Notes under the pieces: model-generated
Databases searched by the model: none
Told to the model about the DNA's origin: nothing
What the model saw: the letters and a program-made list of their open reading frames with translations, nothing else
Position numbers and translations under genes: made by a program
Shown: one piece after another, positions 1 to 64,000 of the stretch
Numbering within the stretch: position 1 is the first letter of the stretch
Layout of the letters: every line of letters starts with the position of its first letter
From: Hymenobacter sp. HSC-4F20
GTDB taxonomy: Bacteria > Bacteroidota > Bacteroidia > Cytophagales > Hymenobacteraceae
DNA length: 64,000 nt
Reading direction: 5' to 3'
NCBI RefSeq assembly: GCF_019599275.1
Contig: NZ_JAHZTD010000004.1
Span: 62,001 to 126,000, forward strand

Positions 1-1
1 C

Positions 2-1405
2 GGCCGCACCCTGTTTTTTGCCCGCCAGGAAAGCCCGCAAAACGTGGGCGGTGCCAAGGATGTGCAGGACGTGTGGTACAGCAACCTAACGAACGCCCAG
101 AAGAAAACCTGGAATCAGGCCAAAAACATCGGTAGCCCCATTAATACGCCCGGCCCCAACGGGTTGGCCTCTGTGTCGTCGGATGGCAATACGGCCGTGC
201 TCATCAATGTGTATAACCCTGATGGCTCTCTGGACCCTAAGGGTCTGAGCTTGGCGCGGCGCACAAAAACGGGGTGGAGCCAGCCGGTGAAGATTGAAAT
301 CGAGGATTTCTATAACAACGACGAAGAAAACGTAGACTACTACCTCGCCACTTCGGGCAAAGTGCTGCTCATGGCCGTGGACCGCCGCGACGGGCAGGGG
401 GAGCAGGACATCTTCGTGAGCTTCCTGAAGGCCGACGGCAAAACCTGGAGCAAGCCTAAAAACCTTGGGGCCAACATCAACACCAAGAAGCCGGAGTTTG
501 CGCCCTTTCTGGCGGCCGATGGTAAAACCTTGTATTTCGCCTCGGAGGGTCACGGCGGCTACGGTAAGAGCGACGTATTCTACTCCAAGCGCCTCGACGA
601 TACCTGGACCAACTGGAGCAAGCCCCGCAACCTGGGCGCCAGTGTCAACTCCCCCGATTTCGATGCCTACTACACCGTATCGGCGGCGGGTGAGGATGCC
701 TATCTCGTGTCGGCGCGTAACGGCATTGGCGGCTCCAAGGATATTTTCCGCATCAGCCTGACGCCTACCTTCCGGCCGGAAGTAGTAACCCTGGTGCGCG
801 GCAAGGTGCTGGACGCGGCCTCCAAGAAGCCGGTAGCGGCCACCATTCGCTACGAAAACCTGCTGACCGGCGAGGAAATTGGGGTAGCTGAAACTAGCCC
901 CATCGACGGTTCTTATACTATTGTGCTGCCCTCGGGGGCTCACTACGGCTACCGGGCCGAAGCCAAAGACTACTTGGCCGAATCCGACAACCTCGACGTG
1001 ACGGACCGCCAGAAGTACTCGGAGGTAAACCAGGACTTGTTTCTGGTACCTTTCGCAGTGGGCCAAAGCATCAAGCTCAACAACATCTTCTTTGCCCAGA
1101 GCAAGTACTACCTGCGCGAAAATTCCTACCCCGAGCTGCTGCGTCTGGTTCGGATTCTGAAAGATTACCCTCAAGTGGAAATCAAGCTGGAAGGCCACAC
1201 CGACAACCAGGGCGACCCCCAACTGAACGTGAAGCTTAGCCAGGACCGCGTGAACGAGGTAAAGAAGTACCTGGTAAGCAAAGGCATCAGTGGCAACCGG
1301 ATTACCACCGAAGGCTTCGGGGGGAGCAAGCCCATTGCCAGCAACGAGCAGGAGGAAACCCGCAAGCTGAACCGCCGCGTAGAGTTCCGGATTACCAAGA
1401 AGTAA
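2..1405 (+). CDS. OmpA-family outer membrane protein with PD40 repeats (5' end outside window)
   Basis: Partial gene: the frame is open to the window edge, upstream of the first in-window GTG at 44, so the true start is missing. The visible 467 residues begin with PD40/WD40-like beta-propeller repeats, for example 'AADGKTLYFASEGHGGYGKS' and 'NLGASVNSPDFDAYYT'. A carboxypeptidase-regulatory-like domain follows ('VRGKVLDAASKKPVAATIRY'). The end is an OmpA domain with the peptidoglycan-binding signature 'LEGHTDNQGDPQLNVKLSQD'. Bacteroidetes proteins of this build are cell-envelope proteins that tether the outer membrane to peptidoglycan and are often linked to gliding or secretion loci. That role is family knowledge; the neighbours here do not define it. 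Confidence 0.9.
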   Translation, partial: GRTLFFARQESPQNVGGAKDVQDVWYSNLTNAQKKTWNQAKNIGSPINTPGPNGLASVSSDGNTAVLINVYNPDGSLDPKGLSLARRTKTGWSQPVKIEIEDFYNNDEENVDYYLATSGKVLLMAVDRRDGQGEQDIFVSFLKADGKTWSKPKNLGANINTKKPEFAPFLAADGKTLYFASEGHGGYGKSDVFYSKRLDDTWTNWSKPRNLGASVNSPDFDAYYTVSAAGEDAYLVSARNGIGGSKDIFRISLTPTFRPEVVTLVRGKVLDAASKKPVAATIRYENLLTGEEIGVAETSPIDGSYTIVLPSGAHYGYRAEAKDYLAESDNLDVTDRQKYSEVNQDLFLVPFAVGQSIKLNNIFFAQSKYYLRENSYPELLRLVRILKDYPQVEIKLEGHTDNQGDPQLNVKLSQDRVNEVKKYLVSKGISGNRITTEGFGGSKPIASNEQEETRKLNRRVEFRITKK

Positions 1406-1416
1406 CGCAGTACGCG

Positions 1417-1487
1417 CGTTACCTATGCCAAAACAAGAGAGCCGGTTTCAGGACGAAACCGGCTCTCTTGTTTTGGCATAGGTAACG
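1417..1487. terminator. 33-bp perfect inverted repeat, bidirectional terminator
   Basis: Positions 1417-1449 are exactly complementary to 1455-1487, leaving a 5-nt loop. The repeat lies between the convergent OmpA-family gene and floA and contains T-rich and A-rich arm segments, so it could end transcription from both sides. The stem is far longer than most intrinsic terminators. Confidence 0.8.
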
Positions 1488-1498
1488 TAATGATGCAA

Positions 1499-2506
1499 CT
1501 ACGATAGTCGGGCTTCGTCGCGGCCGGGCTTGGTGCTGCTGCTTTGGCCGCCGGGGTTGGCAATGGAGTCGCGCATATCGGTGTCGGCCTGCACGTTGCG
1601 CATTTTATAGTAGTCCATCACGCCCAGGTTGCCGGAGCGGAAGGCCTCCGCAATGGCCCTGGGAATTTCGGCTTCGGCTTCTACTACCCGTGATTTGGCT
1701 TCCTGGGTTTTGGCGCGGTTCTCCTGCTCCATAGCCACGGCCATGGCCCGGCGTTCCTCGGCGCGGGCCTCGGCTACGCGCAGGTCTGCGGAGGCCTGGT
1801 CGGTTTGGAGCTTGGCCCCGATGTTTTCCCCAATGTCGACGTCGGCAATGTCAATGGAGAGAATTTCGAATGCCGTGCCGGCATCGAGGCCCTTGCTTAG
1901 TACCAGCTTGGAAATTTTGTCGGGGTTTTCGAGCACCTCTTTGTGGGAGCGAGACGAGCCAATGCTGGTTACAATGCCTTCGCCCACGCGGGCCAGAATG
2001 GTTTCCTCGCCGGCTCCACCCACCAGCTGGGCAATGTTAGCGCGGACGGTAATACGGGCCTTGGCAATGAGCTGAATGCCATCCTGGGCCACGGCGGCCA
2101 CGTTGGGGGTGTTAATTACCTTGGGGTTTACGGAGGTAGTCACGGCCTCGAACACGTCGCGCCCGGCCAGGTCAATAGCCGTAGCCTGTTTGAAGCTAAG
2201 CGGGATGTTGGCTTTATCGGCCGAAATCAGGGCTTTGATGACGCTGGGAATGTTGCCGCCCGCCAGGTAGTGCGTTTCCAGGTCGTTGGCCGTTAGTTCC
2301 AGGCCCGCTTTCGTGGAGGTAATCAGGGAGTTGACAATTAGGGACGGCGGCACCTTGCGCACCCGCATAAACGCCAGCTGAAACAGGCTTACCCGCACCC
2401 CCGAGAACAGCGCCGTAATCCAGAGGCTGATGGGGAAAAAGTACAGAAACACCAGCAGCACAATGCCACCGACGATAATCGGGAAAAGGGGGAAGGGAAG
2501 ATCCAT
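1499..2506 (-). CDS. floA: Flotillin-like protein FloA (SPFH domain)
   Basis: Encodes 335 aa, the usual FloA length. An N-terminal hydrophobic hairpin ('[20 protein letters not shown]', about residues 7-30) precedes an SPFH/band-7 domain. An Ala/Glu-rich helical stretch follows ('[20 protein letters not shown]'). FloA is a membrane scaffold of functional microdomains. The start is placed at 2504-2506 because the longer open frame upstream has no flotillin character and the AGGAGG-like AACCTCC lies just before it. The NfeD partner gene lies upstream in the same direction, the classic nfeD-floA pairing. Confidence 0.93.
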
Positions 2507-2591
2507 GCAGGAGGTTAAAAAGGATAAAGGGGGTAGGGACAGGGGCGTACGGCCGGCAACTAACAACAAAAAACGAGAACTGCGCCGCTGC

Positions 2592-3059
2592 TCAGGCCAC
2601 GCCTTCCACCACAATGCGGTTGTGCTCAATGCCCAGCACCCGCACCTGCGAGCCAGCCGCCACAAACTCGCCCCGCGTCGTTACTTCGCGGCGGTCGTCA
2701 TCGAAAAGCACAGTGCCGGCCGGGCGCAGGGCCGAGAGGGCGCGGCCCGTGGTGCCGGGCTGCACATCGGGGTGGCGCACATCGTGCACGCGGGCATGGT
2801 TGACGTTGGTGAGGGCCACCCGGTTGATGGCCCGGGGCCGCAGCCCCAGGTACACCAGCAGCCCAATAGCCACCGCGGAGCTACCCAGCAGGATATGCCC
2901 CGTAGTAGCGCCTAAGTCGCGGTAGCTAAACCAGATGCCGGCCACCAGCAAGCCAAAGCCCACCAGCCCCACCACGGTAGTACCGGGAATAAAAATCACT
3001 TCGGCCACCAGGAATAGCAGGCCAAATACAAGCAGCAGCGCAATCGTGAGCCAGTCCAT
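2592..3059 (-). CDS. NfeD-like membrane protein
   Basis: Encodes 155 aa. Two or three hydrophobic segments occupy the N-terminal half ('[20 protein letters not shown]', '[18 protein letters not shown]', '[19 protein letters not shown]'). The C-terminal half is a small beta-barrel (OB-like NfeD) domain with '[18 protein letters not shown]' and '[20 protein letters not shown]'. This is the short NfeD type that lacks the ClpP-like protease domain. It sits 85 bases upstream of floA in the same direction; such pairs are thought to act together in membrane quality control. The function is inferred from family and context. Confidence 0.88.
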
Positions 3060-3179
3060 AAGGGTAGGAGGGTTAGTTGAGAAAAGATACGCAGAAGCTG
3101 GCTCAGTAGCGCGGGAAGTTCCGGCTCCCGGTTCCCTGACTACCGCAACCCCACCCTGACGGGTGCGTTAGCAGTAGCT

Positions 3180-3698
3180 ATGAGCCGAGCTTTTACCAAG
3201 GAAGATGATTCGCTGGAGGCCCCCATTATTCCGCCCCGCGCTGCCCTACCCCCGGGCACACCCAACTACGTTACGCCGGAGGGCCTGGAGCTGCTGCGCC
3301 TGGAGTTAGCTGCCCTGGAAGCCGAGCGTACCCAGGCCGAAGCAAACCGGGAAAACGAGGCCGACCGTACCCGCCGCCTGACGGTGCTAAACGGCCAGCT
3401 CAGCGCCCTTAACTCGCGCCTGGCCAGCGCCAAAGTGGTGGACCCCCGCAGCCAGCCGGCCAAGGAGGTGCGCTTCGGGGCTACCGTTACGTTGCGGCCG
3501 GTGGGAGGGGTAGGGGCCGAGCGCCGCTTTACTATTGTGGGCGTAGATGAAGCCTCGGTGGCCGCGGGCAAGGTAGCGTTTGTGGCTCCTATTGCCCGCG
3601 CCGTGCAGGGCGCCAAGCTGGGTCAGCGCGTGCAGGTGAAGCTGGGCCCCAAGGCGGAAGAACTGGAAGTAGCCGCCATTCACTACGACGGGGAGTAG
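3180..3698 (+). CDS. GreA/GreB-family transcription elongation factor
   Basis: Encodes 172 aa. After a Pro-rich lead-in comes the N-terminal coiled coil ('VTPEGLELLRLELAALEAER' to about residue 85), then the FKBP-like C-terminal domain ('RFGATVTLRPV', 'FTIVGVDEASVAAGKVAFVA', 'LGQRVQVKLGPKAEELEVAA'). Gre factors insert the coiled coil into the RNA polymerase secondary channel and stimulate transcript cleavage in backtracked complexes. The extra N-terminal segment of about 30 residues and the C-terminal pattern are closer to GreB-like proteins of Bacteroidetes than to GreA. The gene is divergent from nfeD, with a 120-bp intergenic region. Confidence 0.85.
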   Translation: MSRAFTKEDDSLEAPIIPPRAALPPGTPNYVTPEGLELLRLELAALEAERTQAEANRENEADRTRRLTVLNGQLSALNSRLASAKVVDPRSQPAKEVRFGATVTLRPVGGVGAERRFTIVGVDEASVAAGKVAFVAPIARAVQGAKLGQRVQVKLGPKAEELEVAAIHYDGE

Positions 3699-3745
3699 CC
3701 GACCGCCAGAGGGAACTTGGCCGCTGCTCCGGCGTACTACCTGGC

Positions 3746-3991
3746 ATGATGACACAACGCGAAGTAACCGACTCTCATAACACCACTTGGACCTGCGTGC
3801 AAGCCTATGCCGGCGTAGAAACTGCCGCCACTGCCGAAGCCGTAGAGCGCAGCACCACCGACCAAAGCGGCGTAACCGTAGTATGTACCCCCACTGGCGG
3901 CGCCCAAACCGTACGCCTGGAGCTAGCCCCCGACTGGCAGGAAAACCTTTCCGATGAGGAGCTGAAACAGGCCATTGCCGCGGCTCAGTAA
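3746..3991 (+). CDS. Small hypothetical protein, 81 aa
   Basis: No recognised family. The 81 residues start 'MMTQREVTDSHNTTWTCVQA' and end with an acidic helix 'DWQENLSDEELKQAIAAAQ'. There is no signal peptide or membrane segment, so it is probably cytosolic. It lies 47 bases after the Gre-factor gene in the same direction and before a strong terminator, so the two may share a transcript. The two cysteines (in 'TWTC' and 'VVCTP') are the only notable residues. Codon use resembles the neighbours, which supports a real gene. Confidence 0.6.
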   Translation: MMTQREVTDSHNTTWTCVQAYAGVETAATAEAVERSTTDQSGVTVVCTPTGGAQTVRLELAPDWQENLSDEELKQAIAAAQ

Positions 3992-3995
3992 AAGT

Positions 3996-4038
3996 AAAAG
4001 CCCGTCATCCTGAGCAGAGCAAAGGATGACGGGCTTTT
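3996..4038. terminator. Intrinsic terminator between convergent genes
   Basis: A 16-bp stem (3996-4011 with 4023-4038) and an 11-nt loop, with A and T runs at the ends. It serves the 81-aa gene on + and proS on -. Confidence 0.85.
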
Positions 4039-4059
4039 TAGCTCCCGCTTCAGTACGCC

Positions 4060-5535
4060 CTAGTAGGCGCGGGCAAAATGGGCGCGACGGGTAGAGGGCT
4101 TGCCCGTCACGATGCAGATACCTTCTTCCTCCGGCTCGGCCAGAGCCAGGCAGCGGATGGTAGCCTTAGTTTCCTCTTTGATGCGCTCCTCGGTTTCGGA
4201 AGTGCCATCGTAGTGAGCCACCACGAAGCCGCCTTTGCCATCAAGCACCTGCTTGAACTCCTCGTAGCTTTCCACGCGGGTGGTGTGCTCCTCGCGGAAG
4301 GTCAGGGCGCGGCGGTAGATGTTCTGCTGAATGTCCTGCAGCAGCTGATCCACGCTGTTCACGATGTCCGAGAGGGGGAGGGTCAGCTTCTCTTTGGTGT
4401 CGCGGCGGGCTACTTCCAGGGTGCCATTTTCCAGGTCGCGCATGCCCACGGCAATGCGTACGGGCACACCTTTCAGCTCCCACTCGGCAAACTTGAAGCC
4501 GGGGCGCTCCGTGTCCCGGTCGTCTACCTTCACGGAAATGCCGCGCTCAATCAGGCCCATCTGCATGGGCCGGATGCGCTCCATCAGCTCCTCAAGCTGG
4601 CCGGTTTTGTAGATGGGCACAATCACTACCTGGATTGGAGCCAGCTTGGGGGGTAGCACTAGGCCTTCATCATCCGAGTGGGCCATCACCAGCGCACCCA
4701 TCAGGCGGGTGCTTACGCCCCAGCTCGTGCCCCATACATGCTCCAGCTGCCCGGTTTTGTTGGTGAATTGCACATCGAAAGCCTTGGCAAAGTTCTGCCC
4801 CAGGAAGTGCGAGGTACCGGCCTGCAAGGCTTTGCCATCCTGCATCAAGCCTTCGATGCAGTAGGTTTCTACGGCCCCGGCAAACCGCTCATTTTCCGTC
4901 TTCACACCCTTTACCACGGGTAGAGCCAACCACTCCTCCGCAAACTGGGCGTACACTTCCAGCATCTGACGAGTTTCGGCCAGGGCTTCCTCGGCGGTAG
5001 CGTGGGCCGTATGGCCTTCCTGCCACAGGAATTCAGCGGTGCGCAGAAACAGGCGGGTGCGCATCTCCCAGCGTACCACGTTGGCCCACTGGTTGATGAG
5101 CAGGGGCAGGTCGCGGTAGCTTTGAATCCAGTTTTTGTAGGTGCTCCAGATAATGGCTTCCGAAGTAGGGCGCACAATCAGCTCCTCTTCGAGCTTGGCA
5201 TTTGGGTCTACGCGCAACTTGCCCGGCTTATCGGGGTCGTTCTGCAGGCGGTAGTGGGTTACTACGGCGCATTCCTTGGCGAAGCCCTCGGCGTTTTTCT
5301 CCTCAGCCTCGAACAAGCTTTTGGGCACGAACAGGGGAAAATACGCGTTCTGGTGTCCCGTGCGCTTGAACATATCGTCGAGGGTGCGCTGCATCTTTTC
5401 CCAGATGGCGTAGCCGTAGGGCTTAATCACCATACAGCCCCGCACGGAAGAGTTTTCAGCTAAACCAGCGCGCTTTACCAACTCGTTGTACCACAGCGAG
5501 TAATCTTCACTGCGCTTGGGCAAACTTTTGCTCAT
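4060..5535 (-). CDS. proS: Proline--tRNA ligase
   Basis: Encodes 491 aa. This is the shorter archaeal/eukaryote-like ProRS (type 3) without the bacterial editing insertion. It is a class II synthetase that charges tRNA-Pro. Visible class II motifs are '[15 protein letters not shown]' (proline/ATP pocket), '[20 protein letters not shown]' (motif 2) and '[20 protein letters not shown]' (motif 3 region). The anticodon-binding domain starts near residue 300 ('[12 protein letters not shown]'), and the C-terminal zinc-binding-like domain ends 'RRAHFARAY'. The start ATG at 5533-5535 gives the expected N-terminus '[20 protein letters not shown]'. It is divergent from the lipoprotein gene at 5723. Confidence 0.97.
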
Positions 5536-5722
5536 ATTCAGAGTATCTTAGAGGTAGTGAAAAAGTTCCCCTTTTTGGTACAAGATTTGTCGCACAAAAT
5601 AGGGCACCGTTTCGGGTCCAAATTACGTTATTAAATCCGGAGGTTCAGGCTCGTAGTAGTCCTGGGGCCTCGGCTTACATTCGCTCTTCATCTTCCGAAT
5701 CATTCCTTACGCGTAAGCAGCC

Positions 5723-7015
5723 ATGAAAAAATTATTTCCATCCGTATTTCCCGCCGTGGCCCTGCTTACGCTAGGAGGCTGCGCCGGCACGTCGGCCCTC
5801 ACCCAGACTACGGAGAGTGACGGCGTATACTATTCCTCGCAAGATCGGGTAACGGCTCCGGCTGTGGAAACTGCCTCGACAGCCAGCCCCGAAGGCACTA
5901 CCGAAGACACCGGCGACGTCGCTAACCCGGACTACGCAGGCACCAGCGGCTCCCAGGCCACGGGCAGCCCTGAGTACTATGACGATGACTACTACGCGGC
6001 CCGCTTGCGGCGCTTTCACCAGCCCGCCTACCGGGGCTTAGGTCTGGGCTACTACGATTTCGCCTATACGGACCCCTTCTGGTACGGCGGACCGGCTTAT
6101 TCCTCCTGGGGACCTGCCGCGTATTATGACCCCTTCTATAGCCCATACTGGGGCTTGGGTACTTACGTGAACATTAACATCGGCTTCGGGCGGCCGTGGT
6201 ACCGGCCGTGGCGTGGCTATTACGGCTATGGCTACAGCCCCTTTGATTATGGTTACGGTTATAGCCCGTACGGCTATGGCAGCCCCTGGGGCGGCTACTA
6301 TGGCGGCTTAGGTGGCTACTACAGTGGCCTGGGCGGCTACTACGGAGGGGGCTACTATGGTGGCCGCTACACCATTGCCCGACCCCAGCCTTCAGTTGTA
6401 ACCGGCACGCGCAGCCGCTTGGCGGGCACTTCTGGCAGCTACCCCGAGAATACTCCGCGTGCCGTCACGGGCAGCCGCAGCCGGGGTGTAGTAGAAGGTG
6501 GCTTGGTTGCTCCGAGCGGTACCGCTAGTTCCAACGCTACTGTCGTGCCGTCGCCCACGGGCGGTCGGGGCCGTTTCCGCGAGGCTACGCCCGGCGGCGT
6601 TCAGCCCGGCACAACTACCACCGGGGAGAGCCGGGTAGCCGAGGCGGTGCCCACTACCCAGCCGGTGCGCCGCTGGCGCGTGCTGAGCGAATCAGGAACG
6701 GGTGCGGCTACGGAAGCCGGAGCCGAGCCCACCCGCAGCCGTCGTACCTGGGATAATACCAGTGGCAGCCGCAGTGCGGCTGCCGAAAGCGGCACCACCG
6801 CTCAGCCGCGCCGGGAACGGGTGTACGAGCAGCCTACCCGTTCATCCTCCGAGTCTTCAGAGCCTGCCCGTTCGTATTCGCAACCATCCCGCACATACTC
6901 GGAGCCTTCCCGCACGTACTCGGCACCTAGCCGTAGCTTTGATGGGGGTGGCAGCAGTGGCGGCGGAGGTGGCAGCCGCAGCAGCAGCGGCGGCGGACGC
7001 GGCCGGGGTAATTAA
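5723..7015 (+). CDS. Gly/Tyr-rich low-complexity lipoprotein
   Basis: Encodes 430 aa with a lipoprotein signal ending in the lipobox 'LGGC' (Cys 20), so it is predicted to be membrane-anchored and exported. Residues about 85-225 are extremely rich in Tyr and Gly ('GYGYSPFDYGYGYSPYGYG', 'GGYYSGLGGYYGGGYYGG'). The C-terminal half is Ser/Arg/Gly-rich, with repeats around 'SRTYSEPSRTYS' and a poly-Gly/Ser tail. No enzyme domain is visible. Such sequence is probably unstructured or adhesive, which is an inference. It is followed after 78 bases by the FadL-like porin gene, with a GC hairpin between them. Confidence 0.75.
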   Translation: MKKLFPSVFPAVALLTLGGCAGTSALTQTTESDGVYYSSQDRVTAPAVETASTASPEGTTEDTGDVANPDYAGTSGSQATGSPEYYDDDYYAARLRRFHQPAYRGLGLGYYDFAYTDPFWYGGPAYSSWGPAAYYDPFYSPYWGLGTYVNINIGFGRPWYRPWRGYYGYGYSPFDYGYGYSPYGYGSPWGGYYGGLGGYYSGLGGYYGGGYYGGRYTIARPQPSVVTGTRSRLAGTSGSYPENTPRAVTGSRSRGVVEGGLVAPSGTASSNATVVPSPTGGRGRFREATPGGVQPGTTTTGESRVAEAVPTTQPVRRWRVLSESGTGAATEAGAEPTRSRRTWDNTSGSRSAAAESGTTAQPRRERVYEQPTRSSSESSEPARSYSQPSRTYSEPSRTYSAPSRSFDGGGSSGGGGGSRSSSGGGRGRGN

Positions 7016-7056
7016 TCAGCCTACTCTGGAGTAGGTACTACCTGTTCTATGTGCAT

Positions 7057-7080
7057 CGCCGGCTCTGCCAGGAGCCGGCG
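7057..7080 (+). promoter_or_regulatory. Leader hairpin before the FadL-like gene
   Basis: A 9-bp GC stem (7057-7065 with 7072-7080) and a 6-nt loop end 13 bases before the ATG at 7094. A pyrimidine-rich tract follows. It could partly terminate the upstream lipoprotein transcript or structure the downstream leader; the sequence alone does not decide. Confidence 0.45.
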
Positions 7081-7093
7081 CTCCTTTCCCCCT

Positions 7094-8593
7094 ATGAAAA
7101 ACCTGAAATATTACCTGGCTGCGGCTTTTTTAAGCCCGGCTAGCTACGGCTTTGCCCAAACCGCCGCCGACGCGCTCCGTTTTTCGCAAACCAGCCCGGC
7201 CGGTACGGCCCGCTCCCTGGGCATTGGCGGTGCTACCTCCGCCGTGGGGGCCGATTTTGGCGGCCTCGTAACCAACCCCGCCGGACTAGGGCTGTTTCAG
7301 CGCTCCGAAATAAGCTTTTCCCCCGGGCTGGGCATCAGCAATACCACCAGTCAGGCCTTTGGCACCAGCACTACCGATTCCCGCAACAACCTACAGGTAA
7401 GTAGCCTGGGGGTAGTTTTTTCGGCTCGGCGGCCTGACAGTGACCAGGCTGACTGGCGTGGGGGTACGTTTGCCCTGGGCGTAAACCGGCTCAGTAATTT
7501 CAACCAGAATTTCCGCTACTCTGCTACCCCGCGGCTGGAGCAGGATATTCTGCAGCGCCTAAGCGAAGGCCAGGGTAACATTCTGGACGACTTGGCCTAC
7601 GAGGCTTACCTGACTGAGCGAGATGCCCAGGGTACGTATATCCCGGCTGACTACGAGAATACCGGCCAGCTAACCCAGCGCGAAACCATTCAGCGCAGCG
7701 GCGGCCAAACCCAGTTCGACTTTGGCTACGCTAACAACTACCGCGACAAAATCTACATTGGCGGGGCCATCGGCATTGTCTCAACGCGCTATGATGTAGT
7801 GTCGACTTTAACGGCCACCGACCCGGCCGCGCCGAGCGGCAATCCGGGTACGGCCTTCGGTAGCCTTACGCTGCGGGAGAATACCCAAACCCGCGGCACC
7901 GGCGTGAATGCGCGACTGGGGGTAATTTACCGGCCCGTAGACGTTCTTCGCCTGGGAGCTTCCATCCAAAGCCCTACCTATTCGCAGGTGGTGGAAACCT
8001 ACAGTGCCTCGCTGAATACGACCTATGACTCGCCGATTACTGTGGATGGCAGCACGCTCAGCTCAGGCGACGCCAACTACCCGGCCGAAGACCTGGCTTA
8101 TACTATCACCTCTCCGTTTCGAGCGACGGGTGGCGTGGCGGTAGTAGTAGGCAAAAACGGCTTTTTCAGCGCCGATGCGGAGTACGTGAACTACGGACAG
8201 GCCCGGCTGGGCTACGACGACAGCAACTCAACGGCTGTGTCGCCCGACGATTTGGGGCCTGCCAACGACAATATCCGGCAGCAATACCAGTCGACGGTGA
8301 ACCTGCGGGCGGGTGGCGAACTGCGCCTCGACATCTTCCGGGTGCGAGCAGGCTATGCGCGCTATGGCAGTCCATACAAAGTGAGCAGCAGCACCTCTAC
8401 CAACACCCGCAACTTTTACACGGCCGGGCTGGGCCTGCGGCAGAACAACTTTTTCCTGGATGTAGCCGGCGTTTATTCTTCCGGGCAGCAGGTGTACACG
8501 CCCTACGAGTTGGCTTCCCCACAGAATACCCCACGCGTTAGCGTGGATGACAACCGCTTCACCACGACCATCACGGCGGGCTTCCAGTTCTAA
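7094..8593 (+). CDS. OmpP1/FadL/TodX-family outer membrane transport protein
   Basis: Encodes 499 aa with a signal peptide ('MKNLKYYLAAAFLSPASYGFAQ', cut after AQ or nearby). The FadL-type N-terminal hatch signature follows ('GTARSLGIGGATSAVGADFG', 'GLVTNPAGLGLFQRSEISFS'). The rest alternates like a beta-barrel and ends in the aromatic C-terminus 'TITAGFQF', typical for BamA-dependent insertion. FadL-like porins pass hydrophobic compounds through the outer membrane; the substrate here is unknown. The start at 7094 is chosen because it begins the signal peptide; the open frame extends 45 bases further up through the hairpin. Confidence 0.9.
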   Translation: MKNLKYYLAAAFLSPASYGFAQTAADALRFSQTSPAGTARSLGIGGATSAVGADFGGLVTNPAGLGLFQRSEISFSPGLGISNTTSQAFGTSTTDSRNNLQVSSLGVVFSARRPDSDQADWRGGTFALGVNRLSNFNQNFRYSATPRLEQDILQRLSEGQGNILDDLAYEAYLTERDAQGTYIPADYENTGQLTQRETIQRSGGQTQFDFGYANNYRDKIYIGGAIGIVSTRYDVVSTLTATDPAAPSGNPGTAFGSLTLRENTQTRGTGVNARLGVIYRPVDVLRLGASIQSPTYSQVVETYSASLNTTYDSPITVDGSTLSSGDANYPAEDLAYTITSPFRATGGVAVVVGKNGFFSADAEYVNYGQARLGYDDSNSTAVSPDDLGPANDNIRQQYQSTVNLRAGGELRLDIFRVRAGYARYGSPYKVSSSTSTNTRNFYTAGLGLRQNNFFLDVAGVYSSGQQVYTPYELASPQNTPRVSVDDNRFTTTITAGFQF

Positions 8594-8619
8594 TATTCCA
8601 TTTGTGCAGCTACTAACCC

Positions 8620-8650
8620 AATGGGGCGTCTCAGGCAGAGGCGCCCCGTT
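8620..8650. terminator. Terminator hairpin between convergent genes
   Basis: A 12-bp stem with two G-U pairs (8620-8631 with 8639-8650), just after the FadL-like gene and before the convergent lipoprotein gene. Confidence 0.65.
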
Positions 8651-8694
8651 GAGTTACTGGGTACTGTCAACGCCATGAGTGCCGCGCGGGTAGC

Positions 8695-9663
8695 TTATTT
8701 GGCTACCCGCACTTGTAGCACCAAGGTGCGGATGCCCGTAGTAATAACGTCCTGCACCAAAATTAACCCGTACCTGCTATCCGGGGCGGGGGTTTGAAAG
8801 GCAATAACCTGACCCTTGGTGAGCGGCCCGGTGCTGGTAGCGCGAGGCGTGAATAGATTGCCTTGGGTGAAAGCCGCCGCGAAGCCAGCCTCAGTGGCTA
8901 CCGCCGCAAACGTAGTAGCATTTAAGGTTGTGGAGCGGATAACCGTAGCCCGCCGCGTCGGCCATTTCAGGGCCAGCGTATCGTCCTGGGCCGTGGCCAG
9001 GGTAGGAGCCCCCGTAGCGCGCTGGGGCAGGTATACCACATCAACCAACGCCTGATTTTCGGGAAGGTTATGCACGGAGAACTTCGGGAATACGAGCCCT
9101 TCGCGTAAGGCCAGGAAGCTGCGGAGCCCGGGTCCTTGTGGGCTCCGCGCCGAGTCGGGCCGCTGCACGGGCACGGTGTAGCTATGGTAAGCCTGGACAG
9201 AATCGGTCCGGCCCAGGCGGAGGCGGAAGCTGCGTACTCCGGTGCGGCCTTCCTCATCAGTAGCCTGGTAGCGCCACACCTCCAGGCCCGCCGTGGTGCG
9301 CGCCCCCAGCACATGCTGAAAAGCTATGCGCTCAGCATCAGCGGCGGTCAGGCTGGAGTCCAGGTAGGTGTAGGTGCGCCGGGGCGGATCGTCGAGGTCG
9401 TAGGGCGGGTCGTAGAAGACGGGTTCCGGAATGGGTACGTACTCGGTCGTGATGGTCAGGCGCTGCAGGGGGCTGTCGTCGGCTTCGGCATACACTTTGG
9501 CCGCCACGGTATCGCCGGGAGTGGTCAGGCGGCGGTCGGCGGTAGTGAAGCGGCTGCTGCCCACCAGCTCAACACGGGGCCCCGACTGCAGGCTGGGCTC
9601 ACAGGAAGTCAGAAAAAGGATAGGCGAGAAGGCCGGAACAAGAAAACGGAAACGCATAGCCAC
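8695..9663 (-). CDS. Hypothetical lipoprotein, 322 aa
   Basis: No recognised family. An N-terminal lipoprotein signal ('FRFLVPAFSPILFLTSC', Cys about 21) is followed by a soluble domain beginning 'EPSLQSGPRVELVGSSRF'. The middle contains 'LTITTEYVPIPEPVFYDPPY' and 'RTYTYLDSSLTAADAERIAF', then beta-rich sequence. The pattern (extracytoplasmic, many Thr/Ser/Arg, alternating strands) suggests Ig-like or other beta-sandwich folds, but no motif confirms this. The second ATG, two codons in (MRF), is an equally good start. It is transcribed alone, convergent with the FadL-like gene and divergent from the DPP IV gene. Confidence 0.7.
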   Translation of the reverse strand: MAMRFRFLVPAFSPILFLTSCEPSLQSGPRVELVGSSRFTTADRRLTTPGDTVAAKVYAEADDSPLQRLTITTEYVPIPEPVFYDPPYDLDDPPRRTYTYLDSSLTAADAERIAFQHVLGARTTAGLEVWRYQATDEEGRTGVRSFRLRLGRTDSVQAYHSYTVPVQRPDSARSPQGPGLRSFLALREGLVFPKFSVHNLPENQALVDVVYLPQRATGAPTLATAQDDTLALKWPTRRATVIRSTTLNATTFAAVATEAGFAAAFTQGNLFTPRATSTGPLTKGQVIAFQTPAPDSRYGLILVQDVITTGIRTLVLQVRVAK

Positions 9664-9827
9664 GTAAAGGTCGGGATATTAGCCGTGATTCATCTAGGAG
9701 AATAAACCGCCACCAAGGCCCCGGTAATTATAGGGTTGTGCCGGGCTGGCGGCTGCCGCGTGCAACCATGCTGCCTGCATTTCCTACCTTAACGGTTGAT
9801 TTCCGCCGACATTTTACTTCCACCTGC

Positions 9828-12053
9828 ATGAATTTTCGCTTCCTGGGCCTGGCCCTGTTTCTGACTACGGCCAGTCCGGCCTTGCTCCCCGGTACCGCTC
9901 CGGCTGCTTTTGCCCAGCAAAAGCAAAACATTACCCTCGAAGACATCTGGCAGAAAGGCACCTTCGCGGCCCGCTCCGTGCCGGGCTTCAACTGGATGAA
10001 GGATGGCCGCTACTATTCCTCGCTCAGCCAGGGCAACCTGGTGCAGAACGACGTAACCACCGGCCAGCCCGTGCAAACTCTGGTGAGCGGCCAGGATCTG
10101 AAGCTGCCCGGCCAAAGCCAGCCTCTGGCGGTGGATGGCTACAGCTTCAATGCCGACGAAACGAAAATCCTGTTCAGCACCGACACCGAGCCGATTTATC
10201 GGCGCAGCAGCAAGTCGTACTTTTTCGTGTATGACCGGGGAAGCAAGCAGCTGGTGCCCCTGAGCAAAACGGCCGGCAAGCAGCTCTACGCCACCTTCTC
10301 GCCCGATGGCAAGCGCGTAGCCTTCGTGCGCGACAACAACCTGTTTGTGGTGGACCTGGCTACTATGCAGGAAACCGCCGTGACCACCGACGGCGCCCAG
10401 AACCGCATCATCAACGGCGGCACCGACTGGGTGTACGAGGAAGAGTTCGAGTTTGCCCAGGGCTTTCAATGGTCGCCCGACTCGCGGCAGGTGGCCTACT
10501 ACACCTTCGACGAGACGGAAGTGCCCGAGTACAACATGCAGGAGTGGGGCCCGCTCTACCCCAAAGACTACCGCTATAAGTACCCCAAAGCCGGCGAGAA
10601 GAACTCCGTAGTGAGCATCTCGACCTACGATGTGGCCGCCGGCAAGAACACCAAGATGGACGTGGGCCCGGAGCGCGACCAGTACATTCCGCGCATCATC
10701 TGGACCCAGACGCCCAACCTGCTCAGCATCAGGCGCATGAACCGCCTGCAGAACAAGCTGGAGATTCTGCACGCCGATGCCCGCACCGGCAAAACCCAGG
10801 TAGTGCTGACCGACACCGACCCGGCCTACGTAGAGGTGAACGACGATTTGCGCTACCTGGAAGGCGGCAAGGAGTTCCTGTTCAGCAGCGAAAAGGACGG
10901 CTACCGCCACCTCTACCTCTACAACCTGAACGGCAAGCTGGTACGCCAGCTCACCAAAGGCAACTGGGAAATTACCAGCATTGATGGCTTCGACGAGAAG
11001 AAGGGGGTAGTGTATTTCACCAGCACCGAGGCCTCGCCCCTGGAGCGCCACCTTTACCGCATCGACCTGAAAGGCAAGGGTAAAACCCGCCTCAGCGAAG
11101 CCGGCCCCGGCAACGACGTGGTGAACATGAGCGCCGATACCCGTTACTTCCTCAACTACCACTCGCAGGCTGGTGAGCCCCAGGTGGTAAGTCTGCGCAA
11201 CGGTCAGGATGGCAAGCTGGTGAAAGTGCTGGAAGACAACGCCAAGCTCCGCGAGAAGCTGACGCAGTACAACCTGGGCAAGCTGGAGTTCATCAAGTTC
11301 AAAACTGCAGAAGGGGTAGAGCTGAACGCCTCGGTGCTCAAGCCCGCTAACTTCGATGCCAGCAAGAAATACCCCGTGCTGATGTACGTGTACGGTGGCC
11401 CCGGCTCCCAGACCGTGAAAGACGACGCGGGTGGGGGAATTGCCTTCACCAACTACCTCTGGCACCAGCTGCTAGCCGAGCAGGGCTACATCATTGTGAG
11501 TGTGGATAACCGCGGCACGGGTGCACGTGGGGCAGCGTTCAAGAAAAGCACCTACGCCAACCTGGGCAAGCTGGAAACCATTGACCAAGGCGAAAGCGCC
11601 AAATACTTCGCTACCCTGCCCTACGTGGACAAGTCGCGCATTGGCATCTGGGGCTGGAGCTTCGGGGGCTACATGACGGCCCTGGCCCTGACCAAAAACG
11701 CCGATGTCTTCAAGATGGGTGTATCGGTGGCGCCCGTCACTAACTGGCGTTACTACGACTCCGTGTACACCGAGCGGTTCCTGAAAACGCCCCAGCAGAA
11801 CCCCCAGGGCTACGACGACAACTCGCCGGTGCAGTACGCCGATAAGCTGAAAGGCAAGCTCCTGCTGGTGCACGGCACCGGCGACGACAACGTGCACTTC
11901 CAGAACTCGGTGGCTTTCACGGAAGCCATGATCAAGGCCAATAAGGACTACGAGACGCTGTACTACCCCAACCGCAACCACGGCATCTACGGGGGCAACA
12001 CCCGCCTGCACCTCTACCGCCAGATGACCAATTTCGTGCTCCAGAATCTGTAA
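9828..12053 (+). CDS. Dipeptidyl-peptidase IV-type S9 family serine peptidase
   Basis: Encodes 741 aa with a signal peptide ending near 'APAAFAQQ', so it is periplasmic or surface-exposed. The N-terminal eight-bladed propeller carries the DPP IV double-Glu motif 'WVYEEEFEF' (about residues 202-208), which binds the substrate N-terminus. The C-terminal alpha/beta-hydrolase domain has nucleophile Ser611 in 'GWSFGGY', Asp686/687 in 'GTGDDNVHF' and His718 in 'NRNHGIYG'. Family activity is release of Xaa-Pro dipeptides from peptides. The start at 9828 begins the signal peptide; the frame extends 90 bases upstream without signal character. Length and motifs match Bacteroidetes DPP IV. Confidence 0.93.
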   Translation: MNFRFLGLALFLTTASPALLPGTAPAAFAQQKQNITLEDIWQKGTFAARSVPGFNWMKDGRYYSSLSQGNLVQNDVTTGQPVQTLVSGQDLKLPGQSQPLAVDGYSFNADETKILFSTDTEPIYRRSSKSYFFVYDRGSKQLVPLSKTAGKQLYATFSPDGKRVAFVRDNNLFVVDLATMQETAVTTDGAQNRIINGGTDWVYEEEFEFAQGFQWSPDSRQVAYYTFDETEVPEYNMQEWGPLYPKDYRYKYPKAGEKNSVVSISTYDVAAGKNTKMDVGPERDQYIPRIIWTQTPNLLSIRRMNRLQNKLEILHADARTGKTQVVLTDTDPAYVEVNDDLRYLEGGKEFLFSSEKDGYRHLYLYNLNGKLVRQLTKGNWEITSIDGFDEKKGVVYFTSTEASPLERHLYRIDLKGKGKTRLSEAGPGNDVVNMSADTRYFLNYHSQAGEPQVVSLRNGQDGKLVKVLEDNAKLREKLTQYNLGKLEFIKFKTAEGVELNASVLKPANFDASKKYPVLMYVYGGPGSQTVKDDAGGGIAFTNYLWHQLLAEQGYIIVSVDNRGTGARGAAFKKSTYANLGKLETIDQGESAKYFATLPYVDKSRIGIWGWSFGGYMTALALTKNADVFKMGVSVAPVTNWRYYDSVYTERFLKTPQQNPQGYDDNSPVQYADKLKGKLLLVHGTGDDNVHFQNSVAFTEAMIKANKDYETLYYPNRNHGIYGGNTRLHLYRQMTNFVLQNL

Positions 12054-12073
12054 TCGACTTACCCTACAAAAAA

Positions 12074-12104
12074 GCCCCAACCACTGCGGTTGGGGCCTTT
12101 TGTT
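12074..12104. terminator. Intrinsic terminator between convergent genes
   Basis: A 9-bp GC stem (12074-12082 with 12088-12096), followed by a T-rich tract on + and preceded by an A run that serves the - strand. It lies between the DPP IV and pirin genes. Confidence 0.8.
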
Positions 12105-12106
12105 TT

Positions 12107-13027
12107 TTATGACAAGGCCTGCGGCGGGGGCGAGCCGGTACCGGCGGGGCGGGTTTTGTCCTGGGGCAGGGGCACGAATTCCGCGTTATCGGTAGGAGGT
12201 AGCAGAATCCGGCCGGCTTGCCAGTCGGCCTTGGCTTGCTCAATCCGGTCCTTGCGCGACGACACGAAGTTCCACCAGATGTACCGCTCGCCCAGCGGCT
12301 CGCCGCCCAGCAGCATAAGCGTGCTGGCCTCGCGGGCCACCAGCACCGGGTCGAGGCCGGGCGTGAACACCAGCAGCTGGCCGGGGCCGTACATGCGGCC
12401 ATTTACTTCCACTAGGCCCTTGGCTACGTAGGCCCCGCGCTCAGGGTAGCCCCGGGGTAGGCCGAAGCGGGCGCCCGGCTGCAGAATAACATGCAGATAA
12501 AACAGGGGCGAGTGGGTTTTTACCTCATTGCGCAGCCCGAAGGCGTCGCCGGCAATCAGGCGCATCCACACACCGGCATCAGTAAAAATAGGCAGCTCGT
12601 GGGGCTGGTAGTTGCTGAAGGCGGGGGCACTTTCCTCGTCCTTCTCGGGTAGGGCCACCCAGGTCTGAATCATTTCCAGCGCGCCGCCGGCCAGCGCGGC
12701 CGGGTCCTCGAACCGCTCGGAGTGGGCAATGCCCGAGCCGGCCGTCATCCAGTTTACCTCGCCCGGCCGGATAATCTGCTCCACGCCCAAACTGTCGCGG
12801 TGGGTTACCTGCCCGCCGAACAGGTAGCTGACTGTAGAAAGGCCGATGTGCGGATGCGGCAGCACATCCAGTTCCGAAAGTTTTTCCGGTACAGAGCTAA
12901 CCGGCCCGGCGTGGTCCATGAAAATAAAAGGGCCCAGCATCCGCCGCAGGCGGTAGGGCAGAATGCGGCGCACTTCAAAACCAGGACTGAGGGCCGCCTG
13001 TCGGGCGTCTATTACTTGGTCGAGCAT
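12107..13027 (-). CDS. Pirin family protein
   Basis: Encodes 306 aa: a bicupin of the pirin family with N-terminal cupin signature 'HPHIGLSTVSYLFGG' and 'GEVNWMTAGSGIAHSE', giving the His/His/His/Glu metal site. The C-terminal cupin includes 'GPGQLLVFTPGLDPVLVARE' and 'LMLLGGEPLGERYIWWNFVS'. Pirins are metal-binding proteins variously linked to quercetinase activity and regulation; the specific role here is unknown. The open frame extends 102 bases upstream of the chosen ATG (13025-13027), but pirins start at this point ('MLDQVIDARQA'). Confidence 0.9.
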   Translation of the reverse strand: MLDQVIDARQAALSPGFEVRRILPYRLRRMLGPFIFMDHAGPVSSVPEKLSELDVLPHPHIGLSTVSYLFGGQVTHRDSLGVEQIIRPGEVNWMTAGSGIAHSERFEDPAALAGGALEMIQTWVALPEKDEESAPAFSNYQPHELPIFTDAGVWMRLIAGDAFGLRNEVKTHSPLFYLHVILQPGARFGLPRGYPERGAYVAKGLVEVNGRMYGPGQLLVFTPGLDPVLVAREASTLMLLGGEPLGERYIWWNFVSSRKDRIEQAKADWQAGRILLPPTDNAEFVPLPQDKTRPAGTGSPPPQALS

Positions 13028-13193
13028 AGGCAGAAAGTAGTGGTGGGCAAGGTAGATAAAACCAGGTGACTGGCCGTGACAAACAGCCACCTGGGGAGGG
13101 GGAATAGAACTAAATTGATTTTTACTCAACTATTTAGCAGAAAAACGTAACCTTGGGTCAATAAATCTGGTGTTTCCCGCGTAGAGTGGTCCT

Positions 13194-14651
13194 ATGCCAA
13201 CGTTTACCCCCATTCGTTTTCTGCTTGTAGGCGTAGCTGGTGCGCTGGTGGCTGCCTGCCAACCCGAGCGCGCTGCCCAACAGCCCGAACCATCTGCTAC
13301 GGCTCCTGCCCTGGCCGACAGCCTTGCGTATGACTCCCTGGCCCAGCCCACGGCCGCTACCCCCGTGCGCCGCGACTGGCACCGGCTGGAGCAGCCTACT
13401 AGCCGCCGGGCCCCATTGGTGGTGTACCGGGGAAGCACCCGCCGCCCCGCCAGTTTGGGTGGCGCTACCCCTCCGGCCGAAGCCAGCCTGCAGGACCTCA
13501 CCTTAAAAGCCAGCGAGTACTTCCAGATTGACCCCACGAAGGCGGCCGAAGTGCGCGGCCGGGAAGGAACCGTGGTGCGGATTCCGGCCGGTTCTTTGGT
13601 TGATGAGCAGCAGCGCGTGGCCACCGGCGCAGTATGGGTAGAGCTGAAGGAGTGCTACGCCGCTTCCGATATGCTGCTCTCCAATCTGCTAACCGAAACG
13701 CTGGCTGGCGCGCCCCTGGAGCTAACCGGCGCGGTACTCGTGCGAGCTACGGCTGGGGGGCAACAGCTACTGCTGGCGGCTGGCCGTAGCCTGCAGCTGG
13801 AGTTGGCCGGCAGCCACACGCCCAAGCCGCTGTTCTATGGCCAGGTGCCTCAGCCGGGCGCGCCCGTGCGGTGGCTGGAAGGAGAGGCCAGCACGGCCGC
13901 CTCGGAGCAGGTGTACACTACGGCCCAGCAAATGCCCCGTTACGGCCAGGGCCCTGCCGACATTAACCGCCTGATTCGCTACCCCCGCCAGGCCCAGGAA
14001 CACCAGACGCAGGGGTTGGTTTTTGCCTCTTTCGTGGTAGATGAAGCCGGCCGTGTGCAAAGTCCCCGTATCCTGCGTGGCCTCGGCGACGGGTGCGACG
14101 ACGAAGTACTACGCGTGCTGCGCCAAACCTCGGGCCACTGGACGCCCGGCCAGCAGGATGGACGTTTTGTAAAGGTAAAAATGGTGCTGCCCATTCGGTT
14201 TAACTTCCAGCCCGGCCTTGCCTCCGCCCCCGACCCGGCTCCGGAATCCGAGCCTGTAGTAGCTTCTGAATCGGGACCAGACGAATTAGCGCCGGCCCCC
14301 AACGCGCTGCAACCTACCAAGCTGGGGTGGCTGGCCGTGGGGCAAGCCTGGGCTGGTTCGGCGGCGGCGCTCTACATACCGGCTGCTACCCCTTCCGAGG
14401 CTGACCATACGGCAGTACGCCTGCTGGTGCCAGGCCGCCGGATGGTACTGGCCGGCACCCCGCACGCTACGGGCTACCACTTTGCCACTGCTCCTACCGG
14501 CGCGGCTGTAGTCGTGCTGGGCTTGCGCTACGAAAACGGTACGCCTTTCCTGGCCCGGCGCGAAGCCACCACCAGCACCCCCTCTGACACCCTGCGCTTC
14601 CAGGAAACCACCCTTTCCGACTTAGAAGCGACCCTGGCCCGGCTGGACTAG
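13194..14651 (+). CDS. Lipoprotein with TonB C-terminal domain
   Basis: Encodes 485 aa. The N-terminal signal ends in 'LVAACQPE', a lipobox, rather than the uncleaved anchor of ordinary TonB. Residues about 100-200 match a region common in Bacteroidetes surface proteins ('GTVVRIPAGSLVDEQQRVA', 'SDMLLSNLLTETLAGAPLEL'). Residues about 240-340 resemble a TonB C-terminal domain ('YPRQAQEHQTQGLVFASFVV', 'RVQSPRILRGLGDGCDDEVL', 'VKVKMVLPIRFNF'). The last 140 residues are Pro/Ala-rich then beta-rich, with no clear family. Genuine TonB links ExbBD to outer-membrane receptors; a lipidated form without a transmembrane helix is more likely structural or regulatory (inference). Confidence 0.75.
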   Translation: MPTFTPIRFLLVGVAGALVAACQPERAAQQPEPSATAPALADSLAYDSLAQPTAATPVRRDWHRLEQPTSRRAPLVVYRGSTRRPASLGGATPPAEASLQDLTLKASEYFQIDPTKAAEVRGREGTVVRIPAGSLVDEQQRVATGAVWVELKECYAASDMLLSNLLTETLAGAPLELTGAVLVRATAGGQQLLLAAGRSLQLELAGSHTPKPLFYGQVPQPGAPVRWLEGEASTAASEQVYTTAQQMPRYGQGPADINRLIRYPRQAQEHQTQGLVFASFVVDEAGRVQSPRILRGLGDGCDDEVLRVLRQTSGHWTPGQQDGRFVKVKMVLPIRFNFQPGLASAPDPAPESEPVVASESGPDELAPAPNALQPTKLGWLAVGQAWAGSAAALYIPAATPSEADHTAVRLLVPGRRMVLAGTPHATGYHFATAPTGAAVVVLGLRYENGTPFLARREATTSTPSDTLRFQETTLSDLEATLARLD

Positions 14652-15169
14652 CTCGGACGAGTAGCTGAATGACTTCTTTTCGGGCCCTCGGACAAGGCCA
14701 GGTTGTGCGTGAGGACCTAGCCTAGGGGCACGCTTAGGTTAGCTCCGCCGAGGCTTGAAACCGGCCAGCGGTAAACTCCCTGCCGGATGGGAGTATTGGC
14801 CCTGCCGGAGCGGCAACAGACAGGGCCTGGTGCTCCGTTAGCCGAAGTCCGGGCTATAGCGCAAGGTTTTTACCCCGGAGCTGTACCTTTGGTAGGCGAG
14901 CTCAACGATACCCGCCTACTAACCCCGTAGGAGGAATAGCTTACTCTAGACTTTCCTCTTAGCACGGCCACAAGAATAGAAGCCTACCGGTACAAGAATA
15001 CGGTAGTCTACTTCCTGCATCTGCCCGATGGGGGCTCGATGGAAGAGGTTTAGCGCGCGGCCGGTATCAGAGCCTGAAACAGCTACAGGAGACGGCCCTA
15101 CCCCTGACTACCCTGAACGGAGGAAACTCCTCCCTGTCGGGTTAGGATGTAAATTTCTGGCAAATGACC
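14652..15169. other. Gene-free stretch, possibly decayed coding DNA
   Basis: No intact gene in 518 bases. On + there are short open pieces broken by stops. One frame reads from 14883 with stops at 14928-14930 and 14937-14939, then is open to the stop at 15051-15053 ('RIEAYRYKNTVVYFLHLPD'). An adjacent frame continues 'RYQSLKQLQETALPLTTLNG' to a stop before 15150. These look protein-like but match no family I can name. An exact TACCTTTG (14884-14891), the Bacteroidetes -7 motif, begins the stretch. Confidence 0.3.
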
Positions 15170-16612
15170 CTACAGCCAAACGCACACATTCTGCGGCTCG
15201 GTGAAGAAGCGTAGAGCTTCCAGCCCACCCTCCCGTCCCAGGCCCGAATTCTTCATCCCGCCGAAGGGCGTGCGCAGGTCGCGGTGCAGCCAGGTATTCA
15301 CCCATACTACCCCGGCCTGCAGCTGGTGAGCCACCCGGTGGGCGCGGGCCAGGTCGCGGGTCCAGATGGTGGCGGAGAGGCCGTAGTCGGTGCCGTTGGC
15401 CCAGACCAGGGCCTGCGCTTCGTCATCGAAGGGCGTGAGCGTAACCACGGGGCCAAAGATTTCTTCCTGGTTTACACGGCAGTCGGGGGCCAGACCTTCA
15501 AACACGGTGGGCTGCAGAAAATATCCTTCTGCGCAGCGCCCCGGCAGCTGCACCTGCTCGCCGCCAATCAGCAAACGACCACCTTCCTGGTGTGCCAACT
15601 TAATGTAGCCCAGAATTTTGCGTAGGTGCGCCTCGCTAACAATGGCTCCTTGCTGCGTGCCAGCCTCCAGCGGGTCGCCGACGGTCAGCTCCCGGACTTT
15701 CGTCAGGAAGGCAGCCTTGAACGGCTCGTAAATAGAGCGCTCCACCAAGATACGGGAACCGCAGAGGCAAATCTGGCCCTGGTTGGCAAAGGAGCTGCGG
15801 AGGCTGGTTTGCACGGCCTCCGCCAGGTCGCAGTCGGCGAAGATGATATTGGGATTCTTGCCGCCTAGCTCCAGGGAAAGTTTTTTGAACTGCGGAGCCG
15901 CCGTGCGGGCAATGTGGGCTCCGGTGGCCGTACCCCCGGTAAAGCTGATGGCCTTGATGCCCGGGTGCTCTACCAGCGCCTGGCCGGCGCCAGGGCCGGT
16001 GCCGTGCACAATGTTGAGCACGCCCGGCGGCAAACCCGCCTCCCGGCTTAACTCGCTGAGCAGATAGGCCGTGTACGGGGTTACTTCCGAAGGCTTGGCC
16101 ACCACGCAGCAGCCGGCGGCCAGCGCGGGCGCTATCTTCCAGGTGAAGAGGTAGAGCGGCAGGTTCCAGGGCGAAATGCACGCTACTACGCCCAGCGGGT
16201 GGCGCACCGTGTAATTAAGCGCCACCCCTTCCTGCAAGTGAGTTTCGGTGGCGAAGTGCTGGGCTGCCGTGCCAAAGAAGGCAAAGTTGCTGGCTGCCCG
16301 CGGAATATCCAGGGTGCGGGCCAGGCTCAGGGGCTTGCCGTTATCCTGACTTTCGGCCCGGGCCAGGGTTTCCAGGTTCTGGTCGATCAGCTCCGAGAGC
16401 CGAACCAGCCGCCGGCCCCGCTCCTCGGCCGGTACGGCCCGCCACGCGGGGAAGGCCGCCGTGGCTGCCTGCACGGCCAGGTTTACGTCCGCGGCCGCGG
16501 AGTCCGGCACTTGCCCAAATACCCGGCCGGTAGCCGGGTTCAGCAGGGGGAGGTAGCAACCCGCGACGGGCGCCCGGAATTCGCCGTTGATGAAGTTCTG
16601 CAGCTGTACCAT
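15170..16612 (-). CDS. Aldehyde dehydrogenase, probable 2-aminomuconate 6-semialdehyde dehydrogenase
   Basis: Encodes 480 aa of the NAD-dependent ALDH superfamily. Seen: 'ISPWNLPLYLFTWKIAPALA' (cofactor site), 'SFTGGTATG', 'LSLELGGKNPNIIF' with the general-base Glu, and the catalytic Cys in 'FANQGQICLCGSRILVE'. Later come 'EEIFGPVVTLTPF' and 'PFGGMKNSGLGREGG'. The sequence class (HMSD/AMSDH-like, with 'QICLCGSRI') and the presence of KMO, KynU, dioxygenase and ACMSD genes within 20 kb point to oxidation of 2-aminomuconate semialdehyde to 2-aminomuconate. The substrate is inferred, not proven. The start at 16610-16612 gives 'MVQLQNFINGEF'; the longer frame overlaps the upstream GT2 gene. It is last of three same-strand genes. 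Confidence 0.85.
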   Translation of the reverse strand: MVQLQNFINGEFRAPVAGCYLPLLNPATGRVFGQVPDSAAADVNLAVQAATAAFPAWRAVPAEERGRRLVRLSELIDQNLETLARAESQDNGKPLSLARTLDIPRAASNFAFFGTAAQHFATETHLQEGVALNYTVRHPLGVVACISPWNLPLYLFTWKIAPALAAGCCVVAKPSEVTPYTAYLLSELSREAGLPPGVLNIVHGTGPGAGQALVEHPGIKAISFTGGTATGAHIARTAAPQFKKLSLELGGKNPNIIFADCDLAEAVQTSLRSSFANQGQICLCGSRILVERSIYEPFKAAFLTKVRELTVGDPLEAGTQQGAIVSEAHLRKILGYIKLAHQEGGRLLIGGEQVQLPGRCAEGYFLQPTVFEGLAPDCRVNQEEIFGPVVTLTPFDDEAQALVWANGTDYGLSATIWTRDLARAHRVAHQLQAGVVWVNTWLHRDLRTPFGGMKNSGLGREGGLEALRFFTEPQNVCVWL

Positions 16613-16643
16613 AGGCCGGGGAAGGGGGTGCCCGGCTGCTGGC

Positions 16644-17630
16644 TTACCGCTGGGGCTGGGCCGGGGGCTCGGGTAGGTTGGAATCTGACACAATATACAA
16701 GGGCCGCTGCCGCACGTTGGCGGAAAGGCGGGCAATGTATTCGCCGATGATGCCCACGGCTATCAGCTGCACGCCCCCCAGAAACAGGATGCTTACCATC
16801 AGGGAAGGCCAGCCCGGCTCGTACTTCTCCGTTACGAAGCGGGAGTAGAGCGTGTAAAGCATCACTAAAAAGGCAATGCCCGATACGATAAAGCCGCTCA
16901 CGGTAGCCGCCTTCAGGGGCACGTCGGAAAAGGCCGTGATGCCATCGAGGGCCAGCTTGAGCATTTTGCGGTAGGTGTAGCCGGTAGCCCCGCCCGCCCG
17001 CTCGGCCCGGTCGTACTCCAGGTACGTCTGGCGGTAGCCAATCCAGGAAATCTGGCCCCGGATAAATTTGTTCTGTTCCGGCATGCGGCGCAGGGCTTCC
17101 ACCACCTTGCGGGAAATCACGCGGAAGTCGCCGGTATCCACGGGGATGGAAATGTGCGTAATACTGGCCAGAATGCGGTAGAAGAGCTTAGCCGTGAGCT
17201 TTTTGGCGGCGCTTTCGCCCTGGCGGGAGCGGCGTTTGGCGTATACTACCTCGTAGCCTTCCTGGAGCTTTTGCAACAGCTGCGGAATCAGCTCCGGCGG
17301 GTCCTGCAAATCGGCATCGATAATGCAGACAGCCTGGCCTTCGGCCCGGTCGAGGCCGGCCGTCACGGCAATCTGGTGCCCGAAGTTGCGGCTGAAATCC
17401 AGGTAGCGCACCCGCGGGTCGCGCAGGGCCAGGGTCTGAATCAGGGCCAGCGACTGGTCGCGGGAACCGTCATTGATAAAGATAAACTCGTAGCCACCCG
17501 GCAACTGCATGGGGTCCAGAACTCCGCGCAGGCGTTCGTAGAGCGCCGGAATGTTGGCTTCCTCGTTGTAAATCGGGATGATAACGGACAGGTCCACGGG
17601 GCGAACGGGTGGAAAAGCGGCCGGCTGCAT
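16644..17630 (-). CDS. Family 2 glycosyltransferase, polyprenyl-phosphate type, with C-terminal membrane anchor
   Basis: Encodes 328 aa. The GT-A domain starts 'LSVIIPIYNEEANIPALYER', with 'FINDGSRDQSLALI' and the metal-binding 'CIIDADLQDPPELI'. Two C-terminal transmembrane helices follow ('AATVSGFIVSGIAFLVMLYT', 'MVSILFLGGVQLIAVGIIGE'). This DPM1/GtrB-like build moves a sugar from a nucleotide donor to undecaprenyl phosphate on the cytoplasmic face, supplying GT-C enzymes that act outside. The start codon overlaps the stop of the methyltransferase gene by one base (TGATG), suggesting coupled translation. Confidence 0.9.
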   Translation of the reverse strand: MQPAAFPPVRPVDLSVIIPIYNEEANIPALYERLRGVLDPMQLPGGYEFIFINDGSRDQSLALIQTLALRDPRVRYLDFSRNFGHQIAVTAGLDRAEGQAVCIIDADLQDPPELIPQLLQKLQEGYEVVYAKRRSRQGESAAKKLTAKLFYRILASITHISIPVDTGDFRVISRKVVEALRRMPEQNKFIRGQISWIGYRQTYLEYDRAERAGGATGYTYRKMLKLALDGITAFSDVPLKAATVSGFIVSGIAFLVMLYTLYSRFVTEKYEPGWPSLMVSILFLGGVQLIAVGIIGEYIARLSANVRQRPLYIVSDSNLPEPPAQPQR

Positions 17631-18385
17631 CAGGCGGCTGGCTTACGGGCCAGGGCGAAAACGCTCACGCCCACTGGCAGGTTGATGTGGCGCAGCAAGC
17701 GGTTCTCGGCCTGCAGCAGCCAGATGAGGGAGCGGTTTAGGGGCTGGGGCAGGGCTGCCAGGTCGCCGGTGCCGGCCTCGTCGGCGGGCTTGCTGCCACT
17801 GGTTAAGCGCTGGGCCTGCCGAATCAGGTAGGTGGGGAAAAACAGGGCGAAGTTCCAGTACGACTGGCGCAGTACCTGCAGCTGGCTAGCTTGCAGAGCC
17901 TGTTTTAGGGTAGCGCCAGTGTAGCGGCGGAAGTGGCGGTTTACCACATCGTGCTGGCTCCAGAGCTGGGGATAGGCTGGTACGTACACCAGCAGCTGTC
18001 CGCCGGGGCGCAGCACCCGCCGCCACTCGCGCAGGGCCTGCTGCTCGTCCTCGATGTGCTCCAGCACGTCAGAGGCTACCACTAGGTCAAAAGAAGCATC
18101 CGGGAAGTCCAGCCGGGCCCCGTCCATCACCGATACGTTCGGAATCTGGCGCTGGTGAGCCAGGGCAATAGCCGTTTCGCTGATGTCGATGCCCGTCAGG
18201 TGGTGAAAGCCCGCTTGGCGTAGCTGCTGCTGCAAGGGGCCACCGGAACACCCAATTTCCAGAATAGCCGCAGTAGTGGGCAGGCGTAGCTGCTTGATCT
18301 GATCAAACACACTGTCGCGCCGGCCCCGAAACCACCAGTGATTTTCTTCTAATTGATGGTAGAGTGCTTCGTATTGAACTTGCAT
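17630..18385 (-). CDS. Class I SAM-dependent methyltransferase
   Basis: Encodes 251 aa. The Rossmann methyltransferase domain has motif I 'ILEIGCSGGPLQQQLRQAG', motif II around 'HLTGIDISETAIALAHQRQI', the acidic 'FDLVVASDVLEHIEDEQQAL' and 'LRPGGQLLVYVPAYPQLWSQ'. This methyltransferase_11/23 type often modifies small molecules, lipids or sugars. A C-terminal helical and hydrophobic stretch ('LIWLLQAENRLLRHINLP') resembles proteins encoded beside GT2 enzymes in glycan clusters. It is first gene of the methyltransferase-GT2-ALDH run. A near-consensus -7 motif (TACTTTCG, 18390-18397, - strand) lies only 4 bases upstream, so the transcript may be almost leaderless. Confidence 0.85.
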   Translation of the reverse strand: MQVQYEALYHQLEENHWWFRGRRDSVFDQIKQLRLPTTAAILEIGCSGGPLQQQLRQAGFHHLTGIDISETAIALAHQRQIPNVSVMDGARLDFPDASFDLVVASDVLEHIEDEQQALREWRRVLRPGGQLLVYVPAYPQLWSQHDVVNRHFRRYTGATLKQALQASQLQVLRQSYWNFALFFPTYLIRQAQRLTSGSKPADEAGTGDLAALPQPLNRSLIWLLQAENRLLRHINLPVGVSVFALARKPAA

Positions 18386-18474
18386 ACGGCGAAAGTACGG
18401 AATGAGAAAACACCATACCTAGTACTTGCGGCCCAGCTAAGCCAGAAGGAGAATAATTGGCTCCGAACACGGGG

Positions 18475-18504
18475 TTGCCGGAAGCAGTGAACCATGTACT
18501 TTTG
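18475..18504 (+). promoter_or_regulatory. Bacteroidetes-type promoter (TTG-N19-TACTTTTG)
   Basis: TTG at 18475-18477, a 19-base spacer, then TACTTTTG at 18497-18504, an exact match to the -7 consensus TAnnTTTG with the expected -33 spacing. It lies 39 bases before the GT-C-like gene start at 18544. Confidence 0.65.
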
Positions 18505-18543
18505 CGCCAACTGAGCCCGGAAGTCCGGCGCACTCGCCTACGT

Positions 18544-20103
18544 ATGCCATTTCTTTCGGTGCTAAGGGCTCGTCCCTTTCATATTGCAGCCTTATTGTTA
18601 TTTATTGGGGTAGGGCTGGCTTTCTACGTGCCCTTTCTGGGTACGCTGCCCGTAGGGCCCCACGCCTGGGCCCAAGCCGACCGGCTGGCGCTGGCCGTGA
18701 ACTTCTACGACTACGGCTTCAACTTTTTCAAACCCCGGACTTCGTCCTTGAATTCTATCGGCGGCATTACGGGGGTAGAGTTTCCGCTCCCGTCCTACCT
18801 GGCGGCCCTGTGCGGGCTGGTAGTTGGGCGCGAGAATATCAACGGCGCCTTCCGGGCTATTGATGCGGCCGTAGCCGTGGTCGGGTTTTACTACCTGTTC
18901 CGGCTGATTTACGAGCGCACGGGGCACTTTGTGGCGGCGCTGGTGCCGGGGGCGTTTCTGCTGTCCTCTCCGTTTTTTGCGTTTTATGCCGTTAGCTACC
19001 TACCCGACCCCGTTAGCCTGAGCCTGAGCTTTGTGGGCTACTACTACTGGCTGCGGTTTTTCGAGCAGCGCACTTTCCGCGACTTGCTGGTGGCCGTGGC
19101 CGTACTGACGCTGGCGGGCCTGATCAAAACTACTACCAGTCTGCACTTGGCGGCGCTGGTGGGCCTCACGCTGGGCTGGGAGTATTTGGCCGCTGAGCCC
19201 CTGCTTACAGTGCGGCAGCGGCGGCAGCTGCTGGGGGCTGTGTTGGCGGGGGTGGGGCTGATTGTGGCCTTTTTCGTGCACAACCAACACCTGAACGCCA
19301 CCTACCAGTCGGGGCAGTTTCTGGCCGAAGCCCGGCCCATCACCGATGACGACGTGCGCCAGCAGGTGTGGTTTTACATCCGCCGCGACTGGCTGGCTGA
19401 GTATGCCACCAACACTCAGTACCGCGTGCTGGCCGTGTGCGGGGCGCTGCTGCTGGTGTTTGCCTGGCCCAACCTGCGGCGCCACCTGCCCCTCACGCTG
19501 CTGCTGCTGGCGACGGCCGCCATCAGCTACCTGTTTTTTCAGCTGATGGGTGCCCAAATGGGCGTGCACGACTACTACTTTATCTGCTCGTTTATTCCGC
19601 CGGCGGTGCTGTTGCTGGTGTTGGCCCTGCTCAATATTGCCCGCTACACCGGCTGGGTGCGCTACGCTACCACGGCCGGGCTGGCCGGGCTGGCGGTGGT
19701 GTTCGTGGTCCAGGGCTACACCCGCCTGCAGCGCCGCATGAGCGACGAGTACCCACCCTTCAGCCCGTATGCCTACGAGTGGATGCGCGGCGGGGCCGAC
19801 TTACTGCGCCGTGCCGGCGTGCCGCCGCAGGCCCAAGTGCTTCTCTTTAACGACCCGGCCCCCAACCTCGGGCTGGTGTACTTTGACCGGCGCGGCCGAA
19901 ACTGGCAGTACGAGGTCGATAAGCTAACGCCCGATAATCTGCTGGATGAAATGGCCACCGACAGCCTGGAATACGTGCTCATGGCCCCGGCCGTGTACGA
20001 AAAGCTGGCGCCCCAGCAGGAGGCGCTGAACGCTGCCTTCGAACCCCTGGCCCTGCAGCCGGCTGTGGTACTGCGGCGTCGGGACATGCGGCGGACCTGG
20101 TAG
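18544..20103 (+). CDS. Multi-pass GT-C-like glycosyltransferase (GT39/ArnT-like)
   Basis: Encodes 519 aa with about ten predicted transmembrane segments (for example 'FHIAALLLFIGVGLAFYVPF', 'VLAVCGALLLVFAWPNL', 'TAGLAGLAVVFVVQGYTRL'). The first large loop contains 'GPHAWAQADRLALAVNFY', like the 'WRQAD' loop of GT-C enzymes, and 'IGGITGVEFPLPSYLAALCG'. A soluble tail of about 100 residues follows. Such enzymes take a polyprenyl-phosphate sugar and transfer it outside the inner membrane. The acceptor is unknown. The start at 18544 is preferred: the open frame begins at 18457, upstream of the predicted promoter. Confidence 0.75.
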   Translation: MPFLSVLRARPFHIAALLLFIGVGLAFYVPFLGTLPVGPHAWAQADRLALAVNFYDYGFNFFKPRTSSLNSIGGITGVEFPLPSYLAALCGLVVGRENINGAFRAIDAAVAVVGFYYLFRLIYERTGHFVAALVPGAFLLSSPFFAFYAVSYLPDPVSLSLSFVGYYYWLRFFEQRTFRDLLVAVAVLTLAGLIKTTTSLHLAALVGLTLGWEYLAAEPLLTVRQRRQLLGAVLAGVGLIVAFFVHNQHLNATYQSGQFLAEARPITDDDVRQQVWFYIRRDWLAEYATNTQYRVLAVCGALLLVFAWPNLRRHLPLTLLLLATAAISYLFFQLMGAQMGVHDYYFICSFIPPAVLLLVLALLNIARYTGWVRYATTAGLAGLAVVFVVQGYTRLQRRMSDEYPPFSPYAYEWMRGGADLLRRAGVPPQAQVLLFNDPAPNLGLVYFDRRGRNWQYEVDKLTPDNLLDEMATDSLEYVLMAPAVYEKLAPQQEALNAAFEPLALQPAVVLRRRDMRRTW

Positions 20104-20148
20104 CGCTACGGCAAGTAACATCCTGAAATAGAAGGTAGCTAGAGGTAT

Positions 20149-20703
20149 ATGGTACGAATGATGCGCGGCGGAATGTGGGTAATGAGCAGTGCGCTAGCTG
20201 CCCTGAGTAGCTGCACCGGCGCGCCCGCCCGGCCAGAAGTGCGCGAGCGGGTAATGGTTAGCAGCAGTTTTGAGAATATTCTGGGCTTTGCTGAGCAGGT
20301 GCCCCCCTCGCTAACCACCGAAAAAGCGCACACCGGCCGCTACGCCGTGCGCGTCGATGCGCAAAATCAGTACTCGCTTACCTACCACGGCACCCTGGGG
20401 CAGCTGTGCACCACCAAGCCCCGCAAGTTCATCTTCAGCGCCTGGGTGTGGGTGCCCCGGCCCGAAGACGAAGCCACCCTCATTCTGGCCCTTACCTCGC
20501 CCGACGACCCGGAGCACCCCTTGCTGCACAAAAACGTGTACCTGACCGACCGTGGACCCTACGGCAAGTGGAAACAGGTGCGCCGCGAGATTGATGTACC
20601 CGGCACCGTGAACCGCAACACCCGCTTGGCCCTCTACCTCTGGAACGGCACGGCCCAGCAACCCGTGTACGCCGATGACTGGCAGCTGGCAGAGTTAAAA
20701 TAA
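20149..20703 (+). CDS. Lipoprotein of a four-member local family (copy A)
   Basis: Encodes 184 aa. A signal peptide ends in the lipobox 'LSSC' (about residue 22). The mature part is one beta-rich domain of about 150 residues with the family pattern: 'SSSFENILGF', 'LTTEKAHTGRYAVRVD', 'QYSLTYHGTLG', 'FSAWVWVPRPED', 'GKWKQVRREIDVPG' and 'LALYLWNGTAQQPVYADDW'. The order and spacing resemble carbohydrate-binding jelly rolls (CBM4/9/22-like), which is a fold inference. It follows the GT-C-like gene by 45 bases and is followed by copy B. This copy is the most divergent near its C-terminus (DDW instead of DDL). Confidence 0.75.
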   Translation: MVRMMRGGMWVMSSALAALSSCTGAPARPEVRERVMVSSSFENILGFAEQVPPSLTTEKAHTGRYAVRVDAQNQYSLTYHGTLGQLCTTKPRKFIFSAWVWVPRPEDEATLILALTSPDDPEHPLLHKNVYLTDRGPYGKWKQVRREIDVPGTVNRNTRLALYLWNGTAQQPVYADDWQLAELK

Positions 20704-20767
20704 GGGTAACGGAGGCCCGCGAAATACCATTACTTTTACATTCTGAACCCCTTAGCACTTCTTTCGC

Positions 20768-21310
20768 GTGATGAAAAAACTACCCTGGGCCCTGCTGCTG
20801 CTGAGCCTGGCCGGCTGTGGTGAAAAGACCCCGGCCAACAGTCCTGACACCCTGGTATCAAATGATTTTGAAAGCTTGGACGGGTGGCTGGGTGACCAAA
20901 ACACCGCTTCCGTAACGCGCGAGAAAGCGCACTCCGGGCGGTACTCGTTGAAGGTAGACGGTAGCACCGAGTATAGCCGCACGTACTCCAACCTGCTGGG
21001 TAAGATGCACGATACGCGCGTCAAGAAAATCAAAGTCAACGCCTGGGTGTTCGTGCCGAGCGCGCAGGCTGGTGCCAAGCTGGTAACGGTTATCAGCGAC
21101 ACGGCCCCCGATGCTAAGCCCGCCGTGTGGGACGGCCTCGACCTGGGCCCGGCCGTGAAAGGCCAGTACGGCAAGTGGATAGAAATTAACAACGAGCTGG
21201 CCGTGCCCGAAAATGTGTCGCCGACCAGCAAGTTTGTGATGTACCTGTGGCGCACCGGCGGCCCCCTGCCCGTATACCTCGACGACCTGAACGTGACGGC
21301 GGCCGAGTAA
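20768..21310 (+). CDS. Lipoprotein of a four-member local family (copy B)
   Basis: Encodes 180 aa. The signal 'LPWALLLLSLAGCGEK' has the lipobox LAGC at Cys 17. The family pattern is complete: 'SNDFESLDGWLGDQ', 'TREKAHSGRYSLKVDG', 'EYSRTYSNLLGK', 'VNAWVFVPSAQAG', 'GKWIEINNELAVPE' and 'KFVMYLWRTGG', ending 'PVYLDDLNVTAAE'. It is predicted to be a lipid-anchored single beta-sandwich exposed in the periplasm or at the surface. It lies 64 bases after copy A in the same direction, so probably on the same transcript. No catalytic residues are evident. Confidence 0.75.
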   Translation: MMKKLPWALLLLSLAGCGEKTPANSPDTLVSNDFESLDGWLGDQNTASVTREKAHSGRYSLKVDGSTEYSRTYSNLLGKMHDTRVKKIKVNAWVFVPSAQAGAKLVTVISDTAPDAKPAVWDGLDLGPAVKGQYGKWIEINNELAVPENVSPTSKFVMYLWRTGGPLPVYLDDLNVTAAE

Positions 21311-21338
21311 CTCAACTACTTGTTAGCCCTGGAATAAG

Positions 21339-21373
21339 AAAAGCGGCTGCTCCGGATAGGGGCAGCCGCTTTT
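21339..21373. terminator. Intrinsic terminator between convergent genes
   Basis: A 12-bp stem (21339-21350 with 21362-21373) with A and T tracts, between lipoprotein copy B on + and the 785-aa membrane protein on -. Confidence 0.8.
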
Positions 21374-21393
21374 GCTACATGATTTGACCTTGT

Positions 21394-23751
21394 TTAGCGG
21401 GCCAGCGGAAAGCCATCCAGCACAGGCTGCTGACGGGCATCCAGCCAGTACACGTGAGTAGTGCGGGGCCGAATCAGCAGGTCATCGACCACAATATCGT
21501 CGCCACCCATTTCCACCACAATGCGGTTGGCGCGGTTCTGCAGGCGGATGGGTAGGGTAAAGCGGACCCAGTCGCCGTGAATTTCCGTGGATTCTTTCAA
21601 AGAGCGCTCTACCCGTTCCACCTCTTGGCCGGTAGGGCTAAGCTGGCGGTAGCTGAGGTAGGGCATCCAGTCGGTGGTTTTGGCGTAGGCCCAGATGCTG
21701 AGCTCGTAGGAGGTAGTGTCGGCGGCGCCGGGTAGCACCCCGTCAAAAACCGGAAGCATACCCTTGTCGGCGTGGGCCGCCCCGGGGCGGGTAAAGCTGA
21801 CGCTGCCGGGCGCGGTAGCATCTTGGAAAGTGCGCCACACCACGCCCGGCCCGGCCACCGTGCGCCAGAGCTGCCCTTGGCGGAGCAACTCGTTTTGGTG
21901 CGCGGCAAACCAGGCCCGCTCCGCGGCCGGCCGGCTGGTGGCAAAGGCGCGGAGCGGCAGCTCATAGAGCTTTACCAGCGGCGTAGTAGTCAGCAAAACA
22001 GCCCCGCGCTGAAGCAGAGCCTTCTCCGCGGGCCGCAGCGAGTCGAGGCGGGAGGCCACTACTAGCAGAGGCTGGCGGGAGGGTAGGCGGCCGGGCCAGG
22101 ATTTGGGCGTGAGGTCGGAGGAAAACAGCTCCAGTAGCCGCAGCGTCTGCTCCGTGGACGTGCGCGACATCATGGTGGCGGCAATAGGCCGCTGCAGGCT
22201 CAGGGCCGCCCGGAAGCTTTCGGCCGTGCCTACCCCTCCGCCGCCCAGGTCAAACTTCTCCGACCCCAGCGAGTAGTAGGGCAGGGGCAGAATAGCCTGG
22301 TACTGATCGGGGTAGTGGCCGGCGCGGGCCAGGGTTTCGGCGTAGTTGCCGCCCGGCTGCAAAAAGGTATCGGCCACGCGGTTGGGCAGCAGCGGGGCAG
22401 TCAGCTCCTTGAGCTGGTACTTGGCTTCCAGCAACCACACGCCCGCCACAGCCACCAGCAGCAGCTGGCCCAGGCGTGCGGCCCGGCGCTGGCGCAGGAA
22501 GCGGTACAGCTGCCAGTACTGCACGGCGGCCAGCACGGCCGCCACGTAATAGAAAATCCAGGCGAAGCGGCCCAGGGAACGAAACTGCTTAAGCGCCGGC
22601 AGCCAGTCCAGCAGCCGGTCGAAGCCGGGCAGAATGAACGGCAGGCACATGGAAAATGCCAGCACCAGCCACGCGGCCCACACCGTAGGCTGCAACATCG
22701 CAGGCAGGGCCGGGCGCAGCACCCCGCGCCAGCGGCGGTGCACCAGGTGCCAGCCCACGCGCAGCAGCCACAGCCCTACCCCCAGCCCTACCACCAGCCC
22801 CACGTAGGCCTTGCCCTCCATAATGGGGTCGGAGGTGTGGAAGATAAACTTGAACACGGCGGCAAACGGCTCAATGGAAGGCCCAAACACGCCCGCCACG
22901 TTCGTGTGGTAGACAAAGAAGCCGTAGGGGTTGATGGGCCGGTCGGTGATGGGGTCGAGCAAGCCAATCCAAGTTTGGAACAGCACCGGCGGCAGCAGGC
23001 CCGCCGCCAGCAGCCAGGCCGGCTGGGCCCACCACTGGCCCTGGCGGGCTGCCAGGCGCTGCGCGGCCAGCACCAGAGCCGTAGCGGCCGGCAGCAGCAG
23101 GGCGTGCAGCAGGTAATACGGGTGTACCAGCGTGACCAGCAGGGTAGTTACCACGTAGAGCACCAGCCACTGCAGGCGGGCTGCCCGGGTTGCGGCCTCC
23201 AGCAGCCGCAGCTGCAGGTACCAGAGCAAGGGCACTACAAACGGCAGGGCCAGGGTGTAGTGCCCCGCGCCGATGCGGTGAAACTGCGGGGCCAGAAAGA
23301 CAATGGCCAGGGTAGCGGCGGCGCCAAACCAGCGCCCCACGCCCCCGCGCCGGAGCAGGGCGAATACCAGCGGCGTGGTGGGTACGGAGGAAAGCAGCAC
23401 CGTAAGGTTAAAGGCCGCTACTGCTTGGGAAAGAGTAATTCCAAAGGCGTTTTTCCAAGCTTTAAGCGCCCAGGCCAGCAGCGGAAATCCATCGGTAAAA
23501 GTCAGCAGCTCGCCGTAGGGGTAGTGCATGCCGGTAAACTGCACCCCGGCATCGGCCTGCAAATAGTAGAGCAGGGCAAAGTACGACTTGATACCGTCGC
23601 CGCCGGTGGTGAACAAATACTCGGAAGGGTGGAGCAGAATGGGTCCCACGCGGAACCACAGCACCAGTACGTGCAGCGCCACCAGCCCCAGCAGCCAATA
23701 CAGGTCGGAGGAAAAGGCGGAGCGGCGGGCCAGCGGCCGGGGCGAAATCAT
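21394..23751 (-). CDS. Large multi-pass membrane protein with C-terminal extracytoplasmic beta domain
   Basis: Encodes 785 aa. Residues about 20-440 hold ten or more transmembrane helices, with the loop 'FTTGGDGIKSYFALLYYLQA' after the first, a layout like GT-C enzymes or YfhO-like proteins. A soluble region follows. The last 130 residues ('SYELSIWAYAKTTDWMPY', 'GDWVRFTLPIRLQNRAN', 'IVVDDLLIRP') resemble the small lipoprotein family encoded nearby. Its start overlaps the stop of the upstream GT2 gene by four bases (ATGA), so the two are translationally coupled. That GT2 plausibly makes its lipid-linked sugar donor (inference). The true reaction is unknown. Confidence 0.8.
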   Translation of the reverse strand: MISPRPLARRSAFSSDLYWLLGLVALHVLVLWFRVGPILLHPSEYLFTTGGDGIKSYFALLYYLQADAGVQFTGMHYPYGELLTFTDGFPLLAWALKAWKNAFGITLSQAVAAFNLTVLLSSVPTTPLVFALLRRGGVGRWFGAAATLAIVFLAPQFHRIGAGHYTLALPFVVPLLWYLQLRLLEAATRAARLQWLVLYVVTTLLVTLVHPYYLLHALLLPAATALVLAAQRLAARQGQWWAQPAWLLAAGLLPPVLFQTWIGLLDPITDRPINPYGFFVYHTNVAGVFGPSIEPFAAVFKFIFHTSDPIMEGKAYVGLVVGLGVGLWLLRVGWHLVHRRWRGVLRPALPAMLQPTVWAAWLVLAFSMCLPFILPGFDRLLDWLPALKQFRSLGRFAWIFYYVAAVLAAVQYWQLYRFLRQRRAARLGQLLLVAVAGVWLLEAKYQLKELTAPLLPNRVADTFLQPGGNYAETLARAGHYPDQYQAILPLPYYSLGSEKFDLGGGGVGTAESFRAALSLQRPIAATMMSRTSTEQTLRLLELFSSDLTPKSWPGRLPSRQPLLVVASRLDSLRPAEKALLQRGAVLLTTTPLVKLYELPLRAFATSRPAAERAWFAAHQNELLRQGQLWRTVAGPGVVWRTFQDATAPGSVSFTRPGAAHADKGMLPVFDGVLPGAADTTSYELSIWAYAKTTDWMPYLSYRQLSPTGQEVERVERSLKESTEIHGDWVRFTLPIRLQNRANRIVVEMGGDDIVVDDLLIRPRTTHVYWLDARQQPVLDGFPLAR

Positions 23752-24731
23752 AGGGAAGCGTCAGAAGGAGAGAAAGGAGTACGAGGACGCGGGGCACCGG
23801 CGGGGGCCGGCAGTCCGGAGTCCGTTTCGCTGACCAGGTAGGGCGGGCGCTGCTTGGCCTGGATGAAAAGCTTGCCCAGGTATTCGCCCATAATGCCCAG
23901 CACGAGCAGCTGAATGCCACCAATGAACAGCACGCTGATCAGCACCGAGGCCCAGCCGGGTACCGCGTCATCAGTGAAAATCAGGATAAACAGCGCGTAG
24001 AGGGCGTAGAGAAACGCCAGCCCCGAAACGCCCACGCCGGCCAGGGTGGCAAAATGCAGGGGCCGCACGCTAAAGGACGTAATACCGTTGAGGGCCAGCT
24101 TTACCATTTTGCGCACCGTGTACTTGGTGGTGCCCCGGAAGCGGGCATCGGGGGTGTAGGCCACGCGCTTCTGCCGGAAGCCTGCCCAGTGCACGAAGCC
24201 CCGCAGAAACAAGTCTACATCGGGGCTGGAGCGCACCACGTCGGCCACGCGCCGGTCGATGAGGCGGTAGTCGGCCGTGCCCGGCTCAAAGTCGACGCTG
24301 GACAAGCCGTTCATTACCCGGTAAAAGGCGCTGGAGGTCTGGCGCTTAAGCCAGGGTAGGCGCTCGTCGTCCTGGCGCTGGGTGTACACAATATCGTAGC
24401 CGTCCAGCCAGTGGCCCAGCAACTCGGGTAGCAGGCGGGGGGGGTGCTGCAGGTCGGCATCGAGGGAAATAACACAGTCGCCGGTGGCGTAGTCGATACC
24501 GGCGCGCAGGGCGCTCTGGTGGCCGAAGTTGCGGGAGAGCAGCACGTAGTGAATTTCCGGGTCCTGGGCGCGCAGCTCGCGCAGCACGCGCTGGGTGCCG
24601 TCGCGGCTGCCGTCGTCCACGAAAATTAACTCCCGCTCGTAGCGTCCGGCCAGGTGCTCTTTCACGCGGGCGGCCACTTCTGGCAAGTTCTCCTCTTCAT
24701 TATAAGCCGGAATAACAACGGATATCTTCAT
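23748..24731 (-). CDS. Family 2 glycosyltransferase, polyprenyl-phosphate type
   Basis: Encodes 327 aa. GT-A motifs: 'ISVVIPAYNEEENLPEVAAR', 'IFVDDGSRDGTQRVLREL' and 'VISLDADLQHPPRLLPELLG'. Two transmembrane helices lie near the end ('FATLAGVGVSGLAFLYALYA', 'SVLISVLFIGGIQLLVLGIM'). It is a paralogue of the gene at 16644 and should likewise load a sugar onto a polyprenyl phosphate. The ATG at 24729-24731 is chosen because it starts 'MKISVVIPAYNEE'; the longer frame begins with unrelated Pro/Arg-rich sequence. It forms a coupled pair with the 785-aa membrane protein (ATGA overlap). Confidence 0.9.
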   Translation of the reverse strand: MKISVVIPAYNEEENLPEVAARVKEHLAGRYERELIFVDDGSRDGTQRVLRELRAQDPEIHYVLLSRNFGHQSALRAGIDYATGDCVISLDADLQHPPRLLPELLGHWLDGYDIVYTQRQDDERLPWLKRQTSSAFYRVMNGLSSVDFEPGTADYRLIDRRVADVVRSSPDVDLFLRGFVHWAGFRQKRVAYTPDARFRGTTKYTVRKMVKLALNGITSFSVRPLHFATLAGVGVSGLAFLYALYALFILIFTDDAVPGWASVLISVLFIGGIQLLVLGIMGEYLGKLFIQAKQRPPYLVSETDSGLPAPAGAPRPRTPFSPSDASL

Positions 24732-24874
24732 GCAAGGGGAGGGGCCCGGTGGGCGGCTCAGTGGAGTAACGGGCGGAAGGTCTCCGCCCCGGGGCCGCAG
24801 CCCCGCCAAAGTTGGCCAAAACTACGGTATTCCAAAAAAGGACGATGGTCAATGGGCGGGTCGCGCGAAATGGA

Positions 24875-24904
24875 TTGGGCAGCTGCGGGTAGCTTCTATC
24901 TTTG
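24875..24904 (+). promoter_or_regulatory. Bacteroidetes-type promoter (TTG-N19-TATCTTTG)
   Basis: TTG at 24875-24877 and TATCTTTG at 24897-24904, separated by exactly 19 bases, 33 bases before the start of lipoprotein copy C. It matches the consensus fully. Confidence 0.65.
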
Positions 24905-24937
24905 TCCGGGCTTCTTTCCGAAGCTCACCGACTTCTT

Positions 24938-25483
24938 ATGCTGCCACTTTCTGTTTTCCGGCCGGCCGGTGCCGCGCTGCTGTTAGGGCTCACCGCCTGC
25001 TCTACTGCTCCCGCCACCGAAGAAACGGGCCACCGCGTAACCTACAACGACTTCGAGGCCGTGGATGGCTGGGGCCCCGCCGTTCCGTCGCTGACTACCG
25101 AGAAAGCGCACTCGGGCCGGTTTGCCGTGAAGGTCGACAACGCCGTGGAGTACAGTTTGGGGTACGCCAACCTGCTGGGGAAGGCCAGCACTGCCCGCAT
25201 GCGCAAGCTCACGGTACGGGGCTGGGCCCGCCGGGAGGGCCCCGACGGCTCGGCCACGCTGGTTGTGCAGGTCACGGACCCCGCCCAGGGCAACCAGCAG
25301 CTGTACTGGGAGCCACTGCACTTCGCCGAGCAGGTGAAAACGCCGGGGCAGTGGGAGCAGATTAGCAAGGAATACACCCTGCCCGCCGGCCTGCAAGCCA
25401 GCCACGAGCTAAAGGTGTACCTCTGGCGCAACAGCGCCGCCCAACCTGCCTACCTCGACGACCTAACCATTACGGCTGAGTAA
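24938..25483 (+). CDS. Lipoprotein of a four-member local family (copy C)
   Basis: Encodes 181 aa. The signal ends in the lipobox 'LTAC' (about residue 22). The family pattern is: 'YNDFEAVDGWGPA', 'LTTEKAHSGRFAVKVDN', 'EYSLGYANLLGK', 'TVRGWARREGPDGSATLVVQ', 'GQWEQISKEYTLPAG' and 'LKVYLWRNSAAQ', ending 'AYLDDLTITAE'. It has its own promoter and stands alone on +, between the divergent GT2/membrane-protein pair and the convergent SDR gene. The start at 24938 is used because the longer frame (24902) would begin at the promoter element. Confidence 0.75.
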   Translation: MLPLSVFRPAGAALLLGLTACSTAPATEETGHRVTYNDFEAVDGWGPAVPSLTTEKAHSGRFAVKVDNAVEYSLGYANLLGKASTARMRKLTVRGWARREGPDGSATLVVQVTDPAQGNQQLYWEPLHFAEQVKTPGQWEQISKEYTLPAGLQASHELKVYLWRNSAAQPAYLDDLTITAE

Positions 25484-25502
25484 AGCGGGCTACGCGGCTG
25501 CG

Positions 25503-26288
25503 CTACAGGCTGCTGGTGCGCCCCCCATCCACGGGCACGTTGATGCCCGTGATGTAGGCAGCGGCTTCCGAGGCCAGAAAGGCCACGGCCGCCGCTACCT
25601 CCCGGGCCTGCCCGAAGCGGCCGGCCGGAATGCCGCGCAGCATGGCCGCCTCCACTTCCTCGGTGGTCTGCCCGGTTTCTTCTACTTTCTTGGCAATGAG
25701 GGAGGTATGGCGCTGCGTGACGGTGGCACCGGGCAGCACGTTATTGACGGTGATGCCGTCGGTGGCCAGCTCGTTGGCCAGGGTTTTGGCCCAGTTGCCC
25801 ACGGCCCCCCGAATGGTGTTCGACACGCCCAGCCCCGGCAGCGGCTGCTTTACGGAGGTGCTGATAATGTTGATAATGCGCCCCCACCGGCGCTGGCGCA
25901 TGCCCGGCACCAAGGCTTGGGCCAGCAGGTGGTTGCATACCACGTGCTGCTCAAACGCGGCCCGAAATGCTTCCACCGGCGCCTCCACTAGGGGGCCGCC
26001 AGCCGGGCCGCCCGTGTTGTTGACCAGAATATCGAAGCCAGATGCATTCTGCTCCAGATACTGCTGCACCCGTTGGGCCAGGGTGGCAGGGGAGCTGAAA
26101 TCGGCCACAATGAAATCGTGCGGCTGTTGGGCGGGGGTAGGCAGGGCGGCGGCTACCGCGCGCAGGGCATCTTCGTTGCGGGCTACCAGCGTGAGGGTGG
26201 CCCCGCGCCGGGCCAGCTCCTCGGCCACGGCCCGGCCAATTCCTTGGGTGCTGCCGCCCACCAGGGCGCGACGAGAAAGTAAGTCCAT
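25503..26288 (-). CDS. Atypical short-chain dehydrogenase/reductase
   Basis: Encodes 261 aa. The SDR Rossmann fold is clear: 'ALVGGSTQGIGRAVAEELAR' (TGxxxGIG variant), 'FIVADFSSPATL', 'VNNTGGPAGGP' (NNAG variant) and the C-terminal 'YITGINVPVDGGRTSSL'. The catalytic YxxxK is not present: the aligned positions read S156-x-x-x-R160 in 'GVSNTIRGAVGNWAKTLA'. This SN-x-x-R variant occurs in some bacterial SDRs and may mean an altered mechanism or substrate. It is divergent from the 3-hydroxyanthranilate dioxygenase gene, so a role near the kynurenine pathway is possible but unproven. Confidence 0.85.
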   Translation of the reverse strand: MDLLSRRALVGGSTQGIGRAVAEELARRGATLTLVARNEDALRAVAAALPTPAQQPHDFIVADFSSPATLAQRVQQYLEQNASGFDILVNNTGGPAGGPLVEAPVEAFRAAFEQHVVCNHLLAQALVPGMRQRRWGRIINIISTSVKQPLPGLGVSNTIRGAVGNWAKTLANELATDGITVNNVLPGATVTQRHTSLIAKKVEETGQTTEEVEAAMLRGIPAGRFGQAREVAAAVAFLASEAAAYITGINVPVDGGRTSSL

Positions 26289-26435
26289 CGGTGAATAAGG
26301 TAAGGGAAGAAGGGAAAGCCGTGAGCTACCGGCCAAATATGCAGGTAAAGTCGGTGGCCCCGATACGCGGGAATGTCGTTATTTGCCGTGAGGCACCCGT
26401 TGCCTACCCATGTCTTCACCCCAGCGCCTCGCTTT

Positions 26436-26951
26436 ATGATTCGGCCTTTCAACTTTCAGCAGTGGATTGAGGAGCACCGCCACCTGCTCAAGCCCCCCGT
26501 TGGTAACCAGCAGGTATTCAAGGATAACAAGGATTTCATTGTGATGGTAGTGGGCGGCCCCAACGCCCGCAAAGACTACCACGTGGACGAGGGCGAGGAG
26601 CTGTTCCTGCAGCTAGAGGGCGACATCGTGGTAAAGGTTATCGAAGACGGTAAGCCGGTCGATATTGAGATTAAAGCCGGCAGCATGTTCCTGCTCCCGG
26701 CCGGGGTGCCCCACTCGCCGCGCCGCCCGGCCGGCTCGGTGGGGCTGGTGCTGGAGCGCTACCGCACCCCCGGCGAGCTGGACGGTTTTCAGTGGTACTG
26801 CGAGAACTGCGGCCACAAGCTTCACGAGGAGTTTGCCGAAATCACCGACATCGTGGCTCAGCTGCCCCCCATCATGAACCGGTTCTGGGCCTCTGATGCG
26901 CTACGCACCTGCTCTGTGTGCGGCACCTACATGGAAGCCCCGCCCCTGTAG
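26436..26951 (+). CDS. nbaC: 3-hydroxyanthranilate 3,4-dioxygenase
   Basis: Encodes 171 aa, a cupin that opens the ring of 3-hydroxyanthranilate to 2-amino-3-carboxymuconate semialdehyde (ACMS). Iron ligands are His49 and Glu55 ('DYHVDEGEELF') and His93 ('PHSPRRP'). Substrate-binding Arg45, Arg97 and Glu107 are in place. The bacterial-type C-terminal rubredoxin-like metal site is complete: Cys122/Cys125 ('YCENCGH') and Cys159/Cys162 ('CSVCGTY'). The start at 26436 ('MIRPFNFQQW') matches the family; the longer frame adds 21 unrelated residues. It is first of the HAO-4HB-ACMSD run, with its stop directly against a repeat. Confidence 0.95.
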   Translation: MIRPFNFQQWIEEHRHLLKPPVGNQQVFKDNKDFIVMVVGGPNARKDYHVDEGEELFLQLEGDIVVKVIEDGKPVDIEIKAGSMFLLPAGVPHSPRRPAGSVGLVLERYRTPGELDGFQWYCENCGHKLHEEFAEITDIVAQLPPIMNRFWASDALRTCSVCGTYMEAPPL

Positions 26952-26952
26952 T

Positions 26953-26980
26953 GAAGAATGAGGAATGAAGAGTGAGGAAT
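26953..26980. repeat. Degenerate AATGAGGA repeat, left copy
   Basis: Tandem AATGARGA-type units begin two bases after the dioxygenase stop. The stretch 26957-26980 matches the reverse complement of 27431-27461 with about two differences over 22 bases. The two copies therefore form an inverted pair around the four-helix-bundle gene. Confidence 0.8.
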
Positions 26981-26982
26981 AG

Positions 26983-26992
26983 GCTTGCCCAG
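26983..26992. repeat. 10-bp direct repeat flanking the four-helix-bundle gene (left)
   Basis: GCTTGCCCAG at 26983-26992 recurs at 27394-27403, immediately outside the small gene on each side and inside the outer inverted repeats. It could be a target duplication, but 10 bases can recur by chance. Confidence 0.5.
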
Positions 26993-27005
26993 ATGCCGAC
27001 CACCT

Positions 27006-27389
27006 ATGGACGCTGAAAATACTGTTGCCGTCAAGTCGTTTGCCTTTGCCGTTAGAATCGTGCGATTGTGCCGGCATTTGCGGACCGACCAGCACGAGTA
27101 TGTTTTGGCTAAACAACTGCTGCGCTCCGGTACCTCCATTGGAGCTAATGTGGAAGAAGCTGTTGGGGCCATTTCCAAAGCTGATTTCTCTCATAAAATC
27201 AGTATTGCCTACAAAGAAGCCCGCGAAACAAACTATTGGTTGAAGCTGCTGGCAGCCACCGAAACCCTGACCCCCGTGGCATTCACTAGCATTCAAACGG
27301 ACTGCGAAGAGCTCTGCCGTATCCTACGCGCCATTCTGAACACCACCCGCATCAAAAAGGAGAAAGACCAGGATACCGAACCATCCTGA
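27006..27389 (+). CDS. Four-helix-bundle protein (23S rRNA intervening-sequence family)
   Basis: Encodes 127 aa from the ATG at 27006; an ATG at 26985 is the alternative. Family hallmarks are 'SFAFAVRIVRLCRHLRTDQH', 'VLAKQLLRSGTSIGANVEEA' and 'KISIAYKEARETNYWLKLL'. The fold is a four-helix bundle known from ORFs in 23S rRNA intervening sequences and the Avd accessory protein of diversity-generating retroelements. No reverse transcriptase is nearby. The gene breaks into the kynurenine operon between dioxygenase and decarboxylase and is bordered by repeats, suggesting a small insertion. It has somewhat lower GC than its neighbours. The cellular role is unknown. Confidence 0.85.
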   Translation: MDAENTVAVKSFAFAVRIVRLCRHLRTDQHEYVLAKQLLRSGTSIGANVEEAVGAISKADFSHKISIAYKEARETNYWLKLLAATETLTPVAFTSIQTDCEELCRILRAILNTTRIKKEKDQDTEPS

Positions 27390-27393
27390 GCCC

Positions 27394-27403
27394 GCTTGCC
27401 CAG
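27394..27403. repeat. 10-bp direct repeat flanking the four-helix-bundle gene (right)
   Basis: Second copy of GCTTGCCCAG, five bases after the small gene's stop. Confidence 0.5.
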
Positions 27404-27414
27404 CACCACTAGCT

Positions 27415-28479
27415 ATGAATCCGCAGCAGAATTCTTCTCTCCTCATTCCTCATTCCTCATTAACAATAGACATTCACACCCACATTCTGCCCGAGCGGTG
27501 GCCCGACCTGCGGGAGCGGTACGGGTACGGCGGCTTTATCCGGCTGGAACACCACCGGCCCTGCTGCGCCCGCATGATGCAGGACGACCGGTTTTTTCGC
27601 GAAGTTCAGGATAACTGCTGGGACCCCGAGGTACGCCTGCGCGAGTACGACCAGCTAGGTACCCAGGTGCAGGTGCTCAGCACGGTGCCCGTGATGTTCA
27701 GCTACTGGGCCCGCCCCCTGGATACGCTGGATTTAAGCCAGCTGCTGAACGACCACCTGGCCGACGTGGTGCGGCGCTACCCTACCCGCTTCGTGGGCTT
27801 GGGCACGCTACCCCTGCAAGCCCCCGACCTGGCCGTGCAGGAGCTGGAGCGCTGCATGAAACTGGGACTGGCCGGCGTGCAAATCGGCTCCCACGTCAAC
27901 GACTGGAACCTGGATGCGCCGGAGCTGTTCCCCGTGTTTCAGGCCGCCGAGGAGCTGGGCGCCTGCGTGTTCATTCATCCCTGGGACATGATGGGCCAGC
28001 AGCAGATGCCCAAGTACTGGCTGCCCTGGCTGGTGGGCATGCCCGCCGAAAGCACCCGCGCCCTGTGCTCCCTCATTTTTGGGGGCGTACTGGAGCGGCT
28101 GCCGCGCCTGCGGGTGGCCGTGGCCCACGGCGGCGGCACGTTTGCCACTACCATCGGGCGCATTGGCCACGGCTTCGAGGTGCGGCCCGATCTGTGTGCC
28201 GTCGATAACCCGGTGCACCCCAGCCACTACCTCGGCCGCTTCTGGGTGGATTCCCTGGTTCACGACCCGCGCCTGCTCGACTACCTGGCCCAAACCATCG
28301 GACCCGATAAAATCACGCTCGGCACCGACTACCCCTTCCCCCTGGGCGAGGCCGTGCCCGGCGAGCTGATTCGTTCCCTACCGTACCCCGACGACGTGAA
28401 AGCCCGGATGCTGGGCCAGAATGCCCTGGACTGGTTGGGGCTGGAAGCCAGCCGGTTCGGGCCGGGCCTCTCCTTGTAA
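27415..28479 (+). CDS. nbaD: 2-amino-3-carboxymuconate-6-semialdehyde decarboxylase (ACMSD)
   Basis: Encodes 354 aa, an amidohydrolase-fold zinc decarboxylase that turns ACMS into 2-aminomuconate semialdehyde, diverting carbon from quinolinate. Zinc ligands are His21/His23 ('DIHTHILP'), His188 ('VFIHPWD') and Asp305 ('GTDYPFP'), with His238 ('VAHGGG'). Family members normally begin a few residues before the HxH. Here residues about 6-16 ('NSSLLIPHSSL') are encoded by the right-hand copy of the flanking repeat, and no alternative ATG lies closer to the HxH. The insertion therefore seems to have supplied a new start region. Confidence 0.92.
   Translation: MNPQQNSSLLIPHSSLTIDIHTHILPERWPDLRERYGYGGFIRLEHHRPCCARMMQDDRFFREVQDNCWDPEVRLREYDQLGTQVQVLSTVPVMFSYWARPLDTLDLSQLLNDHLADVVRRYPTRFVGLGTLPLQAPDLAVQELERCMKLGLAGVQIGSHVNDWNLDAPELFPVFQAAEELGACVFIHPWDMMGQQQMPKYWLPWLVGMPAESTRALCSLIFGGVLERLPRLRVAVAHGGGTFATTIGRIGHGFEVRPDLCAVDNPVHPSHYLGRFWVDSLVHDPRLLDYLAQTIGPDKITLGTDYPFPLGEAVPGELIRSLPYPDDVKARMLGQNALDWLGLEASRFGPGLSL
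27431..27461. repeat. Degenerate AATGAGGA repeat, right copy, inside the ACMSD coding start
   Basis: The reverse complement of tandem AATGAGGA units; pairs with the left copy at 26953-26980. It is translated in frame as part of the ACMSD N-terminus. Confidence 0.8.
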
Positions 28480-28505
28480 TATTCTCTGCTTGGTACTACC
28501 TCTAT

Positions 28506-29048
28506 ATGCCATTACGTTCTTTTCAGGGGCTGCTCTGCTTGCTGCTGGGGCTGCTGCCGGGCTGCCAGCCACCCGCCAACGAAGCCTGCGTGCTTATTCA
28601 ATCTGATTTCGAACAGTTTGAAGGCTGGTTTGATCCTCTGCCGGGCTTCCTGAACGCCGAGCAGGCTCACTCGGGCCGCTACTCCTACCGCCTGGGCAAC
28701 GGCGCCGAGTACGGCAGCGTCTACCGCACCACCCTGGCTAACACCCGGTGCGAGGGACTACCCCGCCGCCTGCGCCTGAGTGCCTGGGTGTACCTGCCCA
28801 GCGGCCGGATTCGCAAAACCAAGCTGGTCGTGCAGGTTGACTGCCACGGCCGGCGTCCCAACATCTGGCGGGCCCTGGAAGTGTCGGAAGTGGTGCGGCG
28901 CTACCAGCAGTGGGAGCGAGTGCAGAAAAACATTGCCCTGCCCGCTGACCTCGACCCCTCCGATGAGCTGCAGTTTTACGTGTGGCACGCCGAAGCCAAC
29001 GGAGAGCCCACCTGGGTTGACGACCTGCTGGTGGAAGGGTGGCAGTAG
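28506..29048 (+). CDS. Lipoprotein of a four-member local family (copy D)
   Basis: Encodes 180 aa. The signal ends in 'LLPGC' (lipobox Cys about 20). The family pattern is: 'IQSDFEQFEGWFDP', 'NAEQAHSGRYSYRLGN', 'EYGSVYRTTLAN', 'LSAWVYLPSGRIRKTKLVVQ', 'QQWERVQKNIALPAD' and 'LQFYVWHAEANGEP', ending 'TWVDDLLVEGWQ'. It starts 26 bases after ACMSD and is followed 40 bases later by the PIG-V-like gene, so it may be co-transcribed with both, linking the two gene sets of this region. No enzyme motif is visible. Confidence 0.75.
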   Translation: MPLRSFQGLLCLLLGLLPGCQPPANEACVLIQSDFEQFEGWFDPLPGFLNAEQAHSGRYSYRLGNGAEYGSVYRTTLANTRCEGLPRRLRLSAWVYLPSGRIRKTKLVVQVDCHGRRPNIWRALEVSEVVRRYQQWERVQKNIALPADLDPSDELQFYVWHAEANGEPTWVDDLLVEGWQ

Positions 29049-29088
29049 CTGCGCAATATTCTGATTTGTAGTACTTTACTTTTATTTC

Positions 29089-30390
29089 GTGGCCGAAACT
29101 AGTTTGCCCCCCGGAGGCCTTACCCGCTCGCAAAGCGTCCTGCTCACGGCCCTGCACGTGCTGCTGCTCACGGCGCTGGGCTCTGCCCTCTACAACTTTG
29201 GCATCATCCGCTACCTGCCTTCTGCCGCTACCCTCGACCGCTGGGACGTGTACTGGTACGAGCAGATTGCCCGGGAAGGCTACTCCTACTCCACTACCAG
29301 CACCAGCAACGTAGCCTTCTTCCCCCTGTTTCCGTACTTCTGGCGCCTCAGCGGGCTTGACCGGCTGGGCATCGGCCTGGTTAACGCCGGGCTCTTTCTG
29401 GCCGCGTTTACCTGGCTGACTCACCAGCTGCAGGTACCCGCCCGGCTTAGGCTGCTGCTGGCCTCCACGCCCTCCCTGCTGTTCATGCTCGTGCCCTACA
29501 CCGAGGCCCTGTTCTTCGTGTTTGCCACCCTGCTGGTGCTAGGGCTGCGGCAGCAGCGGCTGGGCTGGTGGTTTTTGGGTTTGCTGGGCTGCGGGCTGAC
29601 TCGCTCGGCCAGCACCATGTTCACCCCGGCCCTGCTCTTTATGGTGCTGCTCTGGGCCGCCCAGCCCGGCCAGGCCCGCACGGCCTTGCGCTGGGGCGCG
29701 GTGGGGCTGCTGGCCCTCGGGCTGTCGGTGGGGGTGGTGGCTACCGTGCAGTGGCAGCAGGTAGGCGAGCCGTTTGCCTTTGCCCTGGCGCAGCGCTTCT
29801 GGGGCCACTTTCTACAGATGCCCGTCTTCCCGCTCACCGACCCCTCCGGCATCAACGTGCTCTGGCTCGATGCCCTGGCCCTGTGGCTGGGCGTGGCGGC
29901 GGTGGGCGTGTGCTGCGGACTGGCCTGGCGCTGGCTGCAGCAGGTGCGCGGCGGTGCCGTGGCAGCGGCGCTGCCCCCGGAGGTGGTGTTTGCTCTGGGC
30001 TACTGCGTAAGTGTGTTCCTGTTCATTCTGCTTTACCAGGCCGGCAGCGTCTGGAACATCGGGCGCTACATTTTTACTACGCCGTTTTTTGTGGTGCTGG
30101 TGGCCTATTTGAGTTCCCGGCCGGCCTGGCCCTGGCGGCGCTACCTGCTGCTAGCAGCCGCCTCTATGCTGCTCTGGCAGGCATTTGGGGCGTACACCCT
30201 CGACTTCGATACCTACACTACTGCGCAGGCCCTCTGGTACTTTGGCCTCGTGACGGCCTACTTGCTGGCCTACCTGGCGTGGCGGCAGCTGCGCTGGCAG
30301 GCTGAAGTAACGATGCTGCTCTACGTCTTCAACATGGTGATGCTGTTCCACCTGCTAGAAGGGTTTCTCCAGTTCTACGTGGTGCAGTAG
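29089..30390 (+). CDS. PIG-V-like GT-C mannosyltransferase family membrane protein
   Basis: Encodes 433 aa, starting with GTG at 29089. About eleven hydrophobic segments are predicted. The first large loop reads 'LDRWDVYWYEQIAREGYSY' then 'SNVAFFPLFPYFWRLSGLD', matching the PIG-V/GT76-like pattern (WDxxWYxxIAxxGY ... AFFPLxP) with the acidic GT-C loop. Eukaryotic PIG-V adds the second mannose of GPI anchors; bacterial relatives transfer mannose or other sugars from polyprenyl donors to unknown acceptors. A role in glycan assembly with the neighbouring lipoproteins and GT2 enzymes is inference. Confidence 0.8.
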   Translation: MAETSLPPGGLTRSQSVLLTALHVLLLTALGSALYNFGIIRYLPSAATLDRWDVYWYEQIAREGYSYSTTSTSNVAFFPLFPYFWRLSGLDRLGIGLVNAGLFLAAFTWLTHQLQVPARLRLLLASTPSLLFMLVPYTEALFFVFATLLVLGLRQQRLGWWFLGLLGCGLTRSASTMFTPALLFMVLLWAAQPGQARTALRWGAVGLLALGLSVGVVATVQWQQVGEPFAFALAQRFWGHFLQMPVFPLTDPSGINVLWLDALALWLGVAAVGVCCGLAWRWLQQVRGGAVAAALPPEVVFALGYCVSVFLFILLYQAGSVWNIGRYIFTTPFFVVLVAYLSSRPAWPWRRYLLLAAASMLLWQAFGAYTLDFDTYTTAQALWYFGLVTAYLLAYLAWRQLRWQAEVTMLLYVFNMVMLFHLLEGFLQFYVVQ

Positions 30391-30398
30391 GGGAAACG

Positions 30399-30628
30399 GT
30401 GAATGAGTGATGGAGGGAAATGTGTCAGGGCGAGCATGTGGCGCATTAAGCCGGTATCGACACCATTCTTCCGTTGTGCCCAAGCTTGCTACCCCGACAA
30501 GCCCTTACCCAGCACGGATGGAAAGAAGCTAGTCACCCTCGAAGGGGTAGCCTGGGGTCGGGAAGGATGGCGTCGTCGTGCTTTCCCGCCCTGATACGCC
30601 TCGCTCCTTTACTCAAGCACTCATTCAC
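30399..30628. repeat. 11-bp inverted repeat flanking a 208-bp gene-free segment
   Basis: GTGAATGAGTG at 30399-30409 and its exact reverse complement at 30618-30628. The segment between has no convincing gene. The repeat type resembles the AATGAGGA repeats around the four-helix-bundle gene. It lies between the PIG-V-like gene and kynU. Confidence 0.55.
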
Positions 30629-30642
30629 TATTTTTGCTACCC

Positions 30643-31926
30643 ATGACCTTCGAACCCACCCTCGATTTTGCCCGCCAGCTGGATGCCCAGGACCCACTGC
30701 GCGACTTCCGCCAGCAGTTCCTGATTCCGCCCGCCCCGAATGGGCAGGAAAGCCTCTATTTCTGCGGTAACTCCCTGGGCCTGCAGCCCCGCACGGCCCG
30801 CGCCGCGGCCGAGCAGCAGTTTCAGAACTGGCAGGAACTGGCCGTTGAGGGGCATTTCCGCGGCGAGACGCCCTGGATGCACTTTCACCAGCGCCTGGAG
30901 GCGGCCTCGGCCCGCATTGTGGGAGCCAAGCCCGTGGAGGTGGTCGTGATGAACAACCTCACTACCAACCTGCACCTGCTGCTCATTTCCTTCTACCAGC
31001 CCACTGCTACCCGCTACAAGGTGCTGATGGAAGGCGGCGCTTTCCCCTCCGACCAGTATGCCCTGGAAACTCAGGTGCGCATGCGCGGCCTCGACCCCGA
31101 CGAGGCCCTGGTGGAGCTGACGCCCCGCCCCGGTGAGCATACCCTGCGCACCGAGGACATTCTGGCTAAAATTGAGGAGCTGGGCGACTCGCTCTGCACC
31201 GTGCTCATGGGCGGCATCAACTACTACACCGGGCAAGTGTACGATATGGCCGCTATTACCCAAGCGGGGCACGCCGTAGGTGCTATGGTGGGCTTCGACC
31301 TGGCCCACGCTGCTGGCAATATCCCGCTGCACCTGCACGACTGGGACGTGGATTTTGCCTGCTGGTGTTCCTATAAATACCTGAACTCCGGCCCCGGCGG
31401 CGTATCCGGCGCTTTCGTGCACGAGCGGTTTGCTGACCGGCCCGACTTGGTGCGCCTGGCCGGCTGGTGGGGCTACGACGATAAGGAGCGCTTCAAGATG
31501 AAAAAAGGCTTCCGGCCCATGCGCGGGGCCGCCGGCTGGCAGCTTTCCAACGGTGCCATCCTGACCATGGCCGTGCACGAGGCAGCGCTGGCCATCCACG
31601 AAGCCGCTGGCGGCATGGCGGCCCTGCGCCAGAAAAGCGAGCGGCTGACGGGCTACCTGGAGTTTCTCATCACCCGCCTGGCGCTGCCCAAAACGCGCCT
31701 CGAAATCATTACGCCGGCCGACCCCACCCAGCGCGGGTGCCAGCTGTCCTTGCTGGTGCACCAGCAAGGGCGCGAGTTGTTCGAGCACCTGATGAGCGTG
31801 GGCGTTATCGGCGACTGGCGGGAGCCCAACGTGATTCGGCTGGCTCCCGTGCCCCTCTACAACACCTTCGAGGACGTGTACCGGGTCGGGGAGGTGCTGG
31901 CCGAGTGGGCCGGCCGGCAGGGGTAG
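30643..31926 (+). CDS. kynU: Kynureninase
   Basis: Encodes 427 aa, a PLP enzyme (aspartate aminotransferase fold) that cleaves kynurenine or 3-hydroxykynurenine to anthranilate or 3-hydroxyanthranilate plus alanine. Seen: N-terminal 'SLYFCGNSLGLQPR', 'EVVVMNNLTTNLHLLL', the PLP-contacting 'GFDLAHAAGNIPL' (Asp219) and the Schiff-base Lys245 in 'WCSYKYLNSGPGG'. 'RPMRGAAGWQLSNGAILTM' and the C-terminal 'IRLAPVPLYNTFEDVYR' follow. The ATG at 30643 is chosen over an in-frame TTG three codons earlier. The length fits the family. With KMO downstream the likely substrate is 3-hydroxykynurenine. Confidence 0.95.
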   Translation: MTFEPTLDFARQLDAQDPLRDFRQQFLIPPAPNGQESLYFCGNSLGLQPRTARAAAEQQFQNWQELAVEGHFRGETPWMHFHQRLEAASARIVGAKPVEVVVMNNLTTNLHLLLISFYQPTATRYKVLMEGGAFPSDQYALETQVRMRGLDPDEALVELTPRPGEHTLRTEDILAKIEELGDSLCTVLMGGINYYTGQVYDMAAITQAGHAVGAMVGFDLAHAAGNIPLHLHDWDVDFACWCSYKYLNSGPGGVSGAFVHERFADRPDLVRLAGWWGYDDKERFKMKKGFRPMRGAAGWQLSNGAILTMAVHEAALAIHEAAGGMAALRQKSERLTGYLEFLITRLALPKTRLEIITPADPTQRGCQLSLLVHQQGRELFEHLMSVGVIGDWREPNVIRLAPVPLYNTFEDVYRVGEVLAEWAGRQG

Positions 31927-31943
31927 GAGCTAATAGAATATTG

Positions 31944-31975
31944 GCCCCGGCGGAAAGTTTTTCGCTGGCCGGGGC
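31944..31975 (+). terminator. Possible terminator after kynU
   Basis: An 8-bp GC stem (31944-31951 with 31968-31975) 17 bases after the kynU stop. The T tract after it is weak. Confidence 0.45.
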
Positions 31976-32040
31976 TGTTCTGCGTAAAGAAAAACAGCGG
32001 CGTAGCTGTTTCTTGTTTCTGACTTACCTATCTGTTACTC

Positions 32041-32697
32041 ATGGCCGAAGACTTCGCGGCAAAAATGGGCCGTAAAACCGACGCCGAACTGCTTCTCTAC
32101 CTGCAGAACCGCGCCGAATACCAGGAGCAGGCCGTGCTGGCTGCCCTGGAGGAGGCGGAGCGCCGGCAGGTGCTGCCCGCGGGCCTGGATGCGGCCCGGC
32201 TGCGGGCCGAGCTGGGGCCGGTAGTAGCGCAGCAGCAAGCCGATGAGGCCCAGCGGTACACGGAAGCTCAGGCCGCCGAGGTAACCGCCGACGAGCCGGG
32301 CCCCCGCCTGTATTCGCCCGTTACCATCACCCTGTTTTCAGTTTTTTTCTCGATGCTGGCGGGTGGAGCCTTGCTGGCTATCAACTTCCGGACGCTGCAC
32401 CGGAAAGGAGCCATTGGGCGGCTTATTCTGTTTATCATCGGCTATCTGGTGCTGGTGGGCCTGCTCATGGGACCCCTCGTGCGGGCCGGCATGGTCATGC
32501 TGCTGCTGTTTGCCGAGTTGCCCGCCATTATCGCCTACAACTTGTGGTTCTGGCCGCGCTACGTGGGCGTGTACCACTACCAGAGCCGGGGCTGGCTGCT
32601 GCCCTTCCTGATTTGCTCCGTCCTGCGCTTTGGGCTGATGTTGCTGCTGGCACCCTTCCTGTCCCAGCAGCTGGAGGCCCTGAAACAGGCCATGTAA
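32041..32697 (+). CDS. Hypothetical membrane protein, 218 aa
   Basis: No recognised family. The N-terminal 95 residues are a charged, helical cytosolic segment ('TDAELLLYLQNRAEYQEQAV', 'AALEEAERRQVLPAGLD'). Four hydrophobic helices follow ('ITLFSVFFSMLAGGALLAIN', 'GRLILFIIGYLVLVGLLMG', 'MVMLLLFAELPAIIAYNLW', 'LPFLICSVLRFGLMLLLAPF'). There are no catalytic motifs. It sits between kynU and alkB on + with its own leader; a small inverted repeat at about 31990-32010 precedes it. Codon use matches the surroundings, so it is probably a real inner-membrane protein. Confidence 0.65.
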   Translation: MAEDFAAKMGRKTDAELLLYLQNRAEYQEQAVLAALEEAERRQVLPAGLDAARLRAELGPVVAQQQADEAQRYTEAQAAEVTADEPGPRLYSPVTITLFSVFFSMLAGGALLAINFRTLHRKGAIGRLILFIIGYLVLVGLLMGPLVRAGMVMLLLFAELPAIIAYNLWFWPRYVGVYHYQSRGWLLPFLICSVLRFGLMLLLAPFLSQQLEALKQAM

Positions 32698-32730
32698 CGC
32701 GGTATGAGCCAAGGTGCTCTTGGTTCCGCG

Positions 32731-32750
32731 GGCCTACCCTGAGGTAGGCC
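32731..32750 (+). terminator. Short GC hairpin between the membrane protein and alkB
   Basis: Perfect 8-bp stem (32731-32738 with 32743-32750) and a CTGA loop, 34 bases after one gene and 16 bases before the next. There is no T tract, so its role is uncertain. Confidence 0.35.
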
Positions 32751-32766
32751 AGAAGCGTAGGAATGT

Positions 32767-33363
32767 ATGCCTCTACTACCTATTCTGTTGCCGGATGCGG
32801 AACTGCTCTTCGATCCGGAGTTTCTGCCCCTTGCCGAAGCGCAGGAACTGCTCGAGGAGTTGACCAATTCACTTGCCTGGCAGCAGGAGGCCATTAAATT
32901 GTTCGGGCGCTCCGTGCTGCAGCCCCGCCTCACGGCCTGGTATGGCGACCCAGGGGCCAGCTACCAGTACTCCGGCCTGCGGCTGGAGCCGCTGCCCTGG
33001 ACGCCTGCGCTGCTCCGCCTGCGCCAGCGGGTAGAAGAGGCCACTGGCACATTCTTCAATAGCGTACTGCTCAACCTCTACCGCACAGGTCAGGATAGCA
33101 TGGGCTGGCACGCCGACGATGAGCCGGAACTCGGACCCGCTCCCGTTATTGCTTCCGTTACGCTGGGCGCAACTCGCAATTTTCGCCTCAAGCCCCGCGA
33201 CCCCCACCGCCTGCCACACGCCCCCTTCAGCCTGCCCCTGACGGCTGGCAGCCTGCTGCTCATGCGGGGGGCCACCCAACAGCACTGGCTGCACGCCCTG
33301 CCCAAAACGGCGCGGCCTGTTGGCCCTCGTCTTAACCTTACCTTCCGGCAAATAACTAGGTAG
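32767..33363 (+). CDS. alkB: AlkB-like 2OG-Fe(II) dioxygenase (DNA alkylation repair)
   Basis: Encodes 198 aa. AlkB proteins oxidatively remove alkyl groups from bases such as 1-methyladenine and 3-methylcytosine, using 2-oxoglutarate and Fe(II). Iron ligands are His115/Asp117 in 'MGWHADDEPELGP' and His176 in 'QHWLHALPK'. The 2-oxoglutarate-binding arginines lie in 'RLNLTFRQ' (Arg188 and Arg194). 'FNSVLLNLYRTGQDSMGWHA' and 'VTLGATRNFRLKPRD' are typical of the ALKBH2/3-like bacterial group, shorter than E. coli AlkB. It is apparently monocistronic, with a strong terminator after it. Confidence 0.92.
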   Translation: MPLLPILLPDAELLFDPEFLPLAEAQELLEELTNSLAWQQEAIKLFGRSVLQPRLTAWYGDPGASYQYSGLRLEPLPWTPALLRLRQRVEEATGTFFNSVLLNLYRTGQDSMGWHADDEPELGPAPVIASVTLGATRNFRLKPRDPHRLPHAPFSLPLTAGSLLLMRGATQQHWLHALPKTARPVGPRLNLTFRQITR

Positions 33364-33402
33364 CCAGCCCGGTATTGCGCTTTCCTGGCTGCCCCTAAAC
33401 AC

Positions 33403-33442
33403 GACGAGCCCTTCACCTCCGGGGCGGAGGGAAGGGCTCGTC
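33403..33442. terminator. Perfect hairpin between alkB and the receptor remnant
   Basis: A 12-bp outer stem (33403-33414 with 33431-33442) and a 5-bp inner GC stem. Symmetric, with no long T tract; it lies between convergent genes. Confidence 0.7.
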
Positions 33443-33529
33443 TGGGTAGTGAGTTTTCCTACCAGAAGGAAAGGCGGCAGAATTCCTTCCGGCTCTGTTA
33501 ACTCACAAAGCGCAGGCTTTATTGTGGGG

Positions 33530-33883
33530 CTACTTCACATCTACCCGCAAGCCCAGGTAGGCGAGGCGGCCAATCTGGGGCCCACCGAATACCTGCACGT
33601 TGTTGGCGTTGAAGGCGTAGGATACGCCCGCCTGGAAGGTACTGCCCAACTTCGGCACAGCGTAGCCCAGGTAGGCATCGGTGGTGCTGTAGTCGCGGAT
33701 GGTACCCACGGCGAAGGGCATTTCCTGCAGGTGGCCTTGCACCCAGCGGTAGGTTACGGAGTAGCTCAGGTTGCCGGCCTGGCCGTTGGCGCCTATGTTG
33801 TACTTGTGCTTGGGGGTGTTGAAGTAGGTGTGGAAGCCGTCGGGCAAGTAAAAGGGTGACAAACCTACCACTGCGCTACGCAC
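33530..33883 (-). pseudogene. C-terminal remnant of a TonB-dependent receptor
   Basis: Only about 117 codons remain of what is normally a barrel protein of 800-1000 residues. The piece matches the last strands of Bacteroidetes receptors: 'LSPFYLPDGFHTYFNTPKHK', 'LSYSVTYRWVQGHLQEMPF' and 'YSTTDAYLGYAVPKLGST', ending 'VFGGPQIGRLAYLGLRVDVK'. The frame runs only about ten codons further upstream before a TGA near 33918, and there is no signal peptide, plug or TonB box. The first possible start is a GTG at 33883. It is most likely a deletion scar, not a functional protein. Confidence 0.8.
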
Positions 33884-34534
33884 TACTGTGGAGCTTTTCG
33901 CTGAACCGCGTATTCTTCAGTATCAACGGCCAGCCTGGCAAAGCCAGTGCTACCAGATAGTGCCCCAGAGAAAAAATATTCCGATAATGGGATAATCGTT
34001 CAGGCTTGGTTTGCGCCCGCTGGGTAGGCATTATGGGGTAGGCTGCTGCCTCTTTGCCGGCCGGCAATTTGGCCACGAGGGGAAGTTAGTACCGTATATC
34101 GGACGGACCGTAGAGAAAAAGACAATCCTCATCGCCCAGCAGATACCCGCCGTACTTCAGGGTGGGTAGTACGGTGCGCGCTACCGTGCTGGTAGCCGGG
34201 GGGCTAGCTGAGTGGTACGTACTTTTGGGCCGCGTGTGGGAATGAGTAGGTACGAAGCGTACCCAACGCCGCGCGGGTGCCCGGTGGTGGCAACGGGGGG
34301 AGCAAGACATGAGAAGAGCGGAAAGCCAGCGCGAAAGGCTGGTCAGTTGGGCCAAGAAAATCGTTTAATAGTCCAAATAAAGAGCGGGGTCAGCGTCTAT
34401 GCTGGGTATTCCGTTCAACTACTACCTGCTGCCAGTTCAACCAATTCCTTTTGCCGGTCAATCGATGCCAACGGAATCGGTTACTTTCGCTGCTTGCTCT
34501 GCTGTTTTCTCACCGCCTTTCCTCGCGCGCCCCT
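33884..34534. other. 650-base gap upstream of kmo, with an orphan promoter motif
   Basis: No convincing gene. Short frames on - (for example 34086-34355) lack family features. An exact -7 motif TACTTTTG on + at 34220-34227 lies about 308 bases upstream of kmo and could start a long-leader transcript. The gap also holds the edge of the receptor deletion. It is somewhat less GC-rich than the flanking genes in its last 250 bases. Confidence 0.4.
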
Positions 34535-35914
34535 ATGGCCACTGCTGCTGCTGCTCTCATTTCTGAATCCGAAACGCTTACTGTCATGGGAGGCGGGCTA
34601 GTAGGGTCCCTGCTAGCGCTGTACCTGGCCCGGCACGGCCATTCCGTTGAGATGTTCGAGCGCCGCCCCGACATCCGGCAGGCCGGTCCGGTGGAGGCCC
34701 GCTCTATCAATCTGGCGTTGTCGGACCGCGGCTGGCGAGCCCTGGAAGGAGTCGGTATTGCCGATTCCGTGCGCGACGTAGCCATTGCCATGCACGGCCG
34801 CATGATGCACGACGCGCAGGGCCAACTGACCTACCAAGCCTACGGGCAGGCGGGGCAGTCCATCTATTCCGTGTCACGGGCTGGCCTCAACCGGCGGATG
34901 CTGGATCTGGTGGAACAAAGCTCCCGGATTCGGGTAGCATTCAACCAGCACTGCCAGCGCGTACACCTGCGTGAGCAAACGGTGGAAGTGCTGGATACCG
35001 AATCGGGCCAGGTGCGCACCGTGCCGTTTCAGCGCCTGTTTGGGGTCGATGGCGCCTACTCGGCTGTGCGTGGGGCCCTGCAGCGCACTGACCGGTTCAA
35101 CTATTCTCAGCACTACCTCAACTATGGGTACAAAGAGCTGACCATTGCGGCGGCCCCCGGCGGGCAATGGGCCCTGGAGAAACACGCCCTGCACATCTGG
35201 CCCCGGGGCCAGTACATGATGATTGCCCTGCCCAACCTCGACGGCTCGTTTAACTGCACCTTATTCTTCCCCTTCGAAGGCCCCGTATCATTCGAGGCCC
35301 TGCAGACCCCAGCGCAGGTACGGGCTTTCTTCGAGGAAGTATTCCCGGATGCCGTGCCCCTGATGCCCGAGCTGGAAACCGAGTTTTTCGAGAACCCCAC
35401 CAGCTCCCTGGTTACGGTGCGCTGCTACCCCTGGACCTATCAGGATGCGGTGCTGCTGCTCGGCGACGCGGCCCACGCTATTGTGCCATTTTACGGACAG
35501 GGCATGAACGCGGGCTTCGAGGACTGCACCGTCCTCCACGAGCTGCTCACCCGCCACGGCCACGACTGGACGGCCATCTTTCAGGAGTTTCAGCGGGTGC
35601 GCAAGCCTAACGCGGATGCCATGGCCGATCTGGCGGTGTACAACTTCGAGGAAATGCGCGACCGGGTGGCTGACCCCCGGTTTCTGCTCCAGAAGAAAAT
35701 CGAAAGTAAAATCTCGGCTCAGTACCCCGATAAGTGGCTACCTCTGTACTCCCAGGTAACGTTTTCGCACTTGCCCTACGCCGAGGCCTGGGCCAACGGG
35801 CAGCAGCAGGACCAGATTATGCAGCGCCTGATGCCGCATATTCATTCCGAAGCCGACTATCAGCTCCCGAAAGTGCAACGGCTGGTGGCCGAGGAGATGG
35901 CCCGCCGCGCTTGA
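34535..35914 (+). CDS. kmo: Kynurenine 3-monooxygenase
   Basis: Encodes 459 aa, an FAD-dependent aromatic hydroxylase (NADPH) that converts kynurenine to 3-hydroxykynurenine. Seen: the dinucleotide fold 'VMGGGLVGSLLALYLARHGH', 'RSINLALSDRGWRALEGVGI' (KMO-specific), 'SVSRAGLNRRMLDLVEQ', the second FAD motif 'LLLGDAAHAIVPFYGQGMNA' and 'GFEDCTVLHELL'. The C-terminal region ('YSQVTFSHLPYAEAW') replaces the membrane anchor of the eukaryotic enzyme. The start at 34535 places the FAD motif near residue 19; the longer frame (34451) adds unlikely residues. It is monocistronic, downstream of a 650-base gap. Confidence 0.95.
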   Translation: MATAAAALISESETLTVMGGGLVGSLLALYLARHGHSVEMFERRPDIRQAGPVEARSINLALSDRGWRALEGVGIADSVRDVAIAMHGRMMHDAQGQLTYQAYGQAGQSIYSVSRAGLNRRMLDLVEQSSRIRVAFNQHCQRVHLREQTVEVLDTESGQVRTVPFQRLFGVDGAYSAVRGALQRTDRFNYSQHYLNYGYKELTIAAAPGGQWALEKHALHIWPRGQYMMIALPNLDGSFNCTLFFPFEGPVSFEALQTPAQVRAFFEEVFPDAVPLMPELETEFFENPTSSLVTVRCYPWTYQDAVLLLGDAAHAIVPFYGQGMNAGFEDCTVLHELLTRHGHDWTAIFQEFQRVRKPNADAMADLAVYNFEEMRDRVADPRFLLQKKIESKISAQYPDKWLPLYSQVTFSHLPYAEAWANGQQQDQIMQRLMPHIHSEADYQLPKVQRLVAEEMARRA

Positions 35915-36233
35915 GTAGGACCATTTTGTAGCTTTTGGGAGAGTTCCGAAGCTATTCGGTGGGAAAAGAGCTGTCCTAAAATGAGAAAAGCTATGGGTAC
36001 CCCGAGCGGAGGTAGCTCGAAAAGCAAAGCGCCCGGCGTGCGCCCGGTTTGGTAACCCGCGGTTTGTCCAAAAACGGGACAATAGGTTTTGTACAATATA
36101 ATTAACTTGATTACCTACCATAAGTACAGTAGCTTAGCTACTCGGTAAGCCGCCAAATTCCTTGTTCAGTAGGTAGATAGTTGCCATTCTGGCGGGGCTG
36201 CGGCTCACGTTCTTCTTTCTTTCCCCGCTCTGT
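35915..36233. other. 319-base intergenic region between kmo and the LytTR regulator
   Basis: AT-richer than its surroundings and gene-free. A TTTG at 36063-36066 and an imperfect -7 element (TAGGTTTTG, 36083-36091) face the response-regulator gene with a 16-base spacer, shorter than consensus. Probably the regulator's promoter region. Confidence 0.4.
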
Positions 36234-36968
36234 ATGGCTACTGCCCCTGTTCTGACTTGTGCTATCATTGATGACGAAGAAATCAATCGGCTGACGCTGG
36301 AACACTATATTTCCCTCACGGACTCTCTGCAATTGGTGACCTCTCTGGACGATGCCCTCCAGGGGCTGAACTACTTCCGAGCCGGTAACCGGGTAGATGT
36401 GTTGTTCCTGGATGTGCAGATGCCCCAGCTCAACGGGCTGGACCTGCTGCGCGTACTCTCCGATCCGCCCATCGTTATCCTGACCACGGCTCACGAGGAT
36501 TTTGCCGTCGATGCCTTCGACCTGCGCGTGACCGACTACCTGGTGAAGCCTTTTGACTACGCGCGCTTCAGCCGGGCGGTGCAGCGGGCCTTGCAGCAGC
36601 ACACGGCTCCCGTAGCCGCGGCTGCCGGGCCGGCTGCGGCCCCCGCTCCACCGGATAACGACTTGTTTGTCAAGGTAAACAACAAGATGGTGCGCATCAA
36701 CTTCGATGAGGTGCTCTACATCGAAGCGTTGTCGGACTACGTTATCATCGTTACCGATAAGCAGAAGTACATCGTGTATACCACCATGAAGGCCCTGGAC
36801 GCGCGCCTGCCCTTCGACCACTTCGTGCGCGTGCACCGTTCCTACATCCTGAACATGCGCCGCATTGAGGCCATTGAGGACGGTGCCGCCGTAGTACCTG
36901 GCGGCCACCACGTGCCCATCGGCAAATCGTACCAAGAGGCCTTTTTTCGCAAGCTGAACCGTATTTAG
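36234..36968 (+). CDS. LytTR-family response regulator
   Basis: Encodes 244 aa. The receiver domain (residues about 8-125) has acidic pocket 'IIDDEE', phospho-acceptor Asp60 ('VLFLDVQMP'), Thr85 ('LTTAHED') and Lys105 ('YLVKPFDY'). An Ala/Pro linker leads to a LytTR DNA-binding domain ('FVKVNNKMVRINFDEVLYIE', 'FVRVHRSYILNMRRIEAIED', 'VPIGKSYQEAFFRKL'). Such regulators usually pair with LytS/YehU-type kinases; no such kinase is adjacent. The convergent hybrid kinase at 37055 is a possible but unproven partner. Targets are unknown. Confidence 0.92.
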   Translation: MATAPVLTCAIIDDEEINRLTLEHYISLTDSLQLVTSLDDALQGLNYFRAGNRVDVLFLDVQMPQLNGLDLLRVLSDPPIVILTTAHEDFAVDAFDLRVTDYLVKPFDYARFSRAVQRALQQHTAPVAAAAGPAAAPAPPDNDLFVKVNNKMVRINFDEVLYIEALSDYVIIVTDKQKYIVYTTMKALDARLPFDHFVRVHRSYILNMRRIEAIEDGAAVVPGGHHVPIGKSYQEAFFRKLNRI

Positions 36969-36986
36969 GTACTTGGCTCCCACGCT

Positions 36987-37042
36987 ACGCGCCTGCCTAA
37001 CATCTTGCTTCCTAGTCTAGGCAAGGTGTTGGGCAGGCGCGT
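36987..37042. terminator. Long inverted repeat between convergent signalling genes
   Basis: A 22-bp stem with two G-U pairs (36987-37008 with 37021-37042) and a 12-nt loop, between the response regulator and the hybrid kinase. Confidence 0.75.
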
Positions 37043-37054
37043 GGCGTAGAAGCG

Positions 37055-40657
<3,603 letters not shown>

Positions 40658-40769
40658 AAAGCGGCAAAGTCAGAGCGAGTTGTAAAAGAACTACCTATCT
40701 GGCTGACAAGAGAGTACAGCCAACCGGCGGGAGTGCGGGTTGGTATAGGAAAGATAGGTAGGAATCGGG

Positions 40770-41399
40770 CTAGCTCAAGGCTACGCCGGCGCTCAATCCC
40801 AGCACCAGGCCTGCGCCCAGGGCCAGCCCAGCCCATACCTGCCCCGAGGTGTGTGCGTTCAGAGCTAGCCGGGCGCTACCCACGGCTCCAGCCAGCACAA
40901 TTGTGCCCGCCAGCCACCACACGGTTTCCGGCTCAGCTTTCTGGCCCAGGTGCAACACGGCCAGCAGCCCCACGGCCCCGCCCATGCCCACGCCGTGAGC
41001 CGAAATTTTCCAGCGCAGGGTAATCAGAAAAGTAAGCCCCACGGCCAGCGTCATGCCGGTCATCATCTGCGGGAGCAACGGATCAAACAGCCCGGGGCGG
41101 CGCAACAGCCACGCTGCTGCCCCAAAGCTGACGGCGGCCAGTAGCAAAGGCCAGGCTCGTTGCTGGCGCAGCGGCATTTCCAACGAATCAACCACGCCAA
41201 ACTTCAGGAGCACAATGGAGCCCAGGGTTGGCAGTATAAATGTGAAGCCCCCTACTACGGCCAGCACCAGCCACCGGTCGGGTGTGGGAGGAAGTACTAC
41301 CACGCCAGGCAGCTGGTAGCACACCAGATAAAACAAATAAAATGGCACCAGCAGCGGATGGAATAGCGCTGAAAGGGCCATGGCGGGGCCACGCGTCAC
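40770..41399 (-). CDS. PAP2-like membrane protein
   Basis: Encodes 209 aa with about six hydrophobic helices. Two motifs resemble the phosphatase signatures of the PAP2 superfamily: 'WKISAHGVGMGGAVG' (SxH) and 'SARLALNAHTSGQVWAGLAL' (SR...H). The upstream lysine/arginine motif is not obvious, so activity is uncertain. Known relatives dephosphorylate lipid phosphates such as undecaprenyl pyrophosphate. An internal ATG six codons in ('MALSALFHPLLVPF') is an alternative start. It lies downstream of rpoN on the same strand, separated from it by a terminator. Confidence 0.7.
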   Translation of the reverse strand: MTRGPAMALSALFHPLLVPFYLFYLVCYQLPGVVVLPPTPDRWLVLAVVGGFTFILPTLGSIVLLKFGVVDSLEMPLRQQRAWPLLLAAVSFGAAAWLLRRPGLFDPLLPQMMTGMTLAVGLTFLITLRWKISAHGVGMGGAVGLLAVLHLGQKAEPETVWWLAGTIVLAGAVGSARLALNAHTSGQVWAGLALGAGLVLGLSAGVALS

Positions 41400-41476
41400 G
41401 AGTAAGCTTAAGAAAAGAGCAGGAGCAAAACGAAGGTATGGCAGCCCTGGGGTGGCAGGGGGCAGCTGCTGCTACT

Positions 41477-41540
41477 CCCCCGTAAAACCAGCAGAGCCCC
41501 CGAAGCTACGCTACGGGAGGCTCTGCTGGTTTTACGGGGG
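41477..41540 (-). terminator. 22-bp perfect hairpin after rpoN
   Basis: 41477-41498 is exactly complementary to 41519-41540 (20-nt loop). It starts 10 bases past the rpoN stop and insulates it from the PAP2-like gene. Confidence 0.8.
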
Positions 41541-41550
41541 GCTGACAAGC

Positions 41551-43146
41551 TTATAACTCCTTTCGTAGGCGGGCTACCGGAATGTTGAGCTGCTCCCGGT
41601 ATTTGGCCACTGTGCGGCGGGCAATGTTGTAGCCGCGGGCGTTGAGCATCTTCTCCAGCTTGTCATCGGAAAGCGGCTTATTTTTCTGCTCTCCCTCAAT
41701 AATTTCCTTTAGAATGTGCTTTACCTCCCGGCTGGAGGCATCCTCGCCCGAGTCGGTGGCAATGCCCTCCGAGAAAAAGTACTTGAGCGGATAAATACCG
41801 AACTCCGTCTGCACCGATTTCGAGTTAGCTACCCGGCTGACGGTACTGATATCCATGCCGATTTCCTGGGCAATGTCCTTCAGAATCATGGGCCGCAGCT
41901 TGCTTTCGTCGCCCTCCTGGAAAAACTCGCTCTGGTAGCGGACAATAGCATCCATGGTGCGCAGCAGCGTGTTCTGCCGCTGCCGGATGGCATCAATAAA
42001 CCACTTGGCCGAGTCCAGCTTCTGCTTCACGAAGGTCACGGCTTCCTTCATCTTTTTGTCTTTCTTCGAAGCCTTATCGTAGGCCCGGAACATTTCCGTG
42101 TAAGCCGGTGATACCCGCAGGTCCGGGGCGTTGCGCGAATTCAGGGTGAGGTTGAACTGGCCGTTGTCGTGGGTCAGAATAAAGTCCGGCACGATGTACT
42201 GCACCTTGCCCATGCCCACCGGTCCCGTGCCGCCGGGCTTAGGATTGAGCTTGAGGATCAGGGCAATAGCTTCTTTTAGCTCGTCGTCCTCCAGGTCCAG
42301 CTTCTGCTGAATACGGGGGTAGTGCTTCTTGGTAAATTCGTCGAAGGTTTCGGTCAGGATCTGCTCGGCGTGCTCGGTGGCCTCATCCTGGGGGCGGCGC
42401 TCCAGCTGCAGCAACAGGCACTCCTGCAGGTCGCGGGCCCCAATTCCGGGCGGGTCAAAGCTTTGAATGACGTGCAGCACGCCTTCAATCTCGGCCACCG
42501 ATGCCTCAATGTTCTGCGAAAACGCCAGGTCGTTGGCAATGGCCGACAGGTCGCGGCGAATGTAGCCGTCCCCGTCAATAGAGCCAATCAGCTGGCGGCC
42601 AATGGCTTCCTGTTTTTCGTCGAGGCTGGCGAAGCCCAGCTGGTCGAGCAGGTTGTCCATCAGCGAGCCGCTGGTATCGGCCAGGGGCATTTCCCGGTCG
42701 TCCTCTTCCTCGCCGGGCCCGTCGCCCTGCATTTTATAGCCCGCTATTTCGTCGTCGTGGAGGTAGTCGCTCAAATCCAGGTCGTCACTTTCCGACGAGG
42801 ATTCCTTGCTGTCGGCGGGCTCTTCCTTGGTGGGTAGCTCTATTTCGGGCTGCTCCTCGCTCTGGCCGGTATCGAAGTCCTCATCAAGGGTATTATCCGG
42901 GTTGTCAAACTCCGCGTCGGGGTCGTTGTCGAAGTCCTCGTCGCCGTCGTCGCCGGAGTCCTCGTCGCGGTCCTGCTCAAACTCGTCCTCGGGCTCGTCG
43001 CCTTCCTCCAGGGCCGGGTTTACTTCCAACTCTTCCTTAATGCGCGCCTCCAGCTCTGCCGTCGGAATTTGCAGCAGCTTAATAAATTGAATCTGTTGGG
43101 GCGACAGCTTCTGCGAGAGAAGCTGTTTCATGTCCAGTCGTTGCAT
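41551..43146 (-). CDS. rpoN: RNA polymerase sigma-54 factor
   Basis: Encodes 531 aa. Region I: 'QLLSQKLSPQQIQFIKLLQI' and 'LEARIKEELEVNPALEEG', the Gln/Leu-rich activator-interaction segment. Region II is unusually long and acidic (about residues 47-165, with runs such as 'DEDSGDDGDEDFDNDPD'). The core-binding domain follows ('LGFASLDEKQEAIGRQLIGS', 'SFDPPGIGARDLQECLLLQL'), then the HTH ('AQEIGMDISTVSRVANSKSV'). The C-terminal RpoN box is 'ARRTVAKYREQLNIP'. Sigma-54 needs AAA+ activators to open -24/-12 promoters; none is encoded here. An exact -7 motif TATATTTG (-) lies 49 bases upstream. Confidence 0.96.
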   Translation of the reverse strand: MQRLDMKQLLSQKLSPQQIQFIKLLQIPTAELEARIKEELEVNPALEEGDEPEDEFEQDRDEDSGDDGDEDFDNDPDAEFDNPDNTLDEDFDTGQSEEQPEIELPTKEEPADSKESSSESDDLDLSDYLHDDEIAGYKMQGDGPGEEEDDREMPLADTSGSLMDNLLDQLGFASLDEKQEAIGRQLIGSIDGDGYIRRDLSAIANDLAFSQNIEASVAEIEGVLHVIQSFDPPGIGARDLQECLLLQLERRPQDEATEHAEQILTETFDEFTKKHYPRIQQKLDLEDDELKEAIALILKLNPKPGGTGPVGMGKVQYIVPDFILTHDNGQFNLTLNSRNAPDLRVSPAYTEMFRAYDKASKKDKKMKEAVTFVKQKLDSAKWFIDAIRQRQNTLLRTMDAIVRYQSEFFQEGDESKLRPMILKDIAQEIGMDISTVSRVANSKSVQTEFGIYPLKYFFSEGIATDSGEDASSREVKHILKEIIEGEQKNKPLSDDKLEKMLNARGYNIARRTVAKYREQLNIPVARLRKEL

Positions 43147-43195
43147 ACTCTAAAAACGCGTACGCCCCGCCGGTTTGGTAACGGGGTGGTTAGGC

Positions 43196-43203
43196 CAAAT
43201 ATA
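43196..43203 (-). promoter_or_regulatory. -7 motif TATATTTG upstream of rpoN
   Basis: Exact TAnnTTTG match on the - strand, 49 bases before the rpoN ATG. There is no clear TTG at 19 bases upstream. Confidence 0.5.
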
Positions 43204-43402
43204 GACCTTTCTGTACTGGAGTTGAGGGGAAAATGTTGGGAGTTGCTCCGCCCGTCCTGGCGTCTTACTGCTGAGGAGCAACCGGCAGTACGAGTCCGGA
43301 AATCCTGCCCTGCCTACCCCAGTCAGGGCCTTCGGTACCCGGGCTGAGGCAGGGGCCGGCCAAGCGACGGCGGTAGGGTAAGGCCGCAGCCCTCAAAACC
43401 TC

Positions 43403-43410
43403 TACCTTTG
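43403..43410 (+). promoter_or_regulatory. -7 motif TACCTTTG upstream of asnS
   Basis: Exact TAnnTTTG match 40 bases before the asnS ATG. Confidence 0.5.
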
Positions 43411-43450
43411 CGCTTCTTAACGATTTACTTTTCAGAAGAACAACCTCCCG

Positions 43451-44857
43451 ATGTCCGACCTCCGAAAAACCAGCGTGCAGGACCTGCTCCGCAGCACTGA
43501 GCTGGACCGCGAAGTGCTGGTGAAAGGCTGGGTGCGCACCCGCCGCGGCAACAAGTACGTGCAGTTTATTGCCGTGAATGACGGCTCCGGCTTTAATTCC
43601 ATTCAGGTAGTTGCCAACGCTGAGCAGTTTCCGGAGGAGAAGTTGAAGGCGGACGGGGTGGAAAACGGCGCCGCCGTGCAAGTGCGCGGCCAGCTGGTAG
43701 CCTCCCAGGGCAAAGGGCAGTCGGTGGAAATTCAGGCCACCGAAATTACCGTGTACGGCTCGGCCGACCCGGCTACCTACCCCCTGCAAAAGAAAGGGCA
43801 CTCCCTGGAGTTTCTGCGCGAAATTGCCCACCTGCGCCCGCGCACCAATACCTTCGGGGCAGTGCTGCGCATCCGGCATGCCATGGCTTTTGCCGTGCAC
43901 CAGTTCTTCAACGACCGGGGCTTCTACTACGTGCACACGCCCATCATCACGGGTTCCGACGCTGAGGGTGCGGGGCAGATGTTCCGGGTAACCACGCTGC
44001 CCGACCAGAACCCGCCCCTGACCGAGGATAAGTCGACGGTGGACTACAAGCAGGATTTCTTCGGCAAGCAAACCAACCTAACGGTATCGGGGCAGCTGGA
44101 AGGCGAAATAGCCGCCATGGCCCTGGGTAAGGTGTATACCTTTGGCCCCACGTTTCGGGCCGAAAACTCCAACACGGCCCGTCACCTGGCCGAGTTCTGG
44201 ATGATTGAGCCCGAGGTAGCCTTCAACGACTTGCAGGACAACATGGACCTGGCCGAGGACTTCCTCCGCTACTTGGTGCGCTATGCCCTCGATAATTGCC
44301 AGGACGACCTCCGCTTCCTCAACGACCAGTACGACAAGGAGCTTTTGAGCCGCCTGCAATTTGTAGTCGACAATGACTTTCAGCGCCTGAATTACACCGA
44401 GGCGGTGGAAATTCTGAAAGTGGCCAAGCAGAAGTTTGAGTTTCCCGTGGACTGGGGCACCGACTTGCAAAGTGAGCATGAGCGCTACCTCGTGGAAAAG
44501 CACTTCAAGAAGCCAGTTATCCTGACCAACTACCCCAAGGATATCAAGGCCTTCTACATGAAGCTCAACGACGACGATAAAACCGTACGGGCCATGGACG
44601 TGCTCTTCCCCGGCATCGGCGAAATTATCGGCGGCTCAGAGCGGGAGGAAAGCCTGGAGAAGCTCACCAAGCGCATGGCCGAAATGAACGTGCCCGAGCA
44701 TGAGCTGTGGTGGTACCTGGAGCTACGCAAGTACGGCACCGCCCCCCACTCGGGCTTTGGCCTGGGCTTTGAGCGCCTCATCCTGTTCGTGACCGGCATG
44801 GCCAACATCCGCGACGTAATTCCTTTCCCCCGCTTCCCCAAAAGCGCCGAGTTTTAA
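43451..44857 (+). CDS. asnS: Asparagine--tRNA ligase
   Basis: Encodes 468 aa, a class IIb synthetase. The N-terminal OB-fold anticodon domain has '[20 protein letters not shown]' and '[14 protein letters not shown]'. The catalytic domain has motif 1 near '[20 protein letters not shown]', motif 2 '[20 protein letters not shown]' and motif 3 '[20 protein letters not shown]', ending '[13 protein letters not shown]' as AsnRS does. The AsnRS-type '[10 protein letters not shown]' distinguishes it from AspRS. It charges tRNA-Asn directly, so the transamidation route is not needed for asparagine. It is divergent from rpoN and followed by a strong terminator. Confidence 0.97.
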
Positions 44858-44883
44858 CCAGAATCTGCTTGGCTTTCAAGCAC

Positions 44884-44914
44884 CAAGAGCGGCTCCTTCC
44901 CGGAGCCGCTCTTG
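44884..44914. terminator. Intrinsic terminator between asnS and the MBOAT gene
   Basis: A 13-bp perfect stem (44884-44896 with 44902-44914) and 5-nt loop, followed by a short T tract, between convergent genes. Confidence 0.8.
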
Positions 44915-44962
44915 CTTTATGCGGAGTCTGCACGCCCGGCTGACCTGGCAGCTAAGCTGGCT

Positions 44963-46390
44963 TTAGAAGCGGAAGTAGATGAAGGGGTTAAAGGAGCTGC
45001 CCACAATGTAGCCCATGCTCAAGAGCAGTAGCAGGGCCGTGACGGCGGTGAGCCCGGCGGCGGCCCGGGTGGAGAAATGCGAGGCGGCCAGCGTCCGGAT
45101 TTCCCACCGCTCGATGCGGGGTAGCGCGGCCATGAAGGAGAAAAGGGCCGCGGCCGCCAACGTAAACCAGAACTCGCGGGTGTAGTAGGGCAGGCCCGCG
45201 GCAACATCGGCCCCCAGGCCCAGCATGCGGCTGACATATGCTAATGCGCCCGCCAGTGTCTCGGCCCGGAACAGCACCCAGCCAACTACCGTGATAAGGA
45301 AAGTAGGAATTATACTCAGGGCGCCCGCTCTGCGGTAAAGTCGCAGCAGAAACAGCCGGTCCAGCACCAGAAACAGGCCGTGGTAGGCTCCCCAGGCAAT
45401 AAAATTCCAGGCTGCACCGTGCCAGAAGCCCGAGAGGATAAACACCGTCCAGAGGTTGACGTAGAGACGGGCGGGCTTCACGCGGTTACCGCCCAGCGGA
45501 ATGTAAAGGTAGTCGCGCATCCAGCGGCCCAGCGTAATGTGCCACCGCTGCCAAAACTCCGTAATGCTGCGCGAGATATAGGGGTTATTAAAGTTTTCGG
45601 GAAACTGAAAGCCCATCAGCCGCCCCAGCCCGATGGCCATATCGGAGTAGCCAGAGAAGTCGAAATAAATCTGGAAAGTGTAGGCCACGGCCCCAAGCCA
45701 GGCCTGGGCTACCGGCAGTTGCTCGGGCGGCAGGTTGAAAATAGCATCGGCCTGCTCTCCTAGCAGGTTGGCAATGAGCACTTTCTTGGCTAGGCCCACC
45801 ATAAACCGGAACAAGCCGGCCAGCTTCTGATCCACCGTGTCGAAGGCGGTGCGGTCGGTGAGCTGGTCAGCTATTTCGTGGAAGCGCACAATGGGCCCTG
45901 CTATCATCTTGGGAAACAGCATGATGTAGAGCAGGAAGTCCCAGAAACTGCGCAGCGGCTTGTTCACGCCGCGGTACACGTCGATGGTGTAGGTAAGCTT
46001 TTCAAAGGTGAAAAACGAAATGCCGATGGGCAGCACCACCTTCTCCCAAGTGAGGGCCGGACCGCCCACGGCCTGCCCCACGGCACTCACGTTTTCGAGA
46101 AAGAAGTTGGCATACTTGAAATAAAATAGCATTGCCACGTTCAGGACAATGCTCATAATCAAATAGATGCGCTTCTGCCAGTTCTGGGCCCGATCCATGA
46201 ACCGAATCAGGACGAAGTTGATGACCACAGAGGCCAGAAACAGGGCTAAAAAGTTGAGCCCGCCCCACGCGTAAAACAGCAGGCTGGCTACCAGGGCTAC
46301 GGCGTTTTTCAGCCGGGTAGGGGCCAGGAAGTAGGCTAGCAGAAAACCCGGCAGAAAATAAAATAGAAACAGCGTACTGCTAAAAACCAT
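44963..46390 (-). CDS. MBOAT-family O-acyltransferase (AlgI-like)
   Basis: Encodes 475 aa with about ten or more transmembrane segments. MBOAT hallmarks are 'LPIGISFFTFEKLTYTIDVY', 'FDFSGYSDMAIGLGRLMGF', 'ENFNNPYISRSITEFWQRWH', 'WMRDYLYIPLGGNRV' and the invariant His324 and His337 in 'SGFWHGAAWNFIAWGAYHG'. AlgI-type proteins pass acetyl groups across the inner membrane for polysaccharide O-acetylation by AlgX/AlgJ-type partners, two of which are encoded 0.8-3.3 kb upstream. The ATG at 46388-46390 ('MVFSSTLFLFYFL') is preferred to an in-frame TTG three codons earlier. The modified polymer is unknown. Confidence 0.93.
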   Translation of the reverse strand: MVFSSTLFLFYFLPGFLLAYFLAPTRLKNAVALVASLLFYAWGGLNFLALFLASVVINFVLIRFMDRAQNWQKRIYLIMSIVLNVAMLFYFKYANFFLENVSAVGQAVGGPALTWEKVVLPIGISFFTFEKLTYTIDVYRGVNKPLRSFWDFLLYIMLFPKMIAGPIVRFHEIADQLTDRTAFDTVDQKLAGLFRFMVGLAKKVLIANLLGEQADAIFNLPPEQLPVAQAWLGAVAYTFQIYFDFSGYSDMAIGLGRLMGFQFPENFNNPYISRSITEFWQRWHITLGRWMRDYLYIPLGGNRVKPARLYVNLWTVFILSGFWHGAAWNFIAWGAYHGLFLVLDRLFLLRLYRRAGALSIIPTFLITVVGWVLFRAETLAGALAYVSRMLGLGADVAAGLPYYTREFWFTLAAAALFSFMAALPRIERWEIRTLAASHFSTRAAAGLTAVTALLLLLSMGYIVGSSFNPFIYFRF

Positions 46391-46516
46391 GCGCGGCAAC
46401 GTAAGAATTCAGCACAAGGTAGTAAGCCGGCCAGTATTCTCGTAAGCACCAGATGCGCAAGCTCCGCACGTTGTTCCAAGACCAGTGCTGAAGCAAACCG
46501 GTGAGCAGTAGCCGGG

Positions 46517-46768
46517 CTAGCAGTAGTTGCGCAGCTCTTTGTCGTCTACGGCCACCAGGGCGTCGAGGCGCAGCTCAAAGCCGTCGGAGAGGCGCAGGTA
46601 TTCTACTTTGTCCCGGATGAAAAGGTCTTGGATGGTGCCCCGGTACGTGCTCGGGGGCGTGTCCGGCTGGGTGCGGTACGTAAGGGTGCAGGGCTGGCCG
46701 GTAGTGGCCCGGGCTTCCAGCTCGTCGTAGAAGGAGCAGCTGATGGGGCGGTAGGCGGAGTCTGACAT
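46517..46768 (-). CDS. Rof-like (Rho-binding antiterminator family) protein
   Basis: Encodes 83 aa. The layout matches E. coli Rof (YaeO), which binds Rho and blocks termination: 'YRPISCSFYDELEARATTG' (Y-x-P-I-x-C-x-x-Y-D-x-L-E), a central 'YRGTIQDLFIRDKVEYLRLS' and 'FELRLDALVAVDD'. A small Sm-like beta-barrel is expected. The ATG at 46766-46768 is used; the open frame continues 370 bases upstream through the neighbouring gene and is not coding there. It lies between the MBOAT gene and a second Rof-like gene, all on -. Regulation of this locus by Rho antagonism is inference. Confidence 0.8.
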   Translation of the reverse strand: MSDSAYRPISCSFYDELEARATTGQPCTLTYRTQPDTPPSTYRGTIQDLFIRDKVEYLRLSDGFELRLDALVAVDDKELRNYC

Positions 46769-46833
46769 GGAGTAGGAAAAAGATGCCTTCTTCTTACGGC
46801 AAAACCGCCCGGACAGGTTAATGACCAGGGACG

Positions 46834-47076
46834 CTACGCCGCCAGGCGGTGCCCGTTTACGGCTACCAGCCAGTCGAGGCGCAACTCGCAGCCGCTGGCC
46901 AGGCATAGGTAGTCGACCTGCGCCCGCCGGAGTACACCCACTAGGCTGCCGCACACGCTGAACTCGGCGGAGGTGCCGGGCATCCGGTACACCAGCCGGC
47001 AATGCTGGTCGGGCCCAATCAGCTCTTGAAGCTCGGTGGGCAACCTGCAGGAAGCAAGGGGCTGAAAGGCAGACAT
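46834..47076 (-). CDS. Second Rof-like small protein, diverged
   Basis: Encodes 80 aa that align along their length with the neighbouring 83-aa protein: 'FQPLASCRLPTELQELIG', 'HCRLVYRMPG', 'GSLVGVLRRAQVDYLCLASG' and 'CELRLDWLVAVNG'. The acidic tyrosine-aspartate element of the first copy ('SFYDELEA') is replaced by 'RLPTELQE', so Rho binding may be weaker or changed. It carries four cysteines. It is 65 bases upstream of the first copy and the two look like a tandem duplication. The start at 47074-47076 gives a complete domain. Confidence 0.72.
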   Translation of the reverse strand: MSAFQPLASCRLPTELQELIGPDQHCRLVYRMPGTSAEFSVCGSLVGVLRRAQVDYLCLASGCELRLDWLVAVNGHRLAA

Positions 47077-47186
47077 AGCAGGCTGAACGAATTGAGCAGT
47101 AAAAAGATGTGCTAGTTCCTATGTTCTTACGATAAGACAATACAGTCTGGTTTGGCTACCGTAACTGCGGTGGGTTGCTTCCCTGC

Positions 47187-48374
47187 TCACCGCCGCCAGC
47201 CCGCGGCACCGGCTGGCTGGCAAAAGATGTCGTAGGCGCTGGCGCTGAAGCCACTATCAAAGGTGCGCAGGTTGTGCTGGGCAAAGAGCAGGAGCACTAC
47301 CTGCTGCTGCAGTATCTCAGCGCGGCGGTCCAGGGGGCGCTCCACCGGCGGCCCTCCCGGCTGGGTGGGGTTGCCAGGGACCACGGCCTTGTTGTAGTAC
47401 CAGTAGGGTACCGGACTGCTAAACAAACTGGGCAGGTAGGGGTAAAACCCGATCAGGCTCCAGCCAAAGCTATCGGCCACCAGCAGCAGCCGGGGCTTGC
47501 GTTGGCCGGGGGCCGGCGGGGCAAAGCGTACGCGGGGGTAAGCCATCTGAAAGGGAGCTGGCTGCACCAGCAGATTCAGGGCGCTGGCAATATCGGCGTC
47601 GGTGACGCGGGCGGTAGGCAGCACGTCGCGGCCTGTTACTGTGTAGGTAGGCAAGTGCAGGTGGCCGCGCTGGGCAATGTAGCGCAGCAGCGTGTCGGCG
47701 GCCAGGGTAATACCATAGCCGCTCCAGTGAATACCGCCCCGCGGGAACAGGGGGTAGGCGGCCGTGTCTTTCCACTGCTGAAAGAGGGCGGCCAAATCAA
47801 CCAGGTTGATGCCCTGAGCGTGCATTTCGCGGGCGTAGGCGGCGTAGTTAGTTTGGCCGCGGGGCTGCTGCCGGAAATAGGCGGGGAGGTAGTCGGGGTA
47901 GAAACTGGCTTTATCGGGCGCAATGGCAAACACCAGCAAAATACGCCGGTGGGCCAGCGTATCCTGCACGGCCCGGAGCCGGCGCACGTTGCGGCGCACC
48001 TCGGGCCAGCCCCGAAAATCCTGCCCCAGATACGCACGGATGGGCTCCTGGGCAAACAGCATCCCTTCTTCTCCCACCAGCACGTCGCGGGCGTGCCCCG
48101 TGCGGAAAAGCGAGTACGCCAGCTGGTTGCGCAGCCGGATAAAGGCCCCCCGAAAGCCCACGTGCCCCGCCGCGTACTGCTCCAGGGCCGGTTGGTAACT
48201 GCCCCGCAGCAGGCTGTCAACCGTGAAAATAGGCCGGGGCGGCCTCACCCCGTAGCCCGCCAGCCCAGGAATAGGCACAAGCGTAAAGGCTGTTTGCAGC
48301 GCGGGCAGCACCAGGGCCGCCAGCAGCAGCCCCAGTAGTACGCGCTTAAGCGACGGAAAAGCAGCGGGCGTCAC
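47187..48374 (-). CDS. AlgX/AlgJ-like SGNH acetyltransferase (copy 1)
   Basis: Encodes 395 aa. One N-terminal hydrophobic segment ('VLLGLLLAALVLPALQTAF') anchors or exports it. The SGNH-like domain has 'NQLAYSLFRTGHARDVLVGE' and 'GMLFAQEPIRAYLG', the histidine motif 'GGIHWSGYG' (His216) and the nucleophile region 'LLLVADSFGWSL' (Ser302). Such proteins attach the acetyl group supplied by the MBOAT protein to an exported polysaccharide. Classical AlgX/AlgJ have Asp two residues before the His; here it is Gly. It is about 35% identical by eye to the next gene. Confidence 0.82.
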   Translation of the reverse strand: MTPAAFPSLKRVLLGLLLAALVLPALQTAFTLVPIPGLAGYGVRPPRPIFTVDSLLRGSYQPALEQYAAGHVGFRGAFIRLRNQLAYSLFRTGHARDVLVGEEGMLFAQEPIRAYLGQDFRGWPEVRRNVRRLRAVQDTLAHRRILLVFAIAPDKASFYPDYLPAYFRQQPRGQTNYAAYAREMHAQGINLVDLAALFQQWKDTAAYPLFPRGGIHWSGYGITLAADTLLRYIAQRGHLHLPTYTVTGRDVLPTARVTDADIASALNLLVQPAPFQMAYPRVRFAPPAPGQRKPRLLLVADSFGWSLIGFYPYLPSLFSSPVPYWYYNKAVVPGNPTQPGGPPVERPLDRRAEILQQQVVLLLFAQHNLRTFDSGFSASAYDIFCQPAGAAGWRR

Positions 48375-48426
48375 GGGCTAGGGGGTAAGGGGTAGGGCCA
48401 CGGGCGCGGCCAAGGCGCCAGCTAGC

Positions 48427-49725
48427 TTACCGTTGCCGGTCGTATTCGGCGGCGGCTTGCTCGTGCAGGCGCTGGGTAAAGTGCTCCGGGTCCTTGGCCA
48501 TTTCCTCCCAGTTAGCGTGCTCCGCTTTCTTTTTAGCCAGCGAATCGATGCGGGCGTTATCCAGGGCCGTGAGCGGGTGGTAGAGGTTGAACACCTGCTC
48601 CGTGAAGCCAAACTCCCGGGCCGTAAGGTTGTGCTCCGTCAGCAGCAGCACCACCACCTGGCGGGATTCCAGCTGCTGCCGCAGGTCGAGCTGCTCGCGC
48701 TTCACCCCGGGCTCCTCGTGCTGGTAAGAGTCGGGCAGAAACACGGTTTTGTTGTAGTACCAGAACCGGGAGGCCGGGGCAAAGGCGTGCTGCAGAAAGG
48801 GGGAGAAAAACATCAGACCCCACGCAAAACTGTCGCCTACCAGCAAGAGGTTCGGGCGCTTTTCGCCGGGCCGGGCGGGGGCAGGCCTCAGCCGCGGGTA
48901 CACCGAAGCCGCCCCTTCCGGCGGGCTGAGCAGGTTCATGGGCTTGCTCAGGTCATCGTCAAAGCCGATCAGCGAGTCGGTGGTGATGCGCGGCGGCCCA
49001 ATGGGGCGCAGGCGCGGCACGGGCGCGTGCACGAGGGCTTCCACCCGGCCCAGCAGGGTGTCGGCGGCGAGCTGGGCTCCGTAGGCGCTCCAGTGCGTGC
49101 CCCCCCACGGAAACAGGGGGTAGCGGGCCGTGTCTTTCCAGGCGAGAAACAGCGGGGTACAGTTGAGCAGTGCTACCTGCTGGCGCTGCATTTCGGCCAT
49201 AAACCGCTCGTAGTTAGAGCCGCCCGGGCGCGGGCGCGGTAAATAGTCGGGCAGCAGTTCGGGCAGGTGGCGGGCCTTGTTGGGGGCCATAACAAATAAC
49301 AGGGGAATGCCCCGGGCCGCTAAGTCTTGCTGCACCTGCCGCAGGCGCCGCACCCGAAAGGCTACCTCTTCCCGGCTGATGGTATCTACGCCGAGGTACG
49401 TATTTACCGGCTCGGGCTGAAAAATCATGCCCTGCCGGCCAATCATGGCGTAAGAGTAATGGGAAACCTGAAACAGGGAGTAGGCCAGCTGGTTGCGCAC
49501 CTGAATAGCCCAGGTTCGTAGGCCCAGCCGGTCTTCCAGGTAACGCTCCAGCTCCGGTTGATAGCTGTTGGCTAGTAAGTTACCCGTACTGAAATTGGGA
49601 TGAGGCGAGAGGCTGTAATTGCCTGCCAGCGCCGGCTCCGGCAGCACCCTGAATTTAGCCTGCAGGGCCGGCACGAGTAGGAGAAGCAGCAGCGTCCCCA
49701 GCAGTAGCAGCTTTACTTGGCGCAT
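48427..49725 (-). CDS. AlgX/AlgJ-like SGNH acetyltransferase (copy 2)
   Basis: Encodes 432 aa. An N-terminal membrane segment ('LLLLGTLLLLLLVPALQAKF') precedes an SGNH-like domain that parallels copy 1: 'RNQLAYSLFQVSHYSYAMIG', 'GMIFQPEPVNTYLGVDTIS', 'LFVMAPNKARHLPELLPDYL', 'GGTHWSAYG' (His211) and 'NLLLVGDSFAWGLMF' (Ser299). It is longer than copy 1 by a charged C-terminal tail ('LAKKKAEHANWEEMAKDPEH'). It is followed 52 bases later by copy 1, so probably co-transcribed with it. The start at 49725 begins the membrane segment. Confidence 0.82.
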   Translation of the reverse strand: MRQVKLLLLGTLLLLLLVPALQAKFRVLPEPALAGNYSLSPHPNFSTGNLLANSYQPELERYLEDRLGLRTWAIQVRNQLAYSLFQVSHYSYAMIGRQGMIFQPEPVNTYLGVDTISREEVAFRVRRLRQVQQDLAARGIPLLFVMAPNKARHLPELLPDYLPRPRPGGSNYERFMAEMQRQQVALLNCTPLFLAWKDTARYPLFPWGGTHWSAYGAQLAADTLLGRVEALVHAPVPRLRPIGPPRITTDSLIGFDDDLSKPMNLLSPPEGAASVYPRLRPAPARPGEKRPNLLLVGDSFAWGLMFFSPFLQHAFAPASRFWYYNKTVFLPDSYQHEEPGVKREQLDLRQQLESRQVVVLLLTEHNLTAREFGFTEQVFNLYHPLTALDNARIDSLAKKKAEHANWEEMAKDPEHFTQRLHEQAAAEYDRQR

Positions 49726-49962
49726 AGCAGCAAACGAGAAGCAGCGGGAAAAGCAGGCTGGCACCGGCCGCCCAGGTTTTGCCGCCGACAGGCCAGTAGG
49801 AAGCGAGGCGGAAGTAACAGATGGCTGAAAACCATGTAGTGCAACGTAAGCAGGCGGAATAAACGTCCCGAAAATACGGGTTTACCGGCTTACACAACGC
49901 GCACTGCCCCCGGCTTCCGGAGTCAGGAAACCGGGGGCAGTACCAGTTGGCCCTACGCGAGG

Positions 49963-50424
49963 CTACTGCTTGCCGTGGCCGTGGCCCTTGCCGTTGCCCT
50001 TGCCGGGGCCGCCGTAGCCCAGCTTTTTGGCCTGGCCGGGGGGTAAGCCCTTGCCATTTTCCAGGCGCTTTACTTGGCCCGGCGGCAGGCTGGCCGGGTA
50101 TAACTGCCGGTGGCGGCCGATAAGCGTCCAGGGTTGGGCCCCCACGTAATCAATGACTACCGGGTGGAAGGAGTTGGTAGAATACCCGTTGAGCGTAGTT
50201 AGCCGCGCCCACTTACCGTCGCGCTGCACCAGGTAGCGCTGGTCGCGCAGGTCGTAGTAGCCCCCCACTTCCGGGATGTAGTAGTACCGGGTGCCAGCGG
50301 GGACGGCCGGACCCCAGGAGGGCGGGTTTACGTTGATGGTAACCTGCGCCTCAGCGGAAGGGGCAAGGCCCAGGAGGGAAAGCGCTAGCAAACCCGATAA
50401 AGCGAATTTGGGGAGAAGCGTCAT
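49963..50424 (-). CDS. Secreted YYYIPE-family protein (short copy)
   Basis: Encodes 153 aa. A signal peptide ends 'LAPSAEAQ'. The mature N-terminus 'VTINVNPPSWGPAV' and 'RYYYIPEVGGYYDLRDQRYL' match the paralogue upstream. 'SFHPVVIDYVGAQPWTLIGR' follows, then a Gly/Lys/His tail ('PGQAKKLGYGGPGKGNGKGH'). The conserved Tyr-rich core is common in Bacteroidetes hypothetical proteins; no function is known. The His/Gly tail could bind metal or sit in the cell wall (speculative). The start at 50424 begins the signal peptide. Confidence 0.72.
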   Translation of the reverse strand: MTLLPKFALSGLLALSLLGLAPSAEAQVTINVNPPSWGPAVPAGTRYYYIPEVGGYYDLRDQRYLVQRDGKWARLTTLNGYSTNSFHPVVIDYVGAQPWTLIGRHRQLYPASLPPGQVKRLENGKGLPPGQAKKLGYGGPGKGNGKGHGHGKQ

Positions 50425-50561
50425 GGGGTATGAAAGTTGGTGAACAGGGTAGGAACAGGAACTGCGTGGCAAGAACGGAGCCAAAGCGCGGAGCTACCGG
50501 GGCAACTGGTCTGGTGAGGCGTGCACGGGATGCCCCTGTGCGAGGGTGAAGCACCAGCAAA

Positions 50562-50590
50562 AAGGCCTTCTACGGTAAGTAGAAGGCCTT
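50562..50590 (-). terminator. Intrinsic terminator between the two YYYIPE genes
   Basis: A 12-bp stem (50562-50573 with 50579-50590) and 5-nt loop, with a T tract on the - strand, just after the longer copy. The two genes are therefore transcribed separately. Confidence 0.75.
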
Positions 50591-50609
50591 GTGTTGTACC
50601 TCAGAAGCG

Positions 50610-51329
50610 CTACATCGTCCGACCCCGGCCGCGTCCCCCACCGTTGGGGTTTCCCGCCCCCGGGCTTTGGATGTTACCCGGGCTGGCGGGGCCGTTGTAT
50701 CCACCCCGATTATCGTTTCGGTCGTAGCCGCCGCGGTTGTCGTTGCGCTCATCCCGGCCGCCGTAGTTGCCCTGGTTGGGGCGGTTGTCGTCGCGGCGAC
50801 CATCATAGCCACCACCGTAGCTGCCGCGGTAGTCCCGGTTATCCCGGTAGTCGCCGCGGGCGTAGCCCCCGTTGGGATACGGGTGGTTATAGTAGCCGCC
50901 GGGGCCGTAGGTGGGGCGGGGCGCTACCACGTACCCGCGACCGGGCCAGTTCGCTCCGTAGTAGCGGCCGGGCTGCACACCCCACCGGTCGCAGTAGGCG
51001 CGGTGGTCGCGCAGGTAGCCCCAGGGCTGCCGGCCGATGTACTGCACCACTACGGGGTGGAAGAAGCGCGGGTCGTAGCCAGCGTACATGCGCGGCAACA
51101 CCGGCGAGCTAACCCAGGCCCCGTACATAGGGTCGAAGAACAAGTACGTCTGGGAGTACAGGTCGTAGTAGCCGTCTATTTCCGGGATATAGTAGTACTG
51201 CACGTTAGGGCCCACGGCAGGCCCCCAGGACGGTACGTTCACGTTGATCTGCACTTGCGCCTGCGCGCTGCCACTGTGTAGCAGCAGCCCCAGAGCCAAG
51301 ACCAGACCCGATTTGAGCAAGGTTTTCAT
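50610..51329 (-). CDS. Secreted YYYIPE-family protein (long copy, Asp/Arg/Gly-rich tail)
   Basis: Encodes 239 aa. The signal peptide is 'KSGLVLALGLLLHSGSAQAQ'. The core 'VQINVNVPSWGPAVGPNVQY', 'YYYIPEIDGYYDLYSQTYLF' and 'FFHPVVVQYIGRQPWGYLRD' is shared with the downstream copy. From residue about 130 the tail is Gly/Tyr/Asn/Arg-rich, with repeats such as 'GGYDRNDNRGGYN' and 'GDYRDNRDYRGSYGGG', likely disordered. Function is unknown; the extracellular location is inferred from the signal. The start at 51329 begins the signal peptide. Confidence 0.72.
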   Translation of the reverse strand: MKTLLKSGLVLALGLLLHSGSAQAQVQINVNVPSWGPAVGPNVQYYYIPEIDGYYDLYSQTYLFFDPMYGAWVSSPVLPRMYAGYDPRFFHPVVVQYIGRQPWGYLRDHRAYCDRWGVQPGRYYGANWPGRGYVVAPRPTYGPGGYYNHPYPNGGYARGDYRDNRDYRGSYGGGYDGRRDDNRPNQGNYGGRDERNDNRGGYDRNDNRGGYNGPASPGNIQSPGAGNPNGGGRGRGRTM

Positions 51330-51560
51330 ACGAGCAAAAAGCAAAAGGGAGATGCACAGCACTAACGCAAAAGCCGCACCACAATTCACGGCTTAGACGG
51401 AAATCGGGCCATTGGTTTAAAAAGAAGTTTCGCCCCGTACGGGACATTTCGCCAGGGGTGCGTGTTATAGCCCATCTGCCTGCTTTTCAGCATCAGCTGC
51501 TCCCCACTCATCTGGTTACCAGATCAACTACCCGGGGTAGCCGTTGGGGCCTGATTTGCG

Positions 51561-51568
51561 TACCTTTG
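51561..51568 (+). promoter_or_regulatory. -7 motif TACCTTTG upstream of uvrA
   Basis: Exact TAnnTTTG match 24 bases before the chosen uvrA ATG. It lies inside the longer open frame, which argues for the shorter start. No SOS box was recognised. Confidence 0.5.
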
Positions 51569-51592
51569 CAGACTTATCCGCTTCGCTGCTGC

Positions 51593-54730
<3,138 letters not shown>

Positions 54731-54762
54731 CCCCGGTGCGCCAGCCAGAACCGCATACATAC

Positions 54763-54796
54763 TAAGAGGCCGCCCCAGCAGTGGGGCGGCCTCTTA
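54763..54796. terminator. Intrinsic terminator between uvrA and a DUF4142 gene
   Basis: A 15-bp perfect stem (54763-54777 with 54782-54796) and a 4-nt loop, between convergent genes. Confidence 0.85.
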
Positions 54797-54821
54797 CCTT
54801 ATAAAGGAAATGCAGTGTCGC

Positions 54822-55475
54822 TTACATCGAGCCAGCACCGCCGCCGGCGTGCTGCTTGAACATGGCCAGGTGCGCCTGTACTACGGGGGTAGTTTTGGTG
54901 ATGAACCCTTGCAGATCAGCATCCTGGGTCATTTGCTTGTGCGCCACCATGGTGTTTACCGTTTTCTGGTGGTCCAGCAGCATTTGCGCCATGTACTTGG
55001 TTTCAAACTCCTTGCCCGACAGATTCTGCATCTGGGCAGCAATGGCTTTGTGCTCCGCGTCCATATCAGTAGGCAGCGTCACGCCTTTCTTTTGGGCAAT
55101 GGGCTTCAGGTCAGCCGTTGACTTGGTGTGGTCGGTAATCATTTTGTTAGCGTGGTCTTTTACCATGCCCGTCACACCTTTTTCCAGCGCCAGCTTGCTC
55201 AGCTGAATCTCGTTCTGGTCGCTGTGGGCAGCCGACATCATGAACTCAGGATCAGTGGAGTGCGGCGCCGTAGGGCCGTCCGTGGCCATAGCAGCCGAAG
55301 TGTCAGACGAGGGCATGGTAGCCGATGAGGCCATAGCCGTGTCGGACGTGGTGCTGGTGGAGCTTTCGGTGCTGGAGGTAGCGCCTTCCGTGCTTGTGGT
55401 TTCGGTGCCGGAGTTGCTGCAGGCTCCCAGGCTTAGCAAGCCAATGCAGGAGGCGGATAACAGAATACGTTTCAT
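54822..55475 (-). CDS. DUF4142 lipoprotein
   Basis: Encodes 217 aa. The signal 'LLSASCIGLLSLGACSNSG' has a lipobox Cys. A Ser/Thr-rich linker (residues about 20-70) leads to a helical DUF4142 (ferritin-like four-helix) domain: 'FMMSAAHSDQNEIQLSKLAL', 'MVKDHANKMITDHTKSTADL', 'YMAQMLLDHQKTVNTMVAHK' and 'QGFITKTTPVVQAHLAMFKQ'. The family is widespread in envelope proteins of Bacteroidetes and Proteobacteria; its biochemical role is not established. It is first listed of three small - strand envelope genes. The start at 55475 begins the signal; the longer frame adds nine residues. Confidence 0.85.
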   Translation of the reverse strand: MKRILLSASCIGLLSLGACSNSGTETTSTEGATSSTESSTSTTSDTAMASSATMPSSDTSAAMATDGPTAPHSTDPEFMMSAAHSDQNEIQLSKLALEKGVTGMVKDHANKMITDHTKSTADLKPIAQKKGVTLPTDMDAEHKAIAAQMQNLSGKEFETKYMAQMLLDHQKTVNTMVAHKQMTQDADLQGFITKTTPVVQAHLAMFKQHAGGGAGSM

Positions 55476-55514
55476 CGGAGAAGGGTTGTGAGAGTGGAAC
55501 AAGTAGGGGAAGGG

Positions 55515-55754
55515 CTAGTGGGTAGCGCCAGTGGAGTCGGCAGCAGCGGCCGAGTCGGCGTTGGCCGTAACGGTTGGGCCGGCATTGTTGTCGATAACTA
55601 CGGCATCAGCCTGTACCCCAGCTTCATCGGCGGCTTTGTCCATGTCGCTTACGGCCTCGCCAGCAGTGCCATCGGTGCGTTTTTCGGCGTTGTTACAGCT
55701 GGCCAGCAGCAAGCCGGCGCCCAGAGTCAGGAAAGGAAGAAATCGGGTTTTCAT
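55515..55754 (-). CDS. Small Ala/Asp-rich lipoprotein, 79 aa
   Basis: The signal 'RFLPFLTLGAGLLLASCNNA' has a lipobox Cys (about 20), so the mature protein is only about 60 residues. It is acidic and Ala-rich ('EAVSDMDKAADEAGVQADAV', 'NADSAAAADSTGATH') with no fold recognised. It lies between the two DUF4142 genes on the same strand (39-40 bases from each), so the three are probably co-transcribed. It could be a spacer or accessory lipoprotein; this is inference. Confidence 0.65.
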   Translation of the reverse strand: MKTRFLPFLTLGAGLLLASCNNAEKRTDGTAGEAVSDMDKAADEAGVQADAVVIDNNAGPTVTANADSAAAADSTGATH

Positions 55755-55793
55755 CAGTGGTAGGAAAGAATGGAAAGAATAGAGCCGGAACGC

Positions 55794-56372
55794 TTAGGGC
55801 TTAAGCTTGTCTTGCAGCGTTTCCCCGGCATCGTGTTGGGTTTTGAGGATGGAGAGCTGGCGGGCCGCCAAGGCCCGCACGTCGCCGTCGTAAGCATCTT
55901 CGCTCATATCGTCGTAGGCCTCGGTATCCTGGTTGAGCAGGTTGCCAAACAGCTCAGTGAATTGCTGATCGAAGGCCGCCCCATTAAGCGCCGTCAGCTC
56001 CCCCACTTGCTTGGCTTGGTCTTCCCCGAGGCCGGTAGGCAGCACCAGGTTTTTTTGCTGCGCCAGCGTTTTCAGCTCCTGCAGCAGGGTAGTAAGCTGC
56101 GAGGTGGCGTTCTGGGCCAGGTAACGGATGTCGGGAGAGGCGGCTTTCCGCTGGGCAATCTGGCTGATTTCCAGCAGGGCCATCTTACGGCTGGCGGCAT
56201 CTACCAGAAATTCGGCGTCCTGAAGCTGGCGTTTGGTAATGGCCTCTTCCTGAATCCGTTTCTCGTTCTGAAACTTGGCGCTGAAGATGGGGTCTTTGTT
56301 GCTTTCACCCGAGGAGCAAGCGGCTATCAGCGGGAAAAATAGCAGCGCGTACAAACGAGGGGAAAATAGCAT
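55794..56372 (-). CDS. DUF4142-like lipoprotein, second copy
   Basis: Encodes 192 aa. The signal 'RLYALLFFPLIAACSSGES' has a lipobox Cys. The helical domain reads 'LQDAEFLVDAASRKMALLEI', 'IRYLAQNATSQLTTLLQEL', 'FDQQFTELFGNLLNQDTEAY' and 'RALAARQLSILKTQHDAGET', with DUF4142-type helix spacing but little identity to the 54822 protein. Some of the usual His residues are absent, so it is a diverged member. It is the most upstream of the three-gene envelope run. Confidence 0.75.
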   Translation of the reverse strand: MLFSPRLYALLFFPLIAACSSGESNKDPIFSAKFQNEKRIQEEAITKRQLQDAEFLVDAASRKMALLEISQIAQRKAASPDIRYLAQNATSQLTTLLQELKTLAQQKNLVLPTGLGEDQAKQVGELTALNGAAFDQQFTELFGNLLNQDTEAYDDMSEDAYDGDVRALAARQLSILKTQHDAGETLQDKLKP

Positions 56373-56539
56373 AAGATCAGATAATTGGCCCTAAAGGCGG
56401 AGGTTTGTAGCCTATACGCGCGTTCATAGTCTAGGTTGGGATTCCCGTTTTAGAAAAAAGTTCCTGACCTGATTAAACTATTTTTCAGCCAGAGTTTCCA
56501 AGGGTCGAAATCATCTTCCCATCCTTACTCCCTACTTCC

Positions 56540-57397
56540 ATGAAAGCTTCTCTACGTCGTGCCCTGCGCGTGGTGCTGGTAACCAGTACTGCCTTGTGGT
56601 TGAGTGCCTGCGCCAAAACCGCCGACGCGCCGGCCGCGCCTGATGTAACCGTATCGGCGGAGGATCAAAGTCTGGTCGAAGACGAAAGCGCCGTTATTAC
56701 CGATTTAGTGGAGGCCGCTGCTCCTGCCGATGCCGCCCTTACGGGCAGCGCCACAGCTGAGCCAGCCGACCTGGCTCGGGTAGCCGGCTCCTGCTTTACC
56801 CGCACCTACGACGCCGCTACCCGCACCCTTACCCTGGACTTCGGCGCAACTAATTGCCTGGGGCCGAATGGGGTAGCGCGGCGTGGTAAAATTGTGGCTG
56901 TCTTCAGTGGCCCCTACCGGCAGGCCGGCGCCCTCACCACCATTACTCTGGTGGACTACTACCGCAACGACAACCGGCATACCGGCACTCGCACCATCAC
57001 AACCCTGGGCGGGGGCTCTTGGAGGCTGGACGTGCAGAACGCCAGCGTCACCACAGCTGCTGGCACGCACACTTGGGTTTCCCAGCGGCACTATACCCGC
57101 ACGGCCGGCGCCGCCACCCGCACCATCCTCGATGACGAATACAGCGTAACGGGGGAGGCCAGCGGCACCAACCGTAAGGGCAGCCACTACACGGCTGTCA
57201 TTCAGCAGCCTTTGCATAAAAAGCTACAGGCCGGCTGTGTCCGCACGTTTGTAGCGGGCACCGTCCAGATCCTGACTTCTAAGGGGAAGGAGCTGCTGCT
57301 CAACTACGACCCCACGGGCACCCAGGCCTGCGACAACCTGGCTTCCATCACCGTCAACGGCAGCACCCGTACCATGCGCGTAGGGCGAGGGCTGTAA
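56540..57397 (+). CDS. Hypothetical lipoprotein, 285 aa
   Basis: No recognised family. The signal 'LVTSTALWLSACAKTAD' has a lipobox Cys (about 25), followed by an acidic Ala-rich linker to residue about 80. The C-terminal domain is beta-rich: 'CFTRTYDAATRTLTLDFGAT', 'VAVFSGPYRQAGALTTITLV', 'HYTRTAGAATRTILDDEYSV' and 'SITVNGSTRTMRVGRG'. Four cysteines in the mature part (about 84, 105, 236 and 267) could form disulfides. It stands alone on +, divergent from the DUF4142 run, ending at a strong terminator. It is probably a surface or periplasmic protein. Confidence 0.7.
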   Translation: MKASLRRALRVVLVTSTALWLSACAKTADAPAAPDVTVSAEDQSLVEDESAVITDLVEAAAPADAALTGSATAEPADLARVAGSCFTRTYDAATRTLTLDFGATNCLGPNGVARRGKIVAVFSGPYRQAGALTTITLVDYYRNDNRHTGTRTITTLGGGSWRLDVQNASVTTAAGTHTWVSQRHYTRTAGAATRTILDDEYSVTGEASGTNRKGSHYTAVIQQPLHKKLQAGCVRTFVAGTVQILTSKGKELLLNYDPTGTQACDNLASITVNGSTRTMRVGRGL

Positions 57398-57431
57398 CTG
57401 GCGCCGCTCTACGTTACTTAAAAAAACAACA

Positions 57432-57471
57432 AAGCAAGAGGCGCCGCTGACAGTAGCGGCGCCTCTTGCTT
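57432..57471. terminator. 17-bp perfect hairpin between convergent genes
   Basis: 57432-57448 pairs exactly with 57455-57471 (6-nt loop), between the 285-aa lipoprotein gene and ispD. Confidence 0.85.
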
Positions 57472-57487
57472 GCTATAAGTGCCTGAG

Positions 57488-58219
57488 CTAACCTGCGGCC
57501 CGGGCCAGAATGGCCTCGGCTAGCAGCAGGTCTTCGGGAGTAGTAATCTTAAGGTTGGTGTAGTCGCCCTCTACCAGATGGATAGGGTGCAGGTCTTCTA
57601 CCACGCTGGCGTCGTCAGTAAAGGTTGACAGCTCGGGCAACTGGTAGGCGCGGCGTAGCAGGCCAATTTCAAAGCACTGCGGGGTTTGCACCAGCCGCAG
57701 TCGGGCACGGTTCAGGGCATAGGAGCCCTGCTGATTAAGGCCCCGCACGGAGTCTTTGGGCACCACGGCGGCCACAGCGGCGCCGTGGTTATGCGCGGCC
57801 TGATAGGTAGCCTCCAGCACACTGAGCGGGGTAAGCGGACGGACACCGTCGTGCACGGCTACTACCCCGGTGGTCTGCTCGGCCAAGCTGGCCAGTCCGT
57901 TGCGCACCGATGCCCAACGGGTAGCTCCCCCGGCCACCACCGTGTGTGGCAGCGTTACGGTGTATTCCACGCACAACTGCTGCCAAGTTTCAAACTGATC
58001 GGGGGGGAGCACCAGCACGCACTGCTGCACGCCCAGCGCCGGCTCTGCAAACCGGCGGAGCGTGTGCAGCAGCACCGGCTGGCCCGCCAGCGGCAGAAAC
58101 TGCTTGGGCCGGTCGGCACCCATGCGCGTGCCGTTTCCGCCCGCCACCAGAATAGCAAACCGGGGTGGGAGCGAAGAGGGTTGGGGGGGCAGGAGGTGGG
58201 CTTCGGTAGGCGAAAGCAT
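57488..58219 (-). CDS. ispD: 2-C-methyl-D-erythritol 4-phosphate cytidylyltransferase
   Basis: Encodes 243 aa. IspD joins CTP to MEP in the non-mevalonate isoprenoid pathway, which here would feed carotenoid synthesis (lycopene cyclase lies at 62782) and polyprenyl carriers. Motifs: CTP-binding 'ILVAGGNGTRMGADRPKQFL', 'VVAVHDGVRPLTPLSVLEAT', 'RLRLVQTPQCFEIGLLRRAY' and 'TDDASVVEDLHPIHLVEGDY', ending 'NLKITTPEDLLLAEAIL'. The first 20 residues are an extra Pro-rich lead; an internal start is possible but no ATG lies nearer the motif. It is upstream of queA on the same strand. Confidence 0.95.
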   Translation of the reverse strand: MLSPTEAHLLPPQPSSLPPRFAILVAGGNGTRMGADRPKQFLPLAGQPVLLHTLRRFAEPALGVQQCVLVLPPDQFETWQQLCVEYTVTLPHTVVAGGATRWASVRNGLASLAEQTTGVVAVHDGVRPLTPLSVLEATYQAAHNHGAAVAAVVPKDSVRGLNQQGSYALNRARLRLVQTPQCFEIGLLRRAYQLPELSTFTDDASVVEDLHPIHLVEGDYTNLKITTPEDLLLAEAILARAAG

Positions 58220-58259
58220 CGTGGGTCAGCAAGCAAAGGCTGCAAGTATAACCGAATAA

Positions 58260-58299
58260 AAAACGCCGGATGCTCCTCGAAAAGAACATCCGGCGTTTT
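58260..58299 (-). terminator. Intrinsic terminator of queA
   Basis: A 13-bp stem (58260-58272 with 58287-58299). On the - strand the stem is followed by a run of T, placing it 37 bases after the queA stop and 41 bases before ispD. Confidence 0.8.
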
Positions 58300-58335
58300 C
58301 TCTGTCTAGAAAGGCAGCGGAGCCTCAACGCTTTC

Positions 58336-59385
58336 CTACAGGATAAGCATGGCGTCGCCGTAGCTGAAGAACTTATATTTCTCTTTGATGGCCGTCTGAT
58401 AGGCTTCAATCAGCAACTCGTGGCCAGCGAAGGCCGAAGCCATCATCATCAGCGTGCTTTCCGGGGTGTGGAAGTTGGTGAGCAGCGCGTTAGAGATTTT
58501 AAAGTCGTAGGGAGGGAAGATAAACTTATCCGTCCAGCCCTCGGTTGGCTTCAGGCGCGAGTGAGCCGAAACCGACGACTCCATGGCGCGCATGGAGGTA
58601 GTACCTACGGCGCACACCCGCTTCTTAGCATCCAGAGCCCGGTTTACTACCGTCGCCGATTCGGCCGGCACGATAAAGTTCTCCGAGTCCATTTTGTGTT
58701 TGGTCAGGTCCTCTACGTCTACCGGGCGGAAGGTGCCCAGGCCTACGTGCAGGGTTACCGGCACTACATCTACACCTTTGATTTCCAGGCGCTTCAGTAC
58801 CTCGCGGGTAAAGTGCAGGCCAGCCGAGGGAGCCGCTACAGCGCCGGTGTGCTTGGCGTAGATAGTCTGGTAGCGTTCCTTGTCAGCGGCTTCGGTTTCG
58901 CGGGAAATAAACTCCTTCGGAATCGGGGTTTCGCCCAGGTCGTGCAGGGCCTTGTAAAACTCCTCGTCGGAGCCGTCGAACAGAAACTTGATGGTCCGGC
59001 CGCGTGAGGTAGTGTTGTCAATCACCTCCGCTACCATATCCGACTCGCCGAAGTACAGCTTGTTACCCACCCGGATTTTGCGCGCCGGGTCCACGAGTAC
59101 GTCCCAGAGGTGGATTTCCTTATTCAGCTCACGCAGCAGGAATACTTCAATCTGCGCGCCGGTTTTCTCCTTGTTGCCGTAGAGGCGGGCGGGAAACACT
59201 TTGGTATCGTTGACCACGAATACGTCGCCGTCATTGAAATACTCAATGATATCCTTGAACACGCGGTGCTCAATCTTGCCACTGTCGCGGTGCAGCACCA
59301 TCAGGCGCGACTCGTCGCGGTTTTTGGCAGGATGCTGTGCCAGCAGGCTTTCGGGCAAGTCAAATTTGAACTCAGACAGTTTCAT
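58336..59385 (-). CDS. queA: S-adenosylmethionine:tRNA ribosyltransferase-isomerase
   Basis: Encodes 349 aa, the normal length. QueA transfers and isomerises the ribosyl part of SAM onto preQ1-modified tRNA, forming epoxyqueuosine. Typical blocks: '[20 protein letters not shown]', '[17 protein letters not shown]', '[20 protein letters not shown]', '[20 protein letters not shown]' and '[20 protein letters not shown]', then '[16 protein letters not shown]'. No other queuosine gene is in the window. An exact -7 motif lies upstream, and the queA start is 142 bases from the divergent permease gene. Confidence 0.97.
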
Positions 59386-59434
59386 GGGCCGGACAGGGCA
59401 ATAGGAGGGGAACCTAGTGTAAAAAATCGAACCG

Positions 59435-59442
59435 CAAAAGTA
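59435..59442 (-). promoter_or_regulatory. -7 motif TACTTTTG upstream of queA
   Basis: Exact TAnnTTTG match on the - strand, 49 bases before the queA ATG. Confidence 0.5.
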
Positions 59443-59526
59443 CGGAGTTATGCCGGATTAATTGGTATTTTTCGCCCGAAATCTGCTAATTGCCCCCGCT
59501 ACGCCCTTCGCCGAACCCCCCGCTGC

Positions 59527-60789
59527 ATGAAAGCTCTGCGTCTGACCCTGGAGAGTTTCCGCTTCGCGTGGCAAGCCCTGAAAGCCAACCTCCTCCGTAC
59601 GGTTCTCTCCCTGCTCGGGGTGACAGTGGGCATCTTCGCCATCATTGCCGTGTTTACCGTCGTCGACTCGCTGGAGGCCAACGTGCGCCAGAGCATGAGC
59701 TTCGTGGGCGACAAGGTGATTTACGTGATGAAGATGCCTTGGACCTTCGACCAGCCGGACTACCCGTGGTGGAAGTACTTCGGGCGGCCCGTACCCACTG
59801 TGCGCGAGTATTATGCCCTGCGCAAAAGCCTGAGCGACAATAACAAAGGGGTGGCCGTGTTTGCCAGCGCCGGTGGAAACACGCTGCGGGCCGGTAACAA
59901 CAGCATTGAAAGCGTGGCCTTGCAAGGGGTAAGCTATGATTTCCGTAGCGTTGCGGACCTACCCATTGCCGAGGGCCGCTACTTCACCCAGCGCGAGGTG
60001 GAGTCGGCGCGTACCGTGGCTATTGTGGGGGCCGATATTGCCGCCAACCTGTTTCCCAACAGCTCAGCCGTTGGGCGCGAGTTCAAGGCCAAGGGGCAGC
60101 GCTTCACCATCATTGGGGTAGTGCAAAAAGAAGGCAAAAAGCTGATTGACACGCCCAGCAACGACAACAACGTGGTGATTCCCTTCGGGGCCTTTACCAA
60201 GATATTCACCCTAAACACCGGCAACGGCTTTGGCATCACGCCTACCATTGCCGTTAAGGGCCGCGAAGAAGACCAGGGCCTGCTGGACCTGGAGTATGAG
60301 ATGCGCGGCCTTATGCGCAATATCCGCAGCCTGCGCCCCCGCGAGGAGGACAATTTCGCCCTCAACCGCCCCGAAATGTTCGCCAACATGATTGGCAAGC
60401 TGTTTTCCGTTATTGGCTTTGCCGGTGCCGTTATTGGCTCCTTTGCCATGCTGGTAGGCGGCTTTGGCATTGCCAACATCATGTTCGTGTCGGTGAAGGA
60501 GCGCACCAATATCATCGGCATTCAGAAGTCCTTGGGGGCCAAGAACTACTTCGTGCTGTTTCAGTTTCTGTTCGAGGCGGTGTTTCTGTGCTTGCTGGGC
60601 GGAGCGGCCGGCATTTTCCTGGTGTGGCTCATTACCCTGATTCCGCAGGATACGCTGCCACTGTTGCTCTCCTGGGGCAACATTACCCTGGGCCTGACGG
60701 TATCGGTGGTAATTGGGGTGCTGGCTGGCATTATCCCGGCCGTGCTGGCGGCCAACCTCGACCCGGTTATTGCCATCCGGGCCAAGTAG
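59527..60789 (+). CDS. MacB/FtsX-type ABC transporter permease
   Basis: Encodes 420 aa. The first membrane helix ('LRTVLSLLGVTVGIFAIIAV') is followed by a large periplasmic MacB_PCD domain (residues about 45-290, 'VGADIAANLFPNSSAVGREF'). A C-terminal FtsX domain with three helices follows ('GAVIGSFAMLVGGFGIANIM', 'LFEAVFLCLLGGAAGIFLVW', 'LGLTVSVVIGVLAGIIPAVL') with 'SVKERTNIIGIQKSLGAKNY'. Such permeases work with an ATPase to export lipoproteins, peptides or drugs by mechanotransmission. No ATPase is adjacent, so the partner is elsewhere. The start at 59527 gives the canonical N-terminus; the open frame runs 417 bases further into the queA antisense. Confidence 0.9.
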   Translation: MKALRLTLESFRFAWQALKANLLRTVLSLLGVTVGIFAIIAVFTVVDSLEANVRQSMSFVGDKVIYVMKMPWTFDQPDYPWWKYFGRPVPTVREYYALRKSLSDNNKGVAVFASAGGNTLRAGNNSIESVALQGVSYDFRSVADLPIAEGRYFTQREVESARTVAIVGADIAANLFPNSSAVGREFKAKGQRFTIIGVVQKEGKKLIDTPSNDNNVVIPFGAFTKIFTLNTGNGFGITPTIAVKGREEDQGLLDLEYEMRGLMRNIRSLRPREEDNFALNRPEMFANMIGKLFSVIGFAGAVIGSFAMLVGGFGIANIMFVSVKERTNIIGIQKSLGAKNYFVLFQFLFEAVFLCLLGGAAGIFLVWLITLIPQDTLPLLLSWGNITLGLTVSVVIGVLAGIIPAVLAANLDPVIAIRAK

Positions 60790-60879
60790 TGGGCGGGGAA
60801 TCGGGGTAGCAGCCCGAGCGTGTTACCACTTTACAGCCGGAAAAGCCGGTGCAGAGCACTAACATTCAGGTAGCGTAAT

Positions 60880-60896
60880 GTTAACAAATTGTTAAC
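60880..60896. promoter_or_regulatory. 17-bp palindrome, possible operator
   Basis: Two 8-base half-sites GTTAACAA and TTGTTAAC flank a single A. It is a perfect dyad in an AT-rich patch 153 bases before the LOG-family gene and 91 bases after the permease gene. It suits a dimeric regulator, but none is identified. Confidence 0.45.
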
Positions 60897-60915
60897 TTGC
60901 CGGTCGCTACCTTGG

Positions 60916-60936
60916 GTCGCCCTTCCGGAGGGCGGC
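60916..60936 (+). terminator. Hairpin with T-rich tail upstream of the LOG-family gene
   Basis: An 8-bp stem with one G-U pair (60916-60923 with 60929-60936), followed by TTTCTTTTTG and further T tracts. It would end the permease transcript 127 bases past its stop, or act as an attenuator for the next gene. Confidence 0.6.
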
Positions 60937-61048
60937 TTTCTTTTTGTCCTTTTCTTAATTTTTTACCTCGGGTCCGGATTCATTCCCACCTCGGTCGGCG
61001 GCCCGTGCGCCAGCCGGCTATCCGCGACCCTTTTTAGCGTAGCTTGTC

Positions 61049-61912
<864 letters not shown>

Positions 61913-61933
61913 GCCCTAGGCAGTACCCAGTTC

Positions 61934-61975
61934 GCCCCTGGTGTCTTCCCCAAGAAGATGCCAGGGGCTTTTTTT
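61934..61975 (+). terminator. Intrinsic terminator of the LOG-family gene
   Basis: A 14-bp stem with two G-U pairs (61934-61947 with 61955-61968), followed by seven T (61969-61975). Textbook form. Confidence 0.9.
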
Positions 61976-62074
61976 ATGTAGTAGCTTGAAAAAAGAGTCT
62001 TATAATCACTGATAAATACAAATCATGGTGCTTATATTACAGAACTGTTCATTTCAACCGTAGTAGCCCAATAC

Positions 62075-62716
62075 ATGCCCGACCTCTCTACCACTCCCAC
62101 CCGTAAAGACATCCTGATTGTACCACGCTGGGCAGGTGCCCCGCACCACGACTGGTATCCCTGGCTGGAAGAACAGTTGCGCGCCGTGGCTCCCGAAGAC
62201 GGCGTCGATTATAACGTGCGGACCTTAGCCATGCCGGCCTGGGACCTGCCCGTAATTGAGCAGGCTGTAGACTACCTGATGACCGTGTTGCCACCCGAGA
62301 AAGTAGGGCCGCACGTGTACCTGGTAGGCCACAGCGTAGGGTGCCTGGCCATCCTGCACTACTTGGCTCGCCTGGCCGAGCAGTATCCGGAAACCCAGCC
62401 GGTAGGCGGCGTGCTGTGCGTAGCAGGCTGGTTTTCCGTGGACAGCCCCTGGCAGGATATCCTGAACTGGATGCAGGCGCCCATCAACTACGAAGCGGCG
62501 CGGGCACTGATTCCCGACGACAAGCTCATCGTGCTGCTCTCCGACGATGACCCCTACACCTCCGGCTACCAGGACAATGAGCGGCTGTGGGTAGAGCGCC
62601 TGCATTCCCGCGTGAGTATCCTGCACGGCAGGCAGCATTTCAGCGCCCAACTGGATTTCGACGTGCGCGACGCGGTGCGGGATTTAGCCGGTGCCCTGAC
62701 TTCCTTGCCCAGCTAG
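62075..62716 (+). CDS. RBBP9/YdeN-type alpha/beta hydrolase
   Basis: Encodes 213 aa. The small serine-hydrolase fold has nucleophile Ser87 in 'VYLVGHSVGCLAILHYL', Asp158/159 in 'VLLSDDDPYTS' and His188 in 'HGRQHFSAQ'. The N-terminus 'ILIVPRWAGAPHHDWYPWLE' and the 'DNERLWVERL' segment fit the RBBP9/YdeN family. The substrate is unknown. The gene precedes crtY by 65 bases in the same direction. The leader is AT-rich (62000-62074), unlike most of the window. Confidence 0.88.
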   Translation: MPDLSTTPTRKDILIVPRWAGAPHHDWYPWLEEQLRAVAPEDGVDYNVRTLAMPAWDLPVIEQAVDYLMTVLPPEKVGPHVYLVGHSVGCLAILHYLARLAEQYPETQPVGGVLCVAGWFSVDSPWQDILNWMQAPINYEAARALIPDDKLIVLLSDDDPYTSGYQDNERLWVERLHSRVSILHGRQHFSAQLDFDVRDAVRDLAGALTSLPS

Positions 62717-62751
62717 CCGGCCTGAAATCAAGCTTTCCGGTTTATCTTGGC

Positions 62752-62775
62752 GCGGCGGCTCTTCTGAGCCGCCGC
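62752..62775 (+). promoter_or_regulatory. 10-bp GC hairpin directly before the crtY start
   Basis: Stem 62752-62761 with 62766-62775 and a TTCT loop, ending six bases before the ATG at 62782. It could limit read-through from the hydrolase gene or block ribosome access to crtY. Confidence 0.5.
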
Positions 62776-62781
62776 TTTGGT

Positions 62782-63969
62782 ATGGATGCACCTTTTGATT
62801 TCGACTACCTCATTGTAGGCGGTGGGGCGGCGGGCCTGAGCCTGGCATATCACCTCAGCCAGGAGCCCCGGCTAGCCAGCAAACGGGTGCTGGTGCTGGA
62901 ACCCGACACCAAAGAACAGAACGATAGAACCTGGTCGTTCTGGGCCGATGAGCCGCTGGCGTTTGATCAGATAGTGGCCCACGAATGGGAGCGGCTGGCT
63001 TTCCGGAGCCCAACCTTCGAGAAAGTCTTTCCGCTGCGGCGGCACCGATACAAAATGATTCGGGGGCTGGATTTCTACCAGTTTGTGGGAAGCGCGCTGG
63101 CGAAAAACCCGCAGTTCAGCCGGGTGGCTACCGCCGTCGCTACCCTCGAAAACCTGCCGAATGGAGGAGTGCGCGCCATAACCACGGCCGGCGAGCAGTT
63201 CACCGGCCGCTACGCCTTCGATAGCCGGCCGCCGGCACTGCGCGAGTTACAGCAGCCCAGCCGCTACCGCTACCTGTTGCAGCACTTTGTGGGGTGGGAG
63301 GTAGAAACCGACCACGATGCGTTCGACCCCACCACGCAGGAGTTCATGGACTTTCGAGGGGAGCAGCGCCAGGAGCCTCGCTTTATGTACGTGCTGCCCT
63401 TCAGCAAGCGCCAAGCCTTGGTGGAATACACCCTCTTTTCAGCGCAGATACTACCGAAACCCGAATACGAGGCCGAAATTAGGCGCTACCTGCGAGAGCG
63501 GGTGGGGATAAGCTCATTTCGCATAACTGCCGAGGAGGTAGGTGCCATTCCGATGACGGACCACCCACTGCCCGCACGTAACGGGCCAGGCATCGTTCAT
63601 CTGGGCGTTAGGGCTGGGAGGGCCAAGCCCAGTACCGGCTACGCGTTCAAGCGCATTCAGGCCCATTCTGCCCGGCTGGTAACAGGCCTGGCTACCACCG
63701 GCCGCCCGCCCCGGGACCTCACCGGCGACAAGTGGCAATTTCGCCTGTTTGACACCCTGCTGCTGGATATTATGCAGCGCCGGGGCGAAATCACGCGCGA
63801 CATCTTTGCTGACCTGTTCCGGAAAAACCCAGTGGAGCGCATCTTCGATTTTCTGGACGAGCGGACTTCCGCCTGGGAAAATCTCCAGATTATGCATTCC
63901 GTCACACCCTGGCCCTTCCTGCGCTCCATTTGGCATGTGCTCCGCGGCCGGCCAGGCAAGCGGGAATAA
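62782..63969 (+). CDS. crtY: Lycopene cyclase family protein (CrtY-like)
   Basis: Encodes 395 aa. The flavoprotein fold starts 'FDYLIVGGGAAGLSLAYHLS', followed by 'LVLEPDTKEQNDRTWSFWAD' (the lycopene-cyclase RTW motif), 'YAFDSRPPAL', 'QHFVGWEVETDHDAFDP', 'RFMYVLPFSKRQALVEYTLF' and 'AGRAKPSTGYAFKRIQAHSA'. CrtY cyclises the ends of lycopene to beta-carotene, a precursor of the red keto-carotenoids of this group. The start at 62782 is chosen because the longer frame overlaps the hydrolase gene. Other carotenoid genes are outside the window. Confidence 0.92.
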   Translation: MDAPFDFDYLIVGGGAAGLSLAYHLSQEPRLASKRVLVLEPDTKEQNDRTWSFWADEPLAFDQIVAHEWERLAFRSPTFEKVFPLRRHRYKMIRGLDFYQFVGSALAKNPQFSRVATAVATLENLPNGGVRAITTAGEQFTGRYAFDSRPPALRELQQPSRYRYLLQHFVGWEVETDHDAFDPTTQEFMDFRGEQRQEPRFMYVLPFSKRQALVEYTLFSAQILPKPEYEAEIRRYLRERVGISSFRITAEEVGAIPMTDHPLPARNGPGIVHLGVRAGRAKPSTGYAFKRIQAHSARLVTGLATTGRPPRDLTGDKWQFRLFDTLLLDIMQRRGEITRDIFADLFRKNPVERIFDFLDERTSAWENLQIMHSVTPWPFLRSIWHVLRGRPGKRE

Positions 63970-64000
63970 TGTTGAGGCGGTGACGTGATGCAGGAGGGAG

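Follow-up and report, generated by a model that had tools for sequence, protein, structure and literature searches.

The 64,000-nucleotide stretch of Hymenobacter sp. HSC-4F20 DNA that we analysed (the window) encodes four small lipoproteins, LP1 to LP4, whose identified neighbours are mostly glycosyltransferases and kynurenine genes. The relevant features, in window coordinates, are as follows.

16644..17630, minus strand: GT2a, a second GT2 of the GT2b type (Pfam Glycos_transf_2 4e-34; NCBIfam PgfS 1e-85, below cut-off)
17630..18385, minus strand: methyltransferase (Pfam Methyltransf_11 5e-25; cluster of 36 members in 35 loci)
18457..20103 (start approximate), plus strand: GTC548, polytopic PMT_2-type glycosyltransferase (PMT_2 2e-8; 35 bits, cut-off 26.1)
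20149..20703, plus strand: LP1, 184 aa lipoprotein with a predicted CBM-type jelly roll and no Pfam match of its own
20768..21310, plus strand: LP2, 180 aa lipoprotein, second of the tandem (Pfam CBM_4_9 at cut-off, 25.9 bits)
21394..23751, minus strand: GTC785, polytopic GT-C-like candidate with a long C-terminal soluble tail
23748..24809, minus strand: GT2b, GtrB-type polyprenyl-phosphate glycosyltransferase (PDB 5EKP, sll0501, 2e-78; NCBIfam PgfS below cut-off)
24938..25483, plus strand: LP3, 181 aa lipoprotein from ATG (Pfam CBM_4_9, 32.9 bits)
28506..29048, plus strand: LP4, 180 aa lipoprotein between an ACMSD-like gene and GTC433
29089..30390, plus strand: GTC433, polytopic GT-C-like protein with a conserved WD motif (alignment A4), partner of LP4

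As the initial annotation had proposed, the ORFs at 20149, 20768, 24938 and 28506 encode homologous lipoproteins, which can be aligned end to end with 24 invariant columns, LP2 to LP4 being 27-33% identical to LP1. Among the invariant columns are the lipobox Cys, F41 E42, E58, A60 H61, G63 R64, Y75 and Y79, as well as W99, W141, P151, Y163, W165 and D176 D177. For LP3, the full ORF (24902-25483) gives 193 aa from a TTG, and the ATG at 24938 gives a 181 aa protein with signal and lipobox. The conserved core of the ordered motif string described earlier is real, but the string itself was slightly idealised: LP1 has GF in place of GW and DDW in place of DDL, and the actual patterns are Y[LV]W[RNH] for YLWR and E[KQ]AH[ST]GR[YF][AS] for EKAHSGRYS. 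Searched with a profile of the four LPs, their own genome yielded LP1 to LP4 only (E of 5e-79 or better; next candidate E 0.24), while relatives in other genomes of the genus scored down to 1e-62, and a profile search found an LP relative in 95 of 101 same-genus genomes. The family is thus not a product of chance, as had been claimed, but neither is it a recent local expansion, since LP1 to LP4 occupy four separate positions in the LP tree, each as part of an older lineage represented in other genomes too. That tree was built from 25 fused domains and 125 of the 129 LPs, leaving aside LPs whose domain match was short. A lipobox was detected in 102 of the 129 LPs by a stringent pattern that overlooks some obvious cases.

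By Pfam and predicted fold, LP1 to LP4 belong in the CBM_4_9 / CBM22 / CBM16 jelly-roll group. Against Pfam CBM_4_9 (PF02018, cut-off 25.9 bits) LP3 and LP2 match as listed above, LP4 scores below the cut-off (12.1 bits) and LP1 has no match; within LP alignment A2, 10 of 16 members match at E<=0.01, and the LP profile matches the CBM22 structure 4xup at 8e-14. The AlphaFold2 model of LP3 (mean pLDDT 83.2; >=90 in 108 of 181 residues) is a predicted beta jelly roll of the galactose-binding-like / CBM fold, so the carbohydrate-binding-like beta-sandwich suggested at first inspection is supported. Foldseek placed CBM22 in the top three rows (E ~1e-6, TM ~0.5) and CBM16 from rank 11, with CBM22/CBM16 matches overall at E ~1e-6 to 1e-5 and TM ~0.5-0.6, and VIA structure comparison gave Z scores of 12.4-13.3 to porphyran CBM and CBM16 chains (12.8 for CBM16 2zew). 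The profile does, then, map in part to an already characterised Pfam family, but CBM_4_9 is a binding fold and not one of unrelated function. The fold lists also hold toxin domains, meprin and cyclases, all jelly rolls, and we read these matches as common fold only.

Within the window, LP1 begins 45 bp after GTC548 and LP2 64 bp after LP1; LP4 lies 26 bp after the ACMSD-like gene and 40 bp upstream of GTC433; and LP3 is head to head with the GT2b-GTC785 pair, with no same-strand GT-C-like partner in the window. Three of the four LPs are encoded together with a membrane enzyme that probably transfers sugars on the outer side of the cell membrane. The GTC548 profile had no match in PDB at E<=0.1 and neither GTC433 nor GTC785 had a Pfam match; GTC433 is, by its motif, a candidate PIG-V/GPI18-like protein. 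The end of the GTC785 tail (...DDLLIRP...) weakly resembles the LP domain (hhalign probability 17.5%, E 0.0014, alignment A3, compared with at most 0.8% for the C-termini of nine other unfused clusters) and might be akin to it. An AlphaFold2 model of GTC785 from a four-row alignment was unusable (pLDDT 47.7), and an hhalign probability of 82% for the GTC548 C-terminus was discounted because that profile was contaminated by the fused row L104. GT2b is the probable donor maker; a search of its own genome for a GtrA-type flippase (PF04138) found none, so we do not claim a complete three-component Gtr system.

We compared gene neighbourhoods across 60 stretches hand-picked from the profile match lists, together with L036, L037, L039 and the window, after removing the duplicate loci L035, L038 and L040 (= L082, L059 and L058). 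Unlabelled ORFs of <170 aa were ignored in the adjacency counts as probable shadow ORFs. A directly adjoining same-strand polytopic gene was found for 83 of 129 LPs, against a shuffled mean of 41.4 +/- 4.9 (maximum 57), or 39.8 (maximum 61) with strands kept. Because these loci are crowded with polytopic genes and other genes also adjoin them often (methyltransferase 18/37, GT2b 15/34, HAAO 24/55, GT2a 25/73), this is a modest excess; the other 46 LPs have no such directly adjoining gene, and 24 of the 129, window LP3 among them, share no same-strand block with a polytopic gene. Genes of cluster c30, which has a GH16 member, also occur near some LP copies.

The LP lineages, moreover, track the type of the neighbouring polytopic gene. 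A GTC548-family gene lies directly upstream in 9/9 members of the LP1 clade (support 99), the LP4 clade has a GTC433-family partner in 13/13 members, and the LP2 clade (9 rows) has a GTC548-family partner in seven and a c13 partner in two; in the LP3 clade (9 members), three have a c13 partner and six have none. Mapped on the LP tree, partner type required 26 changes vs. 83 when shuffled, with 22 partnerless LPs uncounted. LPs and partners also evolve in parallel, their distances correlating beyond a KYNU control (partial r 0.47, n=12, and 0.68, n=10) in two of five tests, the other three having too few loci (n=3, 1 and 1) for a result. Farther afield, 22 of 30 class-wide loci of the GTC433 superfamily had no LP within 1.5 kb and, of the eight that did have one, six were query rows, leaving 2/24; likewise 13 of 28 distant standalone LPs had no large polytopic gene within two genes. 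The association with GT-C-like genes noted initially holds, through the adjacency excess, the partner-tracking lineages and the fusions described below, but the neighbourhood is conserved in part only, and p-values throughout overstate significance as the loci share ancestry.

Kynurenine genes had also been remarked on beside the copies, and HAAO, ACMSD and/or KYNU are indeed neighbours in 55 of 62 genus-group loci. We compared these with 35 hand-picked distant stretches, comprising 26 with short LP-type ORFs (L126-L151), eight with fused proteins (L153-L160) and one (L152) with several of both kinds; several of these stretches share one genus and are not independent. HAAO, ACMSD, KYNU and KMO had matches at 1e-10 in 0/35 of them, and on this ground a functional role is not supported: the kynurenine genes look incidental, neighbours by descent.

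The strongest evidence for a link between LPs and GT-Cs, as read from sequence comparison, is the fusion of the LP domain to the same kind of enzyme in other bacteria. GTC548 aligns with L104 (684 aa; 30% identity, E 4e-40, over L104 residues 40-519) and with L160 (676 aa; 24% identity, 6e-29, over L160 residues 10-468), and the C-termini of both match the LP profile (E 2e-8 and 9e-16, respectively), the fused relatives carrying the LP domain at ~465-705. These values come from BLAST and profile searches of larger sets and not from a profile test on a set of three sequences, L104 being probably among the training sequences of the GTC548 profile. PMT_2 was matched in the fused proteins L153 (3e-13) and L160 (2e-11) and not in L104. 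We inspected 30 class-wide GTC548 loci (vs. 114 genomes matching), of which 18 were fused (two marginally, E 4e-3 to 5e-3), three had an unfused LP domain no more than 1.5 kb away (one marginally, 2e-3) and nine had none; the query included two fused rows, of which one (L160 = L193) counts towards the 18, and many of the lower-ranked GTC548-like frames were listed at ~480-560 aa, too short for a fusion. Window GTC548 has no fused LP domain and is followed by LP1 and LP2 as separate ORFs. A similar split occurs within the c3 family, with 24 fused (~630 aa) and 22 unfused (~435 aa) members that are 36-44% identical over the common part, three of 49 members falling outside both bins; an LP still stands beside the gene in 19 of the 24 fused cases. 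Among distant long proteins with the LP domain, 9/18 are not polytopic. With their domain joined to such enzymes elsewhere, the LPs look like detached sugar-binding domains and are probably glycan-holding helpers of the neighbouring enzyme.

Unfused polytopic genes also differ in their C-terminal tails, with a median of 25 aa in those with a same-strand LP neighbour (n=72) vs. 155.5 aa in those without (n=138), genes at either end of a locus being excluded. Tail length and LP neighbourhood were negatively correlated over 13 families (rho -0.76, p 0.002), a set that leaves aside genes outside any cluster, the fused class and three families with <=3 members.

We therefore favour, with a probability of roughly 0.55, the reading that LP1 to LP4 are lipid-anchored CBM-type glycan-recognition subunits acting in trans with GT-C glycosyltransferases. 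The GtrB-type GT2 would charge polyprenyl phosphate with a sugar, which the GT-C, whose active site would face the periplasm, would move to an acceptor glycan; an LP tethered to the membrane beside the GT-C would bind and hold the acceptor or growing glycan, in the manner of the C-terminal CBM in those GT-Cs that have such a domain. GTC548 would be served by LP1 and LP2, GTC433 by LP4 and the divergent GT2b-GTC785 pair perhaps by LP3. That the LPs bind sugar, in physical complex with the enzyme, is what we infer from these patterns, as are the substrate and the membrane that holds the anchor.

The main alternative, which we regard as unlikely although it accounts for several observations, is that the LPs are free-standing envelope or surface (outer-membrane) lipoproteins that bind, or keep in place, the polysaccharide product of their neighbours and are not enzyme subunits. 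In E. coli, S or G at position +2 after the lipobox Cys predicts outer-membrane location, and these residues occupy +2 in 74 of 102 LPs (D in 2/102), so that by this rule the LPs are predicted to be outer-membrane proteins, a point against the subunit reading; in 15/102, positions +2 to +6 include >=2 acidic residues, a possible surface-export signal in some LPs. The c30-cluster genes near some copies, the distant LPs that lack a nearby large polytopic gene and the frequency with which other locus genes adjoin polytopic genes fit this alternative as well. However, glycan retention needs no separate lipoprotein lineage per partner type, and the tail complementarity, the fusions to GTC548-type and c3 proteins and the partner-specific lineages together point to the enzyme itself.

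We consider it improbable that the domain instead serves folding or assembly, stabilising the GT-C or its dimer without binding sugar. Jelly rolls with non-sugar roles are numerous in the fold lists (the meprin, cyclase and toxin domains above), and a conserved core such as this one (EKAHSG, DD) typifies the structural part of a jelly roll and not a ligand site; yet true CBMs give both the best sequence matches and the best-scoring fold matches, and acceptor binding by the CBM of a GT-C is reported for EmbC (PMC3044687) and GT136 (PMC11127046). Finally, the suggestion that the LPs receive the glycan as protein acceptors is very improbable and was not borne out: they do adjoin glycosyltransferases, and protein glycosylation is common in Bacteroidota, but the Bacteroidetes O-glycosylation motif D[ST][AILMTV], present in 32/102 mature LPs, is not enriched (39 sites in the 102 vs. 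a shuffled mean of 57.1, range 39-88 over 200 shuffles), and relatives have the domain fused to the enzymes.

Extending the subunit reading, we tentatively propose, at somewhat less than even odds, a modular GT-C system in Bacteroidota in which glycan recognition has been split off as small lipid-anchored CBMs, several distinct GT-C-like families have a cognate LP lineage each, the domain has been repeatedly fused and separated, and acceptor specificity can be changed by LP swapping. If true, this would make the LPs, as far as we know, the first GT-C subunit family composed of lipoproteins with a true CBM fold. Recognition of acceptor glycans by GT-Cs is poorly understood and the role of their CBMs unsettled; since several GT-C-like types have the domain on a gene of its own, it is open to deletion, exchange or purification while the enzyme is left intact. 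The proposal also provides a functional hypothesis for a lipoprotein family found throughout most of one genus (95/101 genomes), with fused relatives in other Bacteroidia.

Several known systems resemble this arrangement. The ribofuranosyltransferase ORF12 of Citrobacter youngae (GT136) has a beta-rich C-terminal CBM (503-652) that binds acceptor O antigen and was dispensable under the conditions tested (PMC11127046). With its GT-C fold, polyprenyl-phosphate donor and C-terminal CBM it has a layout similar to that of the fused relatives here; it differs in that its CBM is inside the enzyme whereas the window has separate lipoproteins, and in that its donor is made by a phosphoribosyl synthase as opposed to a GtrB-type GT2. 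Mycobacterial EmbC, an arabinosyltransferase, is likewise a GT-C with a lectin-like CBM, whose tryptophans matter for acceptor binding and activity (PMC3044687), but that CBM is fused, and the comparison is one of architecture. In place of a CBM covalently attached at the GT-C C-terminus, as in both, the window has separate ORFs, whereas relatives from the same families do have the fusion (18/30 GTC548 loci inspected, 24 c3 genes). The mycobacterial lipoproteins LpqZ and FecB co-precipitate with the GT-Cs AftA and AftB, and the authors suggest that lipoproteins of this type serve a CBM-like role for AftA, which lacks CBMs (PMC12802301). The LPs may share with them the partnership of a lipoprotein with a GT-C without CBM, but LpqZ and FecB are of the substrate-binding-protein kind with proven interaction; the LP3 model is a beta jelly roll and not of that fold, and the LPs, as predicted CBM jelly rolls, have genomic fusions. 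The CBM22 and CBM16 modules of xylanases and endoglucanases (4xup, 2zew) have the same jelly-roll fold, but are fused to hydrolases and serve degradation, whereas the LPs accompany enzymes of synthesis. Another kind of surface glycan-binding lipoprotein, the SusE/SusF type, is encoded with SusC/SusD in utilisation loci; among the neighbours identified for the LPs, glycosyltransferases and kynurenine genes predominate. With CBMs inside EmbC and GT136 and lipoproteins on CBM-less mycobacterial GT-Cs already known, the proposed LP system is a variant of that idea.

The four homologous lipoproteins described in the initial annotation are indeed present in the window as ORFs of about 180 aa each, with ATG at 24938 the best start of LP3. 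They lie among polytopic proteins as follows:

18457-20103, + strand: GTC548, polytopic protein (PMT_2, 2e-8)
20149-20703, + strand: LP1, lipoprotein, directly after GTC548 (gap 45 bp)
20768-21310, + strand: LP2, lipoprotein, directly after LP1 (gap 64 bp)
21394-23751: GTC785, polytopic protein, behind the glycosyltransferase GT2b
24938-25483, + strand: LP3, lipoprotein, head to head with GT2b
28506-29048, + strand: LP4, lipoprotein, 40 bp before GTC433
29089-30390: GTC433, polytopic protein

Pfam matches neither GTC433 nor GTC785, so that their label as GT-C-like (the polytopic glycosyltransferase class) rests on topology and conserved motifs. GTC785 carries a very long soluble C-terminal region with a final strand DDLLIRP, in which residues ~660-765 look like a diverged copy of the lipoprotein (LP) domain, the profile comparison being too weak for a claim. 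GT2b belongs to the GtrB type (5EKP match, 2e-78), suggesting a polyprenyl-phosphate sugar as donor; a GtrA flippase was not found in the same genome.

We next consider the LP domain, which had been proposed to be a jelly roll resembling carbohydrate-binding modules (CBMs), an assignment that Pfam, a predicted model and a CBM22 profile match now back well. Pfam CBM_4_9 matches LP3 above the cut-off, LP2 at the cut-off, LP4 weakly and LP1 not at all, and is matched at E<=0.01 by 10 of the 16 members of a wider alignment (A2). The AlphaFold2 model of LP3 (mean pLDDT 83.2; 84-96 in ten-residue blocks from residue 51 onward) adopts a beta fold interspersed with short helical turns. In the Foldseek ranking CBM22 occupies the first three rows, followed by a toxin jelly roll, and CBM16 appears from row 11 on; VIA-align gives Z 13.3 against a porphyran-binding CBM and 12.4-12.8 against CBM16 chains, and also 11-12.3 against jelly rolls with other functions. 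A sequence profile matches xylanase CBM22 at 8e-14. On these matches, membership in the CBM jelly-roll fold group is well supported, and we infer sugar binding.

In the source genome, a four-copy profile matches only LP1-LP4 (E 5e-79 or better; next candidate 0.24). The same profile finds relatives in 95 of 101 same-genus genomes and, in a family-level draw, in 37 of 100 genomes: 30 of 33 from the same genus, 6 from a second genus and one from a third, where the match is marginal (8e-4). The 16-row A2 profile matches 102 of 295 genomes class-wide and none of the 8 listed as the same order (E<=1e-5), absences that are soft since scoring covered no more than 11 candidates per genome; some of the matched sequences may belong to other domains of the CBM_4_9 type. 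Residue +2 of the lipoproteins is S or G in 74/102 and D in 2/102, a pattern that under the E. coli rule suggests anchoring in the outer membrane, although that rule may not apply to these bacteria.

The strongest evidence for a link between the lipoproteins and GT-Cs comes from fusions. Relatives of GTC548 in the same genus (L104; 684 aa, 30% identity, E 4e-40) and in another family (L160; 676 aa, 24% identity, E 6e-29) carry a C-terminal LP domain (E 2e-8 and 9e-16, respectively). A class-wide GTC548 query, built on 527 model positions without the LP part and with fused proteins as 2 of its 5 rows, matched 114 of 295 genomes. Among 30 loci inspected, the LP domain is fused in 18 (query row L160 included; two are weak, at E 4e-3 to 5e-3 for 300,000 sequences), lies in a separate ORF within 1.5 kb in 3 (the window, a second same-genus genome and one marginal case) and is not seen in 9. 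Many lower-ranked matches, with frames of ~480-560 aa, are probably unfused. The c3 protein family likewise has 24 fused (~630 aa) and 22 unfused (~435 aa) members, each of the latter aligning along most of its length with a fused member (36-44% identity). Compared with GTC548, the reverse test with GTC433 is much weaker: an LP domain is nearby in 8 of 30 loci, six of them query rows, and not in the other 22.

Tail length points in a similar direction. In the group loci compared below, the tail beyond the final predicted membrane helix has a median length of 25 aa for unfused polytopic genes with a same-strand lipoprotein neighbour (n=72) and 155.5 aa for those without (n=138), and over 13 families tail length correlates negatively with pairing (rho -0.76, p 0.002). 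Contrary to simple complementarity, however, GTC548, with its 129-aa tail, has a lipoprotein neighbour in 13 of 16 cases, and a lipoprotein still lies beside 19 of 24 fused c3 genes.

The initial annotation also proposed testing whether the copies consistently neighbour GT-C genes. Across 64 loci of the source genus and the second genus (60 stretches of 20 kb, L036, L037, L039 and the window), 62 hold standalone lipoprotein genes, 129 altogether. Directly adjoining a same-strand polytopic gene are 83 of these, compared with 41.4 +/- 4.9 (maximum 57) in within-locus shuffles and 39.8 (maximum 61) with strands kept, and for 105 a polytopic gene lies in the same uninterrupted run of same-strand genes; as the loci share ancestry, the statistics in this paragraph measure strength rather than independent trials. 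The excess is less marked in comparison with other genes of the same loci, which are also often next to polytopic genes: methyltransferase 18/37, GT2b 15/34, HAAO 24/55, KYNU 13/38, ACMSD 12/37, GT2a 25/73, SDR 6/48, ALDH 3/30 and AlkB-like 0/30. In a tree built from 125 lipoproteins and 25 fused domains (fused counted as one label, 22 partnerless lipoproteins uncounted), partner labels change 26 times vs. 83 when shuffled. The 13 lipoproteins whose partner is of the GTC433 type cluster together, as do nine that directly follow GTC548-type genes; c25 partners are dispersed, LP1-LP4 fall in four different places, and the LP3 group of nine has a c13-type partner in three cases and none in six. 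With kynureninase distances controlled, lipoprotein distances correlate with those of GTC433 partners (partial r 0.47, n 12, p 0.0025) and c13 partners (partial r 0.68, n 10, p 0.0015). We additionally observed c30 (7 members, 7 loci) beside lipoprotein genes in several loci; the only member scanned (L073:11483-12895) is a GH16-family hydrolase (Glyco_hydro_16 5e-15), which might trim the glycan concerned. A 485-aa protein, L037:5271-6728 (c33), has no Pfam match and lies near glycosyltransferase genes in four loci.

The proposed association with kynurenine genes did not extend beyond this group: they neighbour the lipoproteins in 55 of 62 group loci and match in 0 of 35 stretches from other Bacteroidia, indicating inherited gene order. 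In the window, HAAO and kynureninase score above NCBIfam cut-offs, the KMO-like gene has matches below cut-offs only and the ACMSD-like gene none, the last two names being our presumption. A four-helix-bundle protein (TIGR02436; 26985-27389) lies between the HAAO and ACMSD-like genes.

Within these 35 distant stretches, 15 of 28 standalone copies have a polytopic gene (>=400 aa, >=6 predicted helices) no more than two genes away, whichever the strand, in one case encoding a 1159-aa protein that is not necessarily a GT-C; the other 13 have no such neighbour. Long proteins with the LP domain divide evenly, 9 of 18 being polytopic with the domain C-terminal and 9 non-polytopic. These counts indicate that the domain has at least two contexts and that the link with GT-Cs holds for only part of them. 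The second context is represented by non-polytopic proteins of 584-793 aa with the LP domain twice near the N-terminus (L126, L127, L133, L138, L143, L152; also L135, L137). Each is followed by a 642-729 aa protein and, in six loci, comes after a standalone lipoprotein copy; the two scanned (L126, L137) gave no Pfam match. In one genus (L139, L140, L142, L150, L151), standalone relatives have an aldehyde dehydrogenase and a small membrane protein nearby, and no glycosyltransferase was matched in the stretches compared.

The sugars that GT-C enzymes transfer come from lipid-linked donors at the outer face of the membrane, and the LP1-LP4 family would probably serve these enzymes in a CBM-like, acceptor-holding role, as lipid-anchored glycan-recognition subunits. 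Searching open-licence literature by title and abstract, we found no paper on Bacteroidota in which CBM lipoproteins pair with GT-Cs; for mycobacteria, the idea that a lipoprotein can replace a CBM has already been published. EmbC carries a CBM holding the acceptor (PMC3044687), the isolated CBM of a GT136 enzyme binds the acceptor O antigen while the enzyme works without it (PMC11127046), and LpqZ and FecB, two mycobacterial lipoproteins, co-precipitate with AftA and AftB, the authors proposing that lipoproteins may fill the CBM function for AftA, which has no CBMs (PMC12802301). The LP family would fit such a role and differs from those lipoproteins in combining a predicted CBM fold with natural fusions.
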